A stretch of 64,000 nt of DNA, taken from an uncultured Woeseiaceae bacterium. Its GTDB lineage: Bacteria > Pseudomonadota > Gammaproteobacteria > Steroidobacterales > Woeseiaceae. The position numbers were made by a program, and so were the translations under genes. The notes beneath the pieces are model-generated. The model saw only the letters and a list, made by a program, of their open reading frames with translations, did not search any database and was not told the origin of the DNA. Positions 1 through 64,000 of this stretch are shown one piece after another (within the stretch, counting starts at the first letter, position 1; each line of letters opens with the position of its first letter). The DNA is taken from assembly GCA_945787845.1 (NCBI GenBank), contig CALZJH010000001.1, forward strand, positions 62,001 to 126,000. The letters run 5' to 3'.

Positions 1-1
1 C

Positions 2-3000
2 GGCTCCGACGACTTCGTCGCCGAGTACGGTATCGACCCGACTTACGAGCTTTATGAAGATGGTGCATCAGCCGACGCGATCGACGACATGCGCGAAGCA
101 CTTACGGGCTCGATCAACAACCAGGGTGGCCTGACGAACGGTGGCGAAATCGTGGTCATGTATGCCTGGGACGGCGAATCGGACCTGGTACAGGACGTTG
201 ACTATGCCGTCTGGGGCGACCAGGAAGAGGCGGTCGACAAAAGCGGTGTGGGCATCGATGGCCCGGACGCGGATGGCGATCTGTCGTTCTACGCCGCAGA
301 CACGATCATTGCATCACAAGACGTCATTGCCGATGCTGCGCACGCTTCCGGCCAGTCATTCCAGCGCACAGACTTCGCCGAAGGTACGGAGACGCAAACC
401 GGCGGCAACGGTGTAACCGGTGACGACGAAACCTCGGAAAACCTGTCTGCAACCTGGGAGGAAGCGGCAGTAACGCCGGGCGCCGGACCCGCGGCACCGC
501 CCGCAACAGACTGGGTGATCAATGAGATTCATGCCGACCCGGATGGCACGATTGACGGCGACGCTAACGGTGACGGCACGCGGAACAGCACCGAAGACGA
601 GTTTGTTGAAATCGTCAACAACTCAGGCTCCTCCGCGGACATCTCGGGCTGGACCTTGTCCGACGGCTTTAGCGTGCGTCATACCTTCCCCGCCGGTAGC
701 GTCGTGGACGACGGTTGCTCCATCGTTATCTTCGGTGGCGGGTCGCCGACGGGCGCGTTCGGACTGAGCGCCGTACAGACCGCCAGCAGCGGTGCCCTCG
801 GCCTGAACAACGGCGGTGACACCGTGACGCTCAACAACGGCACGGCTGACGTTACGTCCGCAGGTTACGGTAGTGACGGCGGCGACAACCAGTCGCTGAC
901 GCGCGACCCGGATGGCGATGGCACATCTGCGCTGGTCAAACACACGCTGGCGACGACGTCGGACGGCAGCCTTTACTCGCCAGGTAGCAAGGCGGATGGC
1001 AGCCAGTTCGAAGGCTGCCCCTCGGCCTGGGTGATCAATGAAGTCCACGCGGATCCGGACAGCACGATTGACGGTGATGCGAACGGCGACGGCACCCGTA
1101 ACTCGTCAGAGGACGAGTTCGTAGAGATTGTGAATCGCAGTGGTAACGACATCGACGTCTCCGGCTGGACGCTGGCGGACGGCTTCACCGTTCGTCACAC
1201 CTTCCCCGCCGGGTCGGTGATTTACGACGGTTGTTCCGCAGTTGTCTTTGGTGGTGGTGCGCCGACCGGCGCGTTCGGCAACAGCCTCGTGCAAACCGCA
1301 AGCACCGGCAGCATCGGTATGAACAACGGTGGTGACTCCGTCACGCTGAACAACGGTGTCAGCGATGTCGTTTCGGTCAGTTACGGCAGCGAGGGCGGCG
1401 CCAACCAGTCCATTACGCTCGACCCGGATGTCAGCGGGTCGCTGCCATTCGTGCAGCACAGCGTTGCGACCGGTTCGGGTGGCGCACTGTTCTCACCGGG
1501 TACCAAAGTCGACGGCATGCAGTTTGACGGATGCCCGGTATCGGCCACGGTTACCGACATCCAGGGGGCGGGTGAATTCAGTCCGCTCGAAGGCGAGCGC
1601 GTCATCGTTAGCGGTGTCGTGACGGCTGTATCCACCGACGGGTTCTTTATCCAGGTTCCCGACGATGGTGATCCGAACACATCCAACGGTATCTTCGTCT
1701 TTACGGGCGGCGCGCCGGACGTGGCTGTAGGTGACGAGGTCGAAGTGACCGGCGAAGTTGCCGAGTTCTTCGGCTTCACCGAGATTACGGGTTCGCCCGT
1801 CGTCAACGTAATCGGAACGGGTACCGTTCCTGCACCGATCATCCTTGACGGCAACGTACCATCGCCGGATCCGGATGCGCCGAGCTGCGCCATCGAGTTC
1901 GAATGTTATGAAGGCATGCTGGTCGAAATTCCGGCCGGTATCGTCGCGGCATCGAACCAGTCCTTTGGCACCGACCCGCTGGCCGAGGTCTACATCACGG
2001 CCGGTCCGAACAGGCCGTTCCGCGAGCCGGGCATCGAAACGCCCGGGCTTCCGGCCTTCCCTGACATTCCGGTGTGGGACGGCAATCCCGAAGTGTTCGA
2101 GCTCGATCCCGATAAGCTGGGACTGCCGAATCTCTACATTCCCGGCGGCTCGACGTTCTCGGCAACCGGTGTCATTGGTTTCGAGTTTGGCGGCTACGAA
2201 TTCTGGCCGACCGAACTCACGGTCAACGAGGCGCCCTTACCGGTTGCGACTCGCGCTCGCGCCGCGGACGAAGGCACGATCGGGTCCCTGAACCTGTTCA
2301 GGTTGTTTGACGACATCGATGATGCGCCCGATGGTGATCGTGACGACACGGTTGTATCGGCCGATGAGTACTCGCTGCGGCTTGCCAAGATCGGCGCCTA
2401 CATCGTCGACGTCATGGGCTCGCCCGATATCCTGGCCATTCAGGAGGTCGAGAGCCTCAAGGTCATGCAGGATCTCGCCGCGACGGTCGGCACACTGGAT
2501 ACCGGGGTGAACTACACCGCACATCTCATCGAGGGCAACGACATCGGCACGATCGACGTTGGTTTCCTGGTACGAGACAACGTTCAGGTCATCGCGGTAA
2601 CGCAGCTCGCCAAGGATGAATTGCTGACCTTCGACGGCTCGCTGTTACACGATCGGCCACCGCTGCTACTCGAAGCGACAATGAACGACCTGTTCCCGAT
2701 CTCGGTGATGGTGCTGCACATGCGCTCGCTCGGCGGTATCGAGACTGAGAGGACCCAGCAGAAACGGTATGAGCAGGCAATCTCTGTTGCACGGAACGTG
2801 CAGGCCATTCAAGCGGCCAATCCGGATGTGAACCTGGTCGTACTGGGCGACTTCAACGCGTTCGAGTTTACTGACGGTTATGTCGACCTGTCCGGTGTCC
2901 TGAAGGGCGACTTCGACCCGACGCAGAGCGTCGTTTGTTCGACGGTTGCCTGTGAGGATCTCGTATCACCGAACCTGACTGATGAGATCCTGAATATCGA

Positions 3001-3520
3001 TCCGGCCCAGCGGTACTCGTTCATCTTCCGCGGCAACGCGCAGGTGCTCGACCATGCGATGACGAGCCAGGCGCTTGCGCCGCTGGTCACAGGGCTCGAG
3101 TTTGGGCGAGGTAATGCCGACGCGGCCCGAATCCTGGTCGAAGACGACGGGACCGACGCTGACCTGGCAGTGCGTTCTTCGGATCACGATGGTGTCGTGC
3201 TGTACTTCTTCCGCGATGAGGACGGCGACGGCGTTGGCGACGATGTCGATGTGTGCCCCGCCACGGTGCTGCCGGAACGGGCTGGCGCGCATGGCCTGGG
3301 CGTCAATCGCTTTGCGGACATCGATGGCGACGGCATCTTTGAAACGAGGCCGCCGAAAGGCAAGAAAGGGCAAGGTCCGAAGCGGTCCTATGACATCTTC
3401 GATACGGCGGGCTGCTCCTGCGAACAGATCGTCGAGGAAGCCGGGCTCGGCAATGGCCACATCCGGTTCGGCTGCAGCATCGGTGTGATGGACACCTGGA
3501 TCGACCAGGTCAGCCAGTAG
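2..3520 (+). CDS. Secreted LTD/OB-fold/EEP-family nuclease (ExeM/NucH-like), 5' end outside window
   Basis: The reading frame is open from base 2, so the gene starts upstream; about 1,172 residues are visible. In order I see: the tail of a first lamin-tail-like domain; two full lamin-tail domains (visible residues about 171-342 and 343-512); a YhcR-type OB fold (about 515-600); and an endonuclease/exonuclease/phosphatase domain (about 760-1065). Catalytic motifs are present: AIQEVES, LGDFNAFE and SSDHDGV (residues 1059-1065). An aspartate-rich thrombospondin-type-3-like stretch (DEDGDGVGDD) and a Cys-containing tail follow. Family knowledge: such proteins are exported, metal-dependent extracellular nucleases used to scavenge DNA or remodel matrix. 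The signal peptide is not in the window. Family assignment is firm; the substrate is inferred. Confidence 0.88.
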   Translation, partial: GSDDFVAEYGIDPTYELYEDGASADAIDDMREALTGSINNQGGLTNGGEIVVMYAWDGESDLVQDVDYAVWGDQEEAVDKSGVGIDGPDADGDLSFYAADTIIASQDVIADAAHASGQSFQRTDFAEGTETQTGGNGVTGDDETSENLSATWEEAAVTPGAGPAAPPATDWVINEIHADPDGTIDGDANGDGTRNSTEDEFVEIVNNSGSSADISGWTLSDGFSVRHTFPAGSVVDDGCSIVIFGGGSPTGAFGLSAVQTASSGALGLNNGGDTVTLNNGTADVTSAGYGSDGGDNQSLTRDPDGDGTSALVKHTLATTSDGSLYSPGSKADGSQFEGCPSAWVINEVHADPDSTIDGDANGDGTRNSSEDEFVEIVNRSGNDIDVSGWTLADGFTVRHTFPAGSVIYDGCSAVVFGGGAPTGAFGNSLVQTASTGSIGMNNGGDSVTLNNGVSDVVSVSYGSEGGANQSITLDPDVSGSLPFVQHSVATGSGGALFSPGTKVDGMQFDGCPVSATVTDIQGAGEFSPLEGERVIVSGVVTAVSTDGFFIQVPDDGDPNTSNGIFVFTGGAPDVAVGDEVEVTGEVAEFFGFTEITGSPVVNVIGTGTVPAPIILDGNVPSPDPDAPSCAIEFECYEGMLVEIPAGIVAASNQSFGTDPLAEVYITAGPNRPFREPGIETPGLPAFPDIPVWDGNPEVFELDPDKLGLPNLYIPGGSTFSATGVIGFEFGGYEFWPTELTVNEAPLPVATRARAADEGTIGSLNLFRLFDDIDDAPDGDRDDTVVSADEYSLRLAKIGAYIVDVMGSPDILAIQEVESLKVMQDLAATVGTLDTGVNYTAHLIEGNDIGTIDVGFLVRDNVQVIAVTQLAKDELLTFDGSLLHDRPPLLLEATMNDLFPISVMVLHMRSLGGIETERTQQKRYEQAISVARNVQAIQAANPDVNLVVLGDFNAFEFTDGYVDLSGVLKGDFDPTQSVVCSTVACEDLVSPNLTDEILNIDPAQRYSFIFRGNAQVLDHAMTSQALAPLVTGLEFGRGNADAARILVEDDGTDADLAVRSSDHDGVVLYFFRDEDGDGVGDDVDVCPATVLPERAGAHGLGVNRFADIDGDGIFETRPPKGKKGQGPKRSYDIFDTAGCSCEQIVEEAGLGNGHIRFGCSIGVMDTWIDQVSQ
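512..1537 (+). repeat. Tandem in-gene duplication of the lamin-tail domain
   Basis: Two consecutive units with a 516-base period (512-1027 and 1028-about 1537) are clearly similar at DNA and protein level. Both begin WVINE(I/V)HADPD, share DGDANGDGTRN and DEFVEIVN, continue with SGWTL and RHTFPAGS, and end with an FxGCP motif. The shared DGDANGDG segment looks like a calcium-binding loop. The high DNA similarity suggests recent duplication or ongoing gene conversion within the gene. Confidence 0.85.
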
Positions 3521-3544
3521 GCCGACCTGGATGCAATCGCGGCT

Positions 3545-3562
3545 GCCTGCCTAGCGGCAGGC
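3545..3562. terminator. GC-rich hairpin between convergent genes, no clear T-tract
   Basis: A perfect 7-base stem (GCCTGCC / GGCAGGC) with a TAGC loop sits between the end of the nuclease gene and overlaps the stop codon of the convergent minus-strand gene. The position suits a bidirectional terminator, but no run of T follows on either strand, so intrinsic termination is uncertain. Confidence 0.4.
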
Positions 3563-4438
3563 GGCCGGCAGGTGTTTCGGGGCAATCGTGGGGCTGTAGC
3601 AGGACCATTGCAGGAGATCAGATTCCGTGACGTCCGGTTCCAGCACCAGGTCCTGATCCTGCAAGATTGCGTGGGCTTCGTTCCCGTAGGTCACAACGAT
3701 CACACCCTGCTGCACGGCCACGCTGCTCGTATAGGCTCCGCTGATATGGTCGGCCGGACTTAGGCCGGCCATCGTATTGTCCGCCGGCAATTCGCCGCGA
3801 TCCAGGTAGTACTCGGACACCGCCGCTTTCGCGCCGCCCGACAGGTTGAGTCCTTCGGACACCTGTGCACGAATGGTGTAGTCCTGGTAGGCCGGTATCG
3901 CAATCGCGGCAAGAATCCCGAGTACGAACACCAGCACGAACGGAATGACGACGAGCACGATATTGCTGGTGCCGCCGATTCGTGACAGCTCGGCAGCCTG
4001 TTGGTCTGCCGACGATGTGATTGATGCGACCTTGTCCGCCTTTGCCTGCGCATGCCGGTAATAGAGTCGATTGGCAAACATCGGCAGGAGAATAAACGCG
4101 ATCAGGAAGTACGGGCCATAGTAAACGATGGCGCCGGCCTCCGGACCGATGTTCATCGTGGCGATGACGCTCAGCACACTTAGCGCCACCGGCAGGACTA
4201 TCCAGTAGAGAAACGCGTTGAGCCACATCTTCCGGTACAGCAGCCAGAACGACGCGATGAAGAACGCCGGCCAGTGCCACGAGACAGAGCTGCCGCTTCT
4301 TATCTGCTCGAACTTTCTCGCGTAGTAGTCGGCATTCTTCGGTCCGACATAGGACGCCAGCAGATCACCTTGCGGATTGAACGTCGTGTCGCTGCTCGGT
4401 GCACGATAAATCGAATCTGAGCCTTGCTGCTCACTCAT
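3551..4438 (-). CDS. DUF2628-type membrane protein with a C-terminal type IV pilin-like domain
   Basis: 295 residues from ATG at 4438, where the protein begins MSEQQGSDSIYRAPSS. The upstream in-frame extension runs antisense through the divergent RDD gene and looks non-coding, so I rejected it. Residues about 45-130 resemble DUF2628 (SWHWPAFFIASFWLLYRK plus two or three membrane helices). A later helix reads LVVIPFVLVFVLGILAAIAI and runs straight into PAYQDYTIRAQVSEGL, a classic pilin alpha-1 sequence. A pilin-like globular region follows, with a Cys pair near the end (LLQWSC...LPAACR). The prepilin peptidase site (GFTLIE) is absent, so it is unlikely to be processed as a pilin. It lies 39 bases from the divergent RDD gene. 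Function unknown; probably inner membrane. Confidence 0.8.
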   Translation of the reverse strand: MSEQQGSDSIYRAPSSDTTFNPQGDLLASYVGPKNADYYARKFEQIRSGSSVSWHWPAFFIASFWLLYRKMWLNAFLYWIVLPVALSVLSVIATMNIGPEAGAIVYYGPYFLIAFILLPMFANRLYYRHAQAKADKVASITSSADQQAAELSRIGGTSNIVLVVIPFVLVFVLGILAAIAIPAYQDYTIRAQVSEGLNLSGGAKAAVSEYYLDRGELPADNTMAGLSPADHISGAYTSSVAVQQGVIVVTYGNEAHAILQDQDLVLEPDVTESDLLQWSCYSPTIAPKHLPAACR

Positions 4439-4477
4439 GGCATACTCCTGCTGACAATTGGCGGAATGGTACCAAAT

Positions 4478-4981
4478 ATGACCGACGAAAATCCTTACGC
4501 GACCCCCGAAGCGGAGATTACGGCTCCCGACGACGGCAGCGGAGAACTTGCATCGCTCGGTGCGAGATTCGGTGGCGCCGTGATTGACGGACTGATCGCC
4601 ATCGCGACAATCTGGCCTGCGATGTACCTTCTCGGCATGTTCGATCGAGCACTGGACGGGCAGCAGTCCATCGAGGATATTGTGGGTGGCGCTGTGCTGG
4701 GTTTTGCCCTGTTCCTGCTGATCAACGGCTACCTGCTCGCGAATCGCGGACAGACCGTGGGCAAGATGCTCGTGAAGACCCGGATCGTATCGGTCGAGGA
4801 CAAGAAGATCCTGCCACTGTGGAAGCTCATCCTGCTCCGGTATGTGCCGGTCTCGGTGGTCGCCTACGTCCCGCTCATCGGACCGATCCTCAACCTGGTC
4901 AATGTCCTGATCATCTTCCGTGACGATCGTCGCTGTGGCCACGACCACATAGCGGGAACCGTGGTTATCAAGGCCGTTTAA
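4478..4981 (+). CDS. RDD family membrane protein
   Basis: 167 residues from ATG 4478. I prefer this to the upstream in-frame starts because the protein then begins MTDENPYATPEAE, an NPYxxP-type leader common in small proteobacterial membrane proteins. The RDD domain starts at ASLGARFGGAVIDGLIA, followed by three or four membrane helices and the conserved NRGQTVGKMLVKTRIV segment. RDD proteins are membrane proteins of mostly unknown role; some act as Na+(Li+)/H+ antiporters. It is divergent from the DUF2628/pilin chimera, and their start codons are only 39 bases apart, so they share a promoter region. Confidence 0.85.
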   Translation: MTDENPYATPEAEITAPDDGSGELASLGARFGGAVIDGLIAIATIWPAMYLLGMFDRALDGQQSIEDIVGGAVLGFALFLLINGYLLANRGQTVGKMLVKTRIVSVEDKKILPLWKLILLRYVPVSVVAYVPLIGPILNLVNVLIIFRDDRRCGHDHIAGTVVIKAV

Positions 4982-4987
4982 CGGCCG

Positions 4988-6295
4988 CTACAGGATGCCG
5001 GCGCGCTTGATGGCGAGATAGCGATTGGTAATCGCGGCGGGCAGTTCATCGCTCAGGCAATCCTCGACATAGACGCCCTTGGCCTTGAGCAGCTTGTGTG
5101 ACTCCTGGCGAGAATCGAGATAGCGGTTGGTGGACGCAAACAGCAAGGCGTCGTCGAAGCTGTGAATGTCATGGTCGATCGAATCGTCGAGTGCGCGCTC
5201 GCGCAGACTGGCGAGGATGACCAGGTGACGGCGCTGCAGCAGGTCGGTAGCAATGCGCAGGTCTTCGGAATCCTCTTCGCGAACGTTGGTCAGGATGACA
5301 ACCAGTGAGCGCCTGCGTTGCCTGACCGCAAGATCGGTCGCCGCGGCTATGTAGTCGATTTCCACGGGCTCGGGCTGCACATCGTAGACGTGATTCAGGA
5401 GTCCGTTGATGGTGTCGGCGCCTTTTCTCGGCGCGAACCAGGTGCGCTCGGCGCCCGTCGTCATCAGGCCCGCAGCGTCGCCCTGGCGCAGGGCAACAAA
5501 ACTGAGCAGCAGCATTGCGTTGAGCGTGTGATCGAAATGACTGAGTGCGCCGTCCTTGGCCAGCATGCGCCTGCCTGTGTCGAGCACGAAGATGACCTGC
5601 TGGTCACGCTCGTCCTGGTATTCACGCGAGATCAGGCGACTCATGCGAGCGGTCGCTTTCCAGTCGATGGCCCGCATGCTGTCGCCCACTCGATAGTCGC
5701 GAAGCTGGTGGAACTCGATGCCTTCACCACGCCGCCGGCTGAGTCGTACACCGCTGAGCTGCAGGCGGTTATCGACTTCGTAGGCGAGCAGCTTGGAGAT
5801 CGCTGAATAATTGGGGTACACACGGGTTTCCGACACGATGTCGACAAACCGCCGACGCCACCAGAGCCGCATTGGCGAAGCGATGCGAAGGCCGCATCCC
5901 TCAAAATTGACGGAGCCGCGCTCCAGCGGCTGCACGTCATAGCGCATATCGACAAAGCGCCCCGCGGGAACCCGGATTGTCTGCGGCAAACCGCGTGTCT
6001 CAAAGGTTTGTGGATGATGATCGAAAACCTCGAGGAGCATCGATCCACTGCTGCGCGCATTGCGGATCGTCAGATCGATGTCGGTCCAGGTCATCAGTGA
6101 CATGGACCCGGGCGCCCTGCGCTCGATCGCCGGCGCCTTGATCATCCAGCAGAGAACGGCGTCCACCGCCGCGACGAACAGGACGATGGCGCCGGCATAC
6201 AGCCAGGCGGTGGCGCCGACCGGGAAGATGGCAACAATAAGTCCCGCGGCCGCCAGCAGGCCGGCGATGACGATGATTGGCCGTCTCGGTATCAC
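4988..6295 (-). CDS. DUF58 domain protein (MoxR-associated)
   Basis: 435 residues. Two N-terminal membrane helices lie at about 8-50. The DUF58 signature follows at about 190-230 (RRGEGIEFHQLRDYRVGDSM, then RAIDWKATARM), and a vWA-like fold comes after it (VIFVLDTGRRML). Its start overlaps the MoxR stop by 4 bases (ATGA), so it is the last gene of a six-gene operon. In this conserved cluster DUF58 proteins are thought to work with the MoxR ATPase as a membrane-anchored assembly or maturation module. The client is unknown here. Confidence 0.9.
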   Translation of the reverse strand: MIPRRPIIVIAGLLAAAGLIVAIFPVGATAWLYAGAIVLFVAAVDAVLCWMIKAPAIERRAPGSMSLMTWTDIDLTIRNARSSGSMLLEVFDHHPQTFETRGLPQTIRVPAGRFVDMRYDVQPLERGSVNFEGCGLRIASPMRLWWRRRFVDIVSETRVYPNYSAISKLLAYEVDNRLQLSGVRLSRRRGEGIEFHQLRDYRVGDSMRAIDWKATARMSRLISREYQDERDQQVIFVLDTGRRMLAKDGALSHFDHTLNAMLLLSFVALRQGDAAGLMTTGAERTWFAPRKGADTINGLLNHVYDVQPEPVEIDYIAAATDLAVRQRRRSLVVILTNVREEDSEDLRIATDLLQRRHLVILASLRERALDDSIDHDIHSFDDALLFASTNRYLDSRQESHKLLKAKGVYVEDCLSDELPAAITNRYLAIKRAGIL

Positions 6296-7266
6296 GTCCT
6301 CGGTGCGTCCACGCTTTCCAGGATATCTCTGAGGATGTCGTCCGGGCGATAGGCCTCGATCTCAAGTTCCGGGGCCAGGGCGATGCGGTGTCGCAGTGCG
6401 GGTACGGCGACCTTGCGAATGTCATCAGGCGTCACGAAATCACGTCCTTCCAGTACGGCACTGGCGCGCGCCGCACGCACGATCGAAATAGAACCGCGCG
6501 GCCCCGCGCCCATGCGAATACCCGATGCCTGCCGGGTTTGCCGCACGATGCGAACCGCGTAATCGAGGACGACTTCATCAAGGCGGGTCCCGGCCACGAG
6601 TTTCTGCGCGGCAATAACATCGGCGCAGGACATGACCGTCTTGATGTCCTCCACGTACAGCGCATCGCCGACGCGTTCCGACGTTACGGTCGTTACGATC
6701 TTCTTTTCGGCATCGTGATCGGGGTAGTCAATAAGCACTTTGAACAGGAAGCGGTCGAGCTGCGCTTCCGGGAGCGGATACGTACCTTCGTGTTCCACGG
6801 GGTTCTGCGTCGCGACGGCCATGAACGGCGGTGCGAGCTGCGACGACTTGCCCTCGATGGTGACCTGGTTTTCCTGCATGACTTCGAGGAGGGCCGCCTG
6901 TGTTTTGGCGGGTGCGCGATTGATTTCATCGGCCAGCAGCAGGTTGGTGAATACCGGCCCGCGGCGAATTCGGAAGGTCTCTGTCTTCGGGTCGTACACC
7001 GCATGGCCGCTGACGTCGCTAGGCATCAAATCCGGCGTGAACTGGATACGTGAAAACTCCCCACCGATGGCCTTCGACATTGATTTGACCAGGAGTGTCT
7101 TGCCCAGCCCGGGCACGCCTTCGAGCAGGACGTGGCCGGCTGTCAGCAAGGCAACGACAATATCGTCGACAACATTGGCCTGACCGATAAATGCCCGCTC
7201 AATTTCCGTGCGCAGCGCCTGGACCTGGTGGTGGAGTTTTGCGCTGTCAGTCTGCTGGTCCGTCAT
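6292..7266 (-). CDS. MoxR-family AAA+ ATPase
   Basis: 324 residues, the normal length for the family. Walker A is EGVPGLGKTLLVKS, Walker B is LLLADEINRAPAKTQ, and sensor-1 lies in VATQNPVEHEGTYPLPEAQLD. The C-terminal lid contains RMGAGPRGS. MoxR ATPases are chaperone-like and are usually encoded beside DUF58/vWA proteins, as here. It overlaps its neighbours by 4 bases on both sides, so translation is probably coupled. Confidence 0.95.
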   Translation of the reverse strand: MTDQQTDSAKLHHQVQALRTEIERAFIGQANVVDDIVVALLTAGHVLLEGVPGLGKTLLVKSMSKAIGGEFSRIQFTPDLMPSDVSGHAVYDPKTETFRIRRGPVFTNLLLADEINRAPAKTQAALLEVMQENQVTIEGKSSQLAPPFMAVATQNPVEHEGTYPLPEAQLDRFLFKVLIDYPDHDAEKKIVTTVTSERVGDALYVEDIKTVMSCADVIAAQKLVAGTRLDEVVLDYAVRIVRQTRQASGIRMGAGPRGSISIVRAARASAVLEGRDFVTPDDIRKVAVPALRHRIALAPELEIEAYRPDDILRDILESVDAPRT

Positions 7267-8399
7267 AGGTTCTTCCTTATTCGTTGCAATGTCTTCATCA
7301 GGCGGGTGAATTCTCGGTGGCTGGTGTGATCCTGGTTGTGCAGTGCATCAAACACGTCTTCGACATCAAGCCCCGTCATCTTGGCGATCTGGCGGGCCTG
7401 CGCGTCCGTGGCCAGGCGGCTGATGCCGGGATGTCGAAACTCCGCCTCGTGCATGATAGCGGCCGTCGAACTCGCCACGAGCTCTGCCGCATTGTGATGG
7501 CGCCAGGCGAAATGCCCGGCAGCCCTGACGTGCTCGAGTATTGAACGCCGCGCCATCGATTCGGGTCCTTCGGCCGGTCCGAAGGTCGGCGCCCTGGACC
7601 AGAGCCAGAGCATCAGGCAAGCCGCGAGCCCAATAACGACGAACGGTGCCGTGGTCCAGATGACCTCCCAAAGGGACGGGAACGCCGAATTGTATATAAA
7701 CCACGTCTTGCCGGGTGCGACGTAGCCTGCGACGACGTCGAGCAGGAGGCGTGCGTGGTCCGAGTCGTCGATTTCGCCATTTGAAAAATACCAGGGGCTC
7801 GCGACCACGGTGACGAAACCGTCTTCCCAGCTGCGACGCACAAGCACGTTGCCTTTCTCGTCGGACAGCGTCGCGGACAACGCGTCCTCGTCACTGGCAT
7901 TGATGCGGTAAAACGTCGAGCTCAGCGCAAGGAAGTAGTCGAACTCTTCCTCCTCCACCTCGTCGTCTTGGTCCTCGGTGTCCGCCGGATCCTCCACGTC
8001 AATGTCGACTTCTTTGAGGGAAAAACCGAAATAGGCCAGCAGGCTGTCGGCGAACTCCGATTCACGCCGTGGCGGCAGCAATACGAGGTGACCGCCGCTC
8101 GACACCCACGTCAGGACCAGGCTGAGGTTCTCGCCGACAGCGAGTGGTTCGGCCACGTGCACGACGATCGTGTCCTCGTAAGGGGGAAGCCATTCGCTGG
8201 GCGTGAGGTCGGACCGAGAGTCCGCTTCGAGCCCCAGTTCGACGAGTAGTTTTTCTGCGGCAAAGAACTCGTTAAAGCGGGCCTCGCCGGAATACCCCAC
8301 GTACTGTTCGCGCGTGACCTTGTCATGACTGCTGAAAAACCATGCTGAAAACAGCACGCCGGCGAGGATCAGCAGGAGGACGATGGTTGACTGTCTCAT
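7263..8399 (-). CDS. DUF4350 domain membrane protein
   Basis: 378 residues from ATG 8399. This start gives a 4-base ATGA overlap with the upstream gene, matching the pattern of the operon; a start 27 bases upstream is possible. An N-terminal helix (IVLLLILAGVLFSAWFF) is followed by a DUF4350-like segment with VLTWVSSGGHLVLLPP, an acidic linker, and a second helix (APFVVIGLAACLMLWLW). The cytoplasmic tail is His/Arg-rich. DUF4350 proteins recur in MoxR/DUF58 loci and may sense or scaffold at the membrane. Confidence 0.85.
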   Translation of the reverse strand: MRQSTIVLLLILAGVLFSAWFFSSHDKVTREQYVGYSGEARFNEFFAAEKLLVELGLEADSRSDLTPSEWLPPYEDTIVVHVAEPLAVGENLSLVLTWVSSGGHLVLLPPRRESEFADSLLAYFGFSLKEVDIDVEDPADTEDQDDEVEEEEFDYFLALSSTFYRINASDEDALSATLSDEKGNVLVRRSWEDGFVTVVASPWYFSNGEIDDSDHARLLLDVVAGYVAPGKTWFIYNSAFPSLWEVIWTTAPFVVIGLAACLMLWLWSRAPTFGPAEGPESMARRSILEHVRAAGHFAWRHHNAAELVASSTAAIMHEAEFRHPGISRLATDAQARQIAKMTGLDVEDVFDALHNQDHTSHREFTRLMKTLQRIRKNL

Positions 8400-9940
8400 C
8401 GCACCGACCCGAAGTGTTGCGACCATTCCGAGCAGAGCGGCAGGACCGCGTCGTCGGAAGGTTCCTGGTCGCCGTAGGCGCAGCGTACCCAGACGTGGAC
8501 AACGCGCCGGAAGAACCCGGAGCGCGCCCTGTCGGTCTGCGCAGCAACGGCACGTATGCAGGCGCCCTCTGTGGCGCTTCGCGGCAGTCGTACACCGTGT
8601 TCCGCAACGGCCGCAAACACGCTGCCGCGGTAGAGCAGGCTGAGCGCCTCGCGCTTGCGCCCCGCGCGCCAGGCTTTTAGAACCTCGGCGATGATGTCGT
8701 CGGGCAACTGGTCGGCGGTGAGTTCCCCACCCGCGAGGTAAATCCTGCGCGCCGCAGGCCGGGCTGCCGTTTCGAAACCGACGTAGGGCAGCCAGCGATT
8801 GCGTGTCAGGAAAACGATCAGCAGCAGAACGGCAACCATAATCCAGAGACCGAATTCGACCATTAGTGAGATGAAGTCGAACAGCCTCTCCAGCGCGGCT
8901 TCCAGCATGGACGTGTCTCTGTCACGGCTATCCTTCTCGGGCTTGTCCTTCCGGATGCGCTGCCATTTCTCGACGGTTTCCATCGTGTTGAGCGCGTCAC
9001 TGGCCATGACGGACTCGATCGCCGGCCGAACGTCCTCGTCCGACCAGAAGCCGACGAAGCCGGGATCGCCGTCGGCCGGCTGCTCCGCTTCCACGGCGTC
9101 GGCGTCCTGGGCGTGCGCGGTTCCGGGCAGCACGACGGTCGGGGCGACGAACAGCGCAATAATGATGGCGGCCGCGACCGTGCCGGCGCGGCGCTGCACC
9201 ATGCGACGGAACGCGACCTCGATGTCCCAGGCCTCGAGCTGCGTCCGGCAGTTGATGTACAGGCCGAAGCCCGCGCCGACAAACCAGGGTTGGAGCGCCG
9301 TCTGTGCAGCGTAGAAAACCAGCAGCCCGGCGGCAGTGGCGACTCGGCTCGAATCGAGCCAGAAAAGGTCCATCCAGGAATTGCCCAGCGTGTCGACGTA
9401 CGCGTCCGGGATCAAGGAGTACCCGATAAGGATGATGCCGAAATACAGCGCAAGCACCAGGTGCTCGTAGGCGGCCGTGATGCCGACGCCGTAGTTGAAG
9501 ATTTTCAGGTTGAGAACCTTGCTGCGGGCGCGTCGCGCCGCCCCGCTGAGACCCTCCAGCTGAGTCACCGGCATGGCGACCGATCGGGCGAAATGCAGGC
9601 GATAGGGCGTGAACAGGAACAGGCGGTTCTTCCAGGCCAGGACCGGGACGGCTCGCAACGTCGCGCGTACGTTTGCGTCCTCGCCAAACAGCCGTCGCGA
9701 AATGATGCGCAGGATGGCGCCATCTGCCACGGGCTCGAACCACCAGTACAGCAGGAGCGCGTATGCCGCGTAAGGCGTGAAGAAAATCACCGCCATCGCA
9801 ATCGCCAGGAGGGGCAATGTGATCGCGAACCAGACCGTGTAGATGGCGGCCGCATCGCGACGAATCATGCGCGCACCGAAGTCGGTCGCCTCCCACTCGC
9901 TGCGGGGCCGCATCTCGACGGTCACGTTCTCAAGGTTCAT
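8396..9940 (-). CDS. Multi-pass membrane protein with C-terminal DUF4129
   Basis: 514 residues. The N-terminal half has about five membrane helices and the family's YWWFEPVADGAILRIISRRL segment. An Asp/Glu-rich periplasmic-type linker follows, then one more helix (VEFGLWIMVAVLLLIVFL). The C-terminal DUF4129 region includes DDIIAEVLKAWRAGRKREAL and SLLYRGSVFAAV. Such proteins occur between SpoIIM-like and MoxR genes in many proteobacteria. It overlaps the upstream gene by 11 bases and the downstream gene by 4. Confidence 0.85.
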   Translation of the reverse strand: MNLENVTVEMRPRSEWEATDFGARMIRRDAAAIYTVWFAITLPLLAIAMAVIFFTPYAAYALLLYWWFEPVADGAILRIISRRLFGEDANVRATLRAVPVLAWKNRLFLFTPYRLHFARSVAMPVTQLEGLSGAARRARSKVLNLKIFNYGVGITAAYEHLVLALYFGIILIGYSLIPDAYVDTLGNSWMDLFWLDSSRVATAAGLLVFYAAQTALQPWFVGAGFGLYINCRTQLEAWDIEVAFRRMVQRRAGTVAAAIIIALFVAPTVVLPGTAHAQDADAVEAEQPADGDPGFVGFWSDEDVRPAIESVMASDALNTMETVEKWQRIRKDKPEKDSRDRDTSMLEAALERLFDFISLMVEFGLWIMVAVLLLIVFLTRNRWLPYVGFETAARPAARRIYLAGGELTADQLPDDIIAEVLKAWRAGRKREALSLLYRGSVFAAVAEHGVRLPRSATEGACIRAVAAQTDRARSGFFRRVVHVWVRCAYGDQEPSDDAVLPLCSEWSQHFGSVR

Positions 9941-10919
9941 TGCGACCCATCAGCCAGAAGTAGAAGATATGCAGTACCCAGAAAAACGTCCCGACGGCGT
10001 ACTTGAAGCTAAGGGGCGGCCAGACTGTCGACGACCAGAACGCCTCCACGAACGCGGCCGCAACCAGCATCAGGGTGCCGCCATAGATTAAAGGCAAACC
10101 GTCGCGTGCCCGGCTGCGAATCGCCTGCCAGCGCGACTTCCGGCCGGGCGCGAGTGCGCCGTAGCCAAGCATCAGCCCTACGCCGCCAAAAATCGTGATT
10201 GCGGTCAGCTCGAAGGAGCTGTGACCGATGACGAACGACGAAAACGTTTCGGTGAAACCTGCCACCGTAAGGTGTGCCGTGACGGCGCCGAAGAAAAGGC
10301 CATTGAAAATGAGGAAAAACAGGCTCCCCAGACCGAAAATCAGGCCGCCTGCAAAGGTACGAAAGCCAATGCTGATGTTGTTGTAGATGTAGAAGCCGAA
10401 CATCTGGATATCCGAGCCCGAGTCGCGCTCCCGGCCCAGGACGTCGTTGGCCGGGTCGTACATCTCTTCCATTCGCGACACGTCGACAGGGTCGAGCAGC
10501 GAGTAAATAATCTCGGGCTGCGCGACAACGGCCAGCGCCATACCGATGGCCGGCAGATAGAACATCAGGGTGGATGCGAGCATGAATCGCCACTGCTTGC
10601 GAAACGTCCCCGGAAACTCCCTGACGAGAAATTTGCCGATCGCCGTGAAGAACGGCGTGCGTGTCCGGTACAGATGCTGATGGCCGTCGAGGGCAAGCTG
10701 GTTCAGGCGCTGCTGGAGACCGATGCTGTAGCGGCGAGTGCGCGCGAGCGCGAGGTGGTGGCAGATCTTGCGATACATGGCCGGAAAATTCTTGCTGATC
10801 GTGGCGACCGGGTCGTCGTCGGGACCACGGCGACTGCGGGGCGCGGATAACACAGCGATCCATCTTTCGAAGATGGCCCAGGATTCGGCATGCCGGGATT
10901 CGAAGGCCTCCTGTCTCAT
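9930..10919 (-). CDS. Stage II sporulation protein M-like (SpoIIM/DUF95) membrane protein
   Basis: 329 residues with about five helices after an Arg-rich N-terminal cytoplasmic region. The family core IYNNISIGFRTFAGGLIFG and FSSFVIGHSSFELTAITI are present. In non-sporulating bacteria this family is found in MoxR/RDD clusters and is not a sporulation factor. It overlaps RDD upstream by 4 bases and the DUF4129 gene downstream by 11. Confidence 0.88.
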   Translation of the reverse strand: MRQEAFESRHAESWAIFERWIAVLSAPRSRRGPDDDPVATISKNFPAMYRKICHHLALARTRRYSIGLQQRLNQLALDGHQHLYRTRTPFFTAIGKFLVREFPGTFRKQWRFMLASTLMFYLPAIGMALAVVAQPEIIYSLLDPVDVSRMEEMYDPANDVLGRERDSGSDIQMFGFYIYNNISIGFRTFAGGLIFGLGSLFFLIFNGLFFGAVTAHLTVAGFTETFSSFVIGHSSFELTAITIFGGVGLMLGYGALAPGRKSRWQAIRSRARDGLPLIYGGTLMLVAAAFVEAFWSSTVWPPLSFKYAVGTFFWVLHIFYFWLMGRNEP

Positions 10920-11599
10920 GATGAGGACCGCTCGCCGATCAACCAGTTCGCATGGCCGAGCAGCCGTGTCCTGTCGGCATCTTCGAGAACCGGCGTAAGA
11001 ATGGCGGCGAGCTCTTCGGCACGTTCTTCGTTCAGCAGGCTGGCACGCTCGCCGAAGCTGACGATCGCTTGCTGCTCGTCCAGCGTCATGGGGGTCTTCA
11101 GCGGCACCGGGGCCGTGCTGTCGGGCTTGCCGCTCGCCTGGGTCTTCGGGGCGTACACGACGATCGTGCCAGCCGCGAGGTCGCCAAGCCGCTGAAACTG
11201 CTTGCTCAAAAGAACCGATGCGCAGCCAAACGCGTAGCAGCCGGGCAATACGTCGACAAACCGGACCAGGTTGCGAATCAATGACCCGGACCAGCCCACC
11301 GGCGTGCCATTGGCGTTCATGACGCGGAGCCCCAGGGCACGTTTCCCGGGTGTTGCGCCGTGATTGAAGATCTCGAACAGGACGTTGTAGAACCAGAGCA
11401 GAACGAAAACGATGAGCAGGTAAATGCCGCCGCCGAGGTCGCCGAATACTTGCAGGAAAATCGACAGAACGGTCAGCGTTGCGGACTTGATCAGGGCATC
11501 GACAAGCCAGGCCAGAGAACGGGGTGCGAGGCCCGCGACCGGCAGGCGCAGCTCGACGCCCTCCGGCGTTCCGATGTTATAGGCGGTGTCGAGAAGCAA
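10916..11599 (-). CDS. RDD family protein, first gene of the MoxR operon
   Basis: 227 residues. It opens with an NIGTPEGVELRLPVAGLAPR-like RDD start, followed by three or four helices, ATPGKRALGLRVM and LIRNLVRFVDVLPG. A C-terminal soluble helical tail is rich in Glu. It is the first gene of the six-gene minus-strand transcript. The promoter should lie in 11600-11774, shared with the divergent thiolase gene. An AGGCGT/ACGCCT inverted repeat at 11699-11722 in that gap is a weak operator candidate. Confidence 0.88.
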   Translation of the reverse strand: MLLDTAYNIGTPEGVELRLPVAGLAPRSLAWLVDALIKSATLTVLSIFLQVFGDLGGGIYLLIVFVLLWFYNVLFEIFNHGATPGKRALGLRVMNANGTPVGWSGSLIRNLVRFVDVLPGCYAFGCASVLLSKQFQRLGDLAAGTIVVYAPKTQASGKPDSTAPVPLKTPMTLDEQQAIVSFGERASLLNEERAEELAAILTPVLEDADRTRLLGHANWLIGERSSS

Positions 11600-11774
11600 C
11601 CGACTCAGTCTTTTCTGTTATCGCACTCACGTGCGTCCAGATTATCGGTATCTGCCCGGCTATCGCAACTACCATGTACGTGGCAGACGCCGGGTTAAGG
11701 CGTGTAATCCGGACGACGCCTCGATACCATGCGTACCAGGAGACAGCTGCGGGCTTTTCAAAGGCAGATAAACA

Positions 11775-12959
11775 ATGAAAGACGTCGTAATCGTAGACAA
11801 CGTGCGTACCGGACTCGCGAAGTCGTTTCGCGGGAGCTTCAATCTCACTCGCTCCGATGACATGGTCGCCCATGTGATCGACGCGCTGCTGGAGCGCAAT
11901 CCAGAGGTATCGCCCGAGGAAGTCGAAGACGTGATCGTCGGCATAGCCATGCATGATGGTGAACAGGGCGGCAACATGGCGCGCCTGTCGACGGTTCTTT
12001 CGAAACTGCCGGTCACTACGGCAGCGTCCACGATCAATCGATTCTGCTCCTCGGGCGTTCAGTCGATCGCCTTCGCGGCTAACCAGATTGCGTCCGGGCA
12101 AACCCAGGTCGCAATGGCCGGTGGCGTCGAGTCGATCTCGATGAACCAGCGACAAAAAGCCGCCGAGTACGAACAGAACCCGCGCCTGCTCGAGGAGAAG
12201 CCGGAAATTTTCATGGCGATGGGGAACACGGCCGAGGTTGTCGCGCGCCGCTACAACGTCACGCGCGAGGCCCAGGACGAGTACGCCGTGCAAAGCCAGG
12301 CACGTTACGCGCAAGCCGTGGACGATGGCCGCATCGCCGATGAAATCGCGCCGATGAGTGCGACGATGCTGCAGGTCAACAAGGAAACCGGCGAACAAAG
12401 CAAGGTAGACGTTGTCGTCGACCGCGACGAATGTAATCGTCCCGGCACGACGATGGAAGGACTCGCAGGATTGAAGCCGGCGTTCGAGGAAAACGGAACG
12501 GTCACTGCGGGCAATGCCTCGCAGCTCAGCGATGGCGCATCGATGACCTTGCTGATGACTGCCGAGCGTGCCGAAAAACTCGGCCTCGAGCCCCTGGGGT
12601 TTTTCCGCGGTCTCGCGGTCGCAGGCTGCGAACCCGATGAAATGGGGATCGGTCCTGTCTTCTCGGTGCCGCGCCTGCTGGCGAACGCCGGCCTGTCGAT
12701 GAGCGATATCGATCTGTGGGAATTGAACGAGGCCTTTGCGTCGCAATGCGTTTACTGCCGCGATGCGCTCGAGATCGACAACGAGATCTACAATGTCAAT
12801 GGCGGCAGTATCGCGATCGGGCACCCGTTCGGCATGACCGGCTCGCGCATGACAGGCAGCCTGCTGCGCGAGCTCAAGCGCCGCGGCAAGAAATACGGCG
12901 TCGTCACCATGTGTATCGGCGGCGGACAGGGCGCATCGGCTCTGTTCGAAGCGGCCTGA
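11775..12959 (+). CDS. Thiolase (acetyl-CoA C-acyltransferase)
   Basis: 394 residues, the normal thiolase length. The acyl-accepting cysteine is Cys91 in NRFCSSGVQSIAFAA. The C-terminal catalytic motifs are also visible: NGGSIAIGHPFGMTGSR (His) and VTMCIGGGQGASALFE (Cys). The start has an AAGGCAG ribosome-binding site. It should perform thiolytic cleavage in beta-oxidation or the reverse condensation. There is no adjacent FadB-type partner, so the chain-length role is open. It is divergent from the MoxR operon. Confidence 0.93.
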   Translation: MKDVVIVDNVRTGLAKSFRGSFNLTRSDDMVAHVIDALLERNPEVSPEEVEDVIVGIAMHDGEQGGNMARLSTVLSKLPVTTAASTINRFCSSGVQSIAFAANQIASGQTQVAMAGGVESISMNQRQKAAEYEQNPRLLEEKPEIFMAMGNTAEVVARRYNVTREAQDEYAVQSQARYAQAVDDGRIADEIAPMSATMLQVNKETGEQSKVDVVVDRDECNRPGTTMEGLAGLKPAFEENGTVTAGNASQLSDGASMTLLMTAERAEKLGLEPLGFFRGLAVAGCEPDEMGIGPVFSVPRLLANAGLSMSDIDLWELNEAFASQCVYCRDALEIDNEIYNVNGGSIAIGHPFGMTGSRMTGSLLRELKRRGKKYGVVTMCIGGGQGASALFEAA

Positions 12960-13427
12960 CTAGATACCGCTGCCCTTGGTGCTGCCCGTCAGTTTCTGGG
13001 CATTCATGTCGTAGACCGCGCAGACGATTTCGCGGTCGTCCTCGCGCCAGCTCTGCGGCGACGGGAACATCGAGGTGATGTCGAGTGCCGAGGACTCGTA
13101 GTCCGTACCGACATAGCCCTCGAAACGGTCCATGCAGGCTTCGAATGCAAGCTCGGACATCCCGTCGTCGCCGGGATAGTCGGCAATGTTCACATCGAAC
13201 ACGGCATAGGTCTCGTTGTCGTGAGGTTCCGTACAGGGAACGCCGGGCACCGAGCTGACCTCGTCGAAGGTATCGATATCATTGAAGCAGTCGCCGACAC
13301 GAAGATTGAACGCGTCAATGCTCCCTTCGCCCACGATTGCGCCGCTTTCGTCCCTGTCGGCAGTCGTTGATGCACCGTAGATGGCGAATCCCGCAATCGC
13401 CGCAAGATAAACAGCCCAATTTTTCAT
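12960..13427 (-). CDS. Septum-formation-domain exported protein
   Basis: 155 residues from ATG 13427, chosen because GGGAGA lies just upstream and a signal peptide (MKNWAVYLAAIAGFAIYGAS) then starts the protein. The mature part has LRVGDCFNDID, VPCTEPHDNETYAVFD and a late FEACMDRFEGYVG segment. These match the Cys-containing layout of the Septum_form family (LxxGDCF ... VPCxxPHxxE). That family is best known from actinobacteria, where its role is poorly defined. The gene ends adjacent to the thiolase stop with no spacer. Confidence 0.75.
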   Translation of the reverse strand: MKNWAVYLAAIAGFAIYGASTTADRDESGAIVGEGSIDAFNLRVGDCFNDIDTFDEVSSVPGVPCTEPHDNETYAVFDVNIADYPGDDGMSELAFEACMDRFEGYVGTDYESSALDITSMFPSPQSWREDDREIVCAVYDMNAQKLTGSTKGSGI

Positions 13428-13569
13428 AATGTCTCCCTGGCGCCATAGCGCGTCCATGCACCGCCAGATCATCCGCGATCGGCGGCTGAAAACGAACGAC
13501 ACAGGTCTCGGTTTTCGAGAAAAACCCGGTTTGTTATTCTCGGGCGTCCTGACGAATTATGAGGTCAAC

Positions 13570-13989
13570 ATGTCCGCTTACATCGATCCCGAGCGCAAGC
13601 AGTTCGACGCCTTCAAGGCATTGCCCCGAGACCTGCCGGTGATGATGCTCAACCTGGTACGGCTGCGGGACAAGGCCGCTTACGAGGACGGCTGCGACGC
13701 AACCGGCGCTGAAGCGTACGCGGCCTACGGTCGCGAAAGCGCACCGGTATTTCAGCGGGTTGGCGGAGAGATCGTCTGGCGCGGCCGTCCTGAAAACGTG
13801 CTGATCGGTCCGGGCGACGAGCACTGGGACATCGTATTCGTTGCTCGATATCCGACCGCAGGTGCATTTCTCGAGATGGTGACCGATCCGGACTACCGGG
13901 TTGCCGTCAAACACCGCCAGGCGGCGGTGCTCGATAGCCGACTGATCCGGACCGGCGAAGTCGATGAAGGCAGCGGCTTTGCCGGATAG
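13570..13989 (+). CDS. DUF1330 (ferredoxin-like fold) protein
   Basis: 139 residues from ATG 13570, chosen for the GAGG site five bases upstream. The sequence shows the dimeric alpha-beta-barrel pattern of DUF1330: PVMMLNLVRLRDKAAYEDG, EAYAAYGRESAPVFQRVGGEIVWRG and WDIVFVARYPTAGAFLEMV. These are small cytoplasmic proteins of unknown biochemical role. It stands alone between minus-strand genes. Confidence 0.85.
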   Translation: MSAYIDPERKQFDAFKALPRDLPVMMLNLVRLRDKAAYEDGCDATGAEAYAAYGRESAPVFQRVGGEIVWRGRPENVLIGPGDEHWDIVFVARYPTAGAFLEMVTDPDYRVAVKHRQAAVLDSRLIRTGEVDEGSGFAG

Positions 13990-14013
13990 CGAAGCCCGGG
14001 TGAGCCCGCCGGA

Positions 14014-14526
14014 TTACCTCGAGGTTTCTGCGTGACGCTCTTCCAGGATCACGAGCAGGGCCTTTCTCTCGACCAGGAGGTCCTTGAAGGCCTCGTTCTG
14101 CATGGCCACGATCAGCATTCTTCTCCCCAGCTCTTTCTCGTAGTGAGCCTCGTTGGGTACCGGCTTCGGCGACCACGTGGATGCCTCGTCCTCACTCATC
14201 TCCTCGACGGCGTCCCAGTAGATGTTCGTTTTGCAAAGGGTTCGTGGAAACTGGCTGCCGACGGGCCGATGCTCCCGGCACACGATGTCAAAGTTGTTGT
14301 CGTCGTTGAGCCGGTTGAATTCCTTGTAGAGCCGCGCTTCGACGAGCCTGAGCTGCTCCCGGATCTTCGGCACCGGGGTTTTCCCGGTAATGACGATTTC
14401 CTCGATCGTCGAATCGCCGGCGGGCGTTTCGGCAGCGGCCGGGGCGAGAATCAACGCCAGGGATATCGACGCGAGCACTCCTCGCCAATGCCGTTTTTCA
14501 ACCAGTGACATTCCCTTCACTCCCAA
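14014..14526 (-). CDS. Exported protein of unknown function with TonB-box-like IEEIVITGK motif
   Basis: 170 residues (a second Met at 14511 is an alternative start). After a signal peptide ending APAAAET comes STIEEIVITGKTPV, a string typical of proteins whose N-terminus precedes TonB-dependent plug domains. No barrel follows. The rest is a Glu/Arg-rich soluble domain with two Cys in FDIVCREHRPVG...TLCKTN that could pair. I do not recognise the family; it is probably periplasmic. Confidence 0.65.
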   Translation of the reverse strand: MGVKGMSLVEKRHWRGVLASISLALILAPAAAETPAGDSTIEEIVITGKTPVPKIREQLRLVEARLYKEFNRLNDDNNFDIVCREHRPVGSQFPRTLCKTNIYWDAVEEMSEDEASTWSPKPVPNEAHYEKELGRRMLIVAMQNEAFKDLLVERKALLVILEERHAETSR

Positions 14527-14552
14527 TCTTGAAAGATAAGGTCAGCGCATGG

Positions 14553-14662
14553 TCATAGTGGCAGGTAAATGACCGTGTTCGAAATCAGGATCATTACGAA
14601 TATCAGCGCCGTCACCATCGGGCCGAGGTAGATCTTGCGTGCAACCAGGCGGAATCTCCATA
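14553..14662 (-). pseudogene. Detached 3' end of the membrane-hydrolase gene
   Basis: On the minus strand this encodes KIYLGPMVTALIF and then the last residues through YLPL and a stop. That is the C-terminal helix of the hydrolase at 17980-19815. The final codons differ only synonymously (CTG CCA CTA TGA here, CTG CCG TTG TAG in the intact gene). Upstream of KIYLG the match breaks down, leaving only a faint FRLVAR/FRMTG resemblance. It has no start and no ribosome-binding site, so it is a remnant. The rest of the 14527-14818 gap has lower GC by eye and no other gene that I can see. Confidence 0.8.
14560..14638. repeat. 79-base perfect direct repeat, left copy (attachment-site candidate)
   Basis: Identical base for base to 17987-18065, in the same orientation. 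The two copies are 3,427 bases apart and bracket the PhnD-like and GGDEF-EAL genes. Identity stops abruptly at both ends. Confidence 0.9.
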
Positions 14663-14818
14663 TTCTCGCGTTGGTGCAAGTGGCAATTGCGTGATTTGCG
14701 TCTCAGCGGACCCAGGCGATAATTTGGCATAGTTTCAAGTGCTTATATTTCATTTGGCCGCTAACCGCGGATACGAGCGTTCGACCTGGATCGTTGTTGG
14801 CATGAATCGAAAGTCACG

Positions 14819-15766
14819 ATGCACCATTTAACAATAAACATATTCGCGCGCCTGACGTTGATTGTGTTGCTTGTCAGCGGCATGAACAGCTTTGCCGATG
14901 AGTCACACGATACAATGCCGCGCCTGCTCGTCATGGCCGCGATCAGCGACAACCCGAGGGGTATCCACGAGGCGATGCAACCCATGGCCGACTATATGGC
15001 CGGCAAGCTCGCCCCAATTGGCATAGAAAGCGTCGAAATCATGGTGGTTGACAGCCATGAACAGATGGTGCTTCTGCTGCGCGAAAAAAAGGTGGACTGG
15101 ATTACCGAAACGGCCTATTCCGCTGTGTTACTCCAAAGAAGGGCCGGGGCTGTTGCTTTGGTGAGAAAGTGGAAACAGGGCGTTCCTGAGTACCGGAGCG
15201 TGGTATTCACACGCAAGAGTAGCGATGTTCAGGGTCTTGATGGCCTGGTGAATCGCAAAATCGCATTCCAGCATCGCGGCTCCACGACGGGTTATTTTGT
15301 CGTAGCGTCAGCGTTGAAATCGGCCGGTTATCGACTGCAGCAATTGGGGTCCGTGTACGAGCAACCGGCGGCCGGTGAATTGGGTTACGTGTTTTCGGGC
15401 GCCGAATACAACTCCGCTATCTGGGTACACAAGGGCATCGTCGATGCGGGAGTCATTAGCAGTATTGACTGGCAGCAGGAGAGCACGCTGCCCGAGAAGA
15501 TACGGGAAGACATGAGCGTCATCTACACGAGTCCGCCCATTCCAAGGGCGCTGGAGTTGGTTCGTGGTGATCTCAATCCAACCGTCAAGGCGGCGATGAA
15601 GCAAGCATTGCTTGCGGCCCACCTCGATCCCGAGGCGAGCATGGCGCTGGCCGCTTATCACGGTACCAGCAAGTTCGACGCGCTGGACGGAAACGCGGTC
15701 GCGGCGCTAGGGCTGATTGACGCGGCCATCATGGAAGAGACTTCGGAACCGGTGAGCTCGCCATGA
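14819..15766 (+). CDS. PhnD-like periplasmic substrate-binding protein
   Basis: 315 residues with a signal peptide ending near GMNSFADES. It has the type-2 periplasmic binding fold pattern of the phosphate/phosphite/phosphonate PhnD family: AMQPMADYMAGKLAPIG, VDWITETAYSAVLLQRR, GLDGLVNRKIAFQHRGSTTGYF and the PPIPRALEL segment. There is no ABC permease or ATPase. Its stop overlaps the GGDEF-EAL start by 4 bases. I infer that it is the ligand-binding partner of that membrane sensor and not a transport component. The ligand is unknown. Confidence 0.85.
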   Translation: MHHLTINIFARLTLIVLLVSGMNSFADESHDTMPRLLVMAAISDNPRGIHEAMQPMADYMAGKLAPIGIESVEIMVVDSHEQMVLLLREKKVDWITETAYSAVLLQRRAGAVALVRKWKQGVPEYRSVVFTRKSSDVQGLDGLVNRKIAFQHRGSTTGYFVVASALKSAGYRLQQLGSVYEQPAAGELGYVFSGAEYNSAIWVHKGIVDAGVISSIDWQQESTLPEKIREDMSVIYTSPPIPRALELVRGDLNPTVKAAMKQALLAAHLDPEASMALAAYHGTSKFDALDGNAVAALGLIDAAIMEETSEPVSSP

Positions 15767-17961
15767 AACCGGGCGTTCGTTTAAATCTGCAAGCGCGTTA
15801 CACGGTACAAATAGTGATTGTTATTGCCGTAATCGCCGTAAGTCTGACCTTGCTCTCCGCAATGCAGTTCAAATCCAGGGCGGATGAGATCAGTGGCGTG
15901 ACAAGTGATTCATTCGCAGTGCATTTACATGACGAGGTACGTGAACGCGGCTGGGTATTGGAAGCTAACCTGGCGCCAAGCCTGGCGATCCCGTTACTGC
16001 ACCTGGACATGCGAGCAATGCGTGAGCAGTTACAGGCGACGGTTTCTCAGCAAGATGTAATGTTCGCCTACGTTTACGATGTGGATGGGAAGATCGTCCA
16101 CGATGGAAGTGACGAAGTCTCTATGTACGGCCAGCACATAGATGAAAGTCTGGGATGGCCCGCCAGCGAGCTAACGCGACCACACCAGCATATGGTCAAC
16201 AACGAATTGCACGTTGTCTCACCTGTGCTGCTTGGTGACAAGAGCATGGGTGCTATCGCGATTGGCATTTCCCTCGATAGCGCCAACGCCAAAATCTTCG
16301 AGCTGGAAGAAGACATAGAAGATCTGCATGCGGAAAACAGGCGCGATGAATTACGTATCGCTGGAGTCTTTACTGTCTTATCGCTGGCGCTTGGCTCATT
16401 GTTCGCGCTGTTTTCCGGTTATCGGCTGGCCAAGCCCATGCGCGTCCTTGCCCGCCAGGCGCAACGTGTTGGCCAGGGCGTTTTCGAAGATGAGATCGTT
16501 ATTCGCCGAAATGATGAAGTTGGAGATCTCGCGAACTCGTTTCGAACGATGAGCTACGACTTGCAGGCAAGTAACAGGGAGATCAATTTCCTGGCTTACC
16601 ACGATGTACTGACCGGCCTGCCCAACAGGGTGCGCTTCAAGGAAAAACTGGACGAATTGTGCAATGGCTGTAAAGAGCAGGGATCGCTAGGCGCCGTTCT
16701 GTTCGTCGACCTGGATGAATTCAAGCCCATCAACGACACGCTGGGACATTATGCGGGCGACGCGTTGTTGTGCGAAGTGGCAGATCGGCTGCAACAATGC
16801 CTGCGAACGCCACCCTACCAGAAGTGGTGTCTCGACGGTGGCGAAGCACAGTCCGTCGCTCGCCTCGGCGGCGATGAGTTTGCCATTGCCTTGAAGGGCC
16901 TTGACGATCCGGAAGATGCCGCATCGGTGGCCAAGACGGTGCTTGCCGAGTTGTCGACGCGGTTTCGGATAGCGGGTGAAGACGTCACCATCGGCGCCAG
17001 TATAGGAATCGCTATTTGCCCAGACGACGGACGTGACGCTGACAGTTTGCTCGGGTATGCGGACATGGCAATGTACAGCGTCAAACGTGCCGGCAAACAA
17101 TCGTATCGTTTCTATGAAGAATTCATGTACGAGAGCACTCGCGACCGAGTTCATTTGATCAGGGACCTGCGGCGCGCACTCGATAACAACGAGCTGCAGC
17201 TTCGGTACCAGCCGATTGCCGACAGCGACAGCGGCAGAACGGTTGGCGCTGAAGCGCTGGTGCGCTGGCACCACCCGGATCGCGGATTAATGCATGCCGG
17301 CGAGTTTATAGATTTAGCCGAAAAATCGGGAGAAGTCAGTCGCCTGGGCCGCTGGGTTCTGGATCGTGCTTGTCAGGATCTTGTCGCATGGAGAAAACAG
17401 GGCATCGATGAGTTTTTCGTTTCCATAAACCTCTCGTCGCAACAGATGCTGCACGATGATCTGCCGGAATTCGTTACTGCTTCGCTCGAGCAGCACGGGC
17501 TGAGCACGTCCGACCTGCGGCTCGAAGCCGGCGAAGACAGTTTTTTTGCGGATGACGACGGTGTGATCGACCTCTTGAATGTATGGACAGAGGCCGGCTA
17601 CGAGGTTTGGGTTGACCAATTCGGTTCGGGGCCCGCTTCGCTGCTCAATTTGCTGCGCGTGCGGCCACACGGTGTCAAGCTCAGTCCGGCGTTCATTTTG
17701 GACATCACGGTCGATCCGCGGGCACGGCAGTTCGTCGAGGGAATCCTGGCTTTCGCGAGAATGGTGAATCTGGATGTGTGTGCAGTTGGGGTTACGAGCG
17801 AGGCCGCAGCGAACTGGTTGCGAGAACACGGTTGCCGATACTTGCAAGGGCAATACCTCGGGCCGGAACTCAGCGTATCGGATCTGGCCGATTACCTGGA
17901 GTTCCAGCCCGCCAACGACCGCACGCTATCGGGAAAATTCAATCTGAAAGCCCTGAACTAA
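15763..17961 (+). CDS. Membrane GGDEF-EAL protein with HAMP; EAL probably inactive
   Basis: 732 residues: TM1 about 12-33, a dCache-like periplasmic sensor about 40-195, TM2 about 200-222, HAMP about 222-275, GGDEF about 280-450 and EAL about 465-715. The GGDEF motif is intact (residues 369-373). The usual RxxD inhibitory site five residues upstream is EAQS, so product inhibition is unlikely. In the EAL domain E497-A-L is present, but the DDFGTG metal motif reads DQFGSG (D618-Q619) and KID reads KLS. Two normally conserved acidic ligands are therefore gone. I infer a diguanylate cyclase with a regulatory EAL module, coupled to the PhnD-like protein. Confidence 0.9.
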   Translation: MKPGVRLNLQARYTVQIVIVIAVIAVSLTLLSAMQFKSRADEISGVTSDSFAVHLHDEVRERGWVLEANLAPSLAIPLLHLDMRAMREQLQATVSQQDVMFAYVYDVDGKIVHDGSDEVSMYGQHIDESLGWPASELTRPHQHMVNNELHVVSPVLLGDKSMGAIAIGISLDSANAKIFELEEDIEDLHAENRRDELRIAGVFTVLSLALGSLFALFSGYRLAKPMRVLARQAQRVGQGVFEDEIVIRRNDEVGDLANSFRTMSYDLQASNREINFLAYHDVLTGLPNRVRFKEKLDELCNGCKEQGSLGAVLFVDLDEFKPINDTLGHYAGDALLCEVADRLQQCLRTPPYQKWCLDGGEAQSVARLGGDEFAIALKGLDDPEDAASVAKTVLAELSTRFRIAGEDVTIGASIGIAICPDDGRDADSLLGYADMAMYSVKRAGKQSYRFYEEFMYESTRDRVHLIRDLRRALDNNELQLRYQPIADSDSGRTVGAEALVRWHHPDRGLMHAGEFIDLAEKSGEVSRLGRWVLDRACQDLVAWRKQGIDEFFVSINLSSQQMLHDDLPEFVTASLEQHGLSTSDLRLEAGEDSFFADDDGVIDLLNVWTEAGYEVWVDQFGSGPASLLNLLRVRPHGVKLSPAFILDITVDPRARQFVEGILAFARMVNLDVCAVGVTSEAAANWLREHGCRYLQGQYLGPELSVSDLADYLEFQPANDRTLSGKFNLKALN

Positions 17962-17979
17962 GGCTTCACCCGGGTACCA

Positions 17980-19815
17980 CTACAACGGCAGGTAAATGAC
18001 CGTGTTCGAAATCAGGATCATTACGAATATCAGCGCCGTCACCATCGGGCCGAGGTAGATCTTGCCGGTCATGCGGAAGAAGTAGCGATTGAAATAGGGC
18101 AGGAAGAACATCATCGGAACGACGCCAAACAACAGGTTTACGTAGAGCCAGCCATCGGTCCAGTAGACGGTGCCCGTCGTGGCAAACGTCAGGTACTGCA
18201 CAACGACGATCAGCAGCAGACCCAACGAGTTCGCTACGCCCCCGAGCAGCATGCTGCGCCATTCGGGCTGGTCCTCGAATCGCATCGCCGCATTGATCCG
18301 CAGCGAATTGGAGAGGAAGAAGACAAAGAACAGCGGTACGTACATGGCCAGAAGCAACAGCAGCTCCGGCTGGAACGGGCGCACGCCCATAAAGAGAAAG
18401 CGGTAGTCGACGTGCAGGAAATAGTAGATGGCGAAAAGTATCAGGAAGAACGCTGCGAACAAAAGCAATGCGAGCGCCAGCGTCTTGCCGAGTTCCCTGG
18501 CCGTTGTCGCCGCCCCCCAGTACGCAGGCGTGATGCCGTGACGGCGACCGAAGTAGCGATACGTTAGCCAGAACATCAGGAAACCAACCGTCCCGTTGAG
18601 AATCGCCCACAGCATGACGGCGTTGTTCATGCGCTGCGGGAAAAACCAGGTGAGCTGGCGCGTCGATGCGGCGACGAATAACTTCTGGGACAGCTCCGCC
18701 ATGGGTATATAGGTCACACAGGCAATGGCCGCGCCAAAAGTGAACGCCGTCCAGAAGACAAACCGTCCCCGCCCGGCAGGCCGCGGTAGCGGCGGCGGAA
18801 TCGTGTTGACCAGTTGCCTGAACGGGGCGGTTTGCAACAGGAAGTGGCCCATCGGGATAATGGCAACCAGCGCCGCGATCAGTGCGATTACCCCGAGAAT
18901 CTCCCGCCACTGCCAGACCTGGTCATAGGGGTCGAGTCCGCTCTGCACATCGAAGACCTTCTCGAAGTACGTGATCTGGTTGGCGATCGCCTCGGCCATG
19001 TAGGGTTGGAACGGGTGCAGATTGCGCTCGTTATGAATCACCCGGAGAGTTCGCTGCTGCAGGTCGCCGTAGTAACGCCCGAGTTCGACTTTGGAGATGG
19101 CCTCACTCTCCGGCAACCCGGAATTCACGGCGCGCAGCGCCTCGGGGGCAATCCGCATATCGCCGTCGCCGTATTCATTGCGGTAGGCGCCCTCGTCGTA
19201 GAGCGCGTACGCCACACCGACGTTGGACCGCACGTTCTGCAGGACCTCGTCGGTCAACGTGAGGACATAGCCCGAGACGTACACCGAATGCAGCTTGCTG
19301 AGGTTGCCGGTTCTCGCCGCCTCACGGCCGAAGTAGTTCGCGCCGCGAATGGCCGCGTTGCCGCCGGCCGAATGGCCGGTGGCTCCGATCATCGAACGGT
19401 CGACGTAGTTGAGGTTGGTGCTGCTCGCGACATAGTCGACGAGCGCAAACATGCCATAGCCTTCCGTGGTTGCGGCAATGCGGCTTAGCGAGGCACTTGA
19501 GGAGCCCTGTGCATAGGGGTCAATAGATGCCGCCACAAAGCCGCGACGAGAGAGCTCGATCGCGACATTCGACAGCGCCTCTTTGGACCGCTGGAAACCG
19601 GGAATGACCACGACAAACGGTGCAGGCGAGTCGGCCGTGACAGACCGCGGCTTAAACAGATCGGCTACAACCCACTGGCCGTTGTGCGTCGGTATCTTGA
19701 TTGAGTCGACGTGCACCTGTCCGCCGCTGTTCTGTATTCGCGAGGCTGCCCAGCACGACAGAACAAGAACGAGGAGCGCGCCCAGCAACAGTTTCGATTG
19801 TCCCCTGTTCGACAT
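17980..19815 (-). CDS. Alpha/beta hydrolase fused to an eight-helix membrane domain
   Basis: 611 residues from ATG 19815, where the GGGA-preceded start puts a signal anchor (LLLGALLVLVLSCWAA) at the N-terminus. Residues about 35-310 form an alpha/beta hydrolase of dienelactone-hydrolase/PET-esterase-like type with nucleophile Ser149 in GATGHSAGGNAA. The remainder has about eight membrane helices and ends in LIFVMILISNTVIYLPL. The hydrolase part is probably periplasmic. Its last 79 bases are duplicated at 14560. No transport or enzymatic role can be assigned to the membrane half. Confidence 0.8.
   Translation of the reverse strand: MSNRGQSKLLLGALLVLVLSCWAASRIQNSGGQVHVDSIKIPTHNGQWVVADLFKPRSVTADSPAPFVVVIPGFQRSKEALSNVAIELSRRGFVAASIDPYAQGSSSASLSRIAATTEGYGMFALVDYVASSTNLNYVDRSMIGATGHSAGGNAAIRGANYFGREAARTGNLSKLHSVYVSGYVLTLTDEVLQNVRSNVGVAYALYDEGAYRNEYGDGDMRIAPEALRAVNSGLPESEAISKVELGRYYGDLQQRTLRVIHNERNLHPFQPYMAEAIANQITYFEKVFDVQSGLDPYDQVWQWREILGVIALIAALVAIIPMGHFLLQTAPFRQLVNTIPPPLPRPAGRGRFVFWTAFTFGAAIACVTYIPMAELSQKLFVAASTRQLTWFFPQRMNNAVMLWAILNGTVGFLMFWLTYRYFGRRHGITPAYWGAATTARELGKTLALALLLFAAFFLILFAIYYFLHVDYRFLFMGVRPFQPELLLLLAMYVPLFFVFFLSNSLRINAAMRFEDQPEWRSMLLGGVANSLGLLLIVVVQYLTFATTGTVYWTDGWLYVNLLFGVVPMMFFLPYFNRYFFRMTGKIYLGPMVTALIFVMILISNTVIYLPL
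17987..18065. repeat. 79-base perfect direct repeat, right copy (3' end of hydrolase gene)
   Basis: Partner of 14560-14638. Here it forms the last codons of the intact hydrolase gene. The outermost codons, CCG TTG TAG, differ synonymously from the left copy. That is expected if a mobile element supplied a substitute 3' end on insertion. Confidence 0.9.
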
Positions 19816-19877
19816 GGAAGTCCCGATCTTGTGGAAACGCCCAGTTGAGACAAAGCGGAAGGTCAAGTCAACAGAAA

Positions 19878-19898
19878 AGGCCCCTTGAGGAGGGGCCT
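19878..19898 (-). terminator. Intrinsic terminator/attenuator hairpin on minus strand
   Basis: An 8-base perfect stem (AGGCCCCT/AGGGGCCT) with a 5-base loop. On the minus strand it is followed at once by TTTTCTGTT. It lies 63 bases upstream of the hydrolase start codon, so it could be a leader attenuator. Alternatively it could end a minus-strand transcript coming from DUF4097 at 20357-21292, which would run antisense through the MAPEG gene. Confidence 0.6.
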
Positions 19899-19956
19899 GC
19901 CAGCGGATGCGTTCTGGTAAGCTGCCTCACGCGCTCGCAATGAGAAGGAGAAAAGC

Positions 19957-20364
19957 ATGCAGCTACCCATAACATTGATGTACGCCGGCATCTTCGCGAT
20001 CTTCGCGCTGTTGCTCAGCTTCATGGCCGGCAGCGCCCGCGGCAAATCAGGTATCTCGATCCTGTATGGCGACCCCGCCGACATGAAGCTCAGCGAAAAG
20101 GTCCGCCGTCACCAGAACTTCCTCGAGTACGTACCGCTGTTCCTGATCGTATTTGGCGCGCTCGAAGCCAACGGCGTTTCTCCGCTGTTCCTGTATATCG
20201 TCGGTGATCTTATGATCGTCGCGCGCATCTTCCATGCGTTTGGACTTCATCACGACAACATGGCCCATATCGGGCGCCTGATAGGCGCCGGCGGCACGGC
20301 ACTCCTGACTCTGGTCTGTTCGTGCTACGCGATCTGGCTGTCGGCGAGCGAACTGCTTAGTTGA
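19957..20364 (+). CDS. MAPEG family membrane protein
   Basis: 135 residues with four membrane helices. The MAPEG core is visible: KVRRHQNFLEYVPLFLIVFGALEANG, followed by VARIFHAFGLH and GRLIGAGGTALLTL. The family includes glutathione-dependent membrane enzymes; bacterial members are mostly uncharacterised. A GAGAAGGAG-type ribosome-binding site precedes the ATG. Its 3' end overlaps the convergent DUF4097 gene by 8 bases. Confidence 0.92.
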   Translation: MQLPITLMYAGIFAIFALLLSFMAGSARGKSGISILYGDPADMKLSEKVRRHQNFLEYVPLFLIVFGALEANGVSPLFLYIVGDLMIVARIFHAFGLHHDNMAHIGRLIGAGGTALLTLVCSCYAIWLSASELLS

Positions 20365-21292
20365 CGCGGATGCCGCCCGACGAGGTGTCGATCCTGAGGA
20401 GGTCACCACCACCACGAACGTCGCCACGGATGTGACGCTTCGAGATCTTTCCCTGCACCATGACGGGATGATCGATGACGATACTTCCGGAACTCGACTC
20501 CGCATCCAGCTGGAACGCGGCGTCGTCAGGAAGGTCGATCTGGACTGAACCGGAACCCGTGTCGAGGTCCCAGGTTCCGCGCTGCCTGCCATCGACCCTG
20601 ATGCGGCCGCTGCCGGCACGTGCGTGCAGCGCGCCGTCGATATTGTGGAGTTCGATGCTTCCCGAGCCGGTCGAAACCCTCACATCGCCGGGCGCAGACT
20701 GCGTGAGGGTAATGCTGCCACTCCCAGTATCGCCCTCAAAAGTGCCGGCAATACCATTCGCGCGTATCGAGCCACTGCCCGTGTCGGCGACGGCGCCGCC
20801 ACTGATATTGCTGAGTGTGACGCTGCCCGAGCCGGAATCGGCTTTAACGATCTCGGCCACACCGTCGATCGTCATGGATCCTGAGCCAGTATCGGATTTC
20901 ACGCGGGTCGCGGCGGGTACCGTGATTTCGTAGCTGATCGAGATGTTGCCTTTCAGACCGCGGCCCTTCAGGTAGCCAACGCGCAGGCTGTCGCCATCCA
21001 GCTCAATCGGGGGGTCGGCCAAAATCCGGTCCAACAGCTCCTGCGCATTGTCTTCGCTGCGCCGAAACCAGGAGTTCCCGACTTTGACATGGCCCACGAT
21101 TTCAACGCGGTCGACGGCGCCGGCCTCGATGGTGATGCTGCCGCTGCCCGTCGACACGTCCAGCAAAATGGGCTCTTCGACGCTAAGTGCCTGTTCGAAC
21201 GAGCCTTTTGCCGCGCGAGCTTCGGATGCCCACAGGCTGGCTACGAGCGCGACACCTAATGCAATCCATAATCCGTTCGACTTCAGATTCAC
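20357..21292 (-). CDS. DUF4097 beta-helix exported protein
   Basis: 311 residues with a signal peptide ending ASEARAAKG. The mature protein is a ladder of about 20-residue rungs built on (T/D)(T/S)GSGS, visible at least eight times (DTGSGSMTIDG, DSGSGSVTLSN, DTGSGSIRANG and so on). This is the DUF4097 putative adhesin/head-GIN layout, predicted to fold as a right-handed beta-solenoid at the cell surface or in the periplasm. Role unknown. The next gene upstream on this strand is the thioesterase at 21379-21831. Confidence 0.88.
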   Translation of the reverse strand: MNLKSNGLWIALGVALVASLWASEARAAKGSFEQALSVEEPILLDVSTGSGSITIEAGAVDRVEIVGHVKVGNSWFRRSEDNAQELLDRILADPPIELDGDSLRVGYLKGRGLKGNISISYEITVPAATRVKSDTGSGSMTIDGVAEIVKADSGSGSVTLSNISGGAVADTGSGSIRANGIAGTFEGDTGSGSITLTQSAPGDVRVSTGSGSIELHNIDGALHARAGSGRIRVDGRQRGTWDLDTGSGSVQIDLPDDAAFQLDAESSSGSIVIDHPVMVQGKISKRHIRGDVRGGGDLLRIDTSSGGIRVN

Positions 21293-21378
21293 TGTTCTTC
21301 CTCCGGGGCGCTTGCCCCTAAAAACCGGTTCTACAGCTTAGATACCTGCCAGGCGGTTTTGGTTGCGATGCACTCGGA

Positions 21379-21831
21379 TCATTTGAGCCAGACGACGTAG
21401 AGGCCCTGCATCGTCGCGCAGCGCTTGTCCTCGTGAAACAGGTCGACTTGGATATCCAGCCGGATGCGCCCGGGGTCGCTGGCCTTGAGCGTGGCCAGGC
21501 AGGCCTCGAAATCGTCGGGCTTGATGGTCGCGTTCACGGTCAGGTGGCCACGGGCCGGTCGCTCGAAGGTCATTTCATTCTTGTAGACGACGATCTCGGT
21601 GTTCTCGATACCGTTGTCGAGGAATGCCAGCGTTGACACGGCCCAGCCACTAAACAGGCAGATGCTGGCGATGCTGCCGCCGAACGCCGTGCCCTTGTTG
21701 TTGATGTTCGGCGCGAGCGGCGCCTCCATCGTCAACGTCAGGTTGTCAAAGTCGACAAACGACAGGTGCATCGCCGTGAGCAACGGAATATCCCGCCGGC
21801 ACTCGGCTTCGAAGGCATTCAGGTCTATCAT
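21379..21831 (-). CDS. YiiD-type hotdog thioesterase domain protein
   Basis: 150 residues from ATG 21831 ([18 protein letters not shown]); a Met six codons upstream is possible. The hotdog-fold core [20 protein letters not shown], followed by [12 protein letters not shown], matches the YiiD_C/thioesterase group. [13 protein letters not shown] lies in the later strand region. It is divergent from the acyl-CoA dehydrogenase with 30 bases between starts, which hints at shared control of acyl-CoA metabolism. Confidence 0.85.
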
Positions 21832-21861
21832 GCGGTATCCGAACAGCACCCGGAGTCATTG

Positions 21862-23073
21862 ATGGATTTCGAATTCTCACCCAAGGTACAGGATCTTCGC
21901 AAACGCCTGCTCGCTTTCATGGATGAGCACATCCACCCGAATGAGGTGCTGTTCGAGGAACAGGTGGCTGACGGCAATCGGTGGGCCGCGCCTGAGCTTC
22001 TGTCAGACCTGAAGCAGCGCGCACAGGCGGAAGGTCTGTGGAACCTGTTCCTGCCGCAGAGCTACGGGGAATTCAGCCCGGGCCTCACCAATCTCGAGTA
22101 CGCACCGTTGGCGGAGATCATGGGCCGCGTCCTGTGGGCGTCGGAGGTTTTCAATTGCAGCGCCCCGGACACCGGTAACATGGAAGTACTGGCACGCTAT
22201 GGCAGCCCGGCGCAGCAGGAAAAATGGCTGACGCCGCTCTTACGCGGTGAGATTCGCTCTGCTTTTTGCATGACCGAGCCCGAGGTCGCCTCATCGGATG
22301 CCACCAATATTGAAACGTCGATGCTGCGCGACGGCGACGAATACGTGATCAACGGCCGCAAGTGGTGGTCCAGTGGCGCCTGCGGTGAGCGCTGCAAGGT
22401 GTACATCGTCATGGGCAAGACGGACCCTGGAAACGAGAACCGCTACCGACAGCAATCCATGATTCTCGTTTCGGCCGACGCAGATGGCGTTACGGTAGAG
22501 CGTCCGCTGAAGGTGTTCGGCTATGACGACGCGCCGGAAGGTCACGCAGAAGTCGTTTTCGACAACGTTCGCGTACCGGCGGCCAACCTGCTGCTTGGCG
22601 AAGGGCGCGGGTTCGAAATTGCTCAGGGGAGACTCGGTCCCGGTCGCATTCATCATTGTATGCGCCTGGTCGGGCTCGCACAGCGCGCACTCGAGGCCAT
22701 GTGTGTTCGCGCCGAAACCCGAGTGGCCTTCGGTCGCCCGTTGTCGAAACAGCAGTCCGTTCGCGAGCAGATCGCGAGATCAGCTTGCGAGATCGAGCAG
22801 GCTCGATTGCTGACGCTCAAGGCGGCCGATCGCATGGACAAAGGCGGCCACAAGGCGGCCAAGGACCTCATCGCCATGATCAAGATTGTCGCGCCGTCGA
22901 TGGCTTGCCGGGTTCTGGATCGAGCCATACAGGTTCATGGCGGTGCCGGCGTCTGCCAGGATTTTTTCCTGGCGCACGCTTATGCGGCAGCACGGACGAT
23001 CCGCCTCGCCGACGGACCCGACCAAGTGCATATGATGCAGCTGGGCCGCAACCTGGCGGCCGCGTCGATTTAG
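21862..23073 (+). CDS. Acyl-CoA dehydrogenase
   Basis: 403 residues from ATG 21862 ([16 protein letters not shown]). The upstream in-frame extension overlaps the divergent thioesterase gene, so I rejected it. FAD/acyl-CoA motifs: [40 protein letters not shown] and [19 protein letters not shown]. The length and C-terminus suit the ACAD11/FadE-like soluble type. It catalyses the first step of beta-oxidation. The electron acceptor (ETF) is not encoded nearby. Confidence 0.92.
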
Positions 23074-23169
23074 AGTTTGAGGTGTCATACATAGGTCAGC
23101 GAACGGCCGGTAAGCGTTTAAAAGCGATCGGTGAAACCTCTGAATTCGCGCTATCATGGGTGACTGCTT

Positions 23170-23192
23170 CTGACCCGAAGCGGAAGTTCGCC
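23170..23192 (+). repeat. Short dispersed motif, copy 1
   Basis: An intergenic CTGACCCGAAGC core followed by GGAAGTTCGCC. It matches 17 of 23 bases with 26600-26622. Both copies lie in non-coding spacers and may be degraded members of a dispersed repeat family. The 23074-23351 spacer otherwise holds only the terminator below. Confidence 0.4.
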
Positions 23193-23266
23193 AAACACGC
23201 TTGGCAGCGTAAAGCTCGAGACGCCATGCCCGGCTCGCACTTTCGTAATCGCATAATCGTAAACAA

Positions 23267-23290
23267 AAGGGCCGCCGAATAGCGGCCCTT
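23267..23290 (-). terminator. Intrinsic terminator between convergent genes
   Basis: A nine-base perfect stem (AAGGGCCGC/GCGGCCCTT) with a six-base loop. On the minus strand it is followed by TTTGTTT after the stem's own TT, giving a strong terminator for the SGNH hydrolase gene that ends at 23352. It may also act weakly on the plus strand for the acyl-CoA dehydrogenase. Confidence 0.85.
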
Positions 23291-23351
23291 CTTGCACTAG
23301 CTGAATGCCAGGTTCTTCCGTGGTGGGGAAGGCCTGTTCGCCTCTGCCAGG

Positions 23352-24308
23352 TTACGGCAGTTGTCCAAGCACATGTTCTGCGATCAGAGCGTGTACTTTT
23401 CTCGTCGGGTGCAATTGATCCCAGAAGACGTATTCATCGCGGTTTTTGCAGAACGCGTCTTTGAGCACGTCGGGGGTGACACAAGCGTCCGTGACGTTGG
23501 TAAAACCGTAATCCTCGGGATTCAACACTAACCCGCCGACGAAATTGAACAGATCGACGTCCGAGAAATTCATTCTCGCGAGATTGGGTAGCACGACACT
23601 GGGCTGCAGGAAGTAATTGTTGTACATCAAGCTCAGAACCGGTTCGATCTCTTCCGGCGGCCGGCCCCCGTTCGAAATCGGCCCGTACTCGACGGGTGGC
23701 AAATTCGTGAACAGGAGGTTGCGCGCTCCGCAGTCGTAGAGTCTGTCTATGTTGGCGGCGATACTGAGTGCCATGCCATTCATGATGGCCATTGCCGCCC
23801 CGATATCGGGTTCAGGTGGCGCCATTACAGCCATGATGTCGAGCAGGTCCGCGTAACCGGAATCCACGATAAACAGCGTGTCTTCCATCGGAGCGTAGGT
23901 GCAGTAACCATTGTTCATCCAGTCGGTTACCTGCGAGGTAAGGTTCTTCGGGATGGCGTAATCGCTTCCTTGTGCGCGGCCGTAGGCAAAGGCATAGTTG
24001 CCGAAAGCGGGATCGCGATACGCCGGTTTACCCCATTCGGTCAGCTCCATTTCCCGTGCTAGGACCTCGACCCAGGTGGGACCGTTGGTGGGACGATGTC
24101 CACCAATGCCGTAGCTGGCAAACTCAATCAGCTCGAATGGTGGGTGCGCGGTCTCCCCGGTGACCGCGAAATGGTTGCCGGGATCCATGAAGCTGGCACC
24201 AAAGATAAAGATACGTTTATAGCCGTGGTCAGGTTCCGCGAAAGCCATCCCGGCCGCCAGTGGCAGCAGCGCCAGAATGGCGACGATCATGCGTCTCAAA
24301 GTAGTCAT
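23352..24308 (-). CDS. Exported SGNH/GDSL-like lipase/esterase
   Basis: 318 residues from ATG 24308, set by a near-perfect AAGGAGGAGG site and a signal peptide (MIVAILALLPLAAGMAFAEP). Block I reads FIFGASFMDPGN, with nucleophile Ser39; the usual GDS is GAS, so the preceding Asp is Ala. Later blocks are present: SYGIGGHRPTNGPTWVEVLA, FTNLPPVEYGP, and the Asp-His pair in VFWDQLHPTRKVHALIAEHV. The architecture matches secreted GDSL lipases of the thermolabile-haemolysin/autotransporter-esterase type without the barrel. It is divergent from a winged-helix regulator. Confidence 0.85.
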   Translation of the reverse strand: MTTLRRMIVAILALLPLAAGMAFAEPDHGYKRIFIFGASFMDPGNHFAVTGETAHPPFELIEFASYGIGGHRPTNGPTWVEVLAREMELTEWGKPAYRDPAFGNYAFAYGRAQGSDYAIPKNLTSQVTDWMNNGYCTYAPMEDTLFIVDSGYADLLDIMAVMAPPEPDIGAAMAIMNGMALSIAANIDRLYDCGARNLLFTNLPPVEYGPISNGGRPPEEIEPVLSLMYNNYFLQPSVVLPNLARMNFSDVDLFNFVGGLVLNPEDYGFTNVTDACVTPDVLKDAFCKNRDEYVFWDQLHPTRKVHALIAEHVLGQLP

Positions 24309-24401
24309 GTCCTCCTCCTTGAATTGAGCAGATGCGGAGCCGCATTCCAGCGGGACTGCCACCCCGCACAAATAGCGTATGCGGAGCCGCGCGGAGAAGC
24401 A

Positions 24402-24428
24402 TGACCGGAACGTGACCGGTTTCTGACC
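24402..24428. promoter_or_regulatory. Phased TGACC direct repeats, candidate operator
   Basis: TGACCGG at 24402, TGACCGG at 24413 and TGACC at 24424 recur at exactly 11-base steps, on one face of the helix. They lie between the divergent SGNH gene and the OmpR/ToxR-type regulator. OmpR-type winged helices commonly bind tandem repeats with 10-11 base spacing. Two copies of ATGCGGAGCCGC (24332-24343, 24379-24390) lie next to it. A TAGAAT at 24500-24505 could be the -10 of the regulator gene. Confidence 0.5.
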
Positions 24429-24563
24429 ATCACAGATGGGAGTCGATTCGAGCGCGTCGCACGGTCGGTCTGCTGCATGGTTTTCCGCTACCAAAACCGT
24501 AGAATGGGGAGATTCAGCGAGCGGGCGTGAGTATCGAGACGCGGCTCCAAGGTCAGGTTAGTC

Positions 24564-26465
24564 ATGAACCAACACCCTGTGTACCGTTTCGATGACTTCG
24601 TGGTCGATGCGGAGGCTTGGCAGCTTTCCCGAGGTGGACAGGAGATTCACCTCAAGCCGATGGTGCTGGAACTCCTGATTTACCTGATTGCCAACCGCGG
24701 CCGGCTTGTGACACGGCAGGAGCTGATGGACTCCGTCTGGAGTGACACGGTGATCAGCGAATCTGCAGTTACGAAGGCCGCGGCTCGACTGCGAAAGGCG
24801 CTGGGCGACAATTCTGCCACCCACCGCTACCTGGAAACGGTGCGTTCACGCGGGTATCGATTCGTCGGCGATGTGGAGGAGATCAAGCACTCGGGTCACT
24901 CCGGCGTGCCTCTCCAGAGGACCTATGCCGGCACCCAGAGCCGAGCTCTGATTGCGGGCTTTGTCACGATCGTGTTGCTGATAATCCTCGCTGTTTTCTG
25001 GCTGCGTGTTCCTCAGCATGAGACTTTGCCAGCGGAGGATATCCGCTCGCTCGCGGTGCTGCCGCTCAGCAACCTGACCGGCAACCCTGAACAGGACTAT
25101 TACGTCGACGGCCTCCAGGATCTCCTGATTACGGAGCTCTCGCAGCTCCCGGGTTTGCGGATCACATCCCGGCAGTCTACGAAGCGATATCGGGGTAGCG
25201 AGCTGCCCACGACCGGCATTGCCGCAGAACTCGGGGTAGATGCTCTGATTGAAGGCAGCCTGATTCGGGAGGGCAGTAAGATCGAGGTGACGGTCCAGTT
25301 GATAGACGGTCGAACCGACGCACATCTCTGGGCGGAACGCTACTCGCGCGACACGTCCGACGTTTTTAGCCTGATTTCAGACATGGCGAATGCCATCGGC
25401 GCAGAGATCGGCGTTGCCGAGGCGTCACCGGCAGTCAAAGAGTCGGTTCACAGCCGGATGGGGCAGATCGACCCAAGTGCCGTTGATGCCTACGCCCTCG
25501 CCACTACGCATCTCGATCGATTTACCAGCGATAGCATCCACAGCGCCATCAAGCAGTTTGAAACGGCAGTCTCCATCGAACCGGAGTTCGCACTGGCATG
25601 GAGCGGACTGGCGGCGGCGCATGCTATGGAAGCATTGGTTGGCCTTGCCCCGCCCCGAGATTCAATTGAAATTGCCCGGGCTGCGGCATTGAAAGCAATC
25701 GAAGCGGACGAGCAGTTTTACAGCGGCTACTCCGCGCTCGGTTGGGCCCGGATGTGGACGGGAGACACTGATGGCGCTTGCGAATCTTTCGAGGAAGCAT
25801 TGCGTCTCAACCCGTCGGCCCCTGATGCGATTCATGGTCACGCCGACTGCCTGATGTTCGACGGCCGCACGGACGAAAGCCTTTCCCGGTTACGCGAGCT
25901 GCTGACGGTCAGCCCATTCAGCGCCATGCATAACTTTCCGTTGCCAATTCATCTTTACATGGAACGCCGCTTTGATGAGGCAATCGCCGCAGCGACGGCC
26001 ATGCAGGCGCGGACCCCTCAGTTCCCGATGCACTGGTTCCTTGCGAAAGTTTACTGGCAGCAAGGCCGCTTCGAAGAGGCGCTGGTGGAGGAGCGGCTGC
26101 AGTTCAAGTGGCAGAGCGATACCGTTCTGCTGGCGGCCCTCGAAGAAGGTCTCGAAGCCGCCGGATTCACCGGCGCAATGCGCGCCAAGGCTGAAGCCCT
26201 GGCTACCCGGGCGAACGAGTCCTACGTAGATCCCTTTGATATCGCGGAGACCTTCTCGCGGGCCGGGATGGTCGACGAGGCCGTGCACTGGTTAACAAAG
26301 GCCGTTGAGCAAGGCTCGTTTGAGACCAAATACCTTGCGTTCTGGCCCGACCTGGACGTCCTGCGCGAAGATCTGCGATTCAAAGACCTTATGGAACGTG
26401 TATACGGGCCGCGGGCTCTGGACATCAGTCGGGTCGCTGATGCAAGTCGACTACGAGGCCAATGA
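24564..26465 (+). CDS. ToxR/CadC-like winged-helix transmembrane regulator with TPR repeats
   Basis: 633 residues. An OmpR-type winged helix occupies about 5-103 (LKPMVLELLIYLIANRGRLV, then TRQELMDSVWSDTVISESAV, ending RGYRFVGDV). A single TM helix is at about 129-147. The periplasmic part starts with a TolB/FlgO-like domain (LAVLPLSNLTGNPEQDYYVD, about 165-280) and continues with TPR-like helical pairs to about 620. One-component membrane regulators of this layout bind DNA from the membrane. The divergent SGNH gene and the phased repeats upstream are its likely targets (inference). Confidence 0.88.
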   Translation: MNQHPVYRFDDFVVDAEAWQLSRGGQEIHLKPMVLELLIYLIANRGRLVTRQELMDSVWSDTVISESAVTKAAARLRKALGDNSATHRYLETVRSRGYRFVGDVEEIKHSGHSGVPLQRTYAGTQSRALIAGFVTIVLLIILAVFWLRVPQHETLPAEDIRSLAVLPLSNLTGNPEQDYYVDGLQDLLITELSQLPGLRITSRQSTKRYRGSELPTTGIAAELGVDALIEGSLIREGSKIEVTVQLIDGRTDAHLWAERYSRDTSDVFSLISDMANAIGAEIGVAEASPAVKESVHSRMGQIDPSAVDAYALATTHLDRFTSDSIHSAIKQFETAVSIEPEFALAWSGLAAAHAMEALVGLAPPRDSIEIARAAALKAIEADEQFYSGYSALGWARMWTGDTDGACESFEEALRLNPSAPDAIHGHADCLMFDGRTDESLSRLRELLTVSPFSAMHNFPLPIHLYMERRFDEAIAAATAMQARTPQFPMHWFLAKVYWQQGRFEEALVEERLQFKWQSDTVLLAALEEGLEAAGFTGAMRAKAEALATRANESYVDPFDIAETFSRAGMVDEAVHWLTKAVEQGSFETKYLAFWPDLDVLREDLRFKDLMERVYGPRALDISRVADASRLRGQ

Positions 26466-26599
26466 GTCGATCATGAGTGTCCGGTTCGCGCCTTCCTGCC
26501 GTTCCAGAGTCTGCGGAACTGTCTATACGTTTTTTCAGTCGAAGGGCTGGTAATGGCCGGAAGCTGCCAGTCGCCTGGTCTGATGTAGAATGGCGGCTA

Positions 26600-26622
26600 C
26601 TGACCCAAAGCAGCGATTCGCT
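26600..26622 (+). repeat. Short dispersed motif, copy 2
   Basis: CTGACCCAAAGC core followed by AGCGATTCGCT, in the spacer between the TPR regulator and the next small gene; partner of 23170-23192. I see nothing else in the 26466-26693 spacer. Confidence 0.4.
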
Positions 26623-26693
26623 CAACAACACACTAGAGTCGAATCTGGATCGAGTTCGTGCACGTATCAATCACTGACCTCATCAAACATCCA

Positions 26694-27161
26694 ATGATCG
26701 CGCTTGTGTGCCTGGCAGTTCCTGCCTTTGCTTCCGACGAGTGCACGTTCAGTGAAGTAGGGATTCTGGAGAACATCAAGCATATTGCAGACGCGCACCC
26801 GGGTGCGTCTGTCGACTCACAACGTCTTCGTGCTTCGTGGGAACTCGACGCGGGAACAGTCGAGTATTTCGAGGCGGGTGGCTGCCATGACTATGGCGAA
26901 AAAGCTGGGCGCGAAACCCGAATGGTCGAAGCACGAGACGACGATTCGGTGCTAGAGATTGCCATTGCGCTCGCTCGGAAGTTCATGACAGAGCAGAACC
27001 TAAAGCTAGTCGTTGAAGCGATTGACAATCGCGCTTTAGAGACGGTCGCGGGAGACGAGACAGATACACAAATTATCGGGCATCCGTTCGGGGAAATCGT
27101 AATTAGTCACAGCTTCGCTGACGGAACCGACACGGTGGAAGTCGCTTGGCCCGTCTACTGA
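26694..27161 (+). CDS. Small exported protein of unknown function
   Basis: 155 residues from ATG 26694, where a short signal peptide (MIALVCLAVPAFASDE) begins. A GTG at 26658 is an alternative. No good ribosome-binding site is visible for either. The mature part has two Cys (SDECTFSEVG and EAGGCHDYGEKAG) and ends EVAWPVY. I do not recognise a family. The following 27162-27355 spacer shows nothing I can support. Confidence 0.55.
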   Translation: MIALVCLAVPAFASDECTFSEVGILENIKHIADAHPGASVDSQRLRASWELDAGTVEYFEAGGCHDYGEKAGRETRMVEARDDDSVLEIAIALARKFMTEQNLKLVVEAIDNRALETVAGDETDTQIIGHPFGEIVISHSFADGTDTVEVAWPVY

Positions 27162-27355
27162 TATGAATGGCTGGTTTTGGCAATCCCGGATGCTCAACGG
27201 TTGCCTGCGGAGATTCACGCGCCCGCGTGACCGGTGTTAACCCAACGCGGGTGTTGCGGATTCACATTGCTCACGTATTACTGGTGCTGTCGAACGGCCT
27301 TTCCGGCTTCGAGTACCAAGTGCCTCAATAGAAACGGAGGCTAGTTCAGGAAAGT

Positions 27356-28118
27356 TCAGTCACGCCCGACAAAAATGTCCAGCGGCAGTATTGCGGTCAC
27401 ACCGACGTTTGGCACGTCCACCAGTTGGCCTATCCGCATATCGACAGCAATACTCGCGATCATGTAGGACTGCGTCCGGTCATAACCATACTCCGATACG
27501 ATGTAGTCGATCATGGCGGCCAGTGCATTTCTTGCCGCAAGATTGATATCGCCCGACAGATTGGCAAGGCCCGCGATCTTCGGCGAGCAGCTTTTCGCCA
27601 GGTAAGGTTGTCACGACGCCGGGAAAACTCGCGTTCGGAATACGCACGCCCGGCAGCGCATCGCTGACGGCATAGTCGCCATTGATGCGCCACACGATGA
27701 AACGCTCATCGGTGCCAAACTGGTCGCCGGCGAATCCGAAAGGTCCGGCTTCGGTCCAGCCGACATCGGCAGGCTCCAAAGCCTCGATGGTCACGGCCAG
27801 CACGTCGCCCGCCTTGGCGCCGTTGATAGAAACCGGCCCGGTCAGTGCGTGGACTATGCCGACCCCTTCCCGCGGCATGCTTTTGGCGCTCGAGAACTTG
27901 TCCGGATCGAGGGTCAGGTCAAAAGCATCGCGGCCGATAAATACGATGCGCTCACCGGGGTCGGCTTTGGCAACCATCGGGATATCGGGGTGGAGGCGGT
28001 TGATGCAGGCCGGATCCTCGGCACAGCTTGCGCTGCGATCGCCGACGACAATGTCGGCCGCAGCGTCCGCGAACATGACCACGCTCAACAGGAGCACGCC
28101 GGAAAGACCAATATTCAT
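27356..28118 (-). pseudogene. Acetamidase/formamidase-like gene, frameshifted and internally deleted
   Basis: The N-terminal part (start 28118, signal peptide, HALTGPVSINGAKAGDVLAV, FPGVVTTLPGEKLLAE) is in one frame. At about 27579-27582 the frame must shift by one base to continue as IAGLANLSGDINLAARNAL, then AMIDYIVSEYGYDRTQSYM and VDVPNVGVTAILPLDIF to a TGA at 27356. Both halves match this amidase family. Joined they give only about 253 residues, and the usual middle with its conserved GGN-D and GDxHAxxGDGE segments is missing. I infer an internal deletion with junction at the frameshift. A sequencing error alone would not explain the missing core. Confidence 0.75.
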
Positions 28119-28202
28119 GAATACGCTCCTGTAGCGGCGAGAAAATTCAACCTCGCCTGTGGTTAATTAGCAGTTATCTTGGCTGCGGAAATCCGGACTG
28201 CG

Positions 28203-28982
28203 TCAAAACTCGACAGTTGGCTTCGGGTCGTAGAGAAATCGAAGCTGTTCGCCTAGCGGAGCCAACCACTGGTTCACCCAATCGACGTTACCCTGGCTGA
28301 CCTGCGGAATGAGAGGAACCAGCACGAGAATGAATGCCGCAAGGCCGATCCAATAAGCCGGATGCACCGATCTGCGGGTTAGTGCATCGTAGGCCACGCC
28401 TATTATCAGGAAGATGCTGCACGACAGTATGCCAACCGGAATGGACAGCGGGTGGAAACCGCTGATTACCATTACCCATCGACTAACTCCGGCACCAACA
28501 CCGATGCCGCTCGCAACAATCATTAGTCGCTTATGCGCCTGCCATCGTTTCGTCAATGCCATGCGTATTGAAGCAGCGTAAAACGCGACGAACAAGACCA
28601 GGTTGGCGAGGATGATCGGCGCGTATAAAAGCCAGATAACTGGTTCACCATTGCGTGCAGCCTCGGCTGCACGTGCGGACACAACGAGTAACCCGGTCAG
28701 GGTCATCAGCAGCACAAGAAGAACGCTCACCTTGCCGAGCATTCTGTGCAGTGCTTGCCGGCGGCGCCCGATCAGAATTGCCTGCAGAGGGAACAAGACC
28801 AGCCAAAGGAAAAAGCTCCAGCCGTGCAAATGCAATGGAAAGCCCGCTGGGGGGTATGCCTTGCCGATGATTGGCGCAAAGTACGTAAACCAGAAGCCAG
28901 AGAGACCGGCCGCACTAATCAAGACGGCAAGCCCCGAGAAAAACAGGTGATCCAACCTGTGTTGATTGCCCAGTTTGGTCAT
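28203..28982 (-). CDS. Seven-helix membrane protein of unknown function
   Basis: 259 residues, about seven membrane helices. Conserved-looking features are FPLHLHGWSFFLWLVLFPLQ, RRQALHRMLGKVSVLLV and KRWQAHKRLMIVASG, with several His residues near helix ends. The layout resembles uncharacterised DUF2306-like or cytochrome-like membrane proteins, but I cannot name the family with certainty. It lies just downstream of the kinase/phospho-lyase gene on the same strand (17-base gap), so it may belong to that transcript. Confidence 0.75.
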   Translation of the reverse strand: MTKLGNQHRLDHLFFSGLAVLISAAGLSGFWFTYFAPIIGKAYPPAGFPLHLHGWSFFLWLVLFPLQAILIGRRRQALHRMLGKVSVLLVLLMTLTGLLVVSARAAEAARNGEPVIWLLYAPIILANLVLFVAFYAASIRMALTKRWQAHKRLMIVASGIGVGAGVSRWVMVISGFHPLSIPVGILSCSIFLIIGVAYDALTRRSVHPAYWIGLAAFILVLVPLIPQVSQGNVDWVNQWLAPLGEQLRFLYDPKPTVEF

Positions 28983-28999
28983 GTCGTCTGCCCCCCCCG

Positions 29000-31339
29000 C
29001 TATCGGCCGTGTATCTCGCTCAACGCGCTATCAAGCGCCGCGACGAACAGGTCGACGTGTTCGTGCCGGAACACCAGCGGCGGCCGCAACTTGAGTATGT
29101 TGCCGTCGCGTCCTTCGTTGCCGACAAGTACCTGGCGCTGCCGCATCAGCTCCAGCAAGCGCACCGTCTCGTCGCTTGCCGGCGTGCGAGCGTTACGATC
29201 CGTGACGAATTCGACCCCGATGAGCATACCATTGCCTCGCACATCACCGATCAGCGGTTGCGTTGCCATGAGTTCGCGTAGCCGGCCACGGAAATACTCA
29301 CCCACGACCCGGCCGTTCTCTATCAGGTCATCCCGCTCGATGACATCGAGCACCGCGTTGCCTGCGGCGCAGGCCACCGTGTTGCCGCCGAAGGTACTGA
29401 ACAGGCCGGTCTTCTCGGTAAAGTGCTCAAGGATTTCGGACCGGGTCACGACGACACCCAGCGGATGGCCGTTCCCCACCGGCTTACCCATCGTGACGAA
29501 GTCGGCCTGCATGCCGTGGAGTTCATGCCCCCACCACTGCCCCATACGACCGAAGCCGGACTGCACCTCGTCGCAAATCATCAGGCCGCCGGCCGCACGA
29601 ACGCGTCTTTCCACTTCACGCAGATACCCATCGGGCGTCTGCGGCACGCCGCTCGAACAGAGCGCGGAATCGATCATGAACACCGCGAGTTCATGCCCGG
29701 CGTCGGCGAGGTCGGCAATCGCCCGGTCCGCGTCGGCGGCGTACCGGGCGGCGATGTCGGGTGTCCCCTCGCGGTACTTGCCGCGATACGGGTCCGGCAC
29801 GATCAGCCCCTGGAGGTGGTCCGGCAACGTCGTGTCCGGATGCCCCGGCGAAAACTCCCGGATCGGGCCGGTGATACCGTGGTAAGCGTCTTCCATGAGC
29901 AGGCCGCCCGAACGGCCCGTCATAATCCTGGCCATTTGCCAGGCGACATCGTTCGCCTCGCTGCCCGAATTCACGAACACGCAGGCGTCCAGGTGCGGTG
30001 CGAGTTTGTCCGTAAGGCGCTCGGCGTATTCGAGAATGCTGCTGTAGAGATAGCGCGTATTGGTATTGAGGGCCGCCGCCTGACGCGAGATCGCCTTCAC
30101 GACATGCGGATTGCAGTGCCCGACCTGTGGAACGTTGTTGTAGCAGTCGAGGTAGGTGTTGCCATCGGTTGCATAGAGGAACGGTCCGCGCGCCCGTTCG
30201 AAATGCATGGGCGTGTCGTAGAACTGCGTTACGTTCTTGCCAAGCAGCGCCTGGCGCTTCTTCCGCAGGACCTCCTCGTCGGCGCCAATGAGCATGGCCG
30301 GGAAGCGGCAGGCCCGCCGGACTGCGCTGGTACAGGCAAGGGCGCCGATCGTCAACAGCTCCTCGAGTTCCTCAACGAACGTTTCGTTCGACGGCATGTG
30401 CCCCGGCGTCTCGGGATGGAGGGCATTGCGTGCCGCGACGACGGTTGCCCCAAGCGCATAGCGTGCGCAGATGAGGTCGTACAGCAGGTCGACCTCATCT
30501 TCTTCCAGCGCAAAGGTGCTGTCGAAACCCATTGCGGCGTTACAGATAGCATCGAGCAGCTTGTCGTCAGTTCGCTCAGTCCTGTCGGGAATGATCGCGA
30601 GGTCGGCGATGACCGGGCCGTAGAGCATGTCCCCGAAATCGATCAGGCCGGTCACCCGTTCCGGGTCGTTCGCGTCGACGAGCACGTTGCCACAGTGGGC
30701 ATCCTGGTGAATGACCTGGTGCCGGGTATTATCGAGCCGGGGTTTCGCGTCTTCCCTGAAACGATCGAATACCGAGTCGACCAGGGCGCGTGCTGACTTA
30801 TCGCCGATGTGTTTTGCGAGTGGCTGGAAGCGCAGACAATTGGCGACGTCCCAAGGGTGATCGTTTGCACGCGCCGCCGGATGAAAAAAGCTGCCCAGAG
30901 CGACGTTGAGCCGGCCCATGAGTGCACCGGTCTCACGCCATGTGCGCAGCGTGGCCGGCGAGTCGTCTACCGGTATGCCGGGCAGGTAGCTGAGCAGGCG
31001 CAGAATATGTGAGTCACCGTTTTCCACCGTGACACGGCGCAGCAACTGGCCGTCTCGATCGACGAGCACTCGCGGCACAGGCAAGGACGGGTCGCGAGAC
31101 CGGATGTGCTGCAGCGCCTCTACCTGGAGCCCGACGATGTCCTCATCGTCCAGGGCATTTGAGATCTTGAATATGTACGAGCCATCGTCGCCGTCGAGCC
31201 GGAAGTTCAGGTCACGTTCGCCACCGAGCGGGTGCAGCGCTCCACCAACGGCGAAGTAGGTGTGCGCGAGATGTGTGGCTTCGTCGTTGTCGACGTCAGG
31301 CAGGTTCCGGTCGAGCAGTCGAATCTCGGTCTCAGGCAT
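29000..31339 (-). CDS. Fused APH-type kinase / AGXT2L-type PLP phospho-lyase
   Basis: 779 residues from ATG 31339, 8 bases inside the LuxR gene; the longer start is not supported. Residues about 1-335 form an aminoglycoside-phosphotransferase-fold kinase: H211-QDAHCGNVLVD catalytic loop and GLIDFGD metal site. Residues about 350-779 form a class-III PLP enzyme with Lys619 in VTMGKPVGNGHPLGVV. YNNVPQVGHCNP and NTNTRYL are the marks of the AGXT2L group, which eliminates phosphate from O-phosphorylated amino alcohols instead of transaminating. In mammals the separate enzymes act on phosphoethanolamine or 5-phosphohydroxylysine. I infer phosphorylation then elimination to an aldehyde, ammonia and phosphate. 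Confidence 0.88.
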   Translation of the reverse strand: MPETEIRLLDRNLPDVDNDEATHLAHTYFAVGGALHPLGGERDLNFRLDGDDGSYIFKISNALDDEDIVGLQVEALQHIRSRDPSLPVPRVLVDRDGQLLRRVTVENGDSHILRLLSYLPGIPVDDSPATLRTWRETGALMGRLNVALGSFFHPAARANDHPWDVANCLRFQPLAKHIGDKSARALVDSVFDRFREDAKPRLDNTRHQVIHQDAHCGNVLVDANDPERVTGLIDFGDMLYGPVIADLAIIPDRTERTDDKLLDAICNAAMGFDSTFALEEDEVDLLYDLICARYALGATVVAARNALHPETPGHMPSNETFVEELEELLTIGALACTSAVRRACRFPAMLIGADEEVLRKKRQALLGKNVTQFYDTPMHFERARGPFLYATDGNTYLDCYNNVPQVGHCNPHVVKAISRQAAALNTNTRYLYSSILEYAERLTDKLAPHLDACVFVNSGSEANDVAWQMARIMTGRSGGLLMEDAYHGITGPIREFSPGHPDTTLPDHLQGLIVPDPYRGKYREGTPDIAARYAADADRAIADLADAGHELAVFMIDSALCSSGVPQTPDGYLREVERRVRAAGGLMICDEVQSGFGRMGQWWGHELHGMQADFVTMGKPVGNGHPLGVVVTRSEILEHFTEKTGLFSTFGGNTVACAAGNAVLDVIERDDLIENGRVVGEYFRGRLRELMATQPLIGDVRGNGMLIGVEFVTDRNARTPASDETVRLLELMRQRQVLVGNEGRDGNILKLRPPLVFRHEHVDLFVAALDSALSEIHGR

Positions 31340-32198
31340 CTTGGCGTTTTTCCAGCAGGGTGGCGAGCGGGTCAGGACCAATAGCCGCATCTGCGGGTAG
31401 CTTCAGGGCATCGAGCAACAGTCCGAATACCTGGCCCTGCGAAGACACGTGCAGTTTGCTGAAGATGCTCTTCTTGTGGTTGCGCACAGTGCCGGGCGTG
31501 ATGCCCAGTTCGCGCGCCGACAGCTTGTCGGAATAGCCGCGCATCGTCAGCTGCATGATGTCCATTTCACGAGCCGTCAGCAGCGAGCAACCAAAATTAT
31601 CCATGACGAAGCGCAAGTGTGTGTGGAACGAATCGGCCTGGCCTGCGCCGCTCTCGAATGACGCCCCCTGTGCCGCCCAGAAGCGCCGCATTGTCGCGAC
31701 GACCACAGGGCTGGCCGCGGACAGCTTTTCCGTGTCTGTGTTCGAAAAGGGCTCCGACGCACCGACACGCGACAACGGAATATGCACAAGCGTGTCATCG
31801 TCGCAGTGTGTGTTGATACTGAACTCGGAGACAATGTTGACGTGGCCCCAGTACTTCAGGAAGTAGTCGGACTCGAAGAAGTCATCAGGACAGATATCGT
31901 CGAGAAGCGTGCAGGTCGGGAGGGTGCCGCGCAGGAAATGGTCGTATACCGGGTCGAGCAGATACAGGCTCTCCAGGTAGGACACGGCCTCCGCGCCGGG
32001 GGGAATGTCGTCGAGAATTGCGATAGGTGCCGAATGGCGGCGCAATACAAACACGCCCGAGAAATCGACGGGCACGAGCTTGCCAATGGCAGCGCACAGG
32101 CGCCGTGGCGTCGATGCTTCGTCGATGGTTTCAATAACCGGTGCGAGGCTCTCTGACCAGGCTCTGAATTCGTCCGTGTTGAGCATCGTGAAAATCAT
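31332..32198 (-). CDS. LuxR-type HTH transcriptional regulator
   Basis: 288 residues from ATG 32198 (MIFTMLNTDEF); ATG 32186 is equally possible, and the longer upstream frame overlaps the racemase gene. The C-terminal LuxR helix-turn-helix is clear (LLTAREMDIMQLTMRGYSDK, then LSARELGITPGTVRNHKKSI). The N-terminal 200 residues form an unassigned sensor region (VPVDFSGVFVLRR). It is cotranscribed with, and overlaps, the kinase/phospho-lyase gene. It is divergent from the racemase-aldehyde dehydrogenase pair, so it probably controls both sides. Confidence 0.85.
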   Translation of the reverse strand: MIFTMLNTDEFRAWSESLAPVIETIDEASTPRRLCAAIGKLVPVDFSGVFVLRRHSAPIAILDDIPPGAEAVSYLESLYLLDPVYDHFLRGTLPTCTLLDDICPDDFFESDYFLKYWGHVNIVSEFSINTHCDDDTLVHIPLSRVGASEPFSNTDTEKLSAASPVVVATMRRFWAAQGASFESGAGQADSFHTHLRFVMDNFGCSLLTAREMDIMQLTMRGYSDKLSARELGITPGTVRNHKKSIFSKLHVSSQGQVFGLLLDALKLPADAAIGPDPLATLLEKRQDA

Positions 32199-32294
32199 AG
32201 CATCGAAAGCCCGCTGGCCAGGACATTTAGGATATTGTTGGTTCCGGGCCTTGCGGCCATCATGACAGGCTGAAAAGCATTGCGGAGCAGAGAG

Positions 32295-33020
32295 ATGAGC
32301 GCGGTACTGACTGTCGGTGTCCTGGGCGGAATGGGCCCGGACGCCACGGTGGATTTCATGGCCAAAGTGCTTGCCGCCACGCCAGCCGGTTCTGATCAGG
32401 ACCACGTGCACATGCTCATTGATCACAATCCGCACGTCCCGGATCGAACTCGCGCGATTCTTGGCAAGGGCGGTGAAGCGGGGGCCGTCCTTGCGCAAAT
32501 GGCAAAGCAGCTGCAGCAAGCGGGTGCCGATATGATTGTCATGCCCTGCAATACGGCACACGCATTTCAGCCGGATATCGAGGCGGTCCTGGATGTCCCG
32601 TTCGTGTCGATTATCGACGAGACGGTTGCGGCCTGTGCAGCGTTCGAGGCGGTGGGTTTGCTGGCGACGAAAGGGTGTCTCGCCAGCGGCATCTACGACA
32701 ACGCATTGTCGGCTGCCGGGGTTCGCGCCGTCATGCCGGACGATGCTGAAACGACAGCCTTCATGAAGCTGACGGCCAGCATCAAAGCCGGTGACAGCGG
32801 TCCCGAAGTCGGAACAAGAATGCTGCAGCTGGCGAACGCACTGGTTTCGCGGGGGGCGCAGGCCGTCATCGCGGGCTGCACGGAAATCCCACTGGTGCTT
32901 GACCAGTCAATGCTCGATGTGCCGCTGGTTTCATCAACTGACATACTGGCCGAGGCGACCGTCGCATACGCGCTTGGCCAAAAAGACCTGAACCACAAAC
33001 GACAAGGCAGCATGGCATGA
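32295..33020 (+). CDS. Aspartate/glutamate racemase family protein
   Basis: 241 residues from ATG 32295 with GAGCAGAGAG upstream. Both catalytic cysteines are present: Cys85 in VMPCNTAHAF and Cys195 in AVIAGCTEIPLVL. The opening is GVLGGMGPDATVDFM. The family performs PLP-independent amino-acid racemisation by two-base chemistry. The 4-base overlap with the aldehyde dehydrogenase gene indicates one transcript. The substrate may be a D-amino acid released by the same catabolic pathway (inference). Confidence 0.92.
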   Translation: MSAVLTVGVLGGMGPDATVDFMAKVLAATPAGSDQDHVHMLIDHNPHVPDRTRAILGKGGEAGAVLAQMAKQLQQAGADMIVMPCNTAHAFQPDIEAVLDVPFVSIIDETVAACAAFEAVGLLATKGCLASGIYDNALSAAGVRAVMPDDAETTAFMKLTASIKAGDSGPEVGTRMLQLANALVSRGAQAVIAGCTEIPLVLDQSMLDVPLVSSTDILAEATVAYALGQKDLNHKRQGSMA

Positions 33021-34483
33021 AAGACCTGCTCAAAGACCCGACTCTTCTTCGTACCCAGGCGTACATCAACGGCGCATGGGTGGACAGCGACAGCGGCGAG
33101 ACGTTCCCGGTTCACAATCCAGCGACACAGGAAGTCATCGCAGAGGTCGCCAGCGTCGGCGCCGCGGAAACGCGCCGCGCCATTGAGGCGGCAGAAGTGG
33201 CGCAAAAGCCCTGGGCGGCGCTGTCCGCGATGGAACGCTCTGCGGTCCTGAAGAAGTGGAACGACCTGATCCTCGAGAACGTCGAGGACCTCGCGATCAT
33301 CATGACGCAGGAACAGGGCAAGGTCCTGGCCGAATCGCGCGGCGAGATAGTGTATTCGGCATCCTTCATCGAGTGGTTTGCCGAGGAAGGCAAGCGTGTC
33401 TATGGCGACGTGTTCCCACTGCCGCAGGGCAGCAGCCGCGGCATTGCGATCAAGCAACCCGTTGGCGTCGTTGCGGCGGTGACACCCTGGAATTTTCCGA
33501 GCGCCATGCTGACGCGCAAATGCGGTCCTGCACTGGCGGTCGGCTGCGCCATGGTCGCAAAGCCGGCGCACGAGACGCCTTTGTCGATGCTGGCGCTTGC
33601 CGAACTCGCGGATCGAGCGGGACTTCCGGCCGGTCTGCTCAGCGTCGTGCCGGGTGCTCACGCCAAACCTATTGGCGACGAAATGTGCAGTAACCCCATC
33701 GTGCGGAAGTTTACGTTTACAGGTTCCACACGCGTCGGCAAGATGCTGACCGCGCAATGCGCGGAGACGATGAAGCGCACGTCAATGGAGTTGGGCGGTA
33801 ACGCACCGGTGATCGTTTTTGACGATGCGGACCCGGCCAAGGCGGCGGCCGGGGCGGCGGCATCGAAGTATCGCAACTCGGGCCAGACCTGTATCTGTGC
33901 GAATCGTATTCTCGTGCAGGAAGGTATTTATGACGAGTTCGTCGAAGAGCTGAAAAAGGTCGTCGGTACCTTCAGGATCGGTGACGGCATGGACGAGACG
34001 TCGACGCATGGCCCGGTCATCACGCGCAAAGCGCTCGAGGACATCAAGTCGATGGTCGATGACGCCGTTGAGCAGGGCGCGGAGATTGCTGCCGGCGGTC
34101 AATTCGGTGAGGAAGGCGAGCAGTTCATCCAGCCGACGATCCTCTGCAACGTTACCGAGGACATGCGCGTCTTCAGGGAAGAAATTTTCGGGCCGGTCGC
34201 GCCGATCTTCAAATTCAAAACTGAAGAAGAGGCTATCGCCATGGCCAACGACACCGAGTTCGGGCTGGCGGCCTACCTGTTCACCAGGGACCAGGGCCGC
34301 ACCTGGCGGGTGTCCGAAGGCATTGAGTACGGCATGGTCGGCGTGAACGAGGTGCTTATCTCGTCAACCTACATTCCATTCGGCGGCGTCAAGGAATCGG
34401 GCCAGGGCCGCGAAGGCTCGAGCTACGGCGTCGACGACTACCTCGAGATCAAGTACATCTGCATTGGCGACCTGGATTCCTGA
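33017..34483 (+). CDS. NAD(P)-dependent succinate-semialdehyde-type dehydrogenase
   Basis: 488 residues, typical for the GabD group. Catalytic Cys292 lies in NSGQTCICANRI. The general-base Glu region is MELGGNAPVIVFDDAD, the cofactor site is FTFTGSTRVGK, and the end reads PFGGVKESGQGREGSSYGVD. It oxidises a small semialdehyde to its acid. Given the neighbouring phospho-lyase, it is a good candidate for oxidising that enzyme's aldehyde product, for example 2-aminoadipate semialdehyde. Family membership alone would suggest succinate semialdehyde. Confidence 0.9.
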   Translation: MKDLLKDPTLLRTQAYINGAWVDSDSGETFPVHNPATQEVIAEVASVGAAETRRAIEAAEVAQKPWAALSAMERSAVLKKWNDLILENVEDLAIIMTQEQGKVLAESRGEIVYSASFIEWFAEEGKRVYGDVFPLPQGSSRGIAIKQPVGVVAAVTPWNFPSAMLTRKCGPALAVGCAMVAKPAHETPLSMLALAELADRAGLPAGLLSVVPGAHAKPIGDEMCSNPIVRKFTFTGSTRVGKMLTAQCAETMKRTSMELGGNAPVIVFDDADPAKAAAGAAASKYRNSGQTCICANRILVQEGIYDEFVEELKKVVGTFRIGDGMDETSTHGPVITRKALEDIKSMVDDAVEQGAEIAAGGQFGEEGEQFIQPTILCNVTEDMRVFREEIFGPVAPIFKFKTEEEAIAMANDTEFGLAAYLFTRDQGRTWRVSEGIEYGMVGVNEVLISSTYIPFGGVKESGQGREGSSYGVDDYLEIKYICIGDLDS

Positions 34484-34491
34484 CCCAGGGG

Positions 34492-36267
34492 CTAGAATGA
34501 ATCTGCCGCTATCGCCATCGTCAGGTCGGGGTCGGCCGACATCGCTGCCAGGTAGCCGTGGGCCCGTGGCAGGACATGTGCGCAATAGAACGCGGCGGTC
34601 GCGAGCTTCTTCTTACCGAACGACGCATTAGCGCTGCTCGACTCCGAGATCGCGATGGCCGCGGACTTGGCGAGATAGGCGCCGCCGAGCACGGTGCCCG
34701 CCAGCATCAGGAGATTGAAGCTCGCAGCACCCGTCGTAGTCGGACCTGACGCCGCATTGGCGATCAGCCAGTTCATCCCCTCTTCGAGCTGGCCGAGACC
34801 GGCTCGTAGGGACTCGGCGATACCAGCAAGCGCGTCGTCACCTTGCATGGAATCGCACAGCTCCCGTAGTTCGCTGATCAATGCACTGAGCTCGCGCCCT
34901 TCGTCAGCGAGAACCTTGCGTCCGGCGAGGTCGCCGGCCTGGATGCCACTCGTGCCCTCGTAGATGGTCAGAATGCGGGCGTCACGGTAATACTGCGCGG
35001 CGCCGGTTTCCTCGACGAAACCCATGCCTCCGTGGATCTGGATGCCCAGTGACGTGACCTGTTCGCTGGTTTCCGTGCACCAGCCTTTGACAACAGGCGT
35101 AAGGAGCGACAGTCGCTTGCCGGCCGCGGAACGTGCGTCCGCGTCGGCCGATTTGTGCTCAATGTCGTCCTGCGACGCGGCGGTGTATGCGATTGCCCGC
35201 ATGGCTTCCACCTGGCAGCGCATCAGCATGAGCATTCGCCGGACGTCGGCGTGATGAATGATGGGTGCTTTGTCATCACGTCCCGGCACGCGCCCCTGGA
35301 TGCGCTCGTTGGCGTATGACCGCGCCAGCTGGTATGCGCGCTCACTGATTGCAACACCCTGCAGGCCGACTTCAAGACGTGCGTGGTTCATCATCGTGAA
35401 CATCGCATAGAGCCCCTTGTTCTCCTCGCCAATGAGATAGCCGACAGCACCTTCGTTGTCACCGAAATTCATTACCGCAGTCGGGCTGCCGTGGATGCCC
35501 AGTTTGTGCTCCAGGGCCGTCGCGTAAACGTCATTTCTTTCGCCCGGCTCGCCGTTCTCGTCCAGCAGGAATTTCGGTACCAGGAACATGGAAATGCCGC
35601 GCACACCTTCCGGCGCACCGTCGATACGTGCAAGCACCGTGTGAATGACGTTGCCAGACAGTTCGTGGTCGCCCCACGTAATGAAGATCTTGTTACCTCG
35701 AATCCTGAACTGGTCGCCTTCGCGTTCGGCGCGGCAGGCGACGGCTGAAAGGTCGGAGCCGGCCTGTGGTTCGGTCAGGTTCATGGTTGCGGCCCATTCC
35801 CCTGTTGTCAGTTTCGCGAGGTATTGCTGCTTGAGCTGGTCGTTCGCATGGACCTCCAGCGCGGCAACCGCATCGCGCGTAAGCATAGGCATGAGGGAAT
35901 AGGCCATGTTCGCGCTTTGCAGCATTTCCGCTGTGGCAAAGGCGACCGTCGATGGCAGGCCCATGCCATCATATTCGGGGTCACCTGCAACTGATTGCCA
36001 ACCATTTTCGACGAACTGCCGGTGAACATCGGCTAGCACATCGGCGACGTGAACAGTCTTCCCGTCCAGGCGACAGCCCTGCTGGTCTGTGGGGATGTTG
36101 GTGGGCGCCACGACGTCACTCGCAAACTTGCCGGCTTCTTCGAGAACCTGCTCGAGGTCCTCAACCTCCATACCCTCGAACGCATCGAGAGACAGCACTT
36201 TTTCGATCTCTGCCAGGTGCCGGATACAGAAGTTGATGTCAGATAGTGGTGGGTTGTAGGTCGTCAC
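34492..36267 (-). CDS. Acyl-CoA dehydrogenase with C-terminal extension (~590-residue type)
   Basis: 591 residues. The core ACAD motifs are MNLTEPQAGSDLSAVACRA, KIFITWGDHELSGNVIHTVL and GIQIHGGMGFVEETGAAQYY (then RDARILTIYEGTSGIQ). A roughly 130-residue C-terminal helical domain follows, as in the large bacterial acyl-CoA dehydrogenases often annotated with an acetyltransferase-like or DUF tail. It is convergent with the semialdehyde dehydrogenase gene, 8 bases apart. Substrate chain length cannot be read from the sequence. Confidence 0.92.
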   Translation of the reverse strand: MTTYNPPLSDINFCIRHLAEIEKVLSLDAFEGMEVEDLEQVLEEAGKFASDVVAPTNIPTDQQGCRLDGKTVHVADVLADVHRQFVENGWQSVAGDPEYDGMGLPSTVAFATAEMLQSANMAYSLMPMLTRDAVAALEVHANDQLKQQYLAKLTTGEWAATMNLTEPQAGSDLSAVACRAEREGDQFRIRGNKIFITWGDHELSGNVIHTVLARIDGAPEGVRGISMFLVPKFLLDENGEPGERNDVYATALEHKLGIHGSPTAVMNFGDNEGAVGYLIGEENKGLYAMFTMMNHARLEVGLQGVAISERAYQLARSYANERIQGRVPGRDDKAPIIHHADVRRMLMLMRCQVEAMRAIAYTAASQDDIEHKSADADARSAAGKRLSLLTPVVKGWCTETSEQVTSLGIQIHGGMGFVEETGAAQYYRDARILTIYEGTSGIQAGDLAGRKVLADEGRELSALISELRELCDSMQGDDALAGIAESLRAGLGQLEEGMNWLIANAASGPTTTGAASFNLLMLAGTVLGGAYLAKSAAIAISESSSANASFGKKKLATAAFYCAHVLPRAHGYLAAMSADPDLTMAIAADSF

Positions 36268-36364
36268 GTCGGGCCTCTGTCAGGGACTGTTGTGTATAAG
36301 GAACCGCCAAATTCTAGTCCTATGCCGGCTCACCTTGAATCATGCATCGATGGTATGCGGTGCG

Positions 36365-37603
36365 CTACTGTTCCTCCTGCATTTCCTCTTCGTACACCTG
36401 TGAGGCTGTCTGCGCGGAAGACAGGGCATCGCCAAACGCGATCGGCTGATCGGCCTGCGAGCCTTCCTTTACAAAGCGATAGGCAACGAAGCCGATCAAT
36501 AAAAGGTGGACCGCCGCCGTGAACAGGAAGAGTCCATCGTCGCCCCGGATCGTGATCAGCGCCGAAGCCACGAACGGACCGATGATTGCGCCTATGCCGT
36601 AGACGAGCAGCAAGCCGGCCGAGACCTTTACATATTCGCCGTGGTCGGCGTAGTCGTTCGCGTAGGCGACGACGATCGAATACAGCGGAAATGCGAACGC
36701 GCCCCAGACGCCACCGAGAACGATTACAGAAACGACGCCGAAGTGTGGCGCCAGCAAGGCGAGCGCCAGCCCGGCAGCACTGCCAAGCAGGCATACTGCG
36801 ACAAGTATTTTGCGCCGACCCAGCAAATCGGACAGCAGTCCAAGCGGCCATTGCAGAATGGCGCCGCCGATAATAGCGGCGGCCATGAACCAGGCGGCCA
36901 TAGACACGGCGTCGCCGATAGCTGAGCCATAGACCGGGGCGAGACCCCAGAACGCCCCATTGGCCAGGCCGACGGCGAAACACCCGACGGTTCCCGACGG
37001 CGATGTGTGGAACAGTTCCCGAATATCCGTCTTGGTCGAGGCGGGCTGGTCGGGTGAGGGTGAATCGGACAGCGCTATCGGGACAGCGCCGATCGAGAAG
37101 AGTATCGACGCGATAACGAAGAGCTGCAGGCCGGTCGGGTTGTATAGCAGGTTCATCATTTGCCCGGCGGCCATCATGGTCAGTGTGATCATCGAGTAGG
37201 TTGAGAAAACCACACCGCGATTGGCATTCGTCGAACGCTCGTTAAGCCAGGACTCAATGACTATGTAGAGAGAGGCAAGGCAAAATCCTGTCAGGAAACG
37301 CAGCACGCCCCAGACAACGGGCTCGACAACCAGGCCATGGATGAGGGGAGCTGCAGATGCGATGGCACTCATCGCGAGAAACACGCGAATATGCCCGACG
37401 CGACGCAGGAGTTCTCCGCTCTTCAGGCAGCCGACGGTAAATCCGAGAAAGTACGCGGCACCCATCGTTCCGATGGCCAGGGTCGAGAAATCTTCGAGCG
37501 AGGCGCGCACAGGCAGCAGCGTGAACTGCAAGCCTTGCCCTGAGAGCAGAATAGCGGCGCTGAGAAGTAGTGCTGCGACGGGCGCCAGGGCACGGAGGAA
37601 CAT
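36365..37603 (-). CDS. MFS transporter (YcaD-like)
   Basis: 412 residues and 12 predicted helices. It carries the YcaD/MFS-type pattern: LAIGTMGAAYFLGFTVGCLK with GELLRRVGHIRVFLAMSAIA, then LIVIESWLNERST-like YIVIESWLNERSTNANRG, and PLGLLSDLLGRRKILV in the second half. The substrate is unknown. It ends with an Glu-rich cytoplasmic tail (YEEEMQEEQ). Confidence 0.9.
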   Translation of the reverse strand: MFLRALAPVAALLLSAAILLSGQGLQFTLLPVRASLEDFSTLAIGTMGAAYFLGFTVGCLKSGELLRRVGHIRVFLAMSAIASAAPLIHGLVVEPVVWGVLRFLTGFCLASLYIVIESWLNERSTNANRGVVFSTYSMITLTMMAAGQMMNLLYNPTGLQLFVIASILFSIGAVPIALSDSPSPDQPASTKTDIRELFHTSPSGTVGCFAVGLANGAFWGLAPVYGSAIGDAVSMAAWFMAAAIIGGAILQWPLGLLSDLLGRRKILVAVCLLGSAAGLALALLAPHFGVVSVIVLGGVWGAFAFPLYSIVVAYANDYADHGEYVKVSAGLLLVYGIGAIIGPFVASALITIRGDDGLFLFTAAVHLLLIGFVAYRFVKEGSQADQPIAFGDALSSAQTASQVYEEEMQEEQ

Positions 37604-37673
37604 TGCTCTACCTGTCGGAATTGTGGGCAGTCGCCCGGGTCGGAATCGCGTACTTTACCAGCCCGCCGGCAGT

Positions 37674-38399
37674 CTACAAACGGCTCTTTTCGTCTTCAGG
37701 TCCTGCCGTCGAGAACGAGCGGCGTTCGCGCGTATGCAGGAAGTAGTCCCACGCGAGTTTGATCACGATCAGCAGCGCTGCGAACGTGGTGTAGGTCAGC
37801 ACGCCCGGCCAGGTCTGAATGGCCGTCAGGGCTGCGGCAATGGTCACGAACAAGGCGAGACTGCGTTTGAACGGCAGCCACAGCAAGGCCCCGGCACGGG
37901 CCCTGCGGAACTCGCCGAGAAACAGGAAGTTGATGATGAACGAGAGTCCGTGACCCACGAGGAACAGCAGCGAACACTTGAGGAGCAGCGGCGCCTGCGT
38001 GCGCACGAATTCATTGCCATCGATTCCTGCCAGCGCCTCCTGGGCAACCACCAGTGCCACGCCCGTGATGACCAGTATGAAGAGGAATGCGCCACCCGAT
38101 TTTATGATGGCGAAAAGGGAGATCAGGAAACTGCTGCCAGGAGAGACGTCAACCCAGCGATTTTCATAGGGGTCGCCAAACAGCGAGGCAGTCATCAGCT
38201 TCAGCCCGCTGAAAAGCCCGACCCACAGGGCCTCGAACCAGTAAACCACGACCAGCTGGAACAACGTGAGGTCGAGCGCGAAATACAGGAAGAGCATGCC
38301 CGCGTTAGCCGCGAACAGCGTCAGGGCCGCGACGCCGCGAGGTCCGATTCGGTGGCTGGCGCCGGTGGACTCGGCGAATTCTTCGCTGGACACATTCAT
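37674..38399 (-). CDS. DUF6498-like multi-pass membrane protein
   Basis: 241 residues with about six helices. The FYFALDLTLF-type segment (here MLFLYFALDLTLFQLVVVYW) leads into FEALWVGLFSGLKL, a feature of the DUF6498 group. No catalytic motif is visible. It is divergent from the Na+-dependent transporter. Confidence 0.7.
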   Translation of the reverse strand: MNVSSEEFAESTGASHRIGPRGVAALTLFAANAGMLFLYFALDLTLFQLVVVYWFEALWVGLFSGLKLMTASLFGDPYENRWVDVSPGSSFLISLFAIIKSGGAFLFILVITGVALVVAQEALAGIDGNEFVRTQAPLLLKCSLLFLVGHGLSFIINFLFLGEFRRARAGALLWLPFKRSLALFVTIAAALTAIQTWPGVLTYTTFAALLIVIKLAWDYFLHTRERRSFSTAGPEDEKSRL

Positions 38400-38439
38400 G
38401 CATACAGGCTACGAGCAAATCGAGGGGCGGGGCGGGACG

Positions 38440-38453
38440 CGGTTCACGAACCG
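38440..38453. promoter_or_regulatory. Inverted repeat in the divergent DUF6498/NSS spacer
   Basis: CGGTTC-AC-GAACCG, a perfect 6-base dyad, lies 63 bases upstream of the transporter start. It is a plausible operator; no cognate regulator is encoded next to it. Confidence 0.3.
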
Positions 38454-38515
38454 GAAAATCCCGGAGTTGAGATTTGCGTTAAGCTATGCGCTGCCAAACA
38501 AGGGGAAAAACAACA

Positions 38516-39934
38516 ATGGCACAAGCTTCGGCGAAAACCTGGTCCTCGGGATTTACGTTTATTCTTGCCGCGGTCGGCGCGGCGGTTGGTCTCGGGAATA
38601 TCTGGAAGTTTCCGTATGTCGTCGGTGTCAGCGGCGGTGGCGCCTTCGTTCTGATCTACCTGGGCTGCGTCCTGTTTATCGCCATTCCCATACTGATTAC
38701 CGAGCTCTGGATCGGCCGGGCAGGTGGTCACAGTCCCCCTATTGCCATGGCGAACGTCGCGAAGCAGGCGGGCCTCTCGCCGATGCGCTGGTCGCTGGTC
38801 GGGTACATGGCGATGATCGTCGGCTATTTCATCGCCACCTATTACAGCGTCATCGCAGGCTGGACGCTCGCGTATATCTTCAAGGCCGGCAGCGGTTTCG
38901 GTGCCGCAGAACCCGCGGCCGTGGCCGCCCAGTTCGATGGCATGCTGGCAGATCCTTACGCGCTAACGTTCTGGCATACGATTTTCATGGCGATCGCGCT
39001 GTTGATCGTGGGGCGTGGTCTGAAAGGCGGTATCGAGAAGGCCGTGACGATACTGATGCCGGCATTGTTCGCGATGCTATTGCTAATGATCGGCTACGCG
39101 GCCGTGGAAGGTGATTTTGGAGCGGCCATCAGCTTCCTGTTCAGCAGCGACTTCAGCAAGATCGATGGTGGTACCGTGCTGGTTGCCATCGGCCAGGCGT
39201 TCTTCTCCATTAGTGTAGCCATGGGTCTGCTCATGACCTACGGCTCCTATGTGCCCAAGAGTGTGTCGCTGACGAAGTCGGCACTGATTATTGCGGGCGC
39301 CGACACGCTCGTTGCCTTACTGGCCGGCCTGATGATCTTCCCGCTCGTCTTCGGCAACAACCTGGACCCGGGCTCTGGTCCCGGCCTGATCTTCCAGACC
39401 TTGCCCGCCGCGTTTGCCGGCATGCCGGGCGGTGTCGTATTTGGCGTGATCTTCTTCGTCCTGCTGGCGTTCGCGGCCGTGACATCGATCATCGCGCTCA
39501 TTGAGCCGATCGCGCGTTTTGCCGAGGGCAAGTGGCACATGAAGCGACGCAACGCCCTGCTTATCTTCGGCGGCCTGGCGTGGGCCATCGGCCTGGTGAC
39601 CGTCTTCTCGTTCAACATCTGGTCGGACGTTGCCCCCCTCGGCCGATTCGAGGTGTTCGCGGGCAAGACGCCCTTCGACCTGATCGACTACTTTACGGCG
39701 AACGTAATGATGCCGCTGGGCGGTATCCTGATGGCGCTGTTCGTGGGTTGGCGCATCAAGCCGAAAGTGCTGTCCGACGACCTGACGTTCAGTAATGCCG
39801 CTGTGTTCAACACCTGGATCTGGATGATCCGGGTCGTGGTGCCACTGGCAATTCTCTGGGTCATGGTCGAGGAGCTGTCCCCAGGAACGACACAGCGGTT
39901 CCTGGATATGCTCCGGGCCGCATGGCCGTTCTAG
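38516..39934 (+). CDS. Sodium-dependent NSS/SNF-family transporter
   Basis: 472 residues from ATG 38516 behind AAGGGGAAAAA. There are 11-12 helices with the LeuT/SLC6 signature AVGAAVGLGNIWKFPYVVG in helix 1 and the unwound helix-6 region SFSINIW-like TVFSFNIWSD. Family members import amino acids or related amines with Na+. The substrate is not assignable. Its end overlaps the convergent secretin-N-like gene by 4 bases. Confidence 0.93.
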   Translation: MAQASAKTWSSGFTFILAAVGAAVGLGNIWKFPYVVGVSGGGAFVLIYLGCVLFIAIPILITELWIGRAGGHSPPIAMANVAKQAGLSPMRWSLVGYMAMIVGYFIATYYSVIAGWTLAYIFKAGSGFGAAEPAAVAAQFDGMLADPYALTFWHTIFMAIALLIVGRGLKGGIEKAVTILMPALFAMLLLMIGYAAVEGDFGAAISFLFSSDFSKIDGGTVLVAIGQAFFSISVAMGLLMTYGSYVPKSVSLTKSALIIAGADTLVALLAGLMIFPLVFGNNLDPGSGPGLIFQTLPAAFAGMPGGVVFGVIFFVLLAFAAVTSIIALIEPIARFAEGKWHMKRRNALLIFGGLAWAIGLVTVFSFNIWSDVAPLGRFEVFAGKTPFDLIDYFTANVMMPLGGILMALFVGWRIKPKVLSDDLTFSNAAVFNTWIWMIRVVVPLAILWVMVEELSPGTTQRFLDMLRAAWPF

Positions 39935-40506
39935 TTCCTGTCTTGAGTTGGGCCGGGTTTGTCCATTGCTTCAAGCAGCGCACCAAGTCGCTTCGTATTG
40001 CCGTAGCGATCGACGATGAGAACCGTATTTGACGCGGGATCGGCCACGAGGTGAGCCATCTGTGGAAGTAACGGGCGCAGCAGAGGCACGTAGCGTGTTG
40101 CGGGGCCGTTCTTCACGTCGAGAATGCGGCTGACCCATTCGTACTCAGGGATCGAGTCGTCATCTTCCGTGAGAATCGGAAGCGCATATTGGCGGATCCT
40201 GGAAGCATGGACGATATTCGTAATTTCGCCAACGCGTACCGCAGCCAGCTCATTGTTGTACAAGATAATGAGCAGGGACGCGTAGGAGATGTCCTTCGCC
40301 TTGAGCTGCCCGACAACAACGCTTGCCGGTACGTGAGGGCTTGCGAGAAATACCTGCCCGGTCTGTTTGCTGACGGCATCGAGAATTTCGGCCAGGGGTA
40401 CAGCAGCGTATGCCGAGGCCTGTTGTTCGACCTTGTCATCAGCGGCCGCTGTTGTTGCCAGCGTGAATACACACAGTACGATCCAGCTTTGCACGAAGCG
40501 TTTCAT
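39931..40506 (-). CDS. Exported protein with secretin N-domain-like repeats
   Basis: 191 residues from ATG 40506, with GGAGAG upstream and a signal peptide ending TTAAADD. The sequence resembles the N0/N1 ring domains of type II/IV secretins: AYAAVPLAEILDAVSKQTGQ, then KAKDISYASLLIILYNNEL, then TRYVPLLRPLLPQMAHLVAD followed by NTVLIVDRYGNTKRLGALLE. No secretin barrel domain follows and no secretion genes are adjacent. It may be a stand-alone adaptor for a secretin elsewhere (inference). Confidence 0.7.
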   Translation of the reverse strand: MKRFVQSWIVLCVFTLATTAAADDKVEQQASAYAAVPLAEILDAVSKQTGQVFLASPHVPASVVVGQLKAKDISYASLLIILYNNELAAVRVGEITNIVHASRIRQYALPILTEDDDSIPEYEWVSRILDVKNGPATRYVPLLRPLLPQMAHLVADPASNTVLIVDRYGNTKRLGALLEAMDKPGPTQDRN

Positions 40507-40571
40507 GGTGGTCACTCTCCAGGGTTTTCAGACGTGTGTTGTTCGCTACATACTCTAACGCAGGGGCAGAC

Positions 40572-40598
40572 CCGGCGGGGTTAATCTGTCGCCGCCGG
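40572..40598 (-). terminator. Hairpin downstream of SDR gene, no T-tract
   Basis: CCGGCGG/CCGCCGG stem with a 13-base loop, just past the SDR stop on the minus strand. No T-run follows, so factor-independent termination is doubtful. Confidence 0.35.
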
Positions 40599-40602
40599 TT
40601 GA

Positions 40603-41427
40603 TTAAAGCGTGATGCCGCCGCCAACGATCAGGGTCTGTCCCGAGACGTAGTTCGATTCCGGTGTGCAAAACAGGTACACGCCGCCCGCTGCTTCCTCGA
40701 CCGTGCCAGGCCGGCCCAGCGGGATCATGCCGCTAAAGCCTTGGTGTACTTTCTTCGGAATACCGAGTGCGACTTCGTTACCGTCGACGATAGTCGTCAT
40801 CTTCTCATCAGTGGCTGTTGTCAGACGCGTGTCGATGAAGCCAAAAGCTACGCAGTTAACGTTGACCTTGAGTCGCCCCCATTCCTTCGCCAGCGATTTT
40901 GTCAGCCCGAGAACGCCTGACTTCGCAGACGAGTAGTTCGACTGGCCGACGTTGCCGCCTGTACCGGCCACTGAGGAGATGTTCACGACCTTGCGAAATA
41001 CTTCGCGTTCCTCGGCCGCTTCCTCGGCGGCAGCATTGCGGATAAACGTCGATGCAGCTTTGAGGATTTTCCACGGCGCTTTCAGATGAACGTCGATCAT
41101 CGCGTCAAACTGTTCGTCGCCCATCTTGTGGATCATTGCGTCCCACGTGTAGCCGGCGTTATTGACAATGATATCCACGCCGCCAAACGCATCGATCCCC
41201 GTGTTGATGAAGCGCTCCGCGAAATCGTCGTCTGTAACACTGCCCGCGACAGCTATTGCCTCGCCGCCGGCCGCCTTGATTTCGGCGACCACTTCGTCGG
41301 CCGGTTCCTCGTCCAGGTCATTGACGACGATTTTTGCACCATCGTCTGCGAGTTTCAGTGCAACCGCGCGGCCGATACCGCGGCCCGAGCCTGTGACGTA
41401 GGCGACCTTGCCTTCCAGTTTCTTCAC
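40603..41427 (-). CDS. Short-chain dehydrogenase/reductase (FabG-like)
   Basis: 274 residues. The Rossmann motif is TGSGRGIG, NNAG is present, and the catalytic Ser-Tyr-Lys triad lies in NISSVAG...QSNYSSAKSG. A 20-residue insert carrying AAAEEAAEEREVF is unlike plain FabG and resembles the multifunctional-enzyme or acyl-CoA-linked SDR group. It probably reduces or oxidises a 3-hydroxyacyl substrate. The start overlaps the peptidase stop upstream by 4 bases, so the two are cotranscribed. Confidence 0.9.
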   Translation of the reverse strand: MKKLEGKVAYVTGSGRGIGRAVALKLADDGAKIVVNDLDEEPADEVVAEIKAAGGEAIAVAGSVTDDDFAERFINTGIDAFGGVDIIVNNAGYTWDAMIHKMGDEQFDAMIDVHLKAPWKILKAASTFIRNAAAEEAAEEREVFRKVVNISSVAGTGGNVGQSNYSSAKSGVLGLTKSLAKEWGRLKVNVNCVAFGFIDTRLTTATDEKMTTIVDGNEVALGIPKKVHQGFSGMIPLGRPGTVEEAAGGVYLFCTPESNYVSGQTLIVGGGITL

Positions 41428-43811
41428 TTCAGGTTGTCCTCGAACAGTTTGTAGATGCGTCGGTATTCATCCAGCCAGCTTTCGGGGTGGACGAAACCGT
41501 GGGGGTCCCGAGGATACAGCGCTATCTCGAAGTTTTCCTTCTTGAGTTCGATCAGCCGCTGCACGACCAGTACGGAGTCCTGGAAGAACACGTTGTCGTC
41601 CTGCATGCCGGCCGCGATCAGCAGGGGATCCTGCAGACCCTCCACGAAGTTGATCGGGGAGCTGATGTAAAAGGCGTCGGGGTCGAGGCCGGGCGTGTTG
41701 AGGATGTTGGATGTGTAGCCATGGTTGTAGTGCGCCCAGTCGGCCACGGGGCGCAAGGCCGCACCGGCCTGGAAGACGCCCGGTGCCCTGAACATCGCGA
41801 CGAAGGTCATGAAGCCGCCGTAAGAGCCGCCATAGATGCCAATGCGTTCGCGGTTCACGCCGTAGTGCTCAACCGCATAATCGACACCGTCAATGAAGTC
41901 CTCGAGCTCGGGTACGCCCATGCGGCGATAAATTGCGGTGCGCCAGTCGCGGCCGTAGCCTTCCGACGCCCGGTAGTCCATATCAATGACCACGTAGCCC
42001 TGCCGCGTCAGCAGGTTGTGGAACATGCCCTCGCGGAAGTAGTAGGGCCAGCCCATGTCCGAGTTTTGCGTATAGCCCGCACCATGCACGAACATCACCG
42101 CCGGATAGTCACGGTCGGGGTCATGATCCTCGGGCAGGTAGATCTTCGTATAGATCGGCGCATCGGCATGCGACGACGGAATCTCGACAATGGCCGGCTC
42201 CTGCCAGTCGATGGCTTTGTAAGTGTCGCTCATCGTATCGGTAATCTGGCGGGCGGCCGCCCCCGGCTTGTTGTCCTGCACGTACAGCTCAGGGTGTCGA
42301 TTGATCGTTGAGTGCGTGATCAGCAGTTTCGATTCATCCGGCGACACGCTCACTTCGTTCACACCGCCCAGACGGGTGAGCTGCTGTGCCTCGCCACTTG
42401 CAACGTCGAAACGCCAGATTTCGTAGATTCCGGGATGTTCGACGTTAGCCCGGTAATAGATGGATTTGCCGGACGGACCGAGCACCGGATCGAATACCAC
42501 GTGCTGTCCGGCCACGGCCGCCCTGCTGCGGCGCTGGTCGAGGCGTTTCGTGTAGATGCCAAGGTAGCCGTGATCTTCACTGAGGAACCACAGGGTCTTG
42601 TTGTCCTTCAGCCAGCCATGGCCCCGGTGATAGGGGTTGATCCATGCGTCATCTGTCGCGCGGTGCTGGTTGACGAGTTTCCTGGTGTCGAAGTCGACCG
42701 TCGCAATCCAGCGATCCTTGTTGTCGTTGGCATGCACCCACAGGACCACTTCCGAGCCGTCGGGCGACCACTGCGTCGACCAGACCTGAACTGGTCTTGT
42801 TTCAGGCGCCTTGAGGCGTTTTTCTGCTTGCTCCCTGTCTTCGCCCAGTTCAACAAAGTGTTCGATTGCTGCTTCGCGCAGGTCGGTCAATGGGTCCTTG
42901 TCGATACCGGGCAATGCGCCAGGGTCCAGCTCATGTTTTTCGCCGGACTCGAGGTCCACCAGCCAGACTGTGTGAGGGGCCGGCGCGTTGCGGCCAACGC
43001 GTGTGCGGACGTCGCGTGTCTCGACGTAGCCGCTCGCGGTTACGTAATTCGGCATGCTGCCGGTCTTGCCATTGTTGGTGTCGGCAGCAGCCGTCACAAC
43101 CAGCAGCCGGCGGCCGTCCGGAGACAATGCAAAGTCCTGCGACTCGACACTGTCGCCAAAGTAAATCGGCGCTGCGCTCAGCGCCTCATCGAGATCATAG
43201 AGAGACGCGTCGCGCTCGCGTGCCTCTTCCTTGTCTTTCTTGTCCTTGCGGACCTGGCTGTAAAGGCGTTCGTGGTGATTCCGTAGAATGTCAAAGTCTT
43301 CGTCGTCATTCGGGTCATCCTCGAAGCGGATGTTGGTGACCTGCTCGGTAAACCCCGTGTCGCGGTCGAACAGGAACAGCTGTCCATCGCGCTCGAATGC
43401 AACGCGCCCGTCATTCATGAACATGGGCCCGGATTCTGTGACAGCGGTGCGCGTCACCTGGCGAACCTCATCGCCGTCGCTCAGGAATATGTCGCCCGAA
43501 TAGGCCCAGGCATGCAGGTCGCCGGCCTCGCTGTAGACGACTGACGAACGAGAAACCTGCGACCAGTCGCGTTCGGCGACCTGTGCTATGGCGCCGTCGC
43601 TACTGTCAACGGCGTACAGCTCCCGCAGCTCGGAACCCTGTCGCTTCAGCTGAAAATAAACGGTGCGATTGTCAGAGCCCCAGTACGCGTCTTCCGGCTG
43701 ATTGCCGAGCCAGTCGGGGTCGGCCATTAGCTGCTCGAGCGTCAGGTCCTGTGCCGGGGCGAGGGCGGGCGTTAAGGCGAACAGGCAAAGAATTACTGCG
43801 CGAAACGTCAT
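41424..43811 (-). CDS. Prolyl oligopeptidase family (S9) peptidase, exported
   Basis: 795 residues from ATG 43811, where GGAGC precedes a signal peptide (MTFRAVILCLFALTPALAPA). The beta-propeller part (about 30-530) contains WD-like segments such as WSTQWSPDGSEVVLWVHAND. The C-terminal alpha/beta hydrolase has nucleophile Ser663 in GIYGGSYGGFM, Asp in GMQDDNVFFQ and His in DPHGFVHPES. It is of dipeptidyl-peptidase/acylaminoacyl type, cleaving peptides in the periplasm. It overlaps the SDR gene by 4 bases. Confidence 0.92.
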   Translation of the reverse strand: MTFRAVILCLFALTPALAPAQDLTLEQLMADPDWLGNQPEDAYWGSDNRTVYFQLKRQGSELRELYAVDSSDGAIAQVAERDWSQVSRSSVVYSEAGDLHAWAYSGDIFLSDGDEVRQVTRTAVTESGPMFMNDGRVAFERDGQLFLFDRDTGFTEQVTNIRFEDDPNDDEDFDILRNHHERLYSQVRKDKKDKEEARERDASLYDLDEALSAAPIYFGDSVESQDFALSPDGRRLLVVTAAADTNNGKTGSMPNYVTASGYVETRDVRTRVGRNAPAPHTVWLVDLESGEKHELDPGALPGIDKDPLTDLREAAIEHFVELGEDREQAEKRLKAPETRPVQVWSTQWSPDGSEVVLWVHANDNKDRWIATVDFDTRKLVNQHRATDDAWINPYHRGHGWLKDNKTLWFLSEDHGYLGIYTKRLDQRRSRAAVAGQHVVFDPVLGPSGKSIYYRANVEHPGIYEIWRFDVASGEAQQLTRLGGVNEVSVSPDESKLLITHSTINRHPELYVQDNKPGAAARQITDTMSDTYKAIDWQEPAIVEIPSSHADAPIYTKIYLPEDHDPDRDYPAVMFVHGAGYTQNSDMGWPYYFREGMFHNLLTRQGYVVIDMDYRASEGYGRDWRTAIYRRMGVPELEDFIDGVDYAVEHYGVNRERIGIYGGSYGGFMTFVAMFRAPGVFQAGAALRPVADWAHYNHGYTSNILNTPGLDPDAFYISSPINFVEGLQDPLLIAAGMQDDNVFFQDSVLVVQRLIELKKENFEIALYPRDPHGFVHPESWLDEYRRIYKLFEDNLK

Positions 43812-43830
43812 TTCTGCTCCAAGTGAGGTT

Positions 43831-45984
43831 TTAGCTGTTTTGCCGTGGCGGCAGTCCCGTGTGTTGCGAAAGTGCCTTGCCTTTGCGAACGCGCTTCTCA
43901 TGAGCGGCCCGCGTGTTCTTGCGGCGCGCGGAATCGCGAACTTCGCGGTCGCTCGGCTGCTGTACGGGCACCAGCTGATCCTCGCCGGACCCAATCAGCC
44001 GGCCGAGCCCCATTTCCCGCAGTGCCTCACGAATCAGCGGCCAGTTGTTCGGGTCGTGATACCGCAGCAAAGCTTTGTGCAGGCGACGTTTGTCAGGGCT
44101 CTTGACCGTATCGACCGGCTCGCTCTTGTAAGTCACCTTGCGCAGCGGGTTCTTGCGGGAGTGATACATTGCGGTCGCGGTCGCCATGGGGGACGGGTAG
44201 AACGCCTGGACCTGGTCGGCCCGGAAGTCGTTCTGCTTCAGCCACAGCGCGAGATTCACCATGTCTTCGTCGGTGGTGCCCGGGTGGGCGGCGATAAAAT
44301 AGGGAATCAGGTATTGCTCTTTACCGGCTTCTTTGGAGAACTGCTCGAACAACTCCTTGAACCGGTCGTAGCTACCAATGCCGGGCTTCATCATCTTGTC
44401 GAGCGGCCCGCTCTCGGTATGCTCCGGCGCAATCTTCAGGTACCCGCCGACATGATGCGTTACGAGTTCCTTCACGTACTCGGGATCCTCGACGGCGAGG
44501 TCGTAGCGCAGGCCGGACGCGATCAGCACTTTCTTTATGCCGGGCAGCTCGCGCGCTTTTCGGTATAGCTTCGTGAGTGAGGAGTGGTCGGTGTTCAGAT
44601 TGCTGCAGATACCCGGGAAGACACAGCTCGGCAGTCTGCACGCTGCCTCGATTTCGCGACTCTTGCAGGCAAGTCGGTACATGTTGGCGGTCGGCCCGCC
44701 CAGGTCGGAAATAACGCCCGTAAACCCCGGGACCGAGTCCCGGATCTTCTCGATTTCCTCGAGAATGGATTCCTCGGAGCGATTCTGGATGATGCGTCCT
44801 TCATGTTCGGTGATCGAACAAAACGTACAGCCACCGAAGCAGCCGCGCATGATGTTTACCGAGAAGCGGATCATCTCGTAGGCAGGAATGCGCTCGTCGC
44901 CGTACGACGTGTGCGGTACGCGCGTAAACGGCATGCCGAACACGTAGTCCATTTCGTCCGTCGTCAGTGGCTGTGCGGGTGGGTTGATCCAGAGGTCACG
45001 ATCCCCATGCGCCTGCACCAGCGCGCGCGCATTTCCCGGGTTGGTTTCGAGGTGCAGGACACGATTGGCATGTGCGTACAAGACAGCGTCATTGCGGACT
45101 TTCTCGAACGAAGGCAGGCGGATCACCGAGCGATCGCGATTGCGTTTCGCATCGGGGACGAAGCGCAACACGTTGTCACTATCAAGCGCTTCTTCCTGCG
45201 CCGTACCGCATTGGGCACTTTCCTGCGTATTGACGTACGGGCTGACAATCTGGTCGATGCGCCCGGGGCGATCGATGCGCGTCGAATTGATTTCCCACCA
45301 GCCCTTAGGTCTGTCATTGCGAATAAACGCCGTACCACGGATGTCCGTGATGTCGGCGACCTGTTCGCCGCGTGCGATGCGATGCGACAAGTCGAGGATG
45401 GCGCGTTCGGCATTGCCATACACGAGCATGTCGGCACTGGCGTCGACGAGAATGGAGCGACGCACGCTGTCCTGCCAGTAGTCGTAGTGCGCGATCCGGC
45501 GCAGCGAGGCTTCGATGCCGCCGAGAATGACGGGTACATCGCCATACGCTTCCTTGCAGCGCTGGGAATACACGAGCGAGCAGCGGTCAGGACGTTTGCC
45601 GCCGATGCCGCCAGGCGTATACGCGTCGTCGTTTCTGACCTTCCGGTCCGCGGTGTAGCGGTTGATCATCGAATCCATGTTGCCGGCCGCGACGCCGAAA
45701 TACAGGTTTGGCCGGCCTAAAGCCTCGAATGCGTCCTTCGACTGCCAGTCCGGCTGCGCGATGATGCCGACGCGGAAGCCGTTGGCCTCGAGCAGCCGAC
45801 CGATAACGGCCATGCCGAACGACGGATGATCGACGTACGCATCGCCCGTGACGATGATAATGTCGCAGGAGTCCCAGCCCAGGGCGTCCATTTCCCCACG
45901 CGACATCGGCAGCTGCGGGGCCTCGCCGAAGCACTCGGCCCAGTAGTTGTTGTAATCGTAGAGTGCGGTAGTCGATGAGCGCAT
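43831..45984 (-). CDS. ygiQ: YgiQ family radical SAM protein
   Basis: 717 residues, the full family length. The radical SAM cluster is Cys382-x3-Cys386-x2-Cys389 in [19 protein letters not shown]. The N-terminal domain starts [20 protein letters not shown], and the Lys/Arg-rich C-terminal tail is typical. The family is widespread; the reaction is not established. The downstream S9 peptidase gene starts 19 bases after it on the same strand. Confidence 0.95.
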
Positions 45985-46081
45985 CGGTCAGTGCCGGCTG
46001 GAGGGCTGGGCATTATAACCGTCCAATGAAAGCCATGTGGAAATCTGCGAGAATTGATGGCATCAGACTGAGAACCTCCCA

Positions 46082-47482
46082 ATGACAGAACCCGCAACCC
46101 CGATCACCGCAACGCCCGATTATTCATCCATGCTCGCGGACCTGAGGGCGACGTTCGAAACTGAACGTACGCGCAGCCTCTCGTGGCGCGCCGAACAGCT
46201 GGCCGCGCTGGAACGCATGATGGTCGAATGCGAACAGGAACTAATGGACGCGCTCAAAGCCGATCTCGGTAAGGCGCCCCAGGAGGCGTGGGCGACAGAA
46301 ATATCCTTTGTTGCAGCCGACGCGGCCTATTGCCGCAAGCACCTGAAGCGCTGGGCAAAAACGCGCAAGGTGCGAACGCCGGTGCTCGGGCAGCCGGGTA
46401 AGAGCTGGCTGCAGCCGGAGCCGCTTGGCGTTGTGCTAATCATAGGCGCGTGGAACTACCCGCTGCAGCTCACGCTTGCCGGGTTGGCCGCGGCGATCGC
46501 GGCCGGCAATTGCGCCGTCGTGAAACCGTCGGAATTATCACCCGCGATGTCGGATGTGATCGCGCGCCGCGTTCCCGAGTACCTCGACGCGGACTGCGTC
46601 AAGATCGTCGAAGGCGCGGTTCCCGAGACAAGCGCGCTACTCGAGCTGGCGTGGGATCATATTCTGTACACGGGCGGCGGAACGGTCGGCCGTATCGTTA
46701 TGAGCGCTGCGGCGAAGCACCTGACGCCCGTGACGCTCGAGCTCGGCGGCAAGAGTCCCTGCGTGGTGATGCCGGATGCCGACCTGCTAACCACGGCACG
46801 CCGCATCGCCTGGGGAAAATTCACGAACGCGGGACAGACGTGTATCGCACCGGATTACGTTCTCACCGATGCCGAAACCGAGAGCAGACTGGTGCCGCTG
46901 CTCGAGCAGGCGATTACCGAGATGTTCGGTGAAGACCCCGAGTCATCCGAGTCGTACGGCCGCATTGTGAACGACAGGCACTTCGAACGACTGGCAGGCC
47001 TCATCGGGTCGGGTGAAGTGGCTGTCGGCGGGCAGACCCGCGCCGAGTCACGATACATCGCTCCGACGGTCCTCACGGGCGTATCGCCTGACAGCCCGGT
47101 GATGCAGCAGGAGATATTTGGCCCGATACTCCCGGTGTTGCACGTCGACGACCTGGAAGGGGCAATACGCTTTATTCGTGCTGCAGACAAGCCGCTGGCC
47201 GCCTATATTTTTACGAAAGACTCGGCCACCGAGGCGCGTTTCCTCGAGGTGGTAAGCTGCGGCAACGCCTGCGTGAATGACACCATGATGTTCATGACCG
47301 TCGACGAACTGCCTTTCGGCGGCGTCGGCTCCAGCGGCATGGGCAGTTACTCGGGCGAGTACGGCTTCAGGACATTCAGCCACATGAAGGCCGTGATGAA
47401 GCGCGGCTGGTGGCCTGATCCGGCGCTGCGCTATGCGCCGTTCACCGAGACGAAGTTCAAGTTGCTGCGCAAACTCCGCTGA
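46082..47482 (+). CDS. Class 3-type aldehyde dehydrogenase
   Basis: 466 residues, short like ALDH3/coniferyl-aldehyde enzymes. Catalytic Cys254 is in NAGQTCIAPDYVL, the Glu region is LELGGKSPCVVMPDADL, and the end has PFGGVGSSGMGSYSGEYGF. This class oxidises medium to long-chain or aromatic aldehydes. It is divergent from ygiQ; no ribosome-binding site is evident. Confidence 0.92.
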   Translation: MTEPATPITATPDYSSMLADLRATFETERTRSLSWRAEQLAALERMMVECEQELMDALKADLGKAPQEAWATEISFVAADAAYCRKHLKRWAKTRKVRTPVLGQPGKSWLQPEPLGVVLIIGAWNYPLQLTLAGLAAAIAAGNCAVVKPSELSPAMSDVIARRVPEYLDADCVKIVEGAVPETSALLELAWDHILYTGGGTVGRIVMSAAAKHLTPVTLELGGKSPCVVMPDADLLTTARRIAWGKFTNAGQTCIAPDYVLTDAETESRLVPLLEQAITEMFGEDPESSESYGRIVNDRHFERLAGLIGSGEVAVGGQTRAESRYIAPTVLTGVSPDSPVMQQEIFGPILPVLHVDDLEGAIRFIRAADKPLAAYIFTKDSATEARFLEVVSCGNACVNDTMMFMTVDELPFGGVGSSGMGSYSGEYGFRTFSHMKAVMKRGWWPDPALRYAPFTETKFKLLRKLR

Positions 47483-47642
47483 CGCCCTGAAACCGGGAGT
47501 GGCGGCGTCTCTTATGTGAAGTGTGTCTCAGTTAGCGCCATGAACCGTCCCGCAAACAGCGCTTTTGTGAATGACGCCACATTTGTAGCGTGACCTCGCA
47601 CGTATTTTCGAGGTGGTCTGCAAAAAACGATTTTGGTGAGTC

Positions 47643-47954
47643 ATGCAGTTAAATTCCGAACTTCTCGAGCGCGCGCCCCTGGTGTGGCTTCTGTTGGGCC
47701 TGCTGATGATCTCAGGTGGCCTGTACCTCGGCTTCGATCATGGTCTTACGATTGTCTACATGCTGGTCGGCGTGTTCTGTAGCCTGTACGGCCCGTTACT
47801 GTTCTTCTTTAAGCGTCGCGAGCAGCCCAACCGGTCGCCAAGGCCTCTATCGCGCGACTTCATTTCTGCCGGCGCCACGGTCATCATGCCGGCACCGGAC
47901 CAAAACGATGAAGACAGACGGCAGAAGTCTGAGGGGCGCACGTCGACGGCGTGA
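47643..47954 (+). CDS. Small two-helix membrane protein, unknown
   Basis: 103 residues. Two membrane helices (about 13-33 and 37-58) are followed by a basic, then acidic soluble tail (FKRREQPNRSPRPLSRDF, DQNDEDRRQ). A GGTGAG element precedes the ATG. The family is not recognised. The 47483-47642 spacer shows no other feature I can support. Confidence 0.7.
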   Translation: MQLNSELLERAPLVWLLLGLLMISGGLYLGFDHGLTIVYMLVGVFCSLYGPLLFFFKRREQPNRSPRPLSRDFISAGATVIMPAPDQNDEDRRQKSEGRTSTA

Positions 47955-47965
47955 GCCGCTGTCGA

Positions 47966-49699
47966 TCAAGGGCCGAGAATCTTGCGCTTCAGCGCTCTTC
48001 CTACGATGCGCAATTTGTTCCTCGTGTCGAAGCGCTTCAGGTTGGTCTGAACCGTACCGACGGTAAATTGCGTCTTTTTGCTGTAATCAATATGCACGTT
48101 GACGAGCACGGGCTTGTTGTTGCCTGAAGCCGCAAGTGCGGCTGCGATCCCGCTTTGCAGGTCGTCGTCCGTTTTGATCTCCACGTATTCCACGCCGGTC
48201 GCCGCCGCAAACGCTTCGTATTGCAGGTTGCCGACATCGGTGCAGGCGGTACGCTGGTAGGGAATTTCCTGTGCCTGCGCGATCTGCGCAAGCTCACCGT
48301 CGTTGAAGACAAACCAGACCGCGCCAATGCTGTTGGACGTTGCGGTCACCGACTCCAGGCCCGTCATCAGGAAGGCGCCGTCGCCCACGATACCGACGAC
48401 CTGGCGATCGGGCAGTGCCATTTTCGTCGCGATAGTCGCGGGTACGCAGTAGCCCATGCAGTTGAAATCCGTCGGCGACAGGTAGGCGCCGCCCTTGTTA
48501 ATGCGCATCAGCTCGGCGGTCAGAAATGTATGGTTGCCGTCGTCGGTCACGACGATGGCATCGTCCTCGAGTTGCTCGCGCAATTCCTCGAAGAAGCGGC
48601 ATGGATTCACACGGCCCTTTGAGTCATGTTTGAGCCAGGACGCCTTGTACGCCGCTTTGTCTTTGGCAATGGCCTGCTCGAGTCTTGAGCTGTCGCGCTT
48701 CGGCAAGTCCGCCAGCACCGCTTCCGTCAGTGCCGGAACAGCGTCGCGGGAGTCGGCGTGCAGGGCGACTGTCGTCGCGTGATTCGCACCGATGGTGTCG
48801 CGGTTGATATCGATGTGGATCAATTTCTCCGGCGGCACGGCGCCGTAACTGCCGGTGCAGATTTCGGCAAAGCGCGTGCCGACGGCCAGCATGACGTCGC
48901 AGTCCTTAAAGGCATTCGACGCCGCCGGTACGGCGGAGGGCCCGAAACTCATGCCAGTGTGCAGGGGGTGGTTTCCCGGGAAAGCACCCAGACCCTGCAG
49001 GGTCGTGGCGACCGGGGCGCCCAGGTGTTCGGCGATGCGAATCAGGTCGTCGGTCACGTACCGCGCGCCCCAGCCCACGAACAGGCCGGGTCTCTTTGCC
49101 TCGCCGAGCAGCGCGACCGCCGCTTCGATCTGTTGCGGGTCGAGCGCCGGCCGGTCCAGCGCGATGTCCGCCGTGGGCATGCTGTCGACTTCACCCGTCA
49201 ATAACTGCAGGTTTGCCGGCAGTTCAATAAAGACGGGGCCCGGCTCGCCGGAAACGGCGGTCTGGTAAGCCTCGTAAACGGCAGGAATCGCATCCTCGTA
49301 GCGCTCAATCTTGTATTGGGCCTTGGTGAGCGGCTTCAGGAGTGCCTGCTGGTCGACATCGTGCAGCTGGAAGGACTGTTCCATATCGGTACGAATGCCG
49401 CCCGAGATAATGAGCATCGGCACGCCGTCGAGGAAGGCTTCGCCGATGCCGCTCATCGCATGCGTTATACCCGCAGCCGGGACAATAACCAGCGTGCCGA
49501 TTGTGTCGGTTGCCCGGCTGATTGCATCCGCCATGAACGCACCGGCACCTTCGTGAGTAACGAGAATCGGTTGAATGCTATCGGAGCCAATCAGTTCGTC
49601 ATAAAGTTCGATATTGTGAACACCCGGAATACCGAATGTGTAACGGACACCAATTTGTTCCAATGCGTGACGCACTAGTGCGGCTGCGGTAGTTTTCAT
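47966..49699 (-). CDS. Thiamine-diphosphate enzyme (acetolactate synthase-like)
   Basis: 577 residues from ATG 49699. The longer upstream frame enters the divergent lipoprotein region, so I rejected it. The ThDP Glu lies in LVTHEGAGAFMADAISRATD. The ThDP/Mg motif is GIVGDGAFLMTGLE with N in VWFVFNDGEL. The central domain has GLFVGWGARYV. The family covers acetolactate synthase, benzoylformate decarboxylase and related carboligases or decarboxylases. No regulatory small subunit is adjacent, so a catabolic decarboxylase is as likely as valine biosynthesis. Confidence 0.9.
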   Translation of the reverse strand: MKTTAAALVRHALEQIGVRYTFGIPGVHNIELYDELIGSDSIQPILVTHEGAGAFMADAISRATDTIGTLVIVPAAGITHAMSGIGEAFLDGVPMLIISGGIRTDMEQSFQLHDVDQQALLKPLTKAQYKIERYEDAIPAVYEAYQTAVSGEPGPVFIELPANLQLLTGEVDSMPTADIALDRPALDPQQIEAAVALLGEAKRPGLFVGWGARYVTDDLIRIAEHLGAPVATTLQGLGAFPGNHPLHTGMSFGPSAVPAASNAFKDCDVMLAVGTRFAEICTGSYGAVPPEKLIHIDINRDTIGANHATTVALHADSRDAVPALTEAVLADLPKRDSSRLEQAIAKDKAAYKASWLKHDSKGRVNPCRFFEELREQLEDDAIVVTDDGNHTFLTAELMRINKGGAYLSPTDFNCMGYCVPATIATKMALPDRQVVGIVGDGAFLMTGLESVTATSNSIGAVWFVFNDGELAQIAQAQEIPYQRTACTDVGNLQYEAFAAATGVEYVEIKTDDDLQSGIAAALAASGNNKPVLVNVHIDYSKKTQFTVGTVQTNLKRFDTRNKLRIVGRALKRKILGP

Positions 49700-49754
49700 T
49701 TCTCGCTCGGGTATCTGGACTGTTGTGCAAGCATTCTCCGTCAAAATCAGGCTC

Positions 49755-50612
49755 ATGTCTCTGCTTGTGGCCCTCTTGTTGTTGCAGGGCTGCGGGTCGG
49801 GCGAACAACGTGAGTACCGGGGCAACCTGTACTTCGGGACCGGCGCCTACCTTGGCCGGCTCGATCTGCGTAACGGCAACGTGTCGTTGCTTGCCAACCT
49901 CGGGGATACGGCCATCAGGGAGGTCGCAGCGTTCGGCGACGACCAGCTCCTGTTGTCTGTGTTCGGGCCGGTGAATCACAAGGATACGTTTCGGCTGATG
50001 CAATACGAGCTTGCCGCCGGCGGCCTCGCGACTCTGTTTGTCGGGCGCCATGGACGCTATCTGCCAGGGCCTCAGGCTCTGGTGTTCGATGACGGCGCGC
50101 ATCTGAAAGTGCGCATGTACGGCGGACGCGCCATGGAGCAGTCCGTCGTGGCCCGCCATCGTGTCGGGGCCAGGGTGCACCTCCTGCAGGTCTCCGGGAC
50201 CGAGTTCATCTACAGCATCGATTCCGCTACTGCGATTCACAGCGTCGACGTAGAAACCGGCGAGTCCCGGCCGCTGTACGCGCTGTCGCAGCAGTGCGCC
50301 GTTGACGGTGCGCTCTGGATCGCCAGGCGCAATGCACTGCTGTGCAAACAGGGGGGAGCTGGCGGCGACTATGCTTTTGTATCGCTGTCCGGCGAGGTTC
50401 TTGATGCGCTCGACATCCCCGGCGTCGGCCGGTTCCGGGCCGTCGCGCACCTCGACGACCAAAATGCCCTCGTGCTGACGGAGGCCTGGAAGACGATCGT
50501 CGGCGACAACACGCGCTACGCCGTCTGGATATATGACCTTTCGACTGAGCAGATGGTCCGCCTGGTGAAAGACCAGACCCTCGGGTCGCACGTGGTGTAT
50601 CGCGCCAACTAA
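49755..50612 (+). CDS. Lipoprotein with beta-propeller-like repeats
   Basis: 285 residues from ATG 49755, giving a compact lipoprotein signal (MSLLVALLLLQGC, lipobox Cys13); a GTG at 49725 is an alternative. The mature protein has repeated beta-strand blocks with GTGAYLGRLDLRNGNVSLLA, IYSIDSATAIHSVDVETGES and YAVWIYDLSTEQMVRL, suggesting a propeller. I do not recognise the family. It is divergent from the ThDP enzyme. Confidence 0.75.
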   Translation: MSLLVALLLLQGCGSGEQREYRGNLYFGTGAYLGRLDLRNGNVSLLANLGDTAIREVAAFGDDQLLLSVFGPVNHKDTFRLMQYELAAGGLATLFVGRHGRYLPGPQALVFDDGAHLKVRMYGGRAMEQSVVARHRVGARVHLLQVSGTEFIYSIDSATAIHSVDVETGESRPLYALSQQCAVDGALWIARRNALLCKQGGAGGDYAFVSLSGEVLDALDIPGVGRFRAVAHLDDQNALVLTEAWKTIVGDNTRYAVWIYDLSTEQMVRLVKDQTLGSHVVYRAN

Positions 50613-50712
50613 GCGGCCGCGAGGGGCTTCGGGGCGCAAAATCAGGAACTTACGCGCCGATCCGGGTTCACAAACGCTCTACAGGCGCGACTCCAGGCAA
50701 AAATCGGAGGAT

Positions 50713-50778
50713 ATGCACTGGTTCCGGCGTCTATTACGTAAGAGAATCAGCCGCCTGCATCCGGGAATAGAAGAATGA
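50713..50778 (+). CDS. Candidate 21-codon leader ORF coupled to the DsbD fusion
   Basis: ATG 50713 follows GGAGG by only two bases and encodes MHWFRRLLRKRISRLHPGIEE. Its TGA overlaps the ATG of the DsbD-TlpA gene (ATGA at 50775-50778). The peptide is strongly basic and amphipathic-looking. The stop-start overlap suggests translational coupling. The short spacing and lack of homologues I can recall keep confidence low. Confidence 0.35.
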   Translation: MHWFRRLLRKRISRLHPGIEE

Positions 50779-53700
50779 AGCTCATACAACGTATCGCCCT
50801 TGTCTTTGTCGTCGCGCTAGGTCTTGTCGCTTCGGCGTCGGCCGCGCCGACAAAAACCAAGTACTCGACGATCGATCTCGTCGCCGAGACGGCGAGCCTG
50901 CCTGTCGATGGCGGCACGATTGCGATCGGCTTTTTCATCGAGCCGGATGCGACCTGGCATGCCTATTGGAGCAATCCCGGCGATGCCGGTATGGAGCCAT
51001 CCATAGCCTGGGAGCTTCCCGAAGGTTTCAGCGTCGGTGCTTTCGAGTTTCCGACGCCGCATCTCCTGCCTTTTGGCGATCTCAATACCTACGGTTACGA
51101 AGAACCCATTCTGCTGATCGCCGACCTGACGGTTCCCGACGGTTTGACTGCGGGTGACAGTATCGACCTCGCGGGGAAGGCGCGCTGGGTTGTCTGCGAT
51201 GACAACGTCTGTGTGCCGGAACGTGAGGACGTCCTGCTGACGCTCGACGTTGGGGATGCGGCCCCTGACCCGGCTACGGCCGAGCAATTCGCGACCGCAC
51301 GCAGCAAGCTGCCGGTTGCCGTCGACTGGCCCGCGCAGTTCGACGTGCGCAACGACAAGGTGACGATGGAGGTTGCGGCCCCGGATCGACCAGCAAGTCT
51401 CGAGGACGCCTACCTGTTCGTCGAGTCCAGGAAGCTGGTCAGGTACGGCACCCAGTCGGCGGGCTTTACCCGTGCCGGCATGTCCTTCGTGATGGACGCT
51501 GCGCGGAATGCCGCCGACGAAGACGAGGCGCGAGCGGTACTCGTATTTACCGATGACAACGGCGATCATCAGGCCGTGGCCGTCAATCTCGCCAGGGCGG
51601 GCGCCCCGCTGGCCGCGGCCACGGGAACTCAGGCAGCGGCATCGGGCGGCGGTGTCGGTTTCTGGGAAGCCGCGTTCTACGCTTTCCTTGGCGGCATCAT
51701 CCTGAACCTGATGCCCTGCGTGTTCCCGATTCTCAGCATGAAGGCGCTGAGCCTCGTCAACATGGCCAAGCAGGACCAGCGCGCAGCGAGAGAAAGCGGG
51801 CTTATCTACACGCTGGGCGTGCTGGTCGCATTTGCCGCCATCGGGTTGGCGATTCTCGGCTTCCGTGCTGCCGGCAATGCGGTCTACTGGGGCTTCCAGT
51901 TCCAGAACGGCCCGGTCAACATGCTCGTCGCCATGCTCATGGTCGTGATCGGCCTGAACCTGCTCGGCGTTTTCGAGGTGGGCACCCGCATAATGGGCGT
52001 CGGCCAGGATCTGACCCAGGGCGGTGAGCGACGCGCGGCGTTCTTTACGGGCATTCTCGCGGTGGTCGTGGCCACGCCTTGCGGCGCACCGTTCATGGCA
52101 ACGGCGATCGGTTTCGCGTTCCAGCAGACGTCCACGATTCTCGTCACGATATTCCTAGCGCTGGGCTTCGGTCTGGCGTTCCCCTACCTGCTACTGAGTT
52201 TCGTGCCCGACATCGGCAAGAAACTGCCAAAGCCGGGTCAGTGGATGGAAACCTTCAAGCACTTTCTTGCCTTCCCGATGTTCCTGGCGGCCCTGTACTT
52301 CTTCTGGGTTGGCGGTCGCGTGCTGGGTGTGTCGTCGATGTTCGTAGGCCTCGTTACTGCACTGGCCCTGAGCTTCACGCTATGGGCCTACGGCAAGGGC
52401 GCGATGGCTCGCAAGAAAGGTGCCTGGTATGCGGTAGCCCTGATCGGACTGCTGGCTACCGGTTACGTGTTCACCAAGATCGATGCGAGCAAGGTCGTAC
52501 TCGACGAAGACGGCCGGGCTGTGGCCGGCACGCTGGGCGGTCTCGAGCTGGAACACTTCGACCCGGACCTGGTGAAGCAGTACATCGCGGACGGCCAGCC
52601 GGTGTTCGTCTACTTCACCGCTGACTGGTGCATCAGCTGCAAGGCCAATGAGCGCGTCGCACTGTCGACGGACTCGGTTGCCGAGGCCTTCAACTCGCGC
52701 GGTATCAGGGTCGTCGAAGGCGACTGGACGCTCGAAGACCCGCTCATCACGGAATGGCTGGAACGGTATGACCGTGCCGGCGTGCCCCTGTACCTGTATT
52801 TCCCGAGGGGCTCGTCACTCGAAACCGTGACTATCCTGCCGCAGATCCTGACGCCGGGTCTCGTCATCGATGCCATTGTGGCAGCGGACGAGGCAGCGCC
52901 AGAACTGCCGGTTGCGGCGGCACAGAGCGATGCGGACGTCACGGACGAAGACGCCGAACTCGACGAGTACATTAATTTCCAGGTGCCCGACGCGGAGCCT
53001 GAGTGGGCACCGATCCAAGCCTACGTCGATGCCGATACCGTATGGCATGAAGTCGACGATGCGATTCGCTCGTCGGATGCAGGCAGCGATGAGAAGGAAC
53101 GCAGGCTGGACGAGGAGCGCGGACCGCATCCCGAAATTGTCGACGCCCAGGCTGCCGCCACCGCTATCGTGAAGCTCGATGGTGAGCATGAAAAGACCTA
53201 TGAAGCCGCGCAGTTTCTGATCGAACACACGCGCGGCGCGCCGGGCGGCGTGCGTTCGATCCTCCTGGGATTGCAGACCATGACCGAGCATGGCGAAGAT
53301 TTCGATGGCTGGCCCGCCGCGTTGTTCAATCTCGACTTCTCAGCGCCGGTCGGCTGGTTTCCGGAAGTCGACAACTACTTCGAAGACTACGAGTTCCATG
53401 TGCCCGATGACGCGCTCGTACGAGCCACAGCGCAGTACTATGCAGCCTCGCGCCAGATGCGCTTTGCGAATGCCGTGGATACGCCGGCGGCCGATCGTCC
53501 TGGCTACAAGCAGCGCGGGATCGAGCTGGCGACCGGCCTGAGCAAGGGCGTGGAAGATGAAGAGCTGATCCGCCGCCGTCGCTTTACAGATGACGGCGAA
53601 CCCATTCCATTCCCCACCATGGCTGAGGCTGAAGAGGACCTGCTCTACAACCTCAATTTCCTGACCGTCGGGGACAAGATCCCGAACGTTGACGGCGTGC

Positions 53701-54098
53701 GGCTGGACGGCGCTGCCGATACCATCGCGACGTATGAAGGCCAGACCGTGCTGCTCGACTTCTGGGCAACCTGGTGCGGCCCATGCATCCGCGCTATTCC
53801 GAAAATGATCGAGCTGGACAGCGCATTGCCAGAAGATGAGTTTGAGATCCTCTCGATTAGCGTCGACGAGGAAGTCGAGACGGTCACCGAGTTCCACAAG
53901 ATCAAGCCGATGCCGTGGACACACTGGCACGTTGGCCCCAGGGCCGATCTGCTGCAGACCTGGGCCGTGCGCGGCTATCCGACGTATATTCTCGTCGACC
54001 AGGACGGCGCGATCGTTGCCCGCCAGCACGACCTGAACAAGGACTTCATGGCCCTGATCATGGACACGGCTTGCGGGCCGACCGGTGGCTCCTGCTGA
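50775..54098 (+). CDS. dsbD: DsbD-like thiol:disulfide reductase fused to a TlpA-like thioredoxin
   Basis: 1,107 residues, about twice a normal DsbD. A signal peptide ends ASASA. An N-terminal DsbD/ScsB-like periplasmic domain covers about 30-280. An eight-helix membrane core has redox Cys315 (LNLMPCVFP) and Cys436 (VATPCGAPF). A first thioredoxin domain carries Cys619-I-S-Cys622. A roughly 240-residue helical Glu/Asp-rich region of no recognised family follows (about 730-965). A second thioredoxin/TlpA domain has WC1001-GP-C1004 and a cis-Pro region RGYPTYILVD. A Cys is the last residue. It moves electrons from the cytoplasm to periplasmic thiols; the extra TlpA domain probably receives them in cis. 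Confidence 0.9.
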   Translation: MKLIQRIALVFVVALGLVASASAAPTKTKYSTIDLVAETASLPVDGGTIAIGFFIEPDATWHAYWSNPGDAGMEPSIAWELPEGFSVGAFEFPTPHLLPFGDLNTYGYEEPILLIADLTVPDGLTAGDSIDLAGKARWVVCDDNVCVPEREDVLLTLDVGDAAPDPATAEQFATARSKLPVAVDWPAQFDVRNDKVTMEVAAPDRPASLEDAYLFVESRKLVRYGTQSAGFTRAGMSFVMDAARNAADEDEARAVLVFTDDNGDHQAVAVNLARAGAPLAAATGTQAAASGGGVGFWEAAFYAFLGGIILNLMPCVFPILSMKALSLVNMAKQDQRAARESGLIYTLGVLVAFAAIGLAILGFRAAGNAVYWGFQFQNGPVNMLVAMLMVVIGLNLLGVFEVGTRIMGVGQDLTQGGERRAAFFTGILAVVVATPCGAPFMATAIGFAFQQTSTILVTIFLALGFGLAFPYLLLSFVPDIGKKLPKPGQWMETFKHFLAFPMFLAALYFFWVGGRVLGVSSMFVGLVTALALSFTLWAYGKGAMARKKGAWYAVALIGLLATGYVFTKIDASKVVLDEDGRAVAGTLGGLELEHFDPDLVKQYIADGQPVFVYFTADWCISCKANERVALSTDSVAEAFNSRGIRVVEGDWTLEDPLITEWLERYDRAGVPLYLYFPRGSSLETVTILPQILTPGLVIDAIVAADEAAPELPVAAAQSDADVTDEDAELDEYINFQVPDAEPEWAPIQAYVDADTVWHEVDDAIRSSDAGSDEKERRLDEERGPHPEIVDAQAAATAIVKLDGEHEKTYEAAQFLIEHTRGAPGGVRSILLGLQTMTEHGEDFDGWPAALFNLDFSAPVGWFPEVDNYFEDYEFHVPDDALVRATAQYYAASRQMRFANAVDTPAADRPGYKQRGIELATGLSKGVEDEELIRRRRFTDDGEPIPFPTMAEAEEDLLYNLNFLTVGDKIPNVDGVRLDGAADTIATYEGQTVLLDFWATWCGPCIRAIPKMIELDSALPEDEFEILSISVDEEVETVTEFHKIKPMPWTHWHVGPRADLLQTWAVRGYPTYILVDQDGAIVARQHDLNKDFMALIMDTACGPTGGSC

Positions 54099-54180
54099 CA
54101 AAGCGCAACGCGCTGCAACTCCGGCGGCGCGGCCTTGTCAGTTAATTTCTGTAACCAACCTTCTCACCGAGGCTTTTTTC

Positions 54181-56928
54181 GTGATTGATGCCGTTCGTAC
54201 ATTTTCTATTCTGTTCTTGATTGCGTTTTTGTCTGCGTTCGCTGCTCCGGCGAGCGCCGACGGCGACGTTGCCACCCAGGTCGACATTCCCTACGACATG
54301 TTCAGGCTCGACAACGGCCTGACCGTACTCGTGCACTCGGATCACTCCACGCCAACCGTCTTCGTCGGTATGTGGTACGGCGTGGGCTCGAAAGACGAGC
54401 CGGAGGGCAAGACCGGCTTTGCCCACTTGTTCGAGCACCTGATGTTCCAGGGATCCGAGAATCGCGAAGGCGAGTATTTCTCGCCGTTCACGGATGCCGG
54501 TGCGACCGGCATGAACGGTACGACCAACGAGGATCGCACCAACTACTTTGCGACGGTGCCGTCGGGCGCGCTCGACATGGCGCTGTGGATGGAATCGGAT
54601 CGCATGGCAAACCTGCTGGGTGCCGTCACCCAGGAGGTTCTGGATGAACAGCGCGGCGTGGTCCAGAACGAAAAGCGCCAGGGTGAAACCCGCCCCTACG
54701 CGCAGGTGTATGACAAATTGCGGGCCGGCCTTTACCCGGTTGATCATCCGTATCGCCACTCGGTGATCGGCTCGATGGATGACCTGGATGCCGCAACACT
54801 CGACGATGTGCACGAGTGGTTCAAGACCTATTACGGCGGCTCGAACGTCGTGCTCGTGCTTGCGGGCGATGTGACGTTCGAAGATGCCAAGGCCAAAGTC
54901 GAACACTATTTCGGCGAGGCGCCGGGCGGCGAGCCGCTGTCCTATCCCAAAGAGTGGATACCGTTCCTCCCCGAAAACCGTATCGAGGTCATGTACGACC
55001 GCGTTGGCCAGACGCGAATCGTTCGCACCTGGGCGATGCCTGGACTCAACAACAAGGATACGGCTCTTGGCTACCTGCTCACCGATTCGCTTGCAGGTAA
55101 CAAGAATTCGCCGCTGCGCAAGAAGCTGGTTGATGACCTGCAGCTCGCGACCAGCGTCACGGCACGCGCATACGGCCGTGTAATGAGCGGCGAGTTCACG
55201 CTGCAGATCGATTTGCGTCCCGGCGTAACACCCGAACAGGTGCTGCCGATCGTAGATGAGACTATCGCCGTCTACCTCGACGAAGGGCCGGATCCGCAGC
55301 TGCTGGAGAACGCGAAGCTCGGCGTCAACATGTACATGCTGGGCTCGCTCGAGAGCACGTCCGCAATCGGCCGCATCCTGGCCGAGGGCTATTTGTATTC
55401 CGACGACCCGTTGTTTATCAACGAGGAGCTCGAATGGCTGAACGCGGCCACCAGCGACGAACTGCGCGCCGTGGCCAATCGCTGGCTCACGCGGGGCTAT
55501 TACCAGCTCACAGTGTTGCCGTTCCCGGACTACGTCGCGGGCGAGCAGCTTGCCGATCGTTCGTCGATTCCGGAGGTGACCGCGAATTCGCGCATCAACT
55601 TCCCGGACATCGAGACCGCAACGCTCGATAACGGCATGCATCTCGTAGTTGCCACTCGCGGAAGCATTCCCCTCGTCAACGTCTCGATCGCGGTCGAGAC
55701 GGGAGCGATGGCTGCGCCGTCTGACGCGCCCGGCCTCGCGGCCTTCGTGTTCGGCCTTCTGGACAAAGGTACGTCGAAGTACGACGCGAACGAGATGGCC
55801 GCGGCAAAGGACAAAATCGGAATGGGCGGCGGCTTTCGCGATGGCAATGAACGCAGCACCTACAGCTACCGCATTCTGAAGTCCCACCTGGGTTCATCGC
55901 TGGAGCTGGCAGCGGAAATGCTGCGCAATCCGGTGTTTCCGGACGAGGAGCTCGACAAGATGAAGGCCCGGGTCGGTGCGTGGCTGTCCAACCTGGAGCT
56001 TGCGCCGAACAGGGCGGCGACCGGCCTGTTCGACCGTGCCATCTACGGCGCCGATACCCCCATGGGGACCGTCTGGACGCCCGAGCTGCTCGCACAGGTC
56101 GATCGTGACAAGCTCAAGGCGTTTCACGAGGCTGAAATCGCGCCCGACCAGATGACGGTCTACATGATCGGCGACATCGACCTCGAAGCGGCCCGTACAT
56201 CGCTCAACAAGGCATTCGGCAGGTGGAAGGCGAAAAGTAATTCCGCACGCCAGGCTATCGGCGGCGCGGCGGAGCAAAAGGCACGCGTCATACTCGTCAA
56301 CTATCCGGGGGCTGCTTCCAGCACTATCGTCGCAGGTCATGCAGTCGGGGATTTCGACGCCGAGACCTGGACCGAGCTGTCGATCATGAACATCGTTATC
56401 GGTGGCGCTTTCGAGTCCCGTCTCAACATGAACCTGCGCGAGGACAAGGGCTGGTCCTATGGATACCGGTCGAGCATCAGCCGCAACCTCAGTGGCGACA
56501 TGACGTTCGCGACGCGCGGCCAGGTGCAGACGGACAAGACGGCCGACAGCATGCGCGAAATCCTCAAGGAGCTTGAAGGGTATACGGGCGATGCGCCGGC
56601 GACGGCTACCGAAGTCGATCGAGTAAAACTCAACAGGACGCGCTCGTTGCCAGGCTCGTTTGCGACGAATGCGGGTTTCCTCAACTCCATCGTGAACTCG
56701 GACGCTTACGGCCTGCCGTTCGACTATGCCGAAACCGCGGCCGATCGAATCGCGGCGGTGACGACGGACGGAGTCGCGGAGCGCGCAAGGAACGTCATCG
56801 ATACGAGCAAGCTGACATGGATCGTCGTCGGTGACCTCGAAGAAATAGAAGAGGATATTCGCGCACTCGGCTACGGTGACGTCGAGATCTGGAACGCATT
56901 CGGTGAGAAGCTAGAAGCTACACCTTAA
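54181..56928 (+). CDS. Tandem M16 (insulinase-type) zinc peptidase, exported
   Basis: 915 residues from GTG 54181, chosen because a signal peptide (ILFLIAFLSAFAAPASADG) follows and ACCGAGG lies upstream; the longer frame has no signal. The first M16 half carries the inverted zinc motif His82-LFE-His86, with the downstream Glu in AVTQEVLDEQRG. The second half (about 470 on) lacks HxxEH and is the usual inactive partner. It degrades peptides in the periplasm as a clamshell. It may be cotranscribed with the DsbD fusion. Confidence 0.92.
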   Translation: MIDAVRTFSILFLIAFLSAFAAPASADGDVATQVDIPYDMFRLDNGLTVLVHSDHSTPTVFVGMWYGVGSKDEPEGKTGFAHLFEHLMFQGSENREGEYFSPFTDAGATGMNGTTNEDRTNYFATVPSGALDMALWMESDRMANLLGAVTQEVLDEQRGVVQNEKRQGETRPYAQVYDKLRAGLYPVDHPYRHSVIGSMDDLDAATLDDVHEWFKTYYGGSNVVLVLAGDVTFEDAKAKVEHYFGEAPGGEPLSYPKEWIPFLPENRIEVMYDRVGQTRIVRTWAMPGLNNKDTALGYLLTDSLAGNKNSPLRKKLVDDLQLATSVTARAYGRVMSGEFTLQIDLRPGVTPEQVLPIVDETIAVYLDEGPDPQLLENAKLGVNMYMLGSLESTSAIGRILAEGYLYSDDPLFINEELEWLNAATSDELRAVANRWLTRGYYQLTVLPFPDYVAGEQLADRSSIPEVTANSRINFPDIETATLDNGMHLVVATRGSIPLVNVSIAVETGAMAAPSDAPGLAAFVFGLLDKGTSKYDANEMAAAKDKIGMGGGFRDGNERSTYSYRILKSHLGSSLELAAEMLRNPVFPDEELDKMKARVGAWLSNLELAPNRAATGLFDRAIYGADTPMGTVWTPELLAQVDRDKLKAFHEAEIAPDQMTVYMIGDIDLEAARTSLNKAFGRWKAKSNSARQAIGGAAEQKARVILVNYPGAASSTIVAGHAVGDFDAETWTELSIMNIVIGGAFESRLNMNLREDKGWSYGYRSSISRNLSGDMTFATRGQVQTDKTADSMREILKELEGYTGDAPATATEVDRVKLNRTRSLPGSFATNAGFLNSIVNSDAYGLPFDYAETAADRIAAVTTDGVAERARNVIDTSKLTWIVVGDLEEIEEDIRALGYGDVEIWNAFGEKLEATP

Positions 56929-56941
56929 AAAGAGGACAATT

Positions 56942-56970
56942 GGAAACTCGAGTCTATTGAACAGGTTTCC
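56942..56970 (+). promoter_or_regulatory. Hairpin over the acr3 translation start region
   Basis: GGAAAC (56942-56947) pairs with GTTTCC (56965-56970), ending three bases before ATG 56974 and covering the only purine-rich CAGG. It could affect initiation. A six-base stem with a 17-base loop is weak evidence. Confidence 0.25.
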
Positions 56971-56973
56971 AGA

Positions 56974-58128
56974 ATGGGATTTTTCGAACGGTACCTGACC
57001 GTCTGGGTTGCCCTGTGCATTGTCGCCGGCATTGCCCTCGGCAAGGTGGCTCCAGAAGTCGCGCAGTCTCTCGATGCTATGGCGATCAGCGTGAATGGAG
57101 CACCGGTCGTCTCCATTCCGATCGCGATCTGCCTGTTCTTCATGATGTACCCCATCATGGTCAAGATCGACTTCGGCGAAGTCGTCAAGGCAGGCAGGGC
57201 CGTCAAACCCGTCGGGCTGACCCTGTTCATCAACTGGGCCGTCAAGCCGTTCACGATGTACGCGATCGCGAGCTTTTTCCTCGGTTCGCTGTTCCTGGGC
57301 TTTATCGGCCCCGAAGCCACCGACCTCGTCAAGATGCCCCTGGGCAAGGACCTCATCGTCGGCGACACCTACGGCTCGGGTACCGTGGTGCTGGTCGAAG
57401 GCGTGAAGATGCTCGAGGTGCCTCTGTGGCGCAGTTACCTGGCCGGCTGCATCCTGCTCGGTATTGCGCCGTGTACAGCGATGGTCCTCGTATGGGGCTA
57501 CCTCTCGAAAGGCAACGACAGCCATACGCTGGTCATGGTTGCGATCAACTCGCTGACGATGCTGCTGCTGTTCGGGTTCCTCGGCGGCTTCCTGCTTGGC
57601 GTCGGCAAGCTGCCCGTTCCCTGGCAGGCGCTGCTCCTGTCGATCAGCGTATACGTGGCCCTGCCGCTCGTGGCCGGTTACCTGTCGCGCAAGTGGATCA
57701 TCGCCGCCAAGGGTGAAGACTGGTTCAAGGAGAAGTTCCTCCACTTTCTGACGCCCGTCACGATTACGGCATTGCTGGTCACGCTGGTCCTGCTGTTCTC
57801 GTTCAAGGGTGACACGATCGTGCAGAACCCGCTCACGATTCTGTGGATCGCGATTCCGCTGTTCGTGCAAACCGTTGTGATTTTCGCGCTGGGCTATGCA
57901 CTCGCGAAGTTCCTGGGGCTGAGTTACGAGAATGCGGCGCCGACGGCAATGATCGGCGCGTCGAATCACTTCGAAGTGGCCATCGCGACGTCGGCAATGC
58001 TGTACGGCTTGTCGTCGGGCGCGGCGCTCGCGACGGTTGTCGGCGTGCTTATCGAAGTACCGCTCATGCTCATGCTCGTGCGCTTTTGCCTGTCGACCCA
58101 GGGATGGTTCGGGGCGCGACAGGCCTAG
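56974..58128 (+). CDS. acr3: ACR3-family arsenite efflux permease
   Basis: 384 residues with 10 helices. The family's essential cysteine is Cys167 in [31 protein letters not shown] near helix 2 and [19 protein letters not shown] are also diagnostic. A roughly 25-residue loop with [18 protein letters not shown] before the Cys helix looks longer than usual. No arsR, arsC or arsM is adjacent. The next gene is nnrS, seven bases on, so the two are probably cotranscribed. Confidence 0.92.
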
Positions 58129-58134
58129 ACGACG

Positions 58135-59289
58135 ATGCGCGTGCTATTGAGCATCGGCTTCCGGCCCTTCTACCTGCTGGGCGCCGTCTTCGCTGTCGTT
58201 GCCATGGCTGCGTGGCTGGTGGTGTTTACGGGCATGGCCTATTTCGGCGGCTACCTGCAGGGCGTGTCCTGGCACAGTCACGAGATGGTGTTCGGCTTCA
58301 GCATGGCGGTGATGACGGGATTCCTTTTTGCCGCCGTCCGCAACTGGACGGGCCTGCCGACGCCGTCGGGGTGGGTGCTGGGCGCGATTGCAGCGGTATG
58401 GATCGCCGCGCGCGTTTTGCTCGTGGTCGGTCCTGCCAGCATCGGCGTGATCCTCGACGTCCTGTTTCTGCCGCTTGTGACTATCGGTATTGCCATTCCG
58501 GTTTTCCGGAGTCGCAACAAACGCAATTTCAAGATCGTTGCCATTGTTGCGGTGCTGGCGATTCTGCATTTCGTGTTTCACCTCGCACTCAGCGGCGCAC
58601 TGCCTGCCTCGTTGTCGCGCCCGGCCCTGTTTACGACCATCGATGTCTTCGTCATTCTCTATGCGGTGGTCGGGGGCAGGGTGATTCCCGCGTTCACGAG
58701 AAACGCCGTGCCGGGTGCCAATCCCGTTCATCGAACCTGGGTTGAAGTCGGCGCATTCGGCCTGTTGCTAATGCTTGCGGTGACCACGCTGACCGGCGGC
58801 GAACTTGCACTGCCGGCCGGACAGACGGCGCTGCTGGCTTTCCTGGCCGCGGCCGCACACAGCCTGAGGCTGGCGCTCTGGCAGCCTGGCCGGACGCTGG
58901 GTCATCCGCTGCTCTGGATGATGCCGGTCGCCTACTCGTGGTTGCCTCTGGCACTCGTGCTGCGGGGGCTGGCCGGACTCGCGCTCGTGGTCCCCGGCGC
59001 CTGGATTCACGCCCTGACGACGGGCGCACTGACCAGCCTCATGGTCGCAATGATGATGCGCAGCACCCTCGGGCACACGGGGCGCGAACTCAAGGCGAGT
59101 CGTGTCGACATCGCCGTGTTCCTGTTACTGCAGCTTGGCGCCGTTATCAGGGTGTTGTCGGGCACCGTCGGCGATCACAGAACCATGACAATACTGGCGG
59201 GCCTGATCTGGATGGCCGCGTTCGTCGCGTTCCTGCTGCGCTATGCGCCGATGCTCCTGCGGCCCCGGGCGGACGGAAGGCCCGGCTAG
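58135..59289 (+). CDS. nnrS: NnrS family heme/copper membrane protein
   Basis: 384 residues with 12 helices. The NnrS hallmarks are IGFRPFYLLGAVFAV, WHSHEMVFGFSMAVMTGFLF, then NWTGLPTPSG, and AVVGGRVIPAFTRNA. NnrS contains heme and copper and helps protect against nitric oxide stress. It directly follows acr3. No denitrification genes are in the window. Confidence 0.93.
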   Translation: MRVLLSIGFRPFYLLGAVFAVVAMAAWLVVFTGMAYFGGYLQGVSWHSHEMVFGFSMAVMTGFLFAAVRNWTGLPTPSGWVLGAIAAVWIAARVLLVVGPASIGVILDVLFLPLVTIGIAIPVFRSRNKRNFKIVAIVAVLAILHFVFHLALSGALPASLSRPALFTTIDVFVILYAVVGGRVIPAFTRNAVPGANPVHRTWVEVGAFGLLLMLAVTTLTGGELALPAGQTALLAFLAAAAHSLRLALWQPGRTLGHPLLWMMPVAYSWLPLALVLRGLAGLALVVPGAWIHALTTGALTSLMVAMMMRSTLGHTGRELKASRVDIAVFLLLQLGAVIRVLSGTVGDHRTMTILAGLIWMAAFVAFLLRYAPMLLRPRADGRPG

Positions 59290-60485
59290 GTAATCGACGC
59301 CAGGACGTATTGCTGGACCATGTCGTAGAGGGCCTGCACGCCAACGCCGTTGTTGTAGTTGTGCCCGGTAAACGCGATGACAAGGTCGAGATCGGGAAGG
59401 CAGAAGATGTACTGGCCGCCATAGCCGCTGGTCACATATGCCTCGATGTCCTGGCCCCGGTATCTGAAGTCGTCGAGCCACCATTGAAAGCCATAGGCTT
59501 CGCTGTAAGTGGCCCACGCCGAAAGATCGACGCGCCGTGTGACCGAGTCCGCGATCCATCCGGCACTGATCAGTTGCTGTCCGTCCCACATGCCGTCGTC
59601 GATAAACAGCTGGCCAAACTTGGCCATATCACGGGCCAGCAGGAACAGGCCGCTGCCGCCATTGGGTAAGCCGGTCGGCGTGCGCCACCACTCGGCCGTC
59701 GTAATGTCCATGGGATAGAAGAGATACTGGTTGGCGAAGTCGGCCATCGGGATACCGGTCGCATTTTCGAGCGCCTGGCCGATCGCGATACTGGCGGCTG
59801 TGTTGTAGGTGAATTGAGTGCCCGGATTGTATTGCAGCGGTAAATCGAGCAGCGCCTTCGGCCAGTCCGTGTGGTTGTTCTCGAGAAAGACGAGATCGTT
59901 GTTCGGATCGGTGTACGGCAAACTCCACTCGTCCCACTCATAGCCAAGGCGCATCGTCAACGCATCTTCGAGCGTGATGTCGGCTTTGCGGTCATCCCAG
60001 TTTTTGTAGGCGCCATAGTTAAAGAGGTCGTAGAACTTGACTTGCGTGGAAGCGATAAAGCCCTGATCGACTGCGATACCGATAAGCGCTGACGTAAAGC
60101 TCTTGCTCGTCGAATGCAGTACGTGCCGACGCGGCTCGCGATTGTCGATCCAGTCGTCGAAAGGTCCAACCGCCGTGCGGATTTGCGAGTACAGGACGAG
60201 CTTGTTGTTGCGGGCAATGACCACAGAATCGATGCCTGCAAACTCGCCGTCGTAGACGAACTGCATCATCCTCTCGATCTGGCTCAGGTTCATCCCGACA
60301 TCGGCCAGATCCGCAACCTCCCAGCCATCTCCTATCGCAGGGGGAACTGCATAGCTGTACTCAAAGCCAGGCGTTGTCGGCAGCGAAACGCTTGTGCCAC
60401 CGCCACCGCCACCTCCACAAGCTGCAACGAGCGCGCTTGCGAGCAAAGACACGGCGAGATTTATGACAAATCTGGGCAAGTGCAC
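59286..60485 (-). CDS. Serine hydrolase (class C beta-lactamase fold) lipoprotein
   Basis: 399 residues with a lipoprotein signal (LLASALVAAC, Cys23) followed by a Gly run. The catalytic S-x-x-K is Ser125-T-S-Lys128 (HSTSKSFTSALIG), the Tyr motif is YNTAASIAIGQAL, and a late TGHNYNNGVG stands in for the KTG-like motif. This is the esterase/penicillin-recognising group, not a clear antibiotic-resistance enzyme. Its end overlaps nnrS by 4 bases in convergent orientation. Its start faces the two-component operon. Confidence 0.9.
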   Translation of the reverse strand: MHLPRFVINLAVSLLASALVAACGGGGGGGTSVSLPTTPGFEYSYAVPPAIGDGWEVADLADVGMNLSQIERMMQFVYDGEFAGIDSVVIARNNKLVLYSQIRTAVGPFDDWIDNREPRRHVLHSTSKSFTSALIGIAVDQGFIASTQVKFYDLFNYGAYKNWDDRKADITLEDALTMRLGYEWDEWSLPYTDPNNDLVFLENNHTDWPKALLDLPLQYNPGTQFTYNTAASIAIGQALENATGIPMADFANQYLFYPMDITTAEWWRTPTGLPNGGSGLFLLARDMAKFGQLFIDDGMWDGQQLISAGWIADSVTRRVDLSAWATYSEAYGFQWWLDDFRYRGQDIEAYVTSGYGGQYIFCLPDLDLVIAFTGHNYNNGVGVQALYDMVQQYVLASIT

Positions 60486-60542
60486 GTTCTCCGGCTTCCC
60501 GAGATCAGATAGTACCGCGCCCGGAAAGTTCCTGACAGGGCG

Positions 60543-60577
60543 ACGACGAAACGTGCCCGGGACACGACGAAGCGTGC
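60543..60577. promoter_or_regulatory. 21-base-phased direct repeat (LytTR-type site) upstream of a -10
   Basis: ACGACGAAACGTGC (60543-60556) and ACGACGAAGCGTGC (60564-60577) match at 13 of 14 bases, offset 21. A consensus TATAAT lies at 60599-60604 with no -35 in register (bases 60576-60581 are GCGGCC). The repeats sit where an activator would replace the -35. LytTR regulators bind paired repeats about two helical turns apart, and one is encoded in this operon. The complement contains CGTTTCGTC, close to known AlgR-type sites. Confidence 0.6.
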
Positions 60578-60610
60578 GGCCGGCTGCGCACTGCGGTCTA
60601 TAATCGACCG

Positions 60611-61678
60611 GTGAACCTCGATCAATTATTTCGCGACCGGAGCCGCTTGTTCTGGATCCTGAATGTGGCGGGCTGGACGGGCTATGCGCTGGCTGCCTGG
60701 CTGGGCGCGCTCGCGCACGAAAAACCGGAAGCCTTTTTCGCCGTCATCCTGGCGGCCGCGGTGAGTGGCTTCATCGGCACGCTGCCGTTGCGCACGCTCT
60801 ACCGGACCCTGTGGTCACGCTCCGTTTTCTTGCTCGGCACCGCGACCCTGCTTGCCTGCTATGTCATTGCGTTCTTCTGGCAATGGTTGCGCAATGTTCT
60901 CTACTACGACTGGGTCAAGAACAGCTGGCAGCCGGAGCATCTCATGGATTACGTGGGTGGCGTGCTCGGTTCGTTCTACATCATGCTGTGCTGGAGCGGA
61001 CTCTACTTCGGAATCAAGTACTACCAGCAACTGCAGGAGCAGACTGAGCAGACTCTGAAAGCCGTGGCAACCGCGCACCAGGCGCAGCTCAAGATGCTGC
61101 GTTACCAGCTGAACCCGCATTTCCTGTTCAACACGCTCAACGCGATCTCGACGCTTATTCTCGATGGTGCCAACCAGACCGCGAACCAGGCTGTGAGCCG
61201 GCTGAGCGATTTTCTGAGGTACACGCTCGACAGCGATCCGATGAAACGCGTCACACTCGGATCTGAGCTGTATGCGCTGGATCTGTATCTCGAAATCGAG
61301 AAGGTCCGCTTCGGTGACCGCCTGATCATCGAGAAAGACATCGACGAGCGTGCGACGAATGCGCTGGTGCCCAGCCTGATCCTGCAGCCGCTCATTGAGA
61401 ACGCGATCAAGTACGCGATTACGCCGAGCGAGCAAGGCGGCACGCTGCGAATCTCTGCCCGCGTACAGCGCGGCACGCTGGTGCTGCAGATTTCAGATAC
61501 CGGGCCGGGGCTGGATAACGGTGACAAAGGCCAGAAGTCCTGCGGCGTCGGGCTCCGCAATACTCGTGAGCGTTTGCAGCAGCTCTATGGCGATTCACAG
61601 GCCTTCACGCTCGGGCCGAACGAACCGACCGGCCTGACCGTGACGATCAATATTCCATTCGAGGAAGACGATGCTTAG
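60611..61678 (+). CDS. LytS/AlgZ-type sensor histidine kinase
   Basis: 355 residues from GTG 60611. Given the TATAAT at 60599-60604, the transcript may start at or next to this codon (leaderless), which fits the absence of a ribosome-binding site. There are four membrane helices to about 140. The His_kinase domain has phospho-acceptor His170 in YQLNPHFLFNTLNAIS, then an HATPase with LQPLIENAIKYAI and DTGPGLDNG. The input signal is unknown. It overlaps the response regulator gene by 8 bases. Confidence 0.92.
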   Translation: MNLDQLFRDRSRLFWILNVAGWTGYALAAWLGALAHEKPEAFFAVILAAAVSGFIGTLPLRTLYRTLWSRSVFLLGTATLLACYVIAFFWQWLRNVLYYDWVKNSWQPEHLMDYVGGVLGSFYIMLCWSGLYFGIKYYQQLQEQTEQTLKAVATAHQAQLKMLRYQLNPHFLFNTLNAISTLILDGANQTANQAVSRLSDFLRYTLDSDPMKRVTLGSELYALDLYLEIEKVRFGDRLIIEKDIDERATNALVPSLILQPLIENAIKYAITPSEQGGTLRISARVQRGTLVLQISDTGPGLDNGDKGQKSCGVGLRNTRERLQQLYGDSQAFTLGPNEPTGLTVTINIPFEEDDA

Positions 61679-62477
61679 GGCGCTGATCGTTGATGACGAG
61701 GAGCTGGCACGCCGGGGACTCGAGATTCGGCTGGCGGATTATTCCGATATCGAGATATGCGGCCAGGCATGCAACGGGCGTGAGGCGCTGGCGGCTGTGC
61801 GCGAGCAGGAGCCTGACCTGATGTTTCTCGACGTGCAGATGCCGGGCATGGACGGGTTCGAAGTGCTGCGCCGTTTGTCCGGAAGCGCCATGCCCGAGAT
61901 TATTTTTGTGACGGCCTATGACGAGTTTGCGCTCAAAGCCTTTGACGCCAATGCGCTCGACTACCTGCTTAAGCCGATCAATGACGAGCGCCTGCGCGAG
62001 GCGATCGAACGTGCCCGCCGGCATACGGACGAGAAGCTTGCCGACGAGCACCGCAACAAGCTGCTCAAATTCGTGTGCGAGCTGACCGGCCGTGAACTGA
62101 CGCTCGAGTCCGCACTGGAAGCGGCGGCCGGGGAGCACCAGCGCTATCCAAAACGCATCGCGATTCGTGACGGCTCCGCAACCCGGTGCGTCGACGTTGC
62201 GGCCATCGACTGGATTGATGCGGCCGGCGACTACATGTGCCTGCATTCGGCGGGCGACACGTTCGTGCTGCGGGGTACGATGAAGCATCTTGAGCAGGTG
62301 CTGGACCCCGCGACGTTTGTGCGTGTGCACCGGTCCGCCATCGTCAACCGTCACCGGGTGACGGCGATGCGACCGCACCGCAATGGCGAGTACTTTCTCC
62401 AGCTTGGGGACGCGGCGGAACTGAAACTCAGCCGCAAGTACAAGGCGAATCTCGAGCGCCTCGCTAATCACATCTAG
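61671..62477 (+). CDS. LytTR-family response regulator
   Basis: 268 residues. The receiver domain has the acidic pair VDDEE, phospho-Asp54 in LMFLDVQMPGMDG, Thr in VTAYDEFALKAF and Lys in YLLKPI. The C-terminal LytTR DNA-binding domain (about 160-265) has IDWIDAAGDYMCLHS and FVRVHRSAIVNRHRVT. It is the output partner of the overlapping kinase and likely binds the phased repeat upstream of the operon. Confidence 0.94.
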   Translation: MLRALIVDDEELARRGLEIRLADYSDIEICGQACNGREALAAVREQEPDLMFLDVQMPGMDGFEVLRRLSGSAMPEIIFVTAYDEFALKAFDANALDYLLKPINDERLREAIERARRHTDEKLADEHRNKLLKFVCELTGRELTLESALEAAAGEHQRYPKRIAIRDGSATRCVDVAAIDWIDAAGDYMCLHSAGDTFVLRGTMKHLEQVLDPATFVRVHRSAIVNRHRVTAMRPHRNGEYFLQLGDAAELKLSRKYKANLERLANHI

Positions 62478-62608
62478 TTATATGCCTGGCGGACCGGGCG
62501 GCCCGCACCTCTTATCGCAGATTCCAAACTGCTCGTCGCAAGCCATGCAACGATTCTCTGTCGGCATTCCTCTAAGGGGCATTGCGTCAATGTCATTGGG
62601 GAATCGAC

Positions 62609-64000
62609 ATGAACACAAGCGCACGACTCCTGGTTACCGCCTGCTTGCTGTTGTTTGCTGCGGAAGCGGCCGCCATCTACACCGTGAACGGCGAGCGCAA
62701 GTCTTTCGCGATTCAAAGGACCGATTCGCCACCGGTGATCGATGGAGTACTGGACGATGCCGTCTGGAAGCACACTGCGGCGATTGATGATTTCCACCAG
62801 ACCGTGCCAACGGACGGGGCGGCACCGACCGAGCAGACTATCGTCCGCGTGACCTATGACGATGAGTACCTCTATATCGCCGCAAACCTGCGCGACAGCG
62901 AGCCGCGAGCCATCCAGGCCAAGCAGATGATCCAGGGGAAGTTTTTCTACTCCGACGATCGCTTCTGGGTCACGCTCGATAGCTTCAACAACAAGCGCAA
63001 CGACTACTTCTTCCAGGTTAATGCGAACGGCGTCCGGCGTGATGCCCTGCGCGAAAACAATGCGCGCTTCATCGACGAGTGGGCCGCCATCTGGCTGGCC
63101 GAGTCACAGGTGCACGAAGACGGTTGGGCAACCGAGATCGCGATCCCGTTCAAGTCCATTTCCTTTAGGCCCGAAGCGGACACCTGGGGCATTAATTTTG
63201 GACGCGGTATTGTGCGCAAGCAGGAGTTCAACTTGTGGTCGTCGCACGACCGACAGGACTGGCCGGCCTACGGTGGCGAGGTGACGGGCATCGCGGAAAT
63301 CGAGCAGGGGCTGGGCCTCGATGTCGTGCCGTCGATCAACGTGAGCCAGCAGCGCGACCTCGTGGCCGGCGACGACCACAATGGGTTCGAGCCCTCGCTC
63401 GATGTGCGCTATCGCATCACACCCTCACTGAGCGCGACGCTGACGCTGAATACGGATTTCTCAACAGCAGAGATTGACGAACAACAGGTAGCCCTCGACA
63501 GGTTCTCGCTGTTCTTCCCGGAAAAGCGCGACTTCTTCCTGCAGGATGCGGGCATTTTCGAATTCGGCAACATCGACACCAACGGCAGGCCGTTTTTCTC
63601 CCGGCGTATCGGTTTGTCCGAAGACGGACAGGCCGTCGGCATCGATGGCGGCATCAAGCTGACGGGACGTATCGGCGACTTCAATGTCGGGACACTGGCT
63701 ATTCGACAGGAGGCGTCGGGCGACGTGTTGGCCAGGGACCTGTTCGTCGCACGCGGCTCGTACAACGTACTCGATGAGTCCGCTGTCGGTTTCATCATGA
63801 CCCACGGTGACCCGACATCGAACGAATCGAACTCGGTCGTCGGCGTGGACTTCCTGTACCGCGACAGTACGGGCCCGTTTGGCGAGATCATGACAGGCCG
63901 CTTCTGGGCACAGCAGAGCGACTCTTCCGACCTCGATGGTGACGACCGGGCTTTCGGTATGCAGCTCGAGATTCCGAGCGACAAGCTCTCCGCCTATGTC
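62609..64000 (+). CDS. DUF5916 outer-membrane protein with CBM9-like N-terminus, 3' end outside window
   Basis: The open frame runs from ATG 62609 (GGGGA upstream) to the window edge, 464 residues visible. A signal peptide ends near AEAAAIYT. A family-9 carbohydrate-binding-like domain follows (PVIDGVLDDAVWKHTAAIDD, YDDEYLYIAANLRD). Then come the DUF5916 marks LTLNTDFSTAEIDEQQVALD, RFSLFFPEKRDFFLQDAGIF and PFFSRRIGL. The family is predicted to form an outer-membrane barrel and is often found in marine heterotrophs. It may be part of the LytTR regulon, being directly downstream. Confidence 0.88.
   Translation, partial: MNTSARLLVTACLLLFAAEAAAIYTVNGERKSFAIQRTDSPPVIDGVLDDAVWKHTAAIDDFHQTVPTDGAAPTEQTIVRVTYDDEYLYIAANLRDSEPRAIQAKQMIQGKFFYSDDRFWVTLDSFNNKRNDYFFQVNANGVRRDALRENNARFIDEWAAIWLAESQVHEDGWATEIAIPFKSISFRPEADTWGINFGRGIVRKQEFNLWSSHDRQDWPAYGGEVTGIAEIEQGLGLDVVPSINVSQQRDLVAGDDHNGFEPSLDVRYRITPSLSATLTLNTDFSTAEIDEQQVALDRFSLFFPEKRDFFLQDAGIFEFGNIDTNGRPFFSRRIGLSEDGQAVGIDGGIKLTGRIGDFNVGTLAIRQEASGDVLARDLFVARGSYNVLDESAVGFIMTHGDPTSNESNSVVGVDFLYRDSTGPFGEIMTGRFWAQQSDSSDLDGDDRAFGMQLEIPSDKLSAYV

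What the first reader, a model, noticed from the sequence alone, without database searches (positions are those of the whole stretch)
14553..18065. Two-gene signalling island bracketed by a perfect 79-base direct repeat at a gene's 3' end
Copies at 14560-14638 and 17987-18065 are identical and in the same orientation. The right copy is the real 3' end of the membrane hydrolase gene; the left is a displaced 3' end with its own stop and synonymous changes in the last codons. Order intact gene end, cargo, displaced end is what site-specific elements leave when they integrate at a 3' end and supply a substitute end. Yet the 3.4-kb cargo holds only the PhnD-like and GGDEF-EAL genes, with no recombinase. 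It may be a recombinase-less element moved in trans, or a decayed one.
Basis: partly seen in the sequence, partly recalled or inferred. Interest (0 to 1): 0.7.

Follow-up and report, generated by a model that had tools for sequence, protein, structure and literature searches.

The report
Displaced gene tail beside acquired genes
A short exact copy of the end of a membrane enzyme gene sits on the far side of two acquired signalling genes; comparison with relatives suggests a patchwork left by ordinary DNA exchange rather than the scars of a jumping element.

Summary
The 79-base repeat is real, perfect and has only two copies in this genome. An assembly error is unlikely: contigs here overlap by exactly 99 bases, more than the repeat. 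The two signalling genes look acquired (low GC, atypical codons). But the nearest relative found (G081, hydrolase 94% identical) carries the same two genes at the same place without the left copy. Their synonymous divergence is within, at the top of, the range of their neighbours, so the pair appears inherited and the repeat younger or gene-converted. What this genome alone has is a 1.1-kb block (13528-14638): a DUF1330 gene, an orphan gene and the hydrolase tail. The only PF00589 recombinases are XerC and an XerD-like protein; no PF00239. Best reading: the block came from a relative in which the hydrolase is followed by the orphan gene, joined by homology on the septum-formation side and end-joined within the hydrolase tail. 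No such donor was found. An older insertion kept identical by gene conversion is the main rival. Ordinary mosaicism; low to moderate interest.

The parts
14560..14638 (-). Left copy of the 79-base repeat, a displaced fragment of the hydrolase 3' end
   Evidence: 79/79 identical to 17987-18065; absent from G081 at this place
14553..14559 (-). End of the displaced tail: remaining bases of Pro-Leu-stop, CCA CTA TGA in gene sense, 5 of 9 bases different from the intact end
   Evidence: sequence
17987..18065 (-). Right copy of the repeat, inside the intact hydrolase gene
   Evidence: aligned with the same stretch in 9 relatives' loci
17980..19866 (-). Membrane alpha/beta-hydrolase-like gene (628 aa; weak PETase-type match, below the Pfam cut-off)
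   Evidence: 22 of 73 genus genomes, this one included, match it
14819..15766 (+). Phosphonate/phosphate-type periplasmic binding protein (PF12974)
   Evidence: best solved relative 5ub3, E 1.4e-48
15763..17961 (+). HAMP-GGDEF-EAL protein, overlapping the binding-protein gene by 4 bases; GGDEF motif intact, EAL metal-site residues changed
14641..17986 (.). Acquired two-gene cassette, shared with G081 at the same site
   Evidence: GC of 14640-17980 is 0.554 against 0.603 for the window outside 13528-18065
13528..14638 (.). Block present here and not in G081 or G090: DUF1330 gene, orphan gene, hydrolase tail; G081 has 79 bp here that do not align
   Evidence: alignment with G081 breaks at 13527 and resumes at 14641 (spacer length)
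13570..13989 (+). DUF1330 gene (139 aa from this start)
   Evidence: PF07045, found with the longer ORF 13429-13989; 78% aa identical homologue elsewhere in G081, dS about 2.1
14014..14526 (-). Orphan 170-aa gene with no Pfam or NCBIfam match; first gene downstream of the displaced tail
   Evidence: best other relative 36% in 107 family genomes
12960..13502 (-). Septum-formation-domain gene (PF13845), conserved left neighbour
   Evidence: next to thiolase in G081, G090 and G064

Best explanation
The locus was built in steps in the spacer between a septum-formation-domain gene and a MAPEG gene. First the hydrolase gene entered. Then the binding-protein/GGDEF-EAL pair was acquired next to the hydrolase 3' end, before this lineage split from G081. 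Later, in this lineage only, the 1.1-kb block 13528-14638 took the place of about 80 bp of spacer. The block probably came from a close relative in which the hydrolase gene is followed directly by the orphan gene, the DUF1330 gene and the septum-formation gene. Recombination would have been homologous on the thiolase/septum-formation side. On the other side the incoming DNA ended 79 bases plus the last codons inside the hydrolase gene and was end-joined upstream of the binding-protein gene. This would be homology-facilitated illegitimate recombination. The displaced tail is then a scar, not an attachment site. Shown: the repeat, the cassette shared with G081, the block missing in G081 and G090, the foreign composition of the cassette, and no PF00589 or PF00239 recombinase other than Xer. 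Inferred: the order of events, the donor arrangement and the end-joining.
For: G081 has the cassette at the same place with no left copy, no orphan gene and no DUF1330 body there. Cassette dS 0.48 and 0.49 against 0.13-0.49 for eight neighbours: inherited. The two copies differ at 0 of 79 bases, while this genome and G081 differ at 4 of 79 in the same stretch; an unconstrained left copy should have gained about a dozen changes since the split (inference from hydrolase dS 0.31), so the left copy is young or converted. The G081 spacer resembles the pre-insertion spacer of G064 (0 of 5000 shuffles; 2 of 2041 genomic windows outside the locus; anchored test 0 of 300). Different Pro-Leu-stop codons argue for a second hydrolase allele; chance of Leu-stop 0.0026. 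Block genes have native-like codon usage and the cassette genes do not. PF00589 search found XerC and an XerD-like protein only, PF00239 search nothing. A ComEC-type gene is present. The mechanism and a like outcome are described in PMC3240628 (abstract), PMC2884548 and PMC5361080 (passages).
Against: No genome with hydrolase followed by orphan gene and DUF1330 was found: in 44 loci fetched around orphan-gene or DUF1330 homologues, most with about 1.5 kb on each side, no second gene of this neighbourhood was found, and the hydrolase search covered 73 genus genomes. The spacer argument is moderate: this genome's own block start is also weakly like the G064 spacer (75 of 2041 windows; anchored 1 of 300, or 7 of 300 without the shared first bases) and like the G081 spacer (71 of 2041; anchored 2 of 300 and 17 of 300), and the G090 spacer is not like G064's (3606 of 5000 shuffles reach its score). 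A weak DUF1330-start likeness in the G081 spacer (211 of 2735 windows) could mean that G081 lost the block, though 8 other DUF1330 loci gave no clear support (5 to 54 of 95 background windows score as high). The identical 79 bases beside 5-of-9 different bases need a recombination boundary close to the stop codon. G081 is a single genome, 86% complete.
Confidence: 0.5

Rival explanations
1. Older displaced end. The cassette entered the hydrolase 3' end in the common ancestor of this genome and G081, bringing its own hydrolase end and pushing the old tail, orphan gene and DUF1330 away. G081 later deleted the displaced tail and the two genes, and gene conversion kept the two tails identical here.
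For: The layout (intact end, cargo, displaced end, older neighbours) is what such an insertion leaves. Similar displacement is modelled for V. cholerae type VI effector modules and, as the paper says, was hypothesised for Rhs loci (PMC5361080 passages). A weak likeness between this genome's block start and the G081 spacer, ending in the DUF1330 start, exists (31 of 5000 shuffles; 71 of 2041 windows).
Against: Needs gene conversion that stops at both edges of the 79 bases and a deletion in G081 ending within a few bases of the same edge. The G081 spacer looks more like the pre-insertion spacer of G064. G090 also lacks the orphan gene and DUF1330 at this place.
Confidence: 0.22
2. Site-specific integrative element without its own recombinase, moved in trans: the 3427-bp unit is the element and the 79-mers are attL and attR.
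For: Direct repeat at a gene 3' end, the gene end restored with synonymous codons, foreign composition.
Against: G081 holds the cassette without the repeat. Of the recombinase families searched, PF00589 gave only XerC and an XerD-like protein and PF00239 nothing; other families were not searched. The first 30 bases of the 79-mer have no exact match in viral contigs. No second hydrolase end in 98 loci. The binding protein has no phage match and 47 plasmid matches, all under 60% identity.
Confidence: 0.08
3. Assembly chimera of two strains with different DNA between the septum-formation and hydrolase genes.
For: 79 is a k-mer length used by some assemblers (recalled), and the left copy begins exactly where two alleles would merge.
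Against: 14 pairs of contig termini in this genome share exactly 99 bases, so the final graph probably used words longer than the repeat. No overlap that a graph could follow is seen at the join after the left copy. No N in the window.
Confidence: 0.07
4. Target-site duplication or simple local copying of the hydrolase end during insertion of the cassette or block.
For: Perfect identity of the copies.
Against: The ends differ at 5 of 9 bases just beyond the identical stretch and still encode Pro-Leu-stop (chance 0.0026). 79 bases is far longer than transposase target duplications (recalled).
Confidence: 0.05

Closest known systems
Displaced genes in V. cholerae type VI effector-immunity arrays, and Rhs orphan ends as that paper cites them (PMC5361080, passages read)
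   Same: New module anchored in a conserved stretch, older downstream genes retained and shifted; the authors propose a process akin to homology-facilitated illegitimate recombination and know of no evidence for an integrase
   Different: Here the anchor is a membrane hydrolase, not a toxin, the cargo is a signalling pair with no toxin-immunity logic, and the block rather than the cargo seems to be the recent arrival
Homology-facilitated illegitimate recombination (PMC3240628 abstract; PMC2884548 passages)
   Same: One homologous side, one non-homologous join, replacement of a resident segment
   Different: Inferred from sequence only; donor allele not found
Integrative elements in protein-coding genes, such as SGI1 at trmE 3' end and islands at dusA 5' end (search listing and start of abstract only, PMC8409611, PMC4482086)
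   Same: Insertion at the end of a protein-coding gene that stays intact; that such elements are flanked by direct repeats is recalled
   Different: No recombinase found here, and the cargo is present in a relative without the repeat
Phosphonate-type binding protein next to a GGDEF-EAL protein
   Same: 12 of 15 loci found in other genomes of the order have both genes adjacent
   Different: In this window's protein the EAL metal-site residues are changed: DDFG to DQFG, KID to KLS, EGVE to VGVT; the EAL domains of the 12 others were not examined

Membership tests
Site-specific integrative element at a gene 3' end | Direct repeats flank the unit | tested here: met
   79/79
Site-specific integrative element at a gene 3' end | Own site-specific recombinase | tested here: not met
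   Two genes in the cargo; five antisense ORFs there match no Pfam family. In the genome PF00589 gives XerC and an XerD-like protein, PF00239 nothing
Site-specific integrative element at a gene 3' end | Cargo is bracketed by the repeat wherever it sits | tested here: not met
   G081 carries the cargo without the left copy; it is the only other close carrier found in 61 genus genomes
Site-specific integrative element at a gene 3' end | Exact empty site in a relative | tested here: inconclusive
   G090 has hydrolase next to septum-formation gene with no cargo, but also no orphan gene or DUF1330 there
Site-specific integrative element at a gene 3' end | Excised circle | not testable with these tools
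   no reads available
Product of homology-facilitated illegitimate recombination | One side joined through homology | tested here: inconclusive
   Septum-formation side aligns across G000, G081, G090, G064, but the donor is unknown
Product of homology-facilitated illegitimate recombination | Other side joined without long homology | tested here: inconclusive
   No significant hydrolase likeness beyond the left copy (228 of 1729 background windows score as high); donor unknown
Product of homology-facilitated illegitimate recombination | Route for DNA uptake | tested here: inconclusive
   ComEC-type gene present, PF03772, E 5.2e-54; other competence genes and function not tested
Displaced tips of toxin loci (Rhs, type VI) | Toxin-immunity cargo | tested here: not met
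   Cargo is a binding protein and GGDEF-EAL
Active EAL phosphodiesterase | Complete metal site (DDFGTG, KID, EGVE) | tested here: not met
   Alignment; DDFGTG and other metal ligands as in passages of PMC5301497; the residue mapping is mine
GGDEF diguanylate cyclase | Intact GGDEF motif | tested here: met
   RLGGDEF, motif start at residue 369, also in G081; activity not tested

The most novel reading that the evidence does not exclude
The 3427-bp unit is a minimal recombinase-less element that integrates at the hydrolase 3' end with a recombinase supplied by an absent partner, carrying a substitute gene end and a signalling pair; G081 would hold a fixed remnant that lost one attachment site.
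Probability: 0.05. Interest if true: 0.6.

Novelty: new member of a known kind. Interest (0 to 1): 0.24.

Why it matters
It shows how a convincing attachment-site signature can arise without any integrase, and that one sister genome can help tell the two apart. If the mosaic reading is right, gene ends serve as anchors for stepwise exchange of neighbouring genes in this environmental lineage, as proposed for toxin loci. The repeat itself could also let the signalling pair be lost cleanly by recombination between the copies, leaving the hydrolase protein unchanged (inference).

Tried and rejected
Rejected: chance repeat (79/79). Repeat elsewhere in the genome (only two matches). tRNA target (none in the window) and known RNA family (none in 10000-24000 at gathering threshold). 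Recurring displaced hydrolase ends: first test 89 loci, repeated with a sounder self-match filter on 98 of 99 loci (L064 holds no hydrolase 3' end): four 14-base matches only, no second hydrolase end. These 98 include some genomes fetched twice and loci of differing length, and come from the best 80 of 196 relatives in one collection plus genus genomes. Hydrolase fragments at contig starts in G013, G025 and G026 looked at first like broken repeats; in G013 and G025 they are contig ends in other neighbourhoods; in G026 two similar tails on two contigs differ at 9 of 141 bases and I did not resolve whether they are two copies or two strains. Inverted hydrolase remnant in the G081 spacer: 24 of 29 bases, 0 of 300 shuffles but 8 of 2603 genomic windows with several targets tried, so not accepted. 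Extension of the left copy beyond 79 bases: not significant. Phage or plasmid carriers. Promoter and terminator scan gave no more sites than shuffles. Paper searches for a binding-protein/GGDEF pair: PhnD+GGDEF+periplasmic+c-di-GMP gave 0; phosphonate+substrate-binding protein+diguanylate cyclase+periplasmic+adjacent gave 0; the 9 papers listed show nothing on the pair in title or start of abstract; a search for the code of the nearest solved structure listed two papers, of which I saw only the listing. Not searched: recombinase families other than PF00589 and PF00239.
Full report
Observation. The direct repeat is exactly as described: 14560-14638 and 17987-18065, 79 of 79 bases, same orientation, 3427 bases apart, and a search of the genome gave only these two copies. 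The right copy ends the 628-aa minus-strand hydrolase gene 17980-19866. The left copy ends in its own stop at 14553. In gene sense the last codons are CCG TTG TAG on the right and CCA CTA TGA on the left: 5 of 9 bases differ but the meaning is the same. The chance that unrelated DNA supplies Leu-stop there is 0.0026 at this base composition, so two hydrolase alleles are probably involved.

Is it an assembly artefact? The window genome has 33 contigs. Fourteen pairs of contig termini share exactly 99 bases (66 termini fetched, 4 masked), which points to a word length of 99. A 79-base repeat is shorter than that, so each copy should be tied to its flanks by words longer than itself. Words carried over from an earlier, shorter stage of assembly cannot be fully excluded.

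The cargo. Between the copies lie a PF12974 binding protein (14819-15766) and a HAMP-GGDEF-EAL protein (15763-17961), overlapping by 4 bases; five antisense ORFs of 80 aa or more match no Pfam family. GC of 14640-17980 is 0.554 against 0.603 for the window outside 13528-18065; 7 of 607 windows of that length, those over the region itself included, are as low. Codon fit of the two genes (0.041, 0.009) lies outside the range of the 16 reference ORFs from 24000-64000 that also made the reference (0.111-0.352; ORFs over 300 aa kept only if third-position GC exceeds first-position GC), while the DUF1330 and orphan genes (0.169, 0.158) lie inside. So the pair is probably acquired. In the order, 14 of 296 genomes, this one and G081 included, match the binding protein; in 12 of the 15 loci found in the other genomes a GGDEF-EAL gene is next door, and the other three are the weakest matches. 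The pair is thus a recurring unit. In this window's protein the GGDEF motif is intact, but the EAL domain reads DQFG for DDFG, KLS for KID and VGVT for EGVE. These are metal or active-site positions by the passages read in PMC5301497 (the residue mapping is mine), so it is probably a cyclase with a non-hydrolysing EAL domain (inference).

Relatives. The hydrolase is found in 22 of 73 genus genomes, the binding protein in 2 of the 61 of them searched for it; both counts include this genome. Three relatives share the septum-formation neighbourhood. G064: thiolase, septum-formation gene, MAPEG, with neither hydrolase nor cargo between. G090: septum-formation gene, about 80 bp, hydrolase, MAPEG. 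G081: septum-formation gene, binding protein, GGDEF-EAL, hydrolase, MAPEG. This genome: septum-formation gene, DUF1330, orphan gene, displaced tail, binding protein, GGDEF-EAL, hydrolase, MAPEG. The spacer has therefore been filled in steps. Alignment between this genome and G081 breaks at 13527 and resumes at 14641, directly after the left copy; in between G081 has 79 bp that do not align, the equality with the repeat length being without known meaning. So the left copy is the edge of a block that, of these four genomes, only this one has.

Timing. Between this genome and G081, dS is 0.48 and 0.49 for the two cargo genes and 0.13-0.49 for eight neighbours: the cargo was most simply inherited from their common ancestor at this site. 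In the repeat stretch this genome and G081 differ at 4 of 79 bases, whereas the two copies here differ at none. If the duplication were as old as the cargo, the unconstrained left copy should carry about a dozen changes (inference from hydrolase dS 0.31). So the left copy is young, or has been converted.

Which state is ancestral? The G081 spacer aligns collinearly with the G064 spacer: 0 of 5000 shuffles reach its score, and 8 of 2071 genomic windows, or 2 of 2041 once windows over the locus itself are left out. For this genome's block start against G064 the figures are 185 of 5000, 84 of 2071 and 75 of 2041; for this genome against G081 31 of 5000, 77 of 2071 and 71 of 2041. A test anchored at the shared left edge gave 0, 1 and 2 of 300 with the shared first bases, and 0, 7 and 17 of 300 without them. 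The G090 spacer does not resemble that of G064 (3606 of 5000). This favours G081 as ancestral and the block as an addition here, with moderate support. A weak likeness of the G081 spacer to the DUF1330 start (211 of 2735 windows) points the other way; eight other DUF1330 loci gave no clear support for it.

Mechanism. The two PF00589 recombinases of the genome are XerC (above the NCBIfam cut-off) and an XerD-like protein at a contig end (323.2 bits, cut-off 329.6); no PF00239 recombinase was found; other recombinase families were not searched. A ComEC-type gene is present. The best-supported account is homologous joining on the septum-formation side and end-joining inside the hydrolase tail, with DNA from a relative whose hydrolase is followed by the orphan gene. 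The donor has not been found: in 44 loci around orphan-gene or DUF1330 homologues no second gene of this neighbourhood was seen. The closest published pattern is the stepwise displacement in V. cholerae type VI loci, where the authors propose a process akin to homology-facilitated illegitimate recombination and see no evidence for an integrase (PMC5361080, passages); general accounts are PMC3240628 (abstract) and PMC2884548 (passages).

Verdict. The reading as a site-specific element is not favoured, because the cargo exists in the nearest relative found without the repeat and no suitable recombinase was found. The feature is most likely a scar of genome mosaicism, with one open rival (old displacement plus gene conversion). 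A single sister genome, itself 86% complete, carries most of the weight of this conclusion.

Noticed in passing
window 15763-17961: GGDEF-EAL protein with intact GGDEF but changed EAL metal-site residues, also DQFG in G081: probably a cyclase with a non-hydrolysing EAL domain.
   Followed up: partly
window 14014-14526: Orphan 170-aa gene (signal-like start, judged by eye); homologues in 26 of 107 family genomes, this one included, best other identity 36%.
   Followed up: partly
window 511-1356 within ORF 89-3520: Two repeated segments of about 76% identity, 516 bases apart, inside a 1143-aa ORF that looks like an extracellular nuclease-type protein with repeated domains (naming is from recall, no family search run).
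   Followed up: no
L056 6449-6736: In G090 the thiolase gene seems to lack its middle (matches residues 4-38 and 330-393 only): internal deletion or assembly fault.
   Followed up: no
L019 and L020 (G026): Two similar hydrolase tails on two contigs of one genome, 9 of 141 bases different: second copy or mixed strains.
   Followed up: no
L065-L144: The membrane hydrolase family recurs at 54-94% identity in records titled as many phyla (Verrucomicrobia, Planctomycetes, Acidobacteria, SAR86 and others; best 80 of 196 seen), perhaps by horizontal spread.
   Followed up: no
spacer between septum-formation gene and MAPEG, window 13503-19956: Repeated insertion at one spacer: hydrolase, signalling pair and block in successive relatives, possibly a small hot spot. 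Parts of the neighbourhood also lie near the hydrolase in G093 and G065 in other arrangements.
   Followed up: partly
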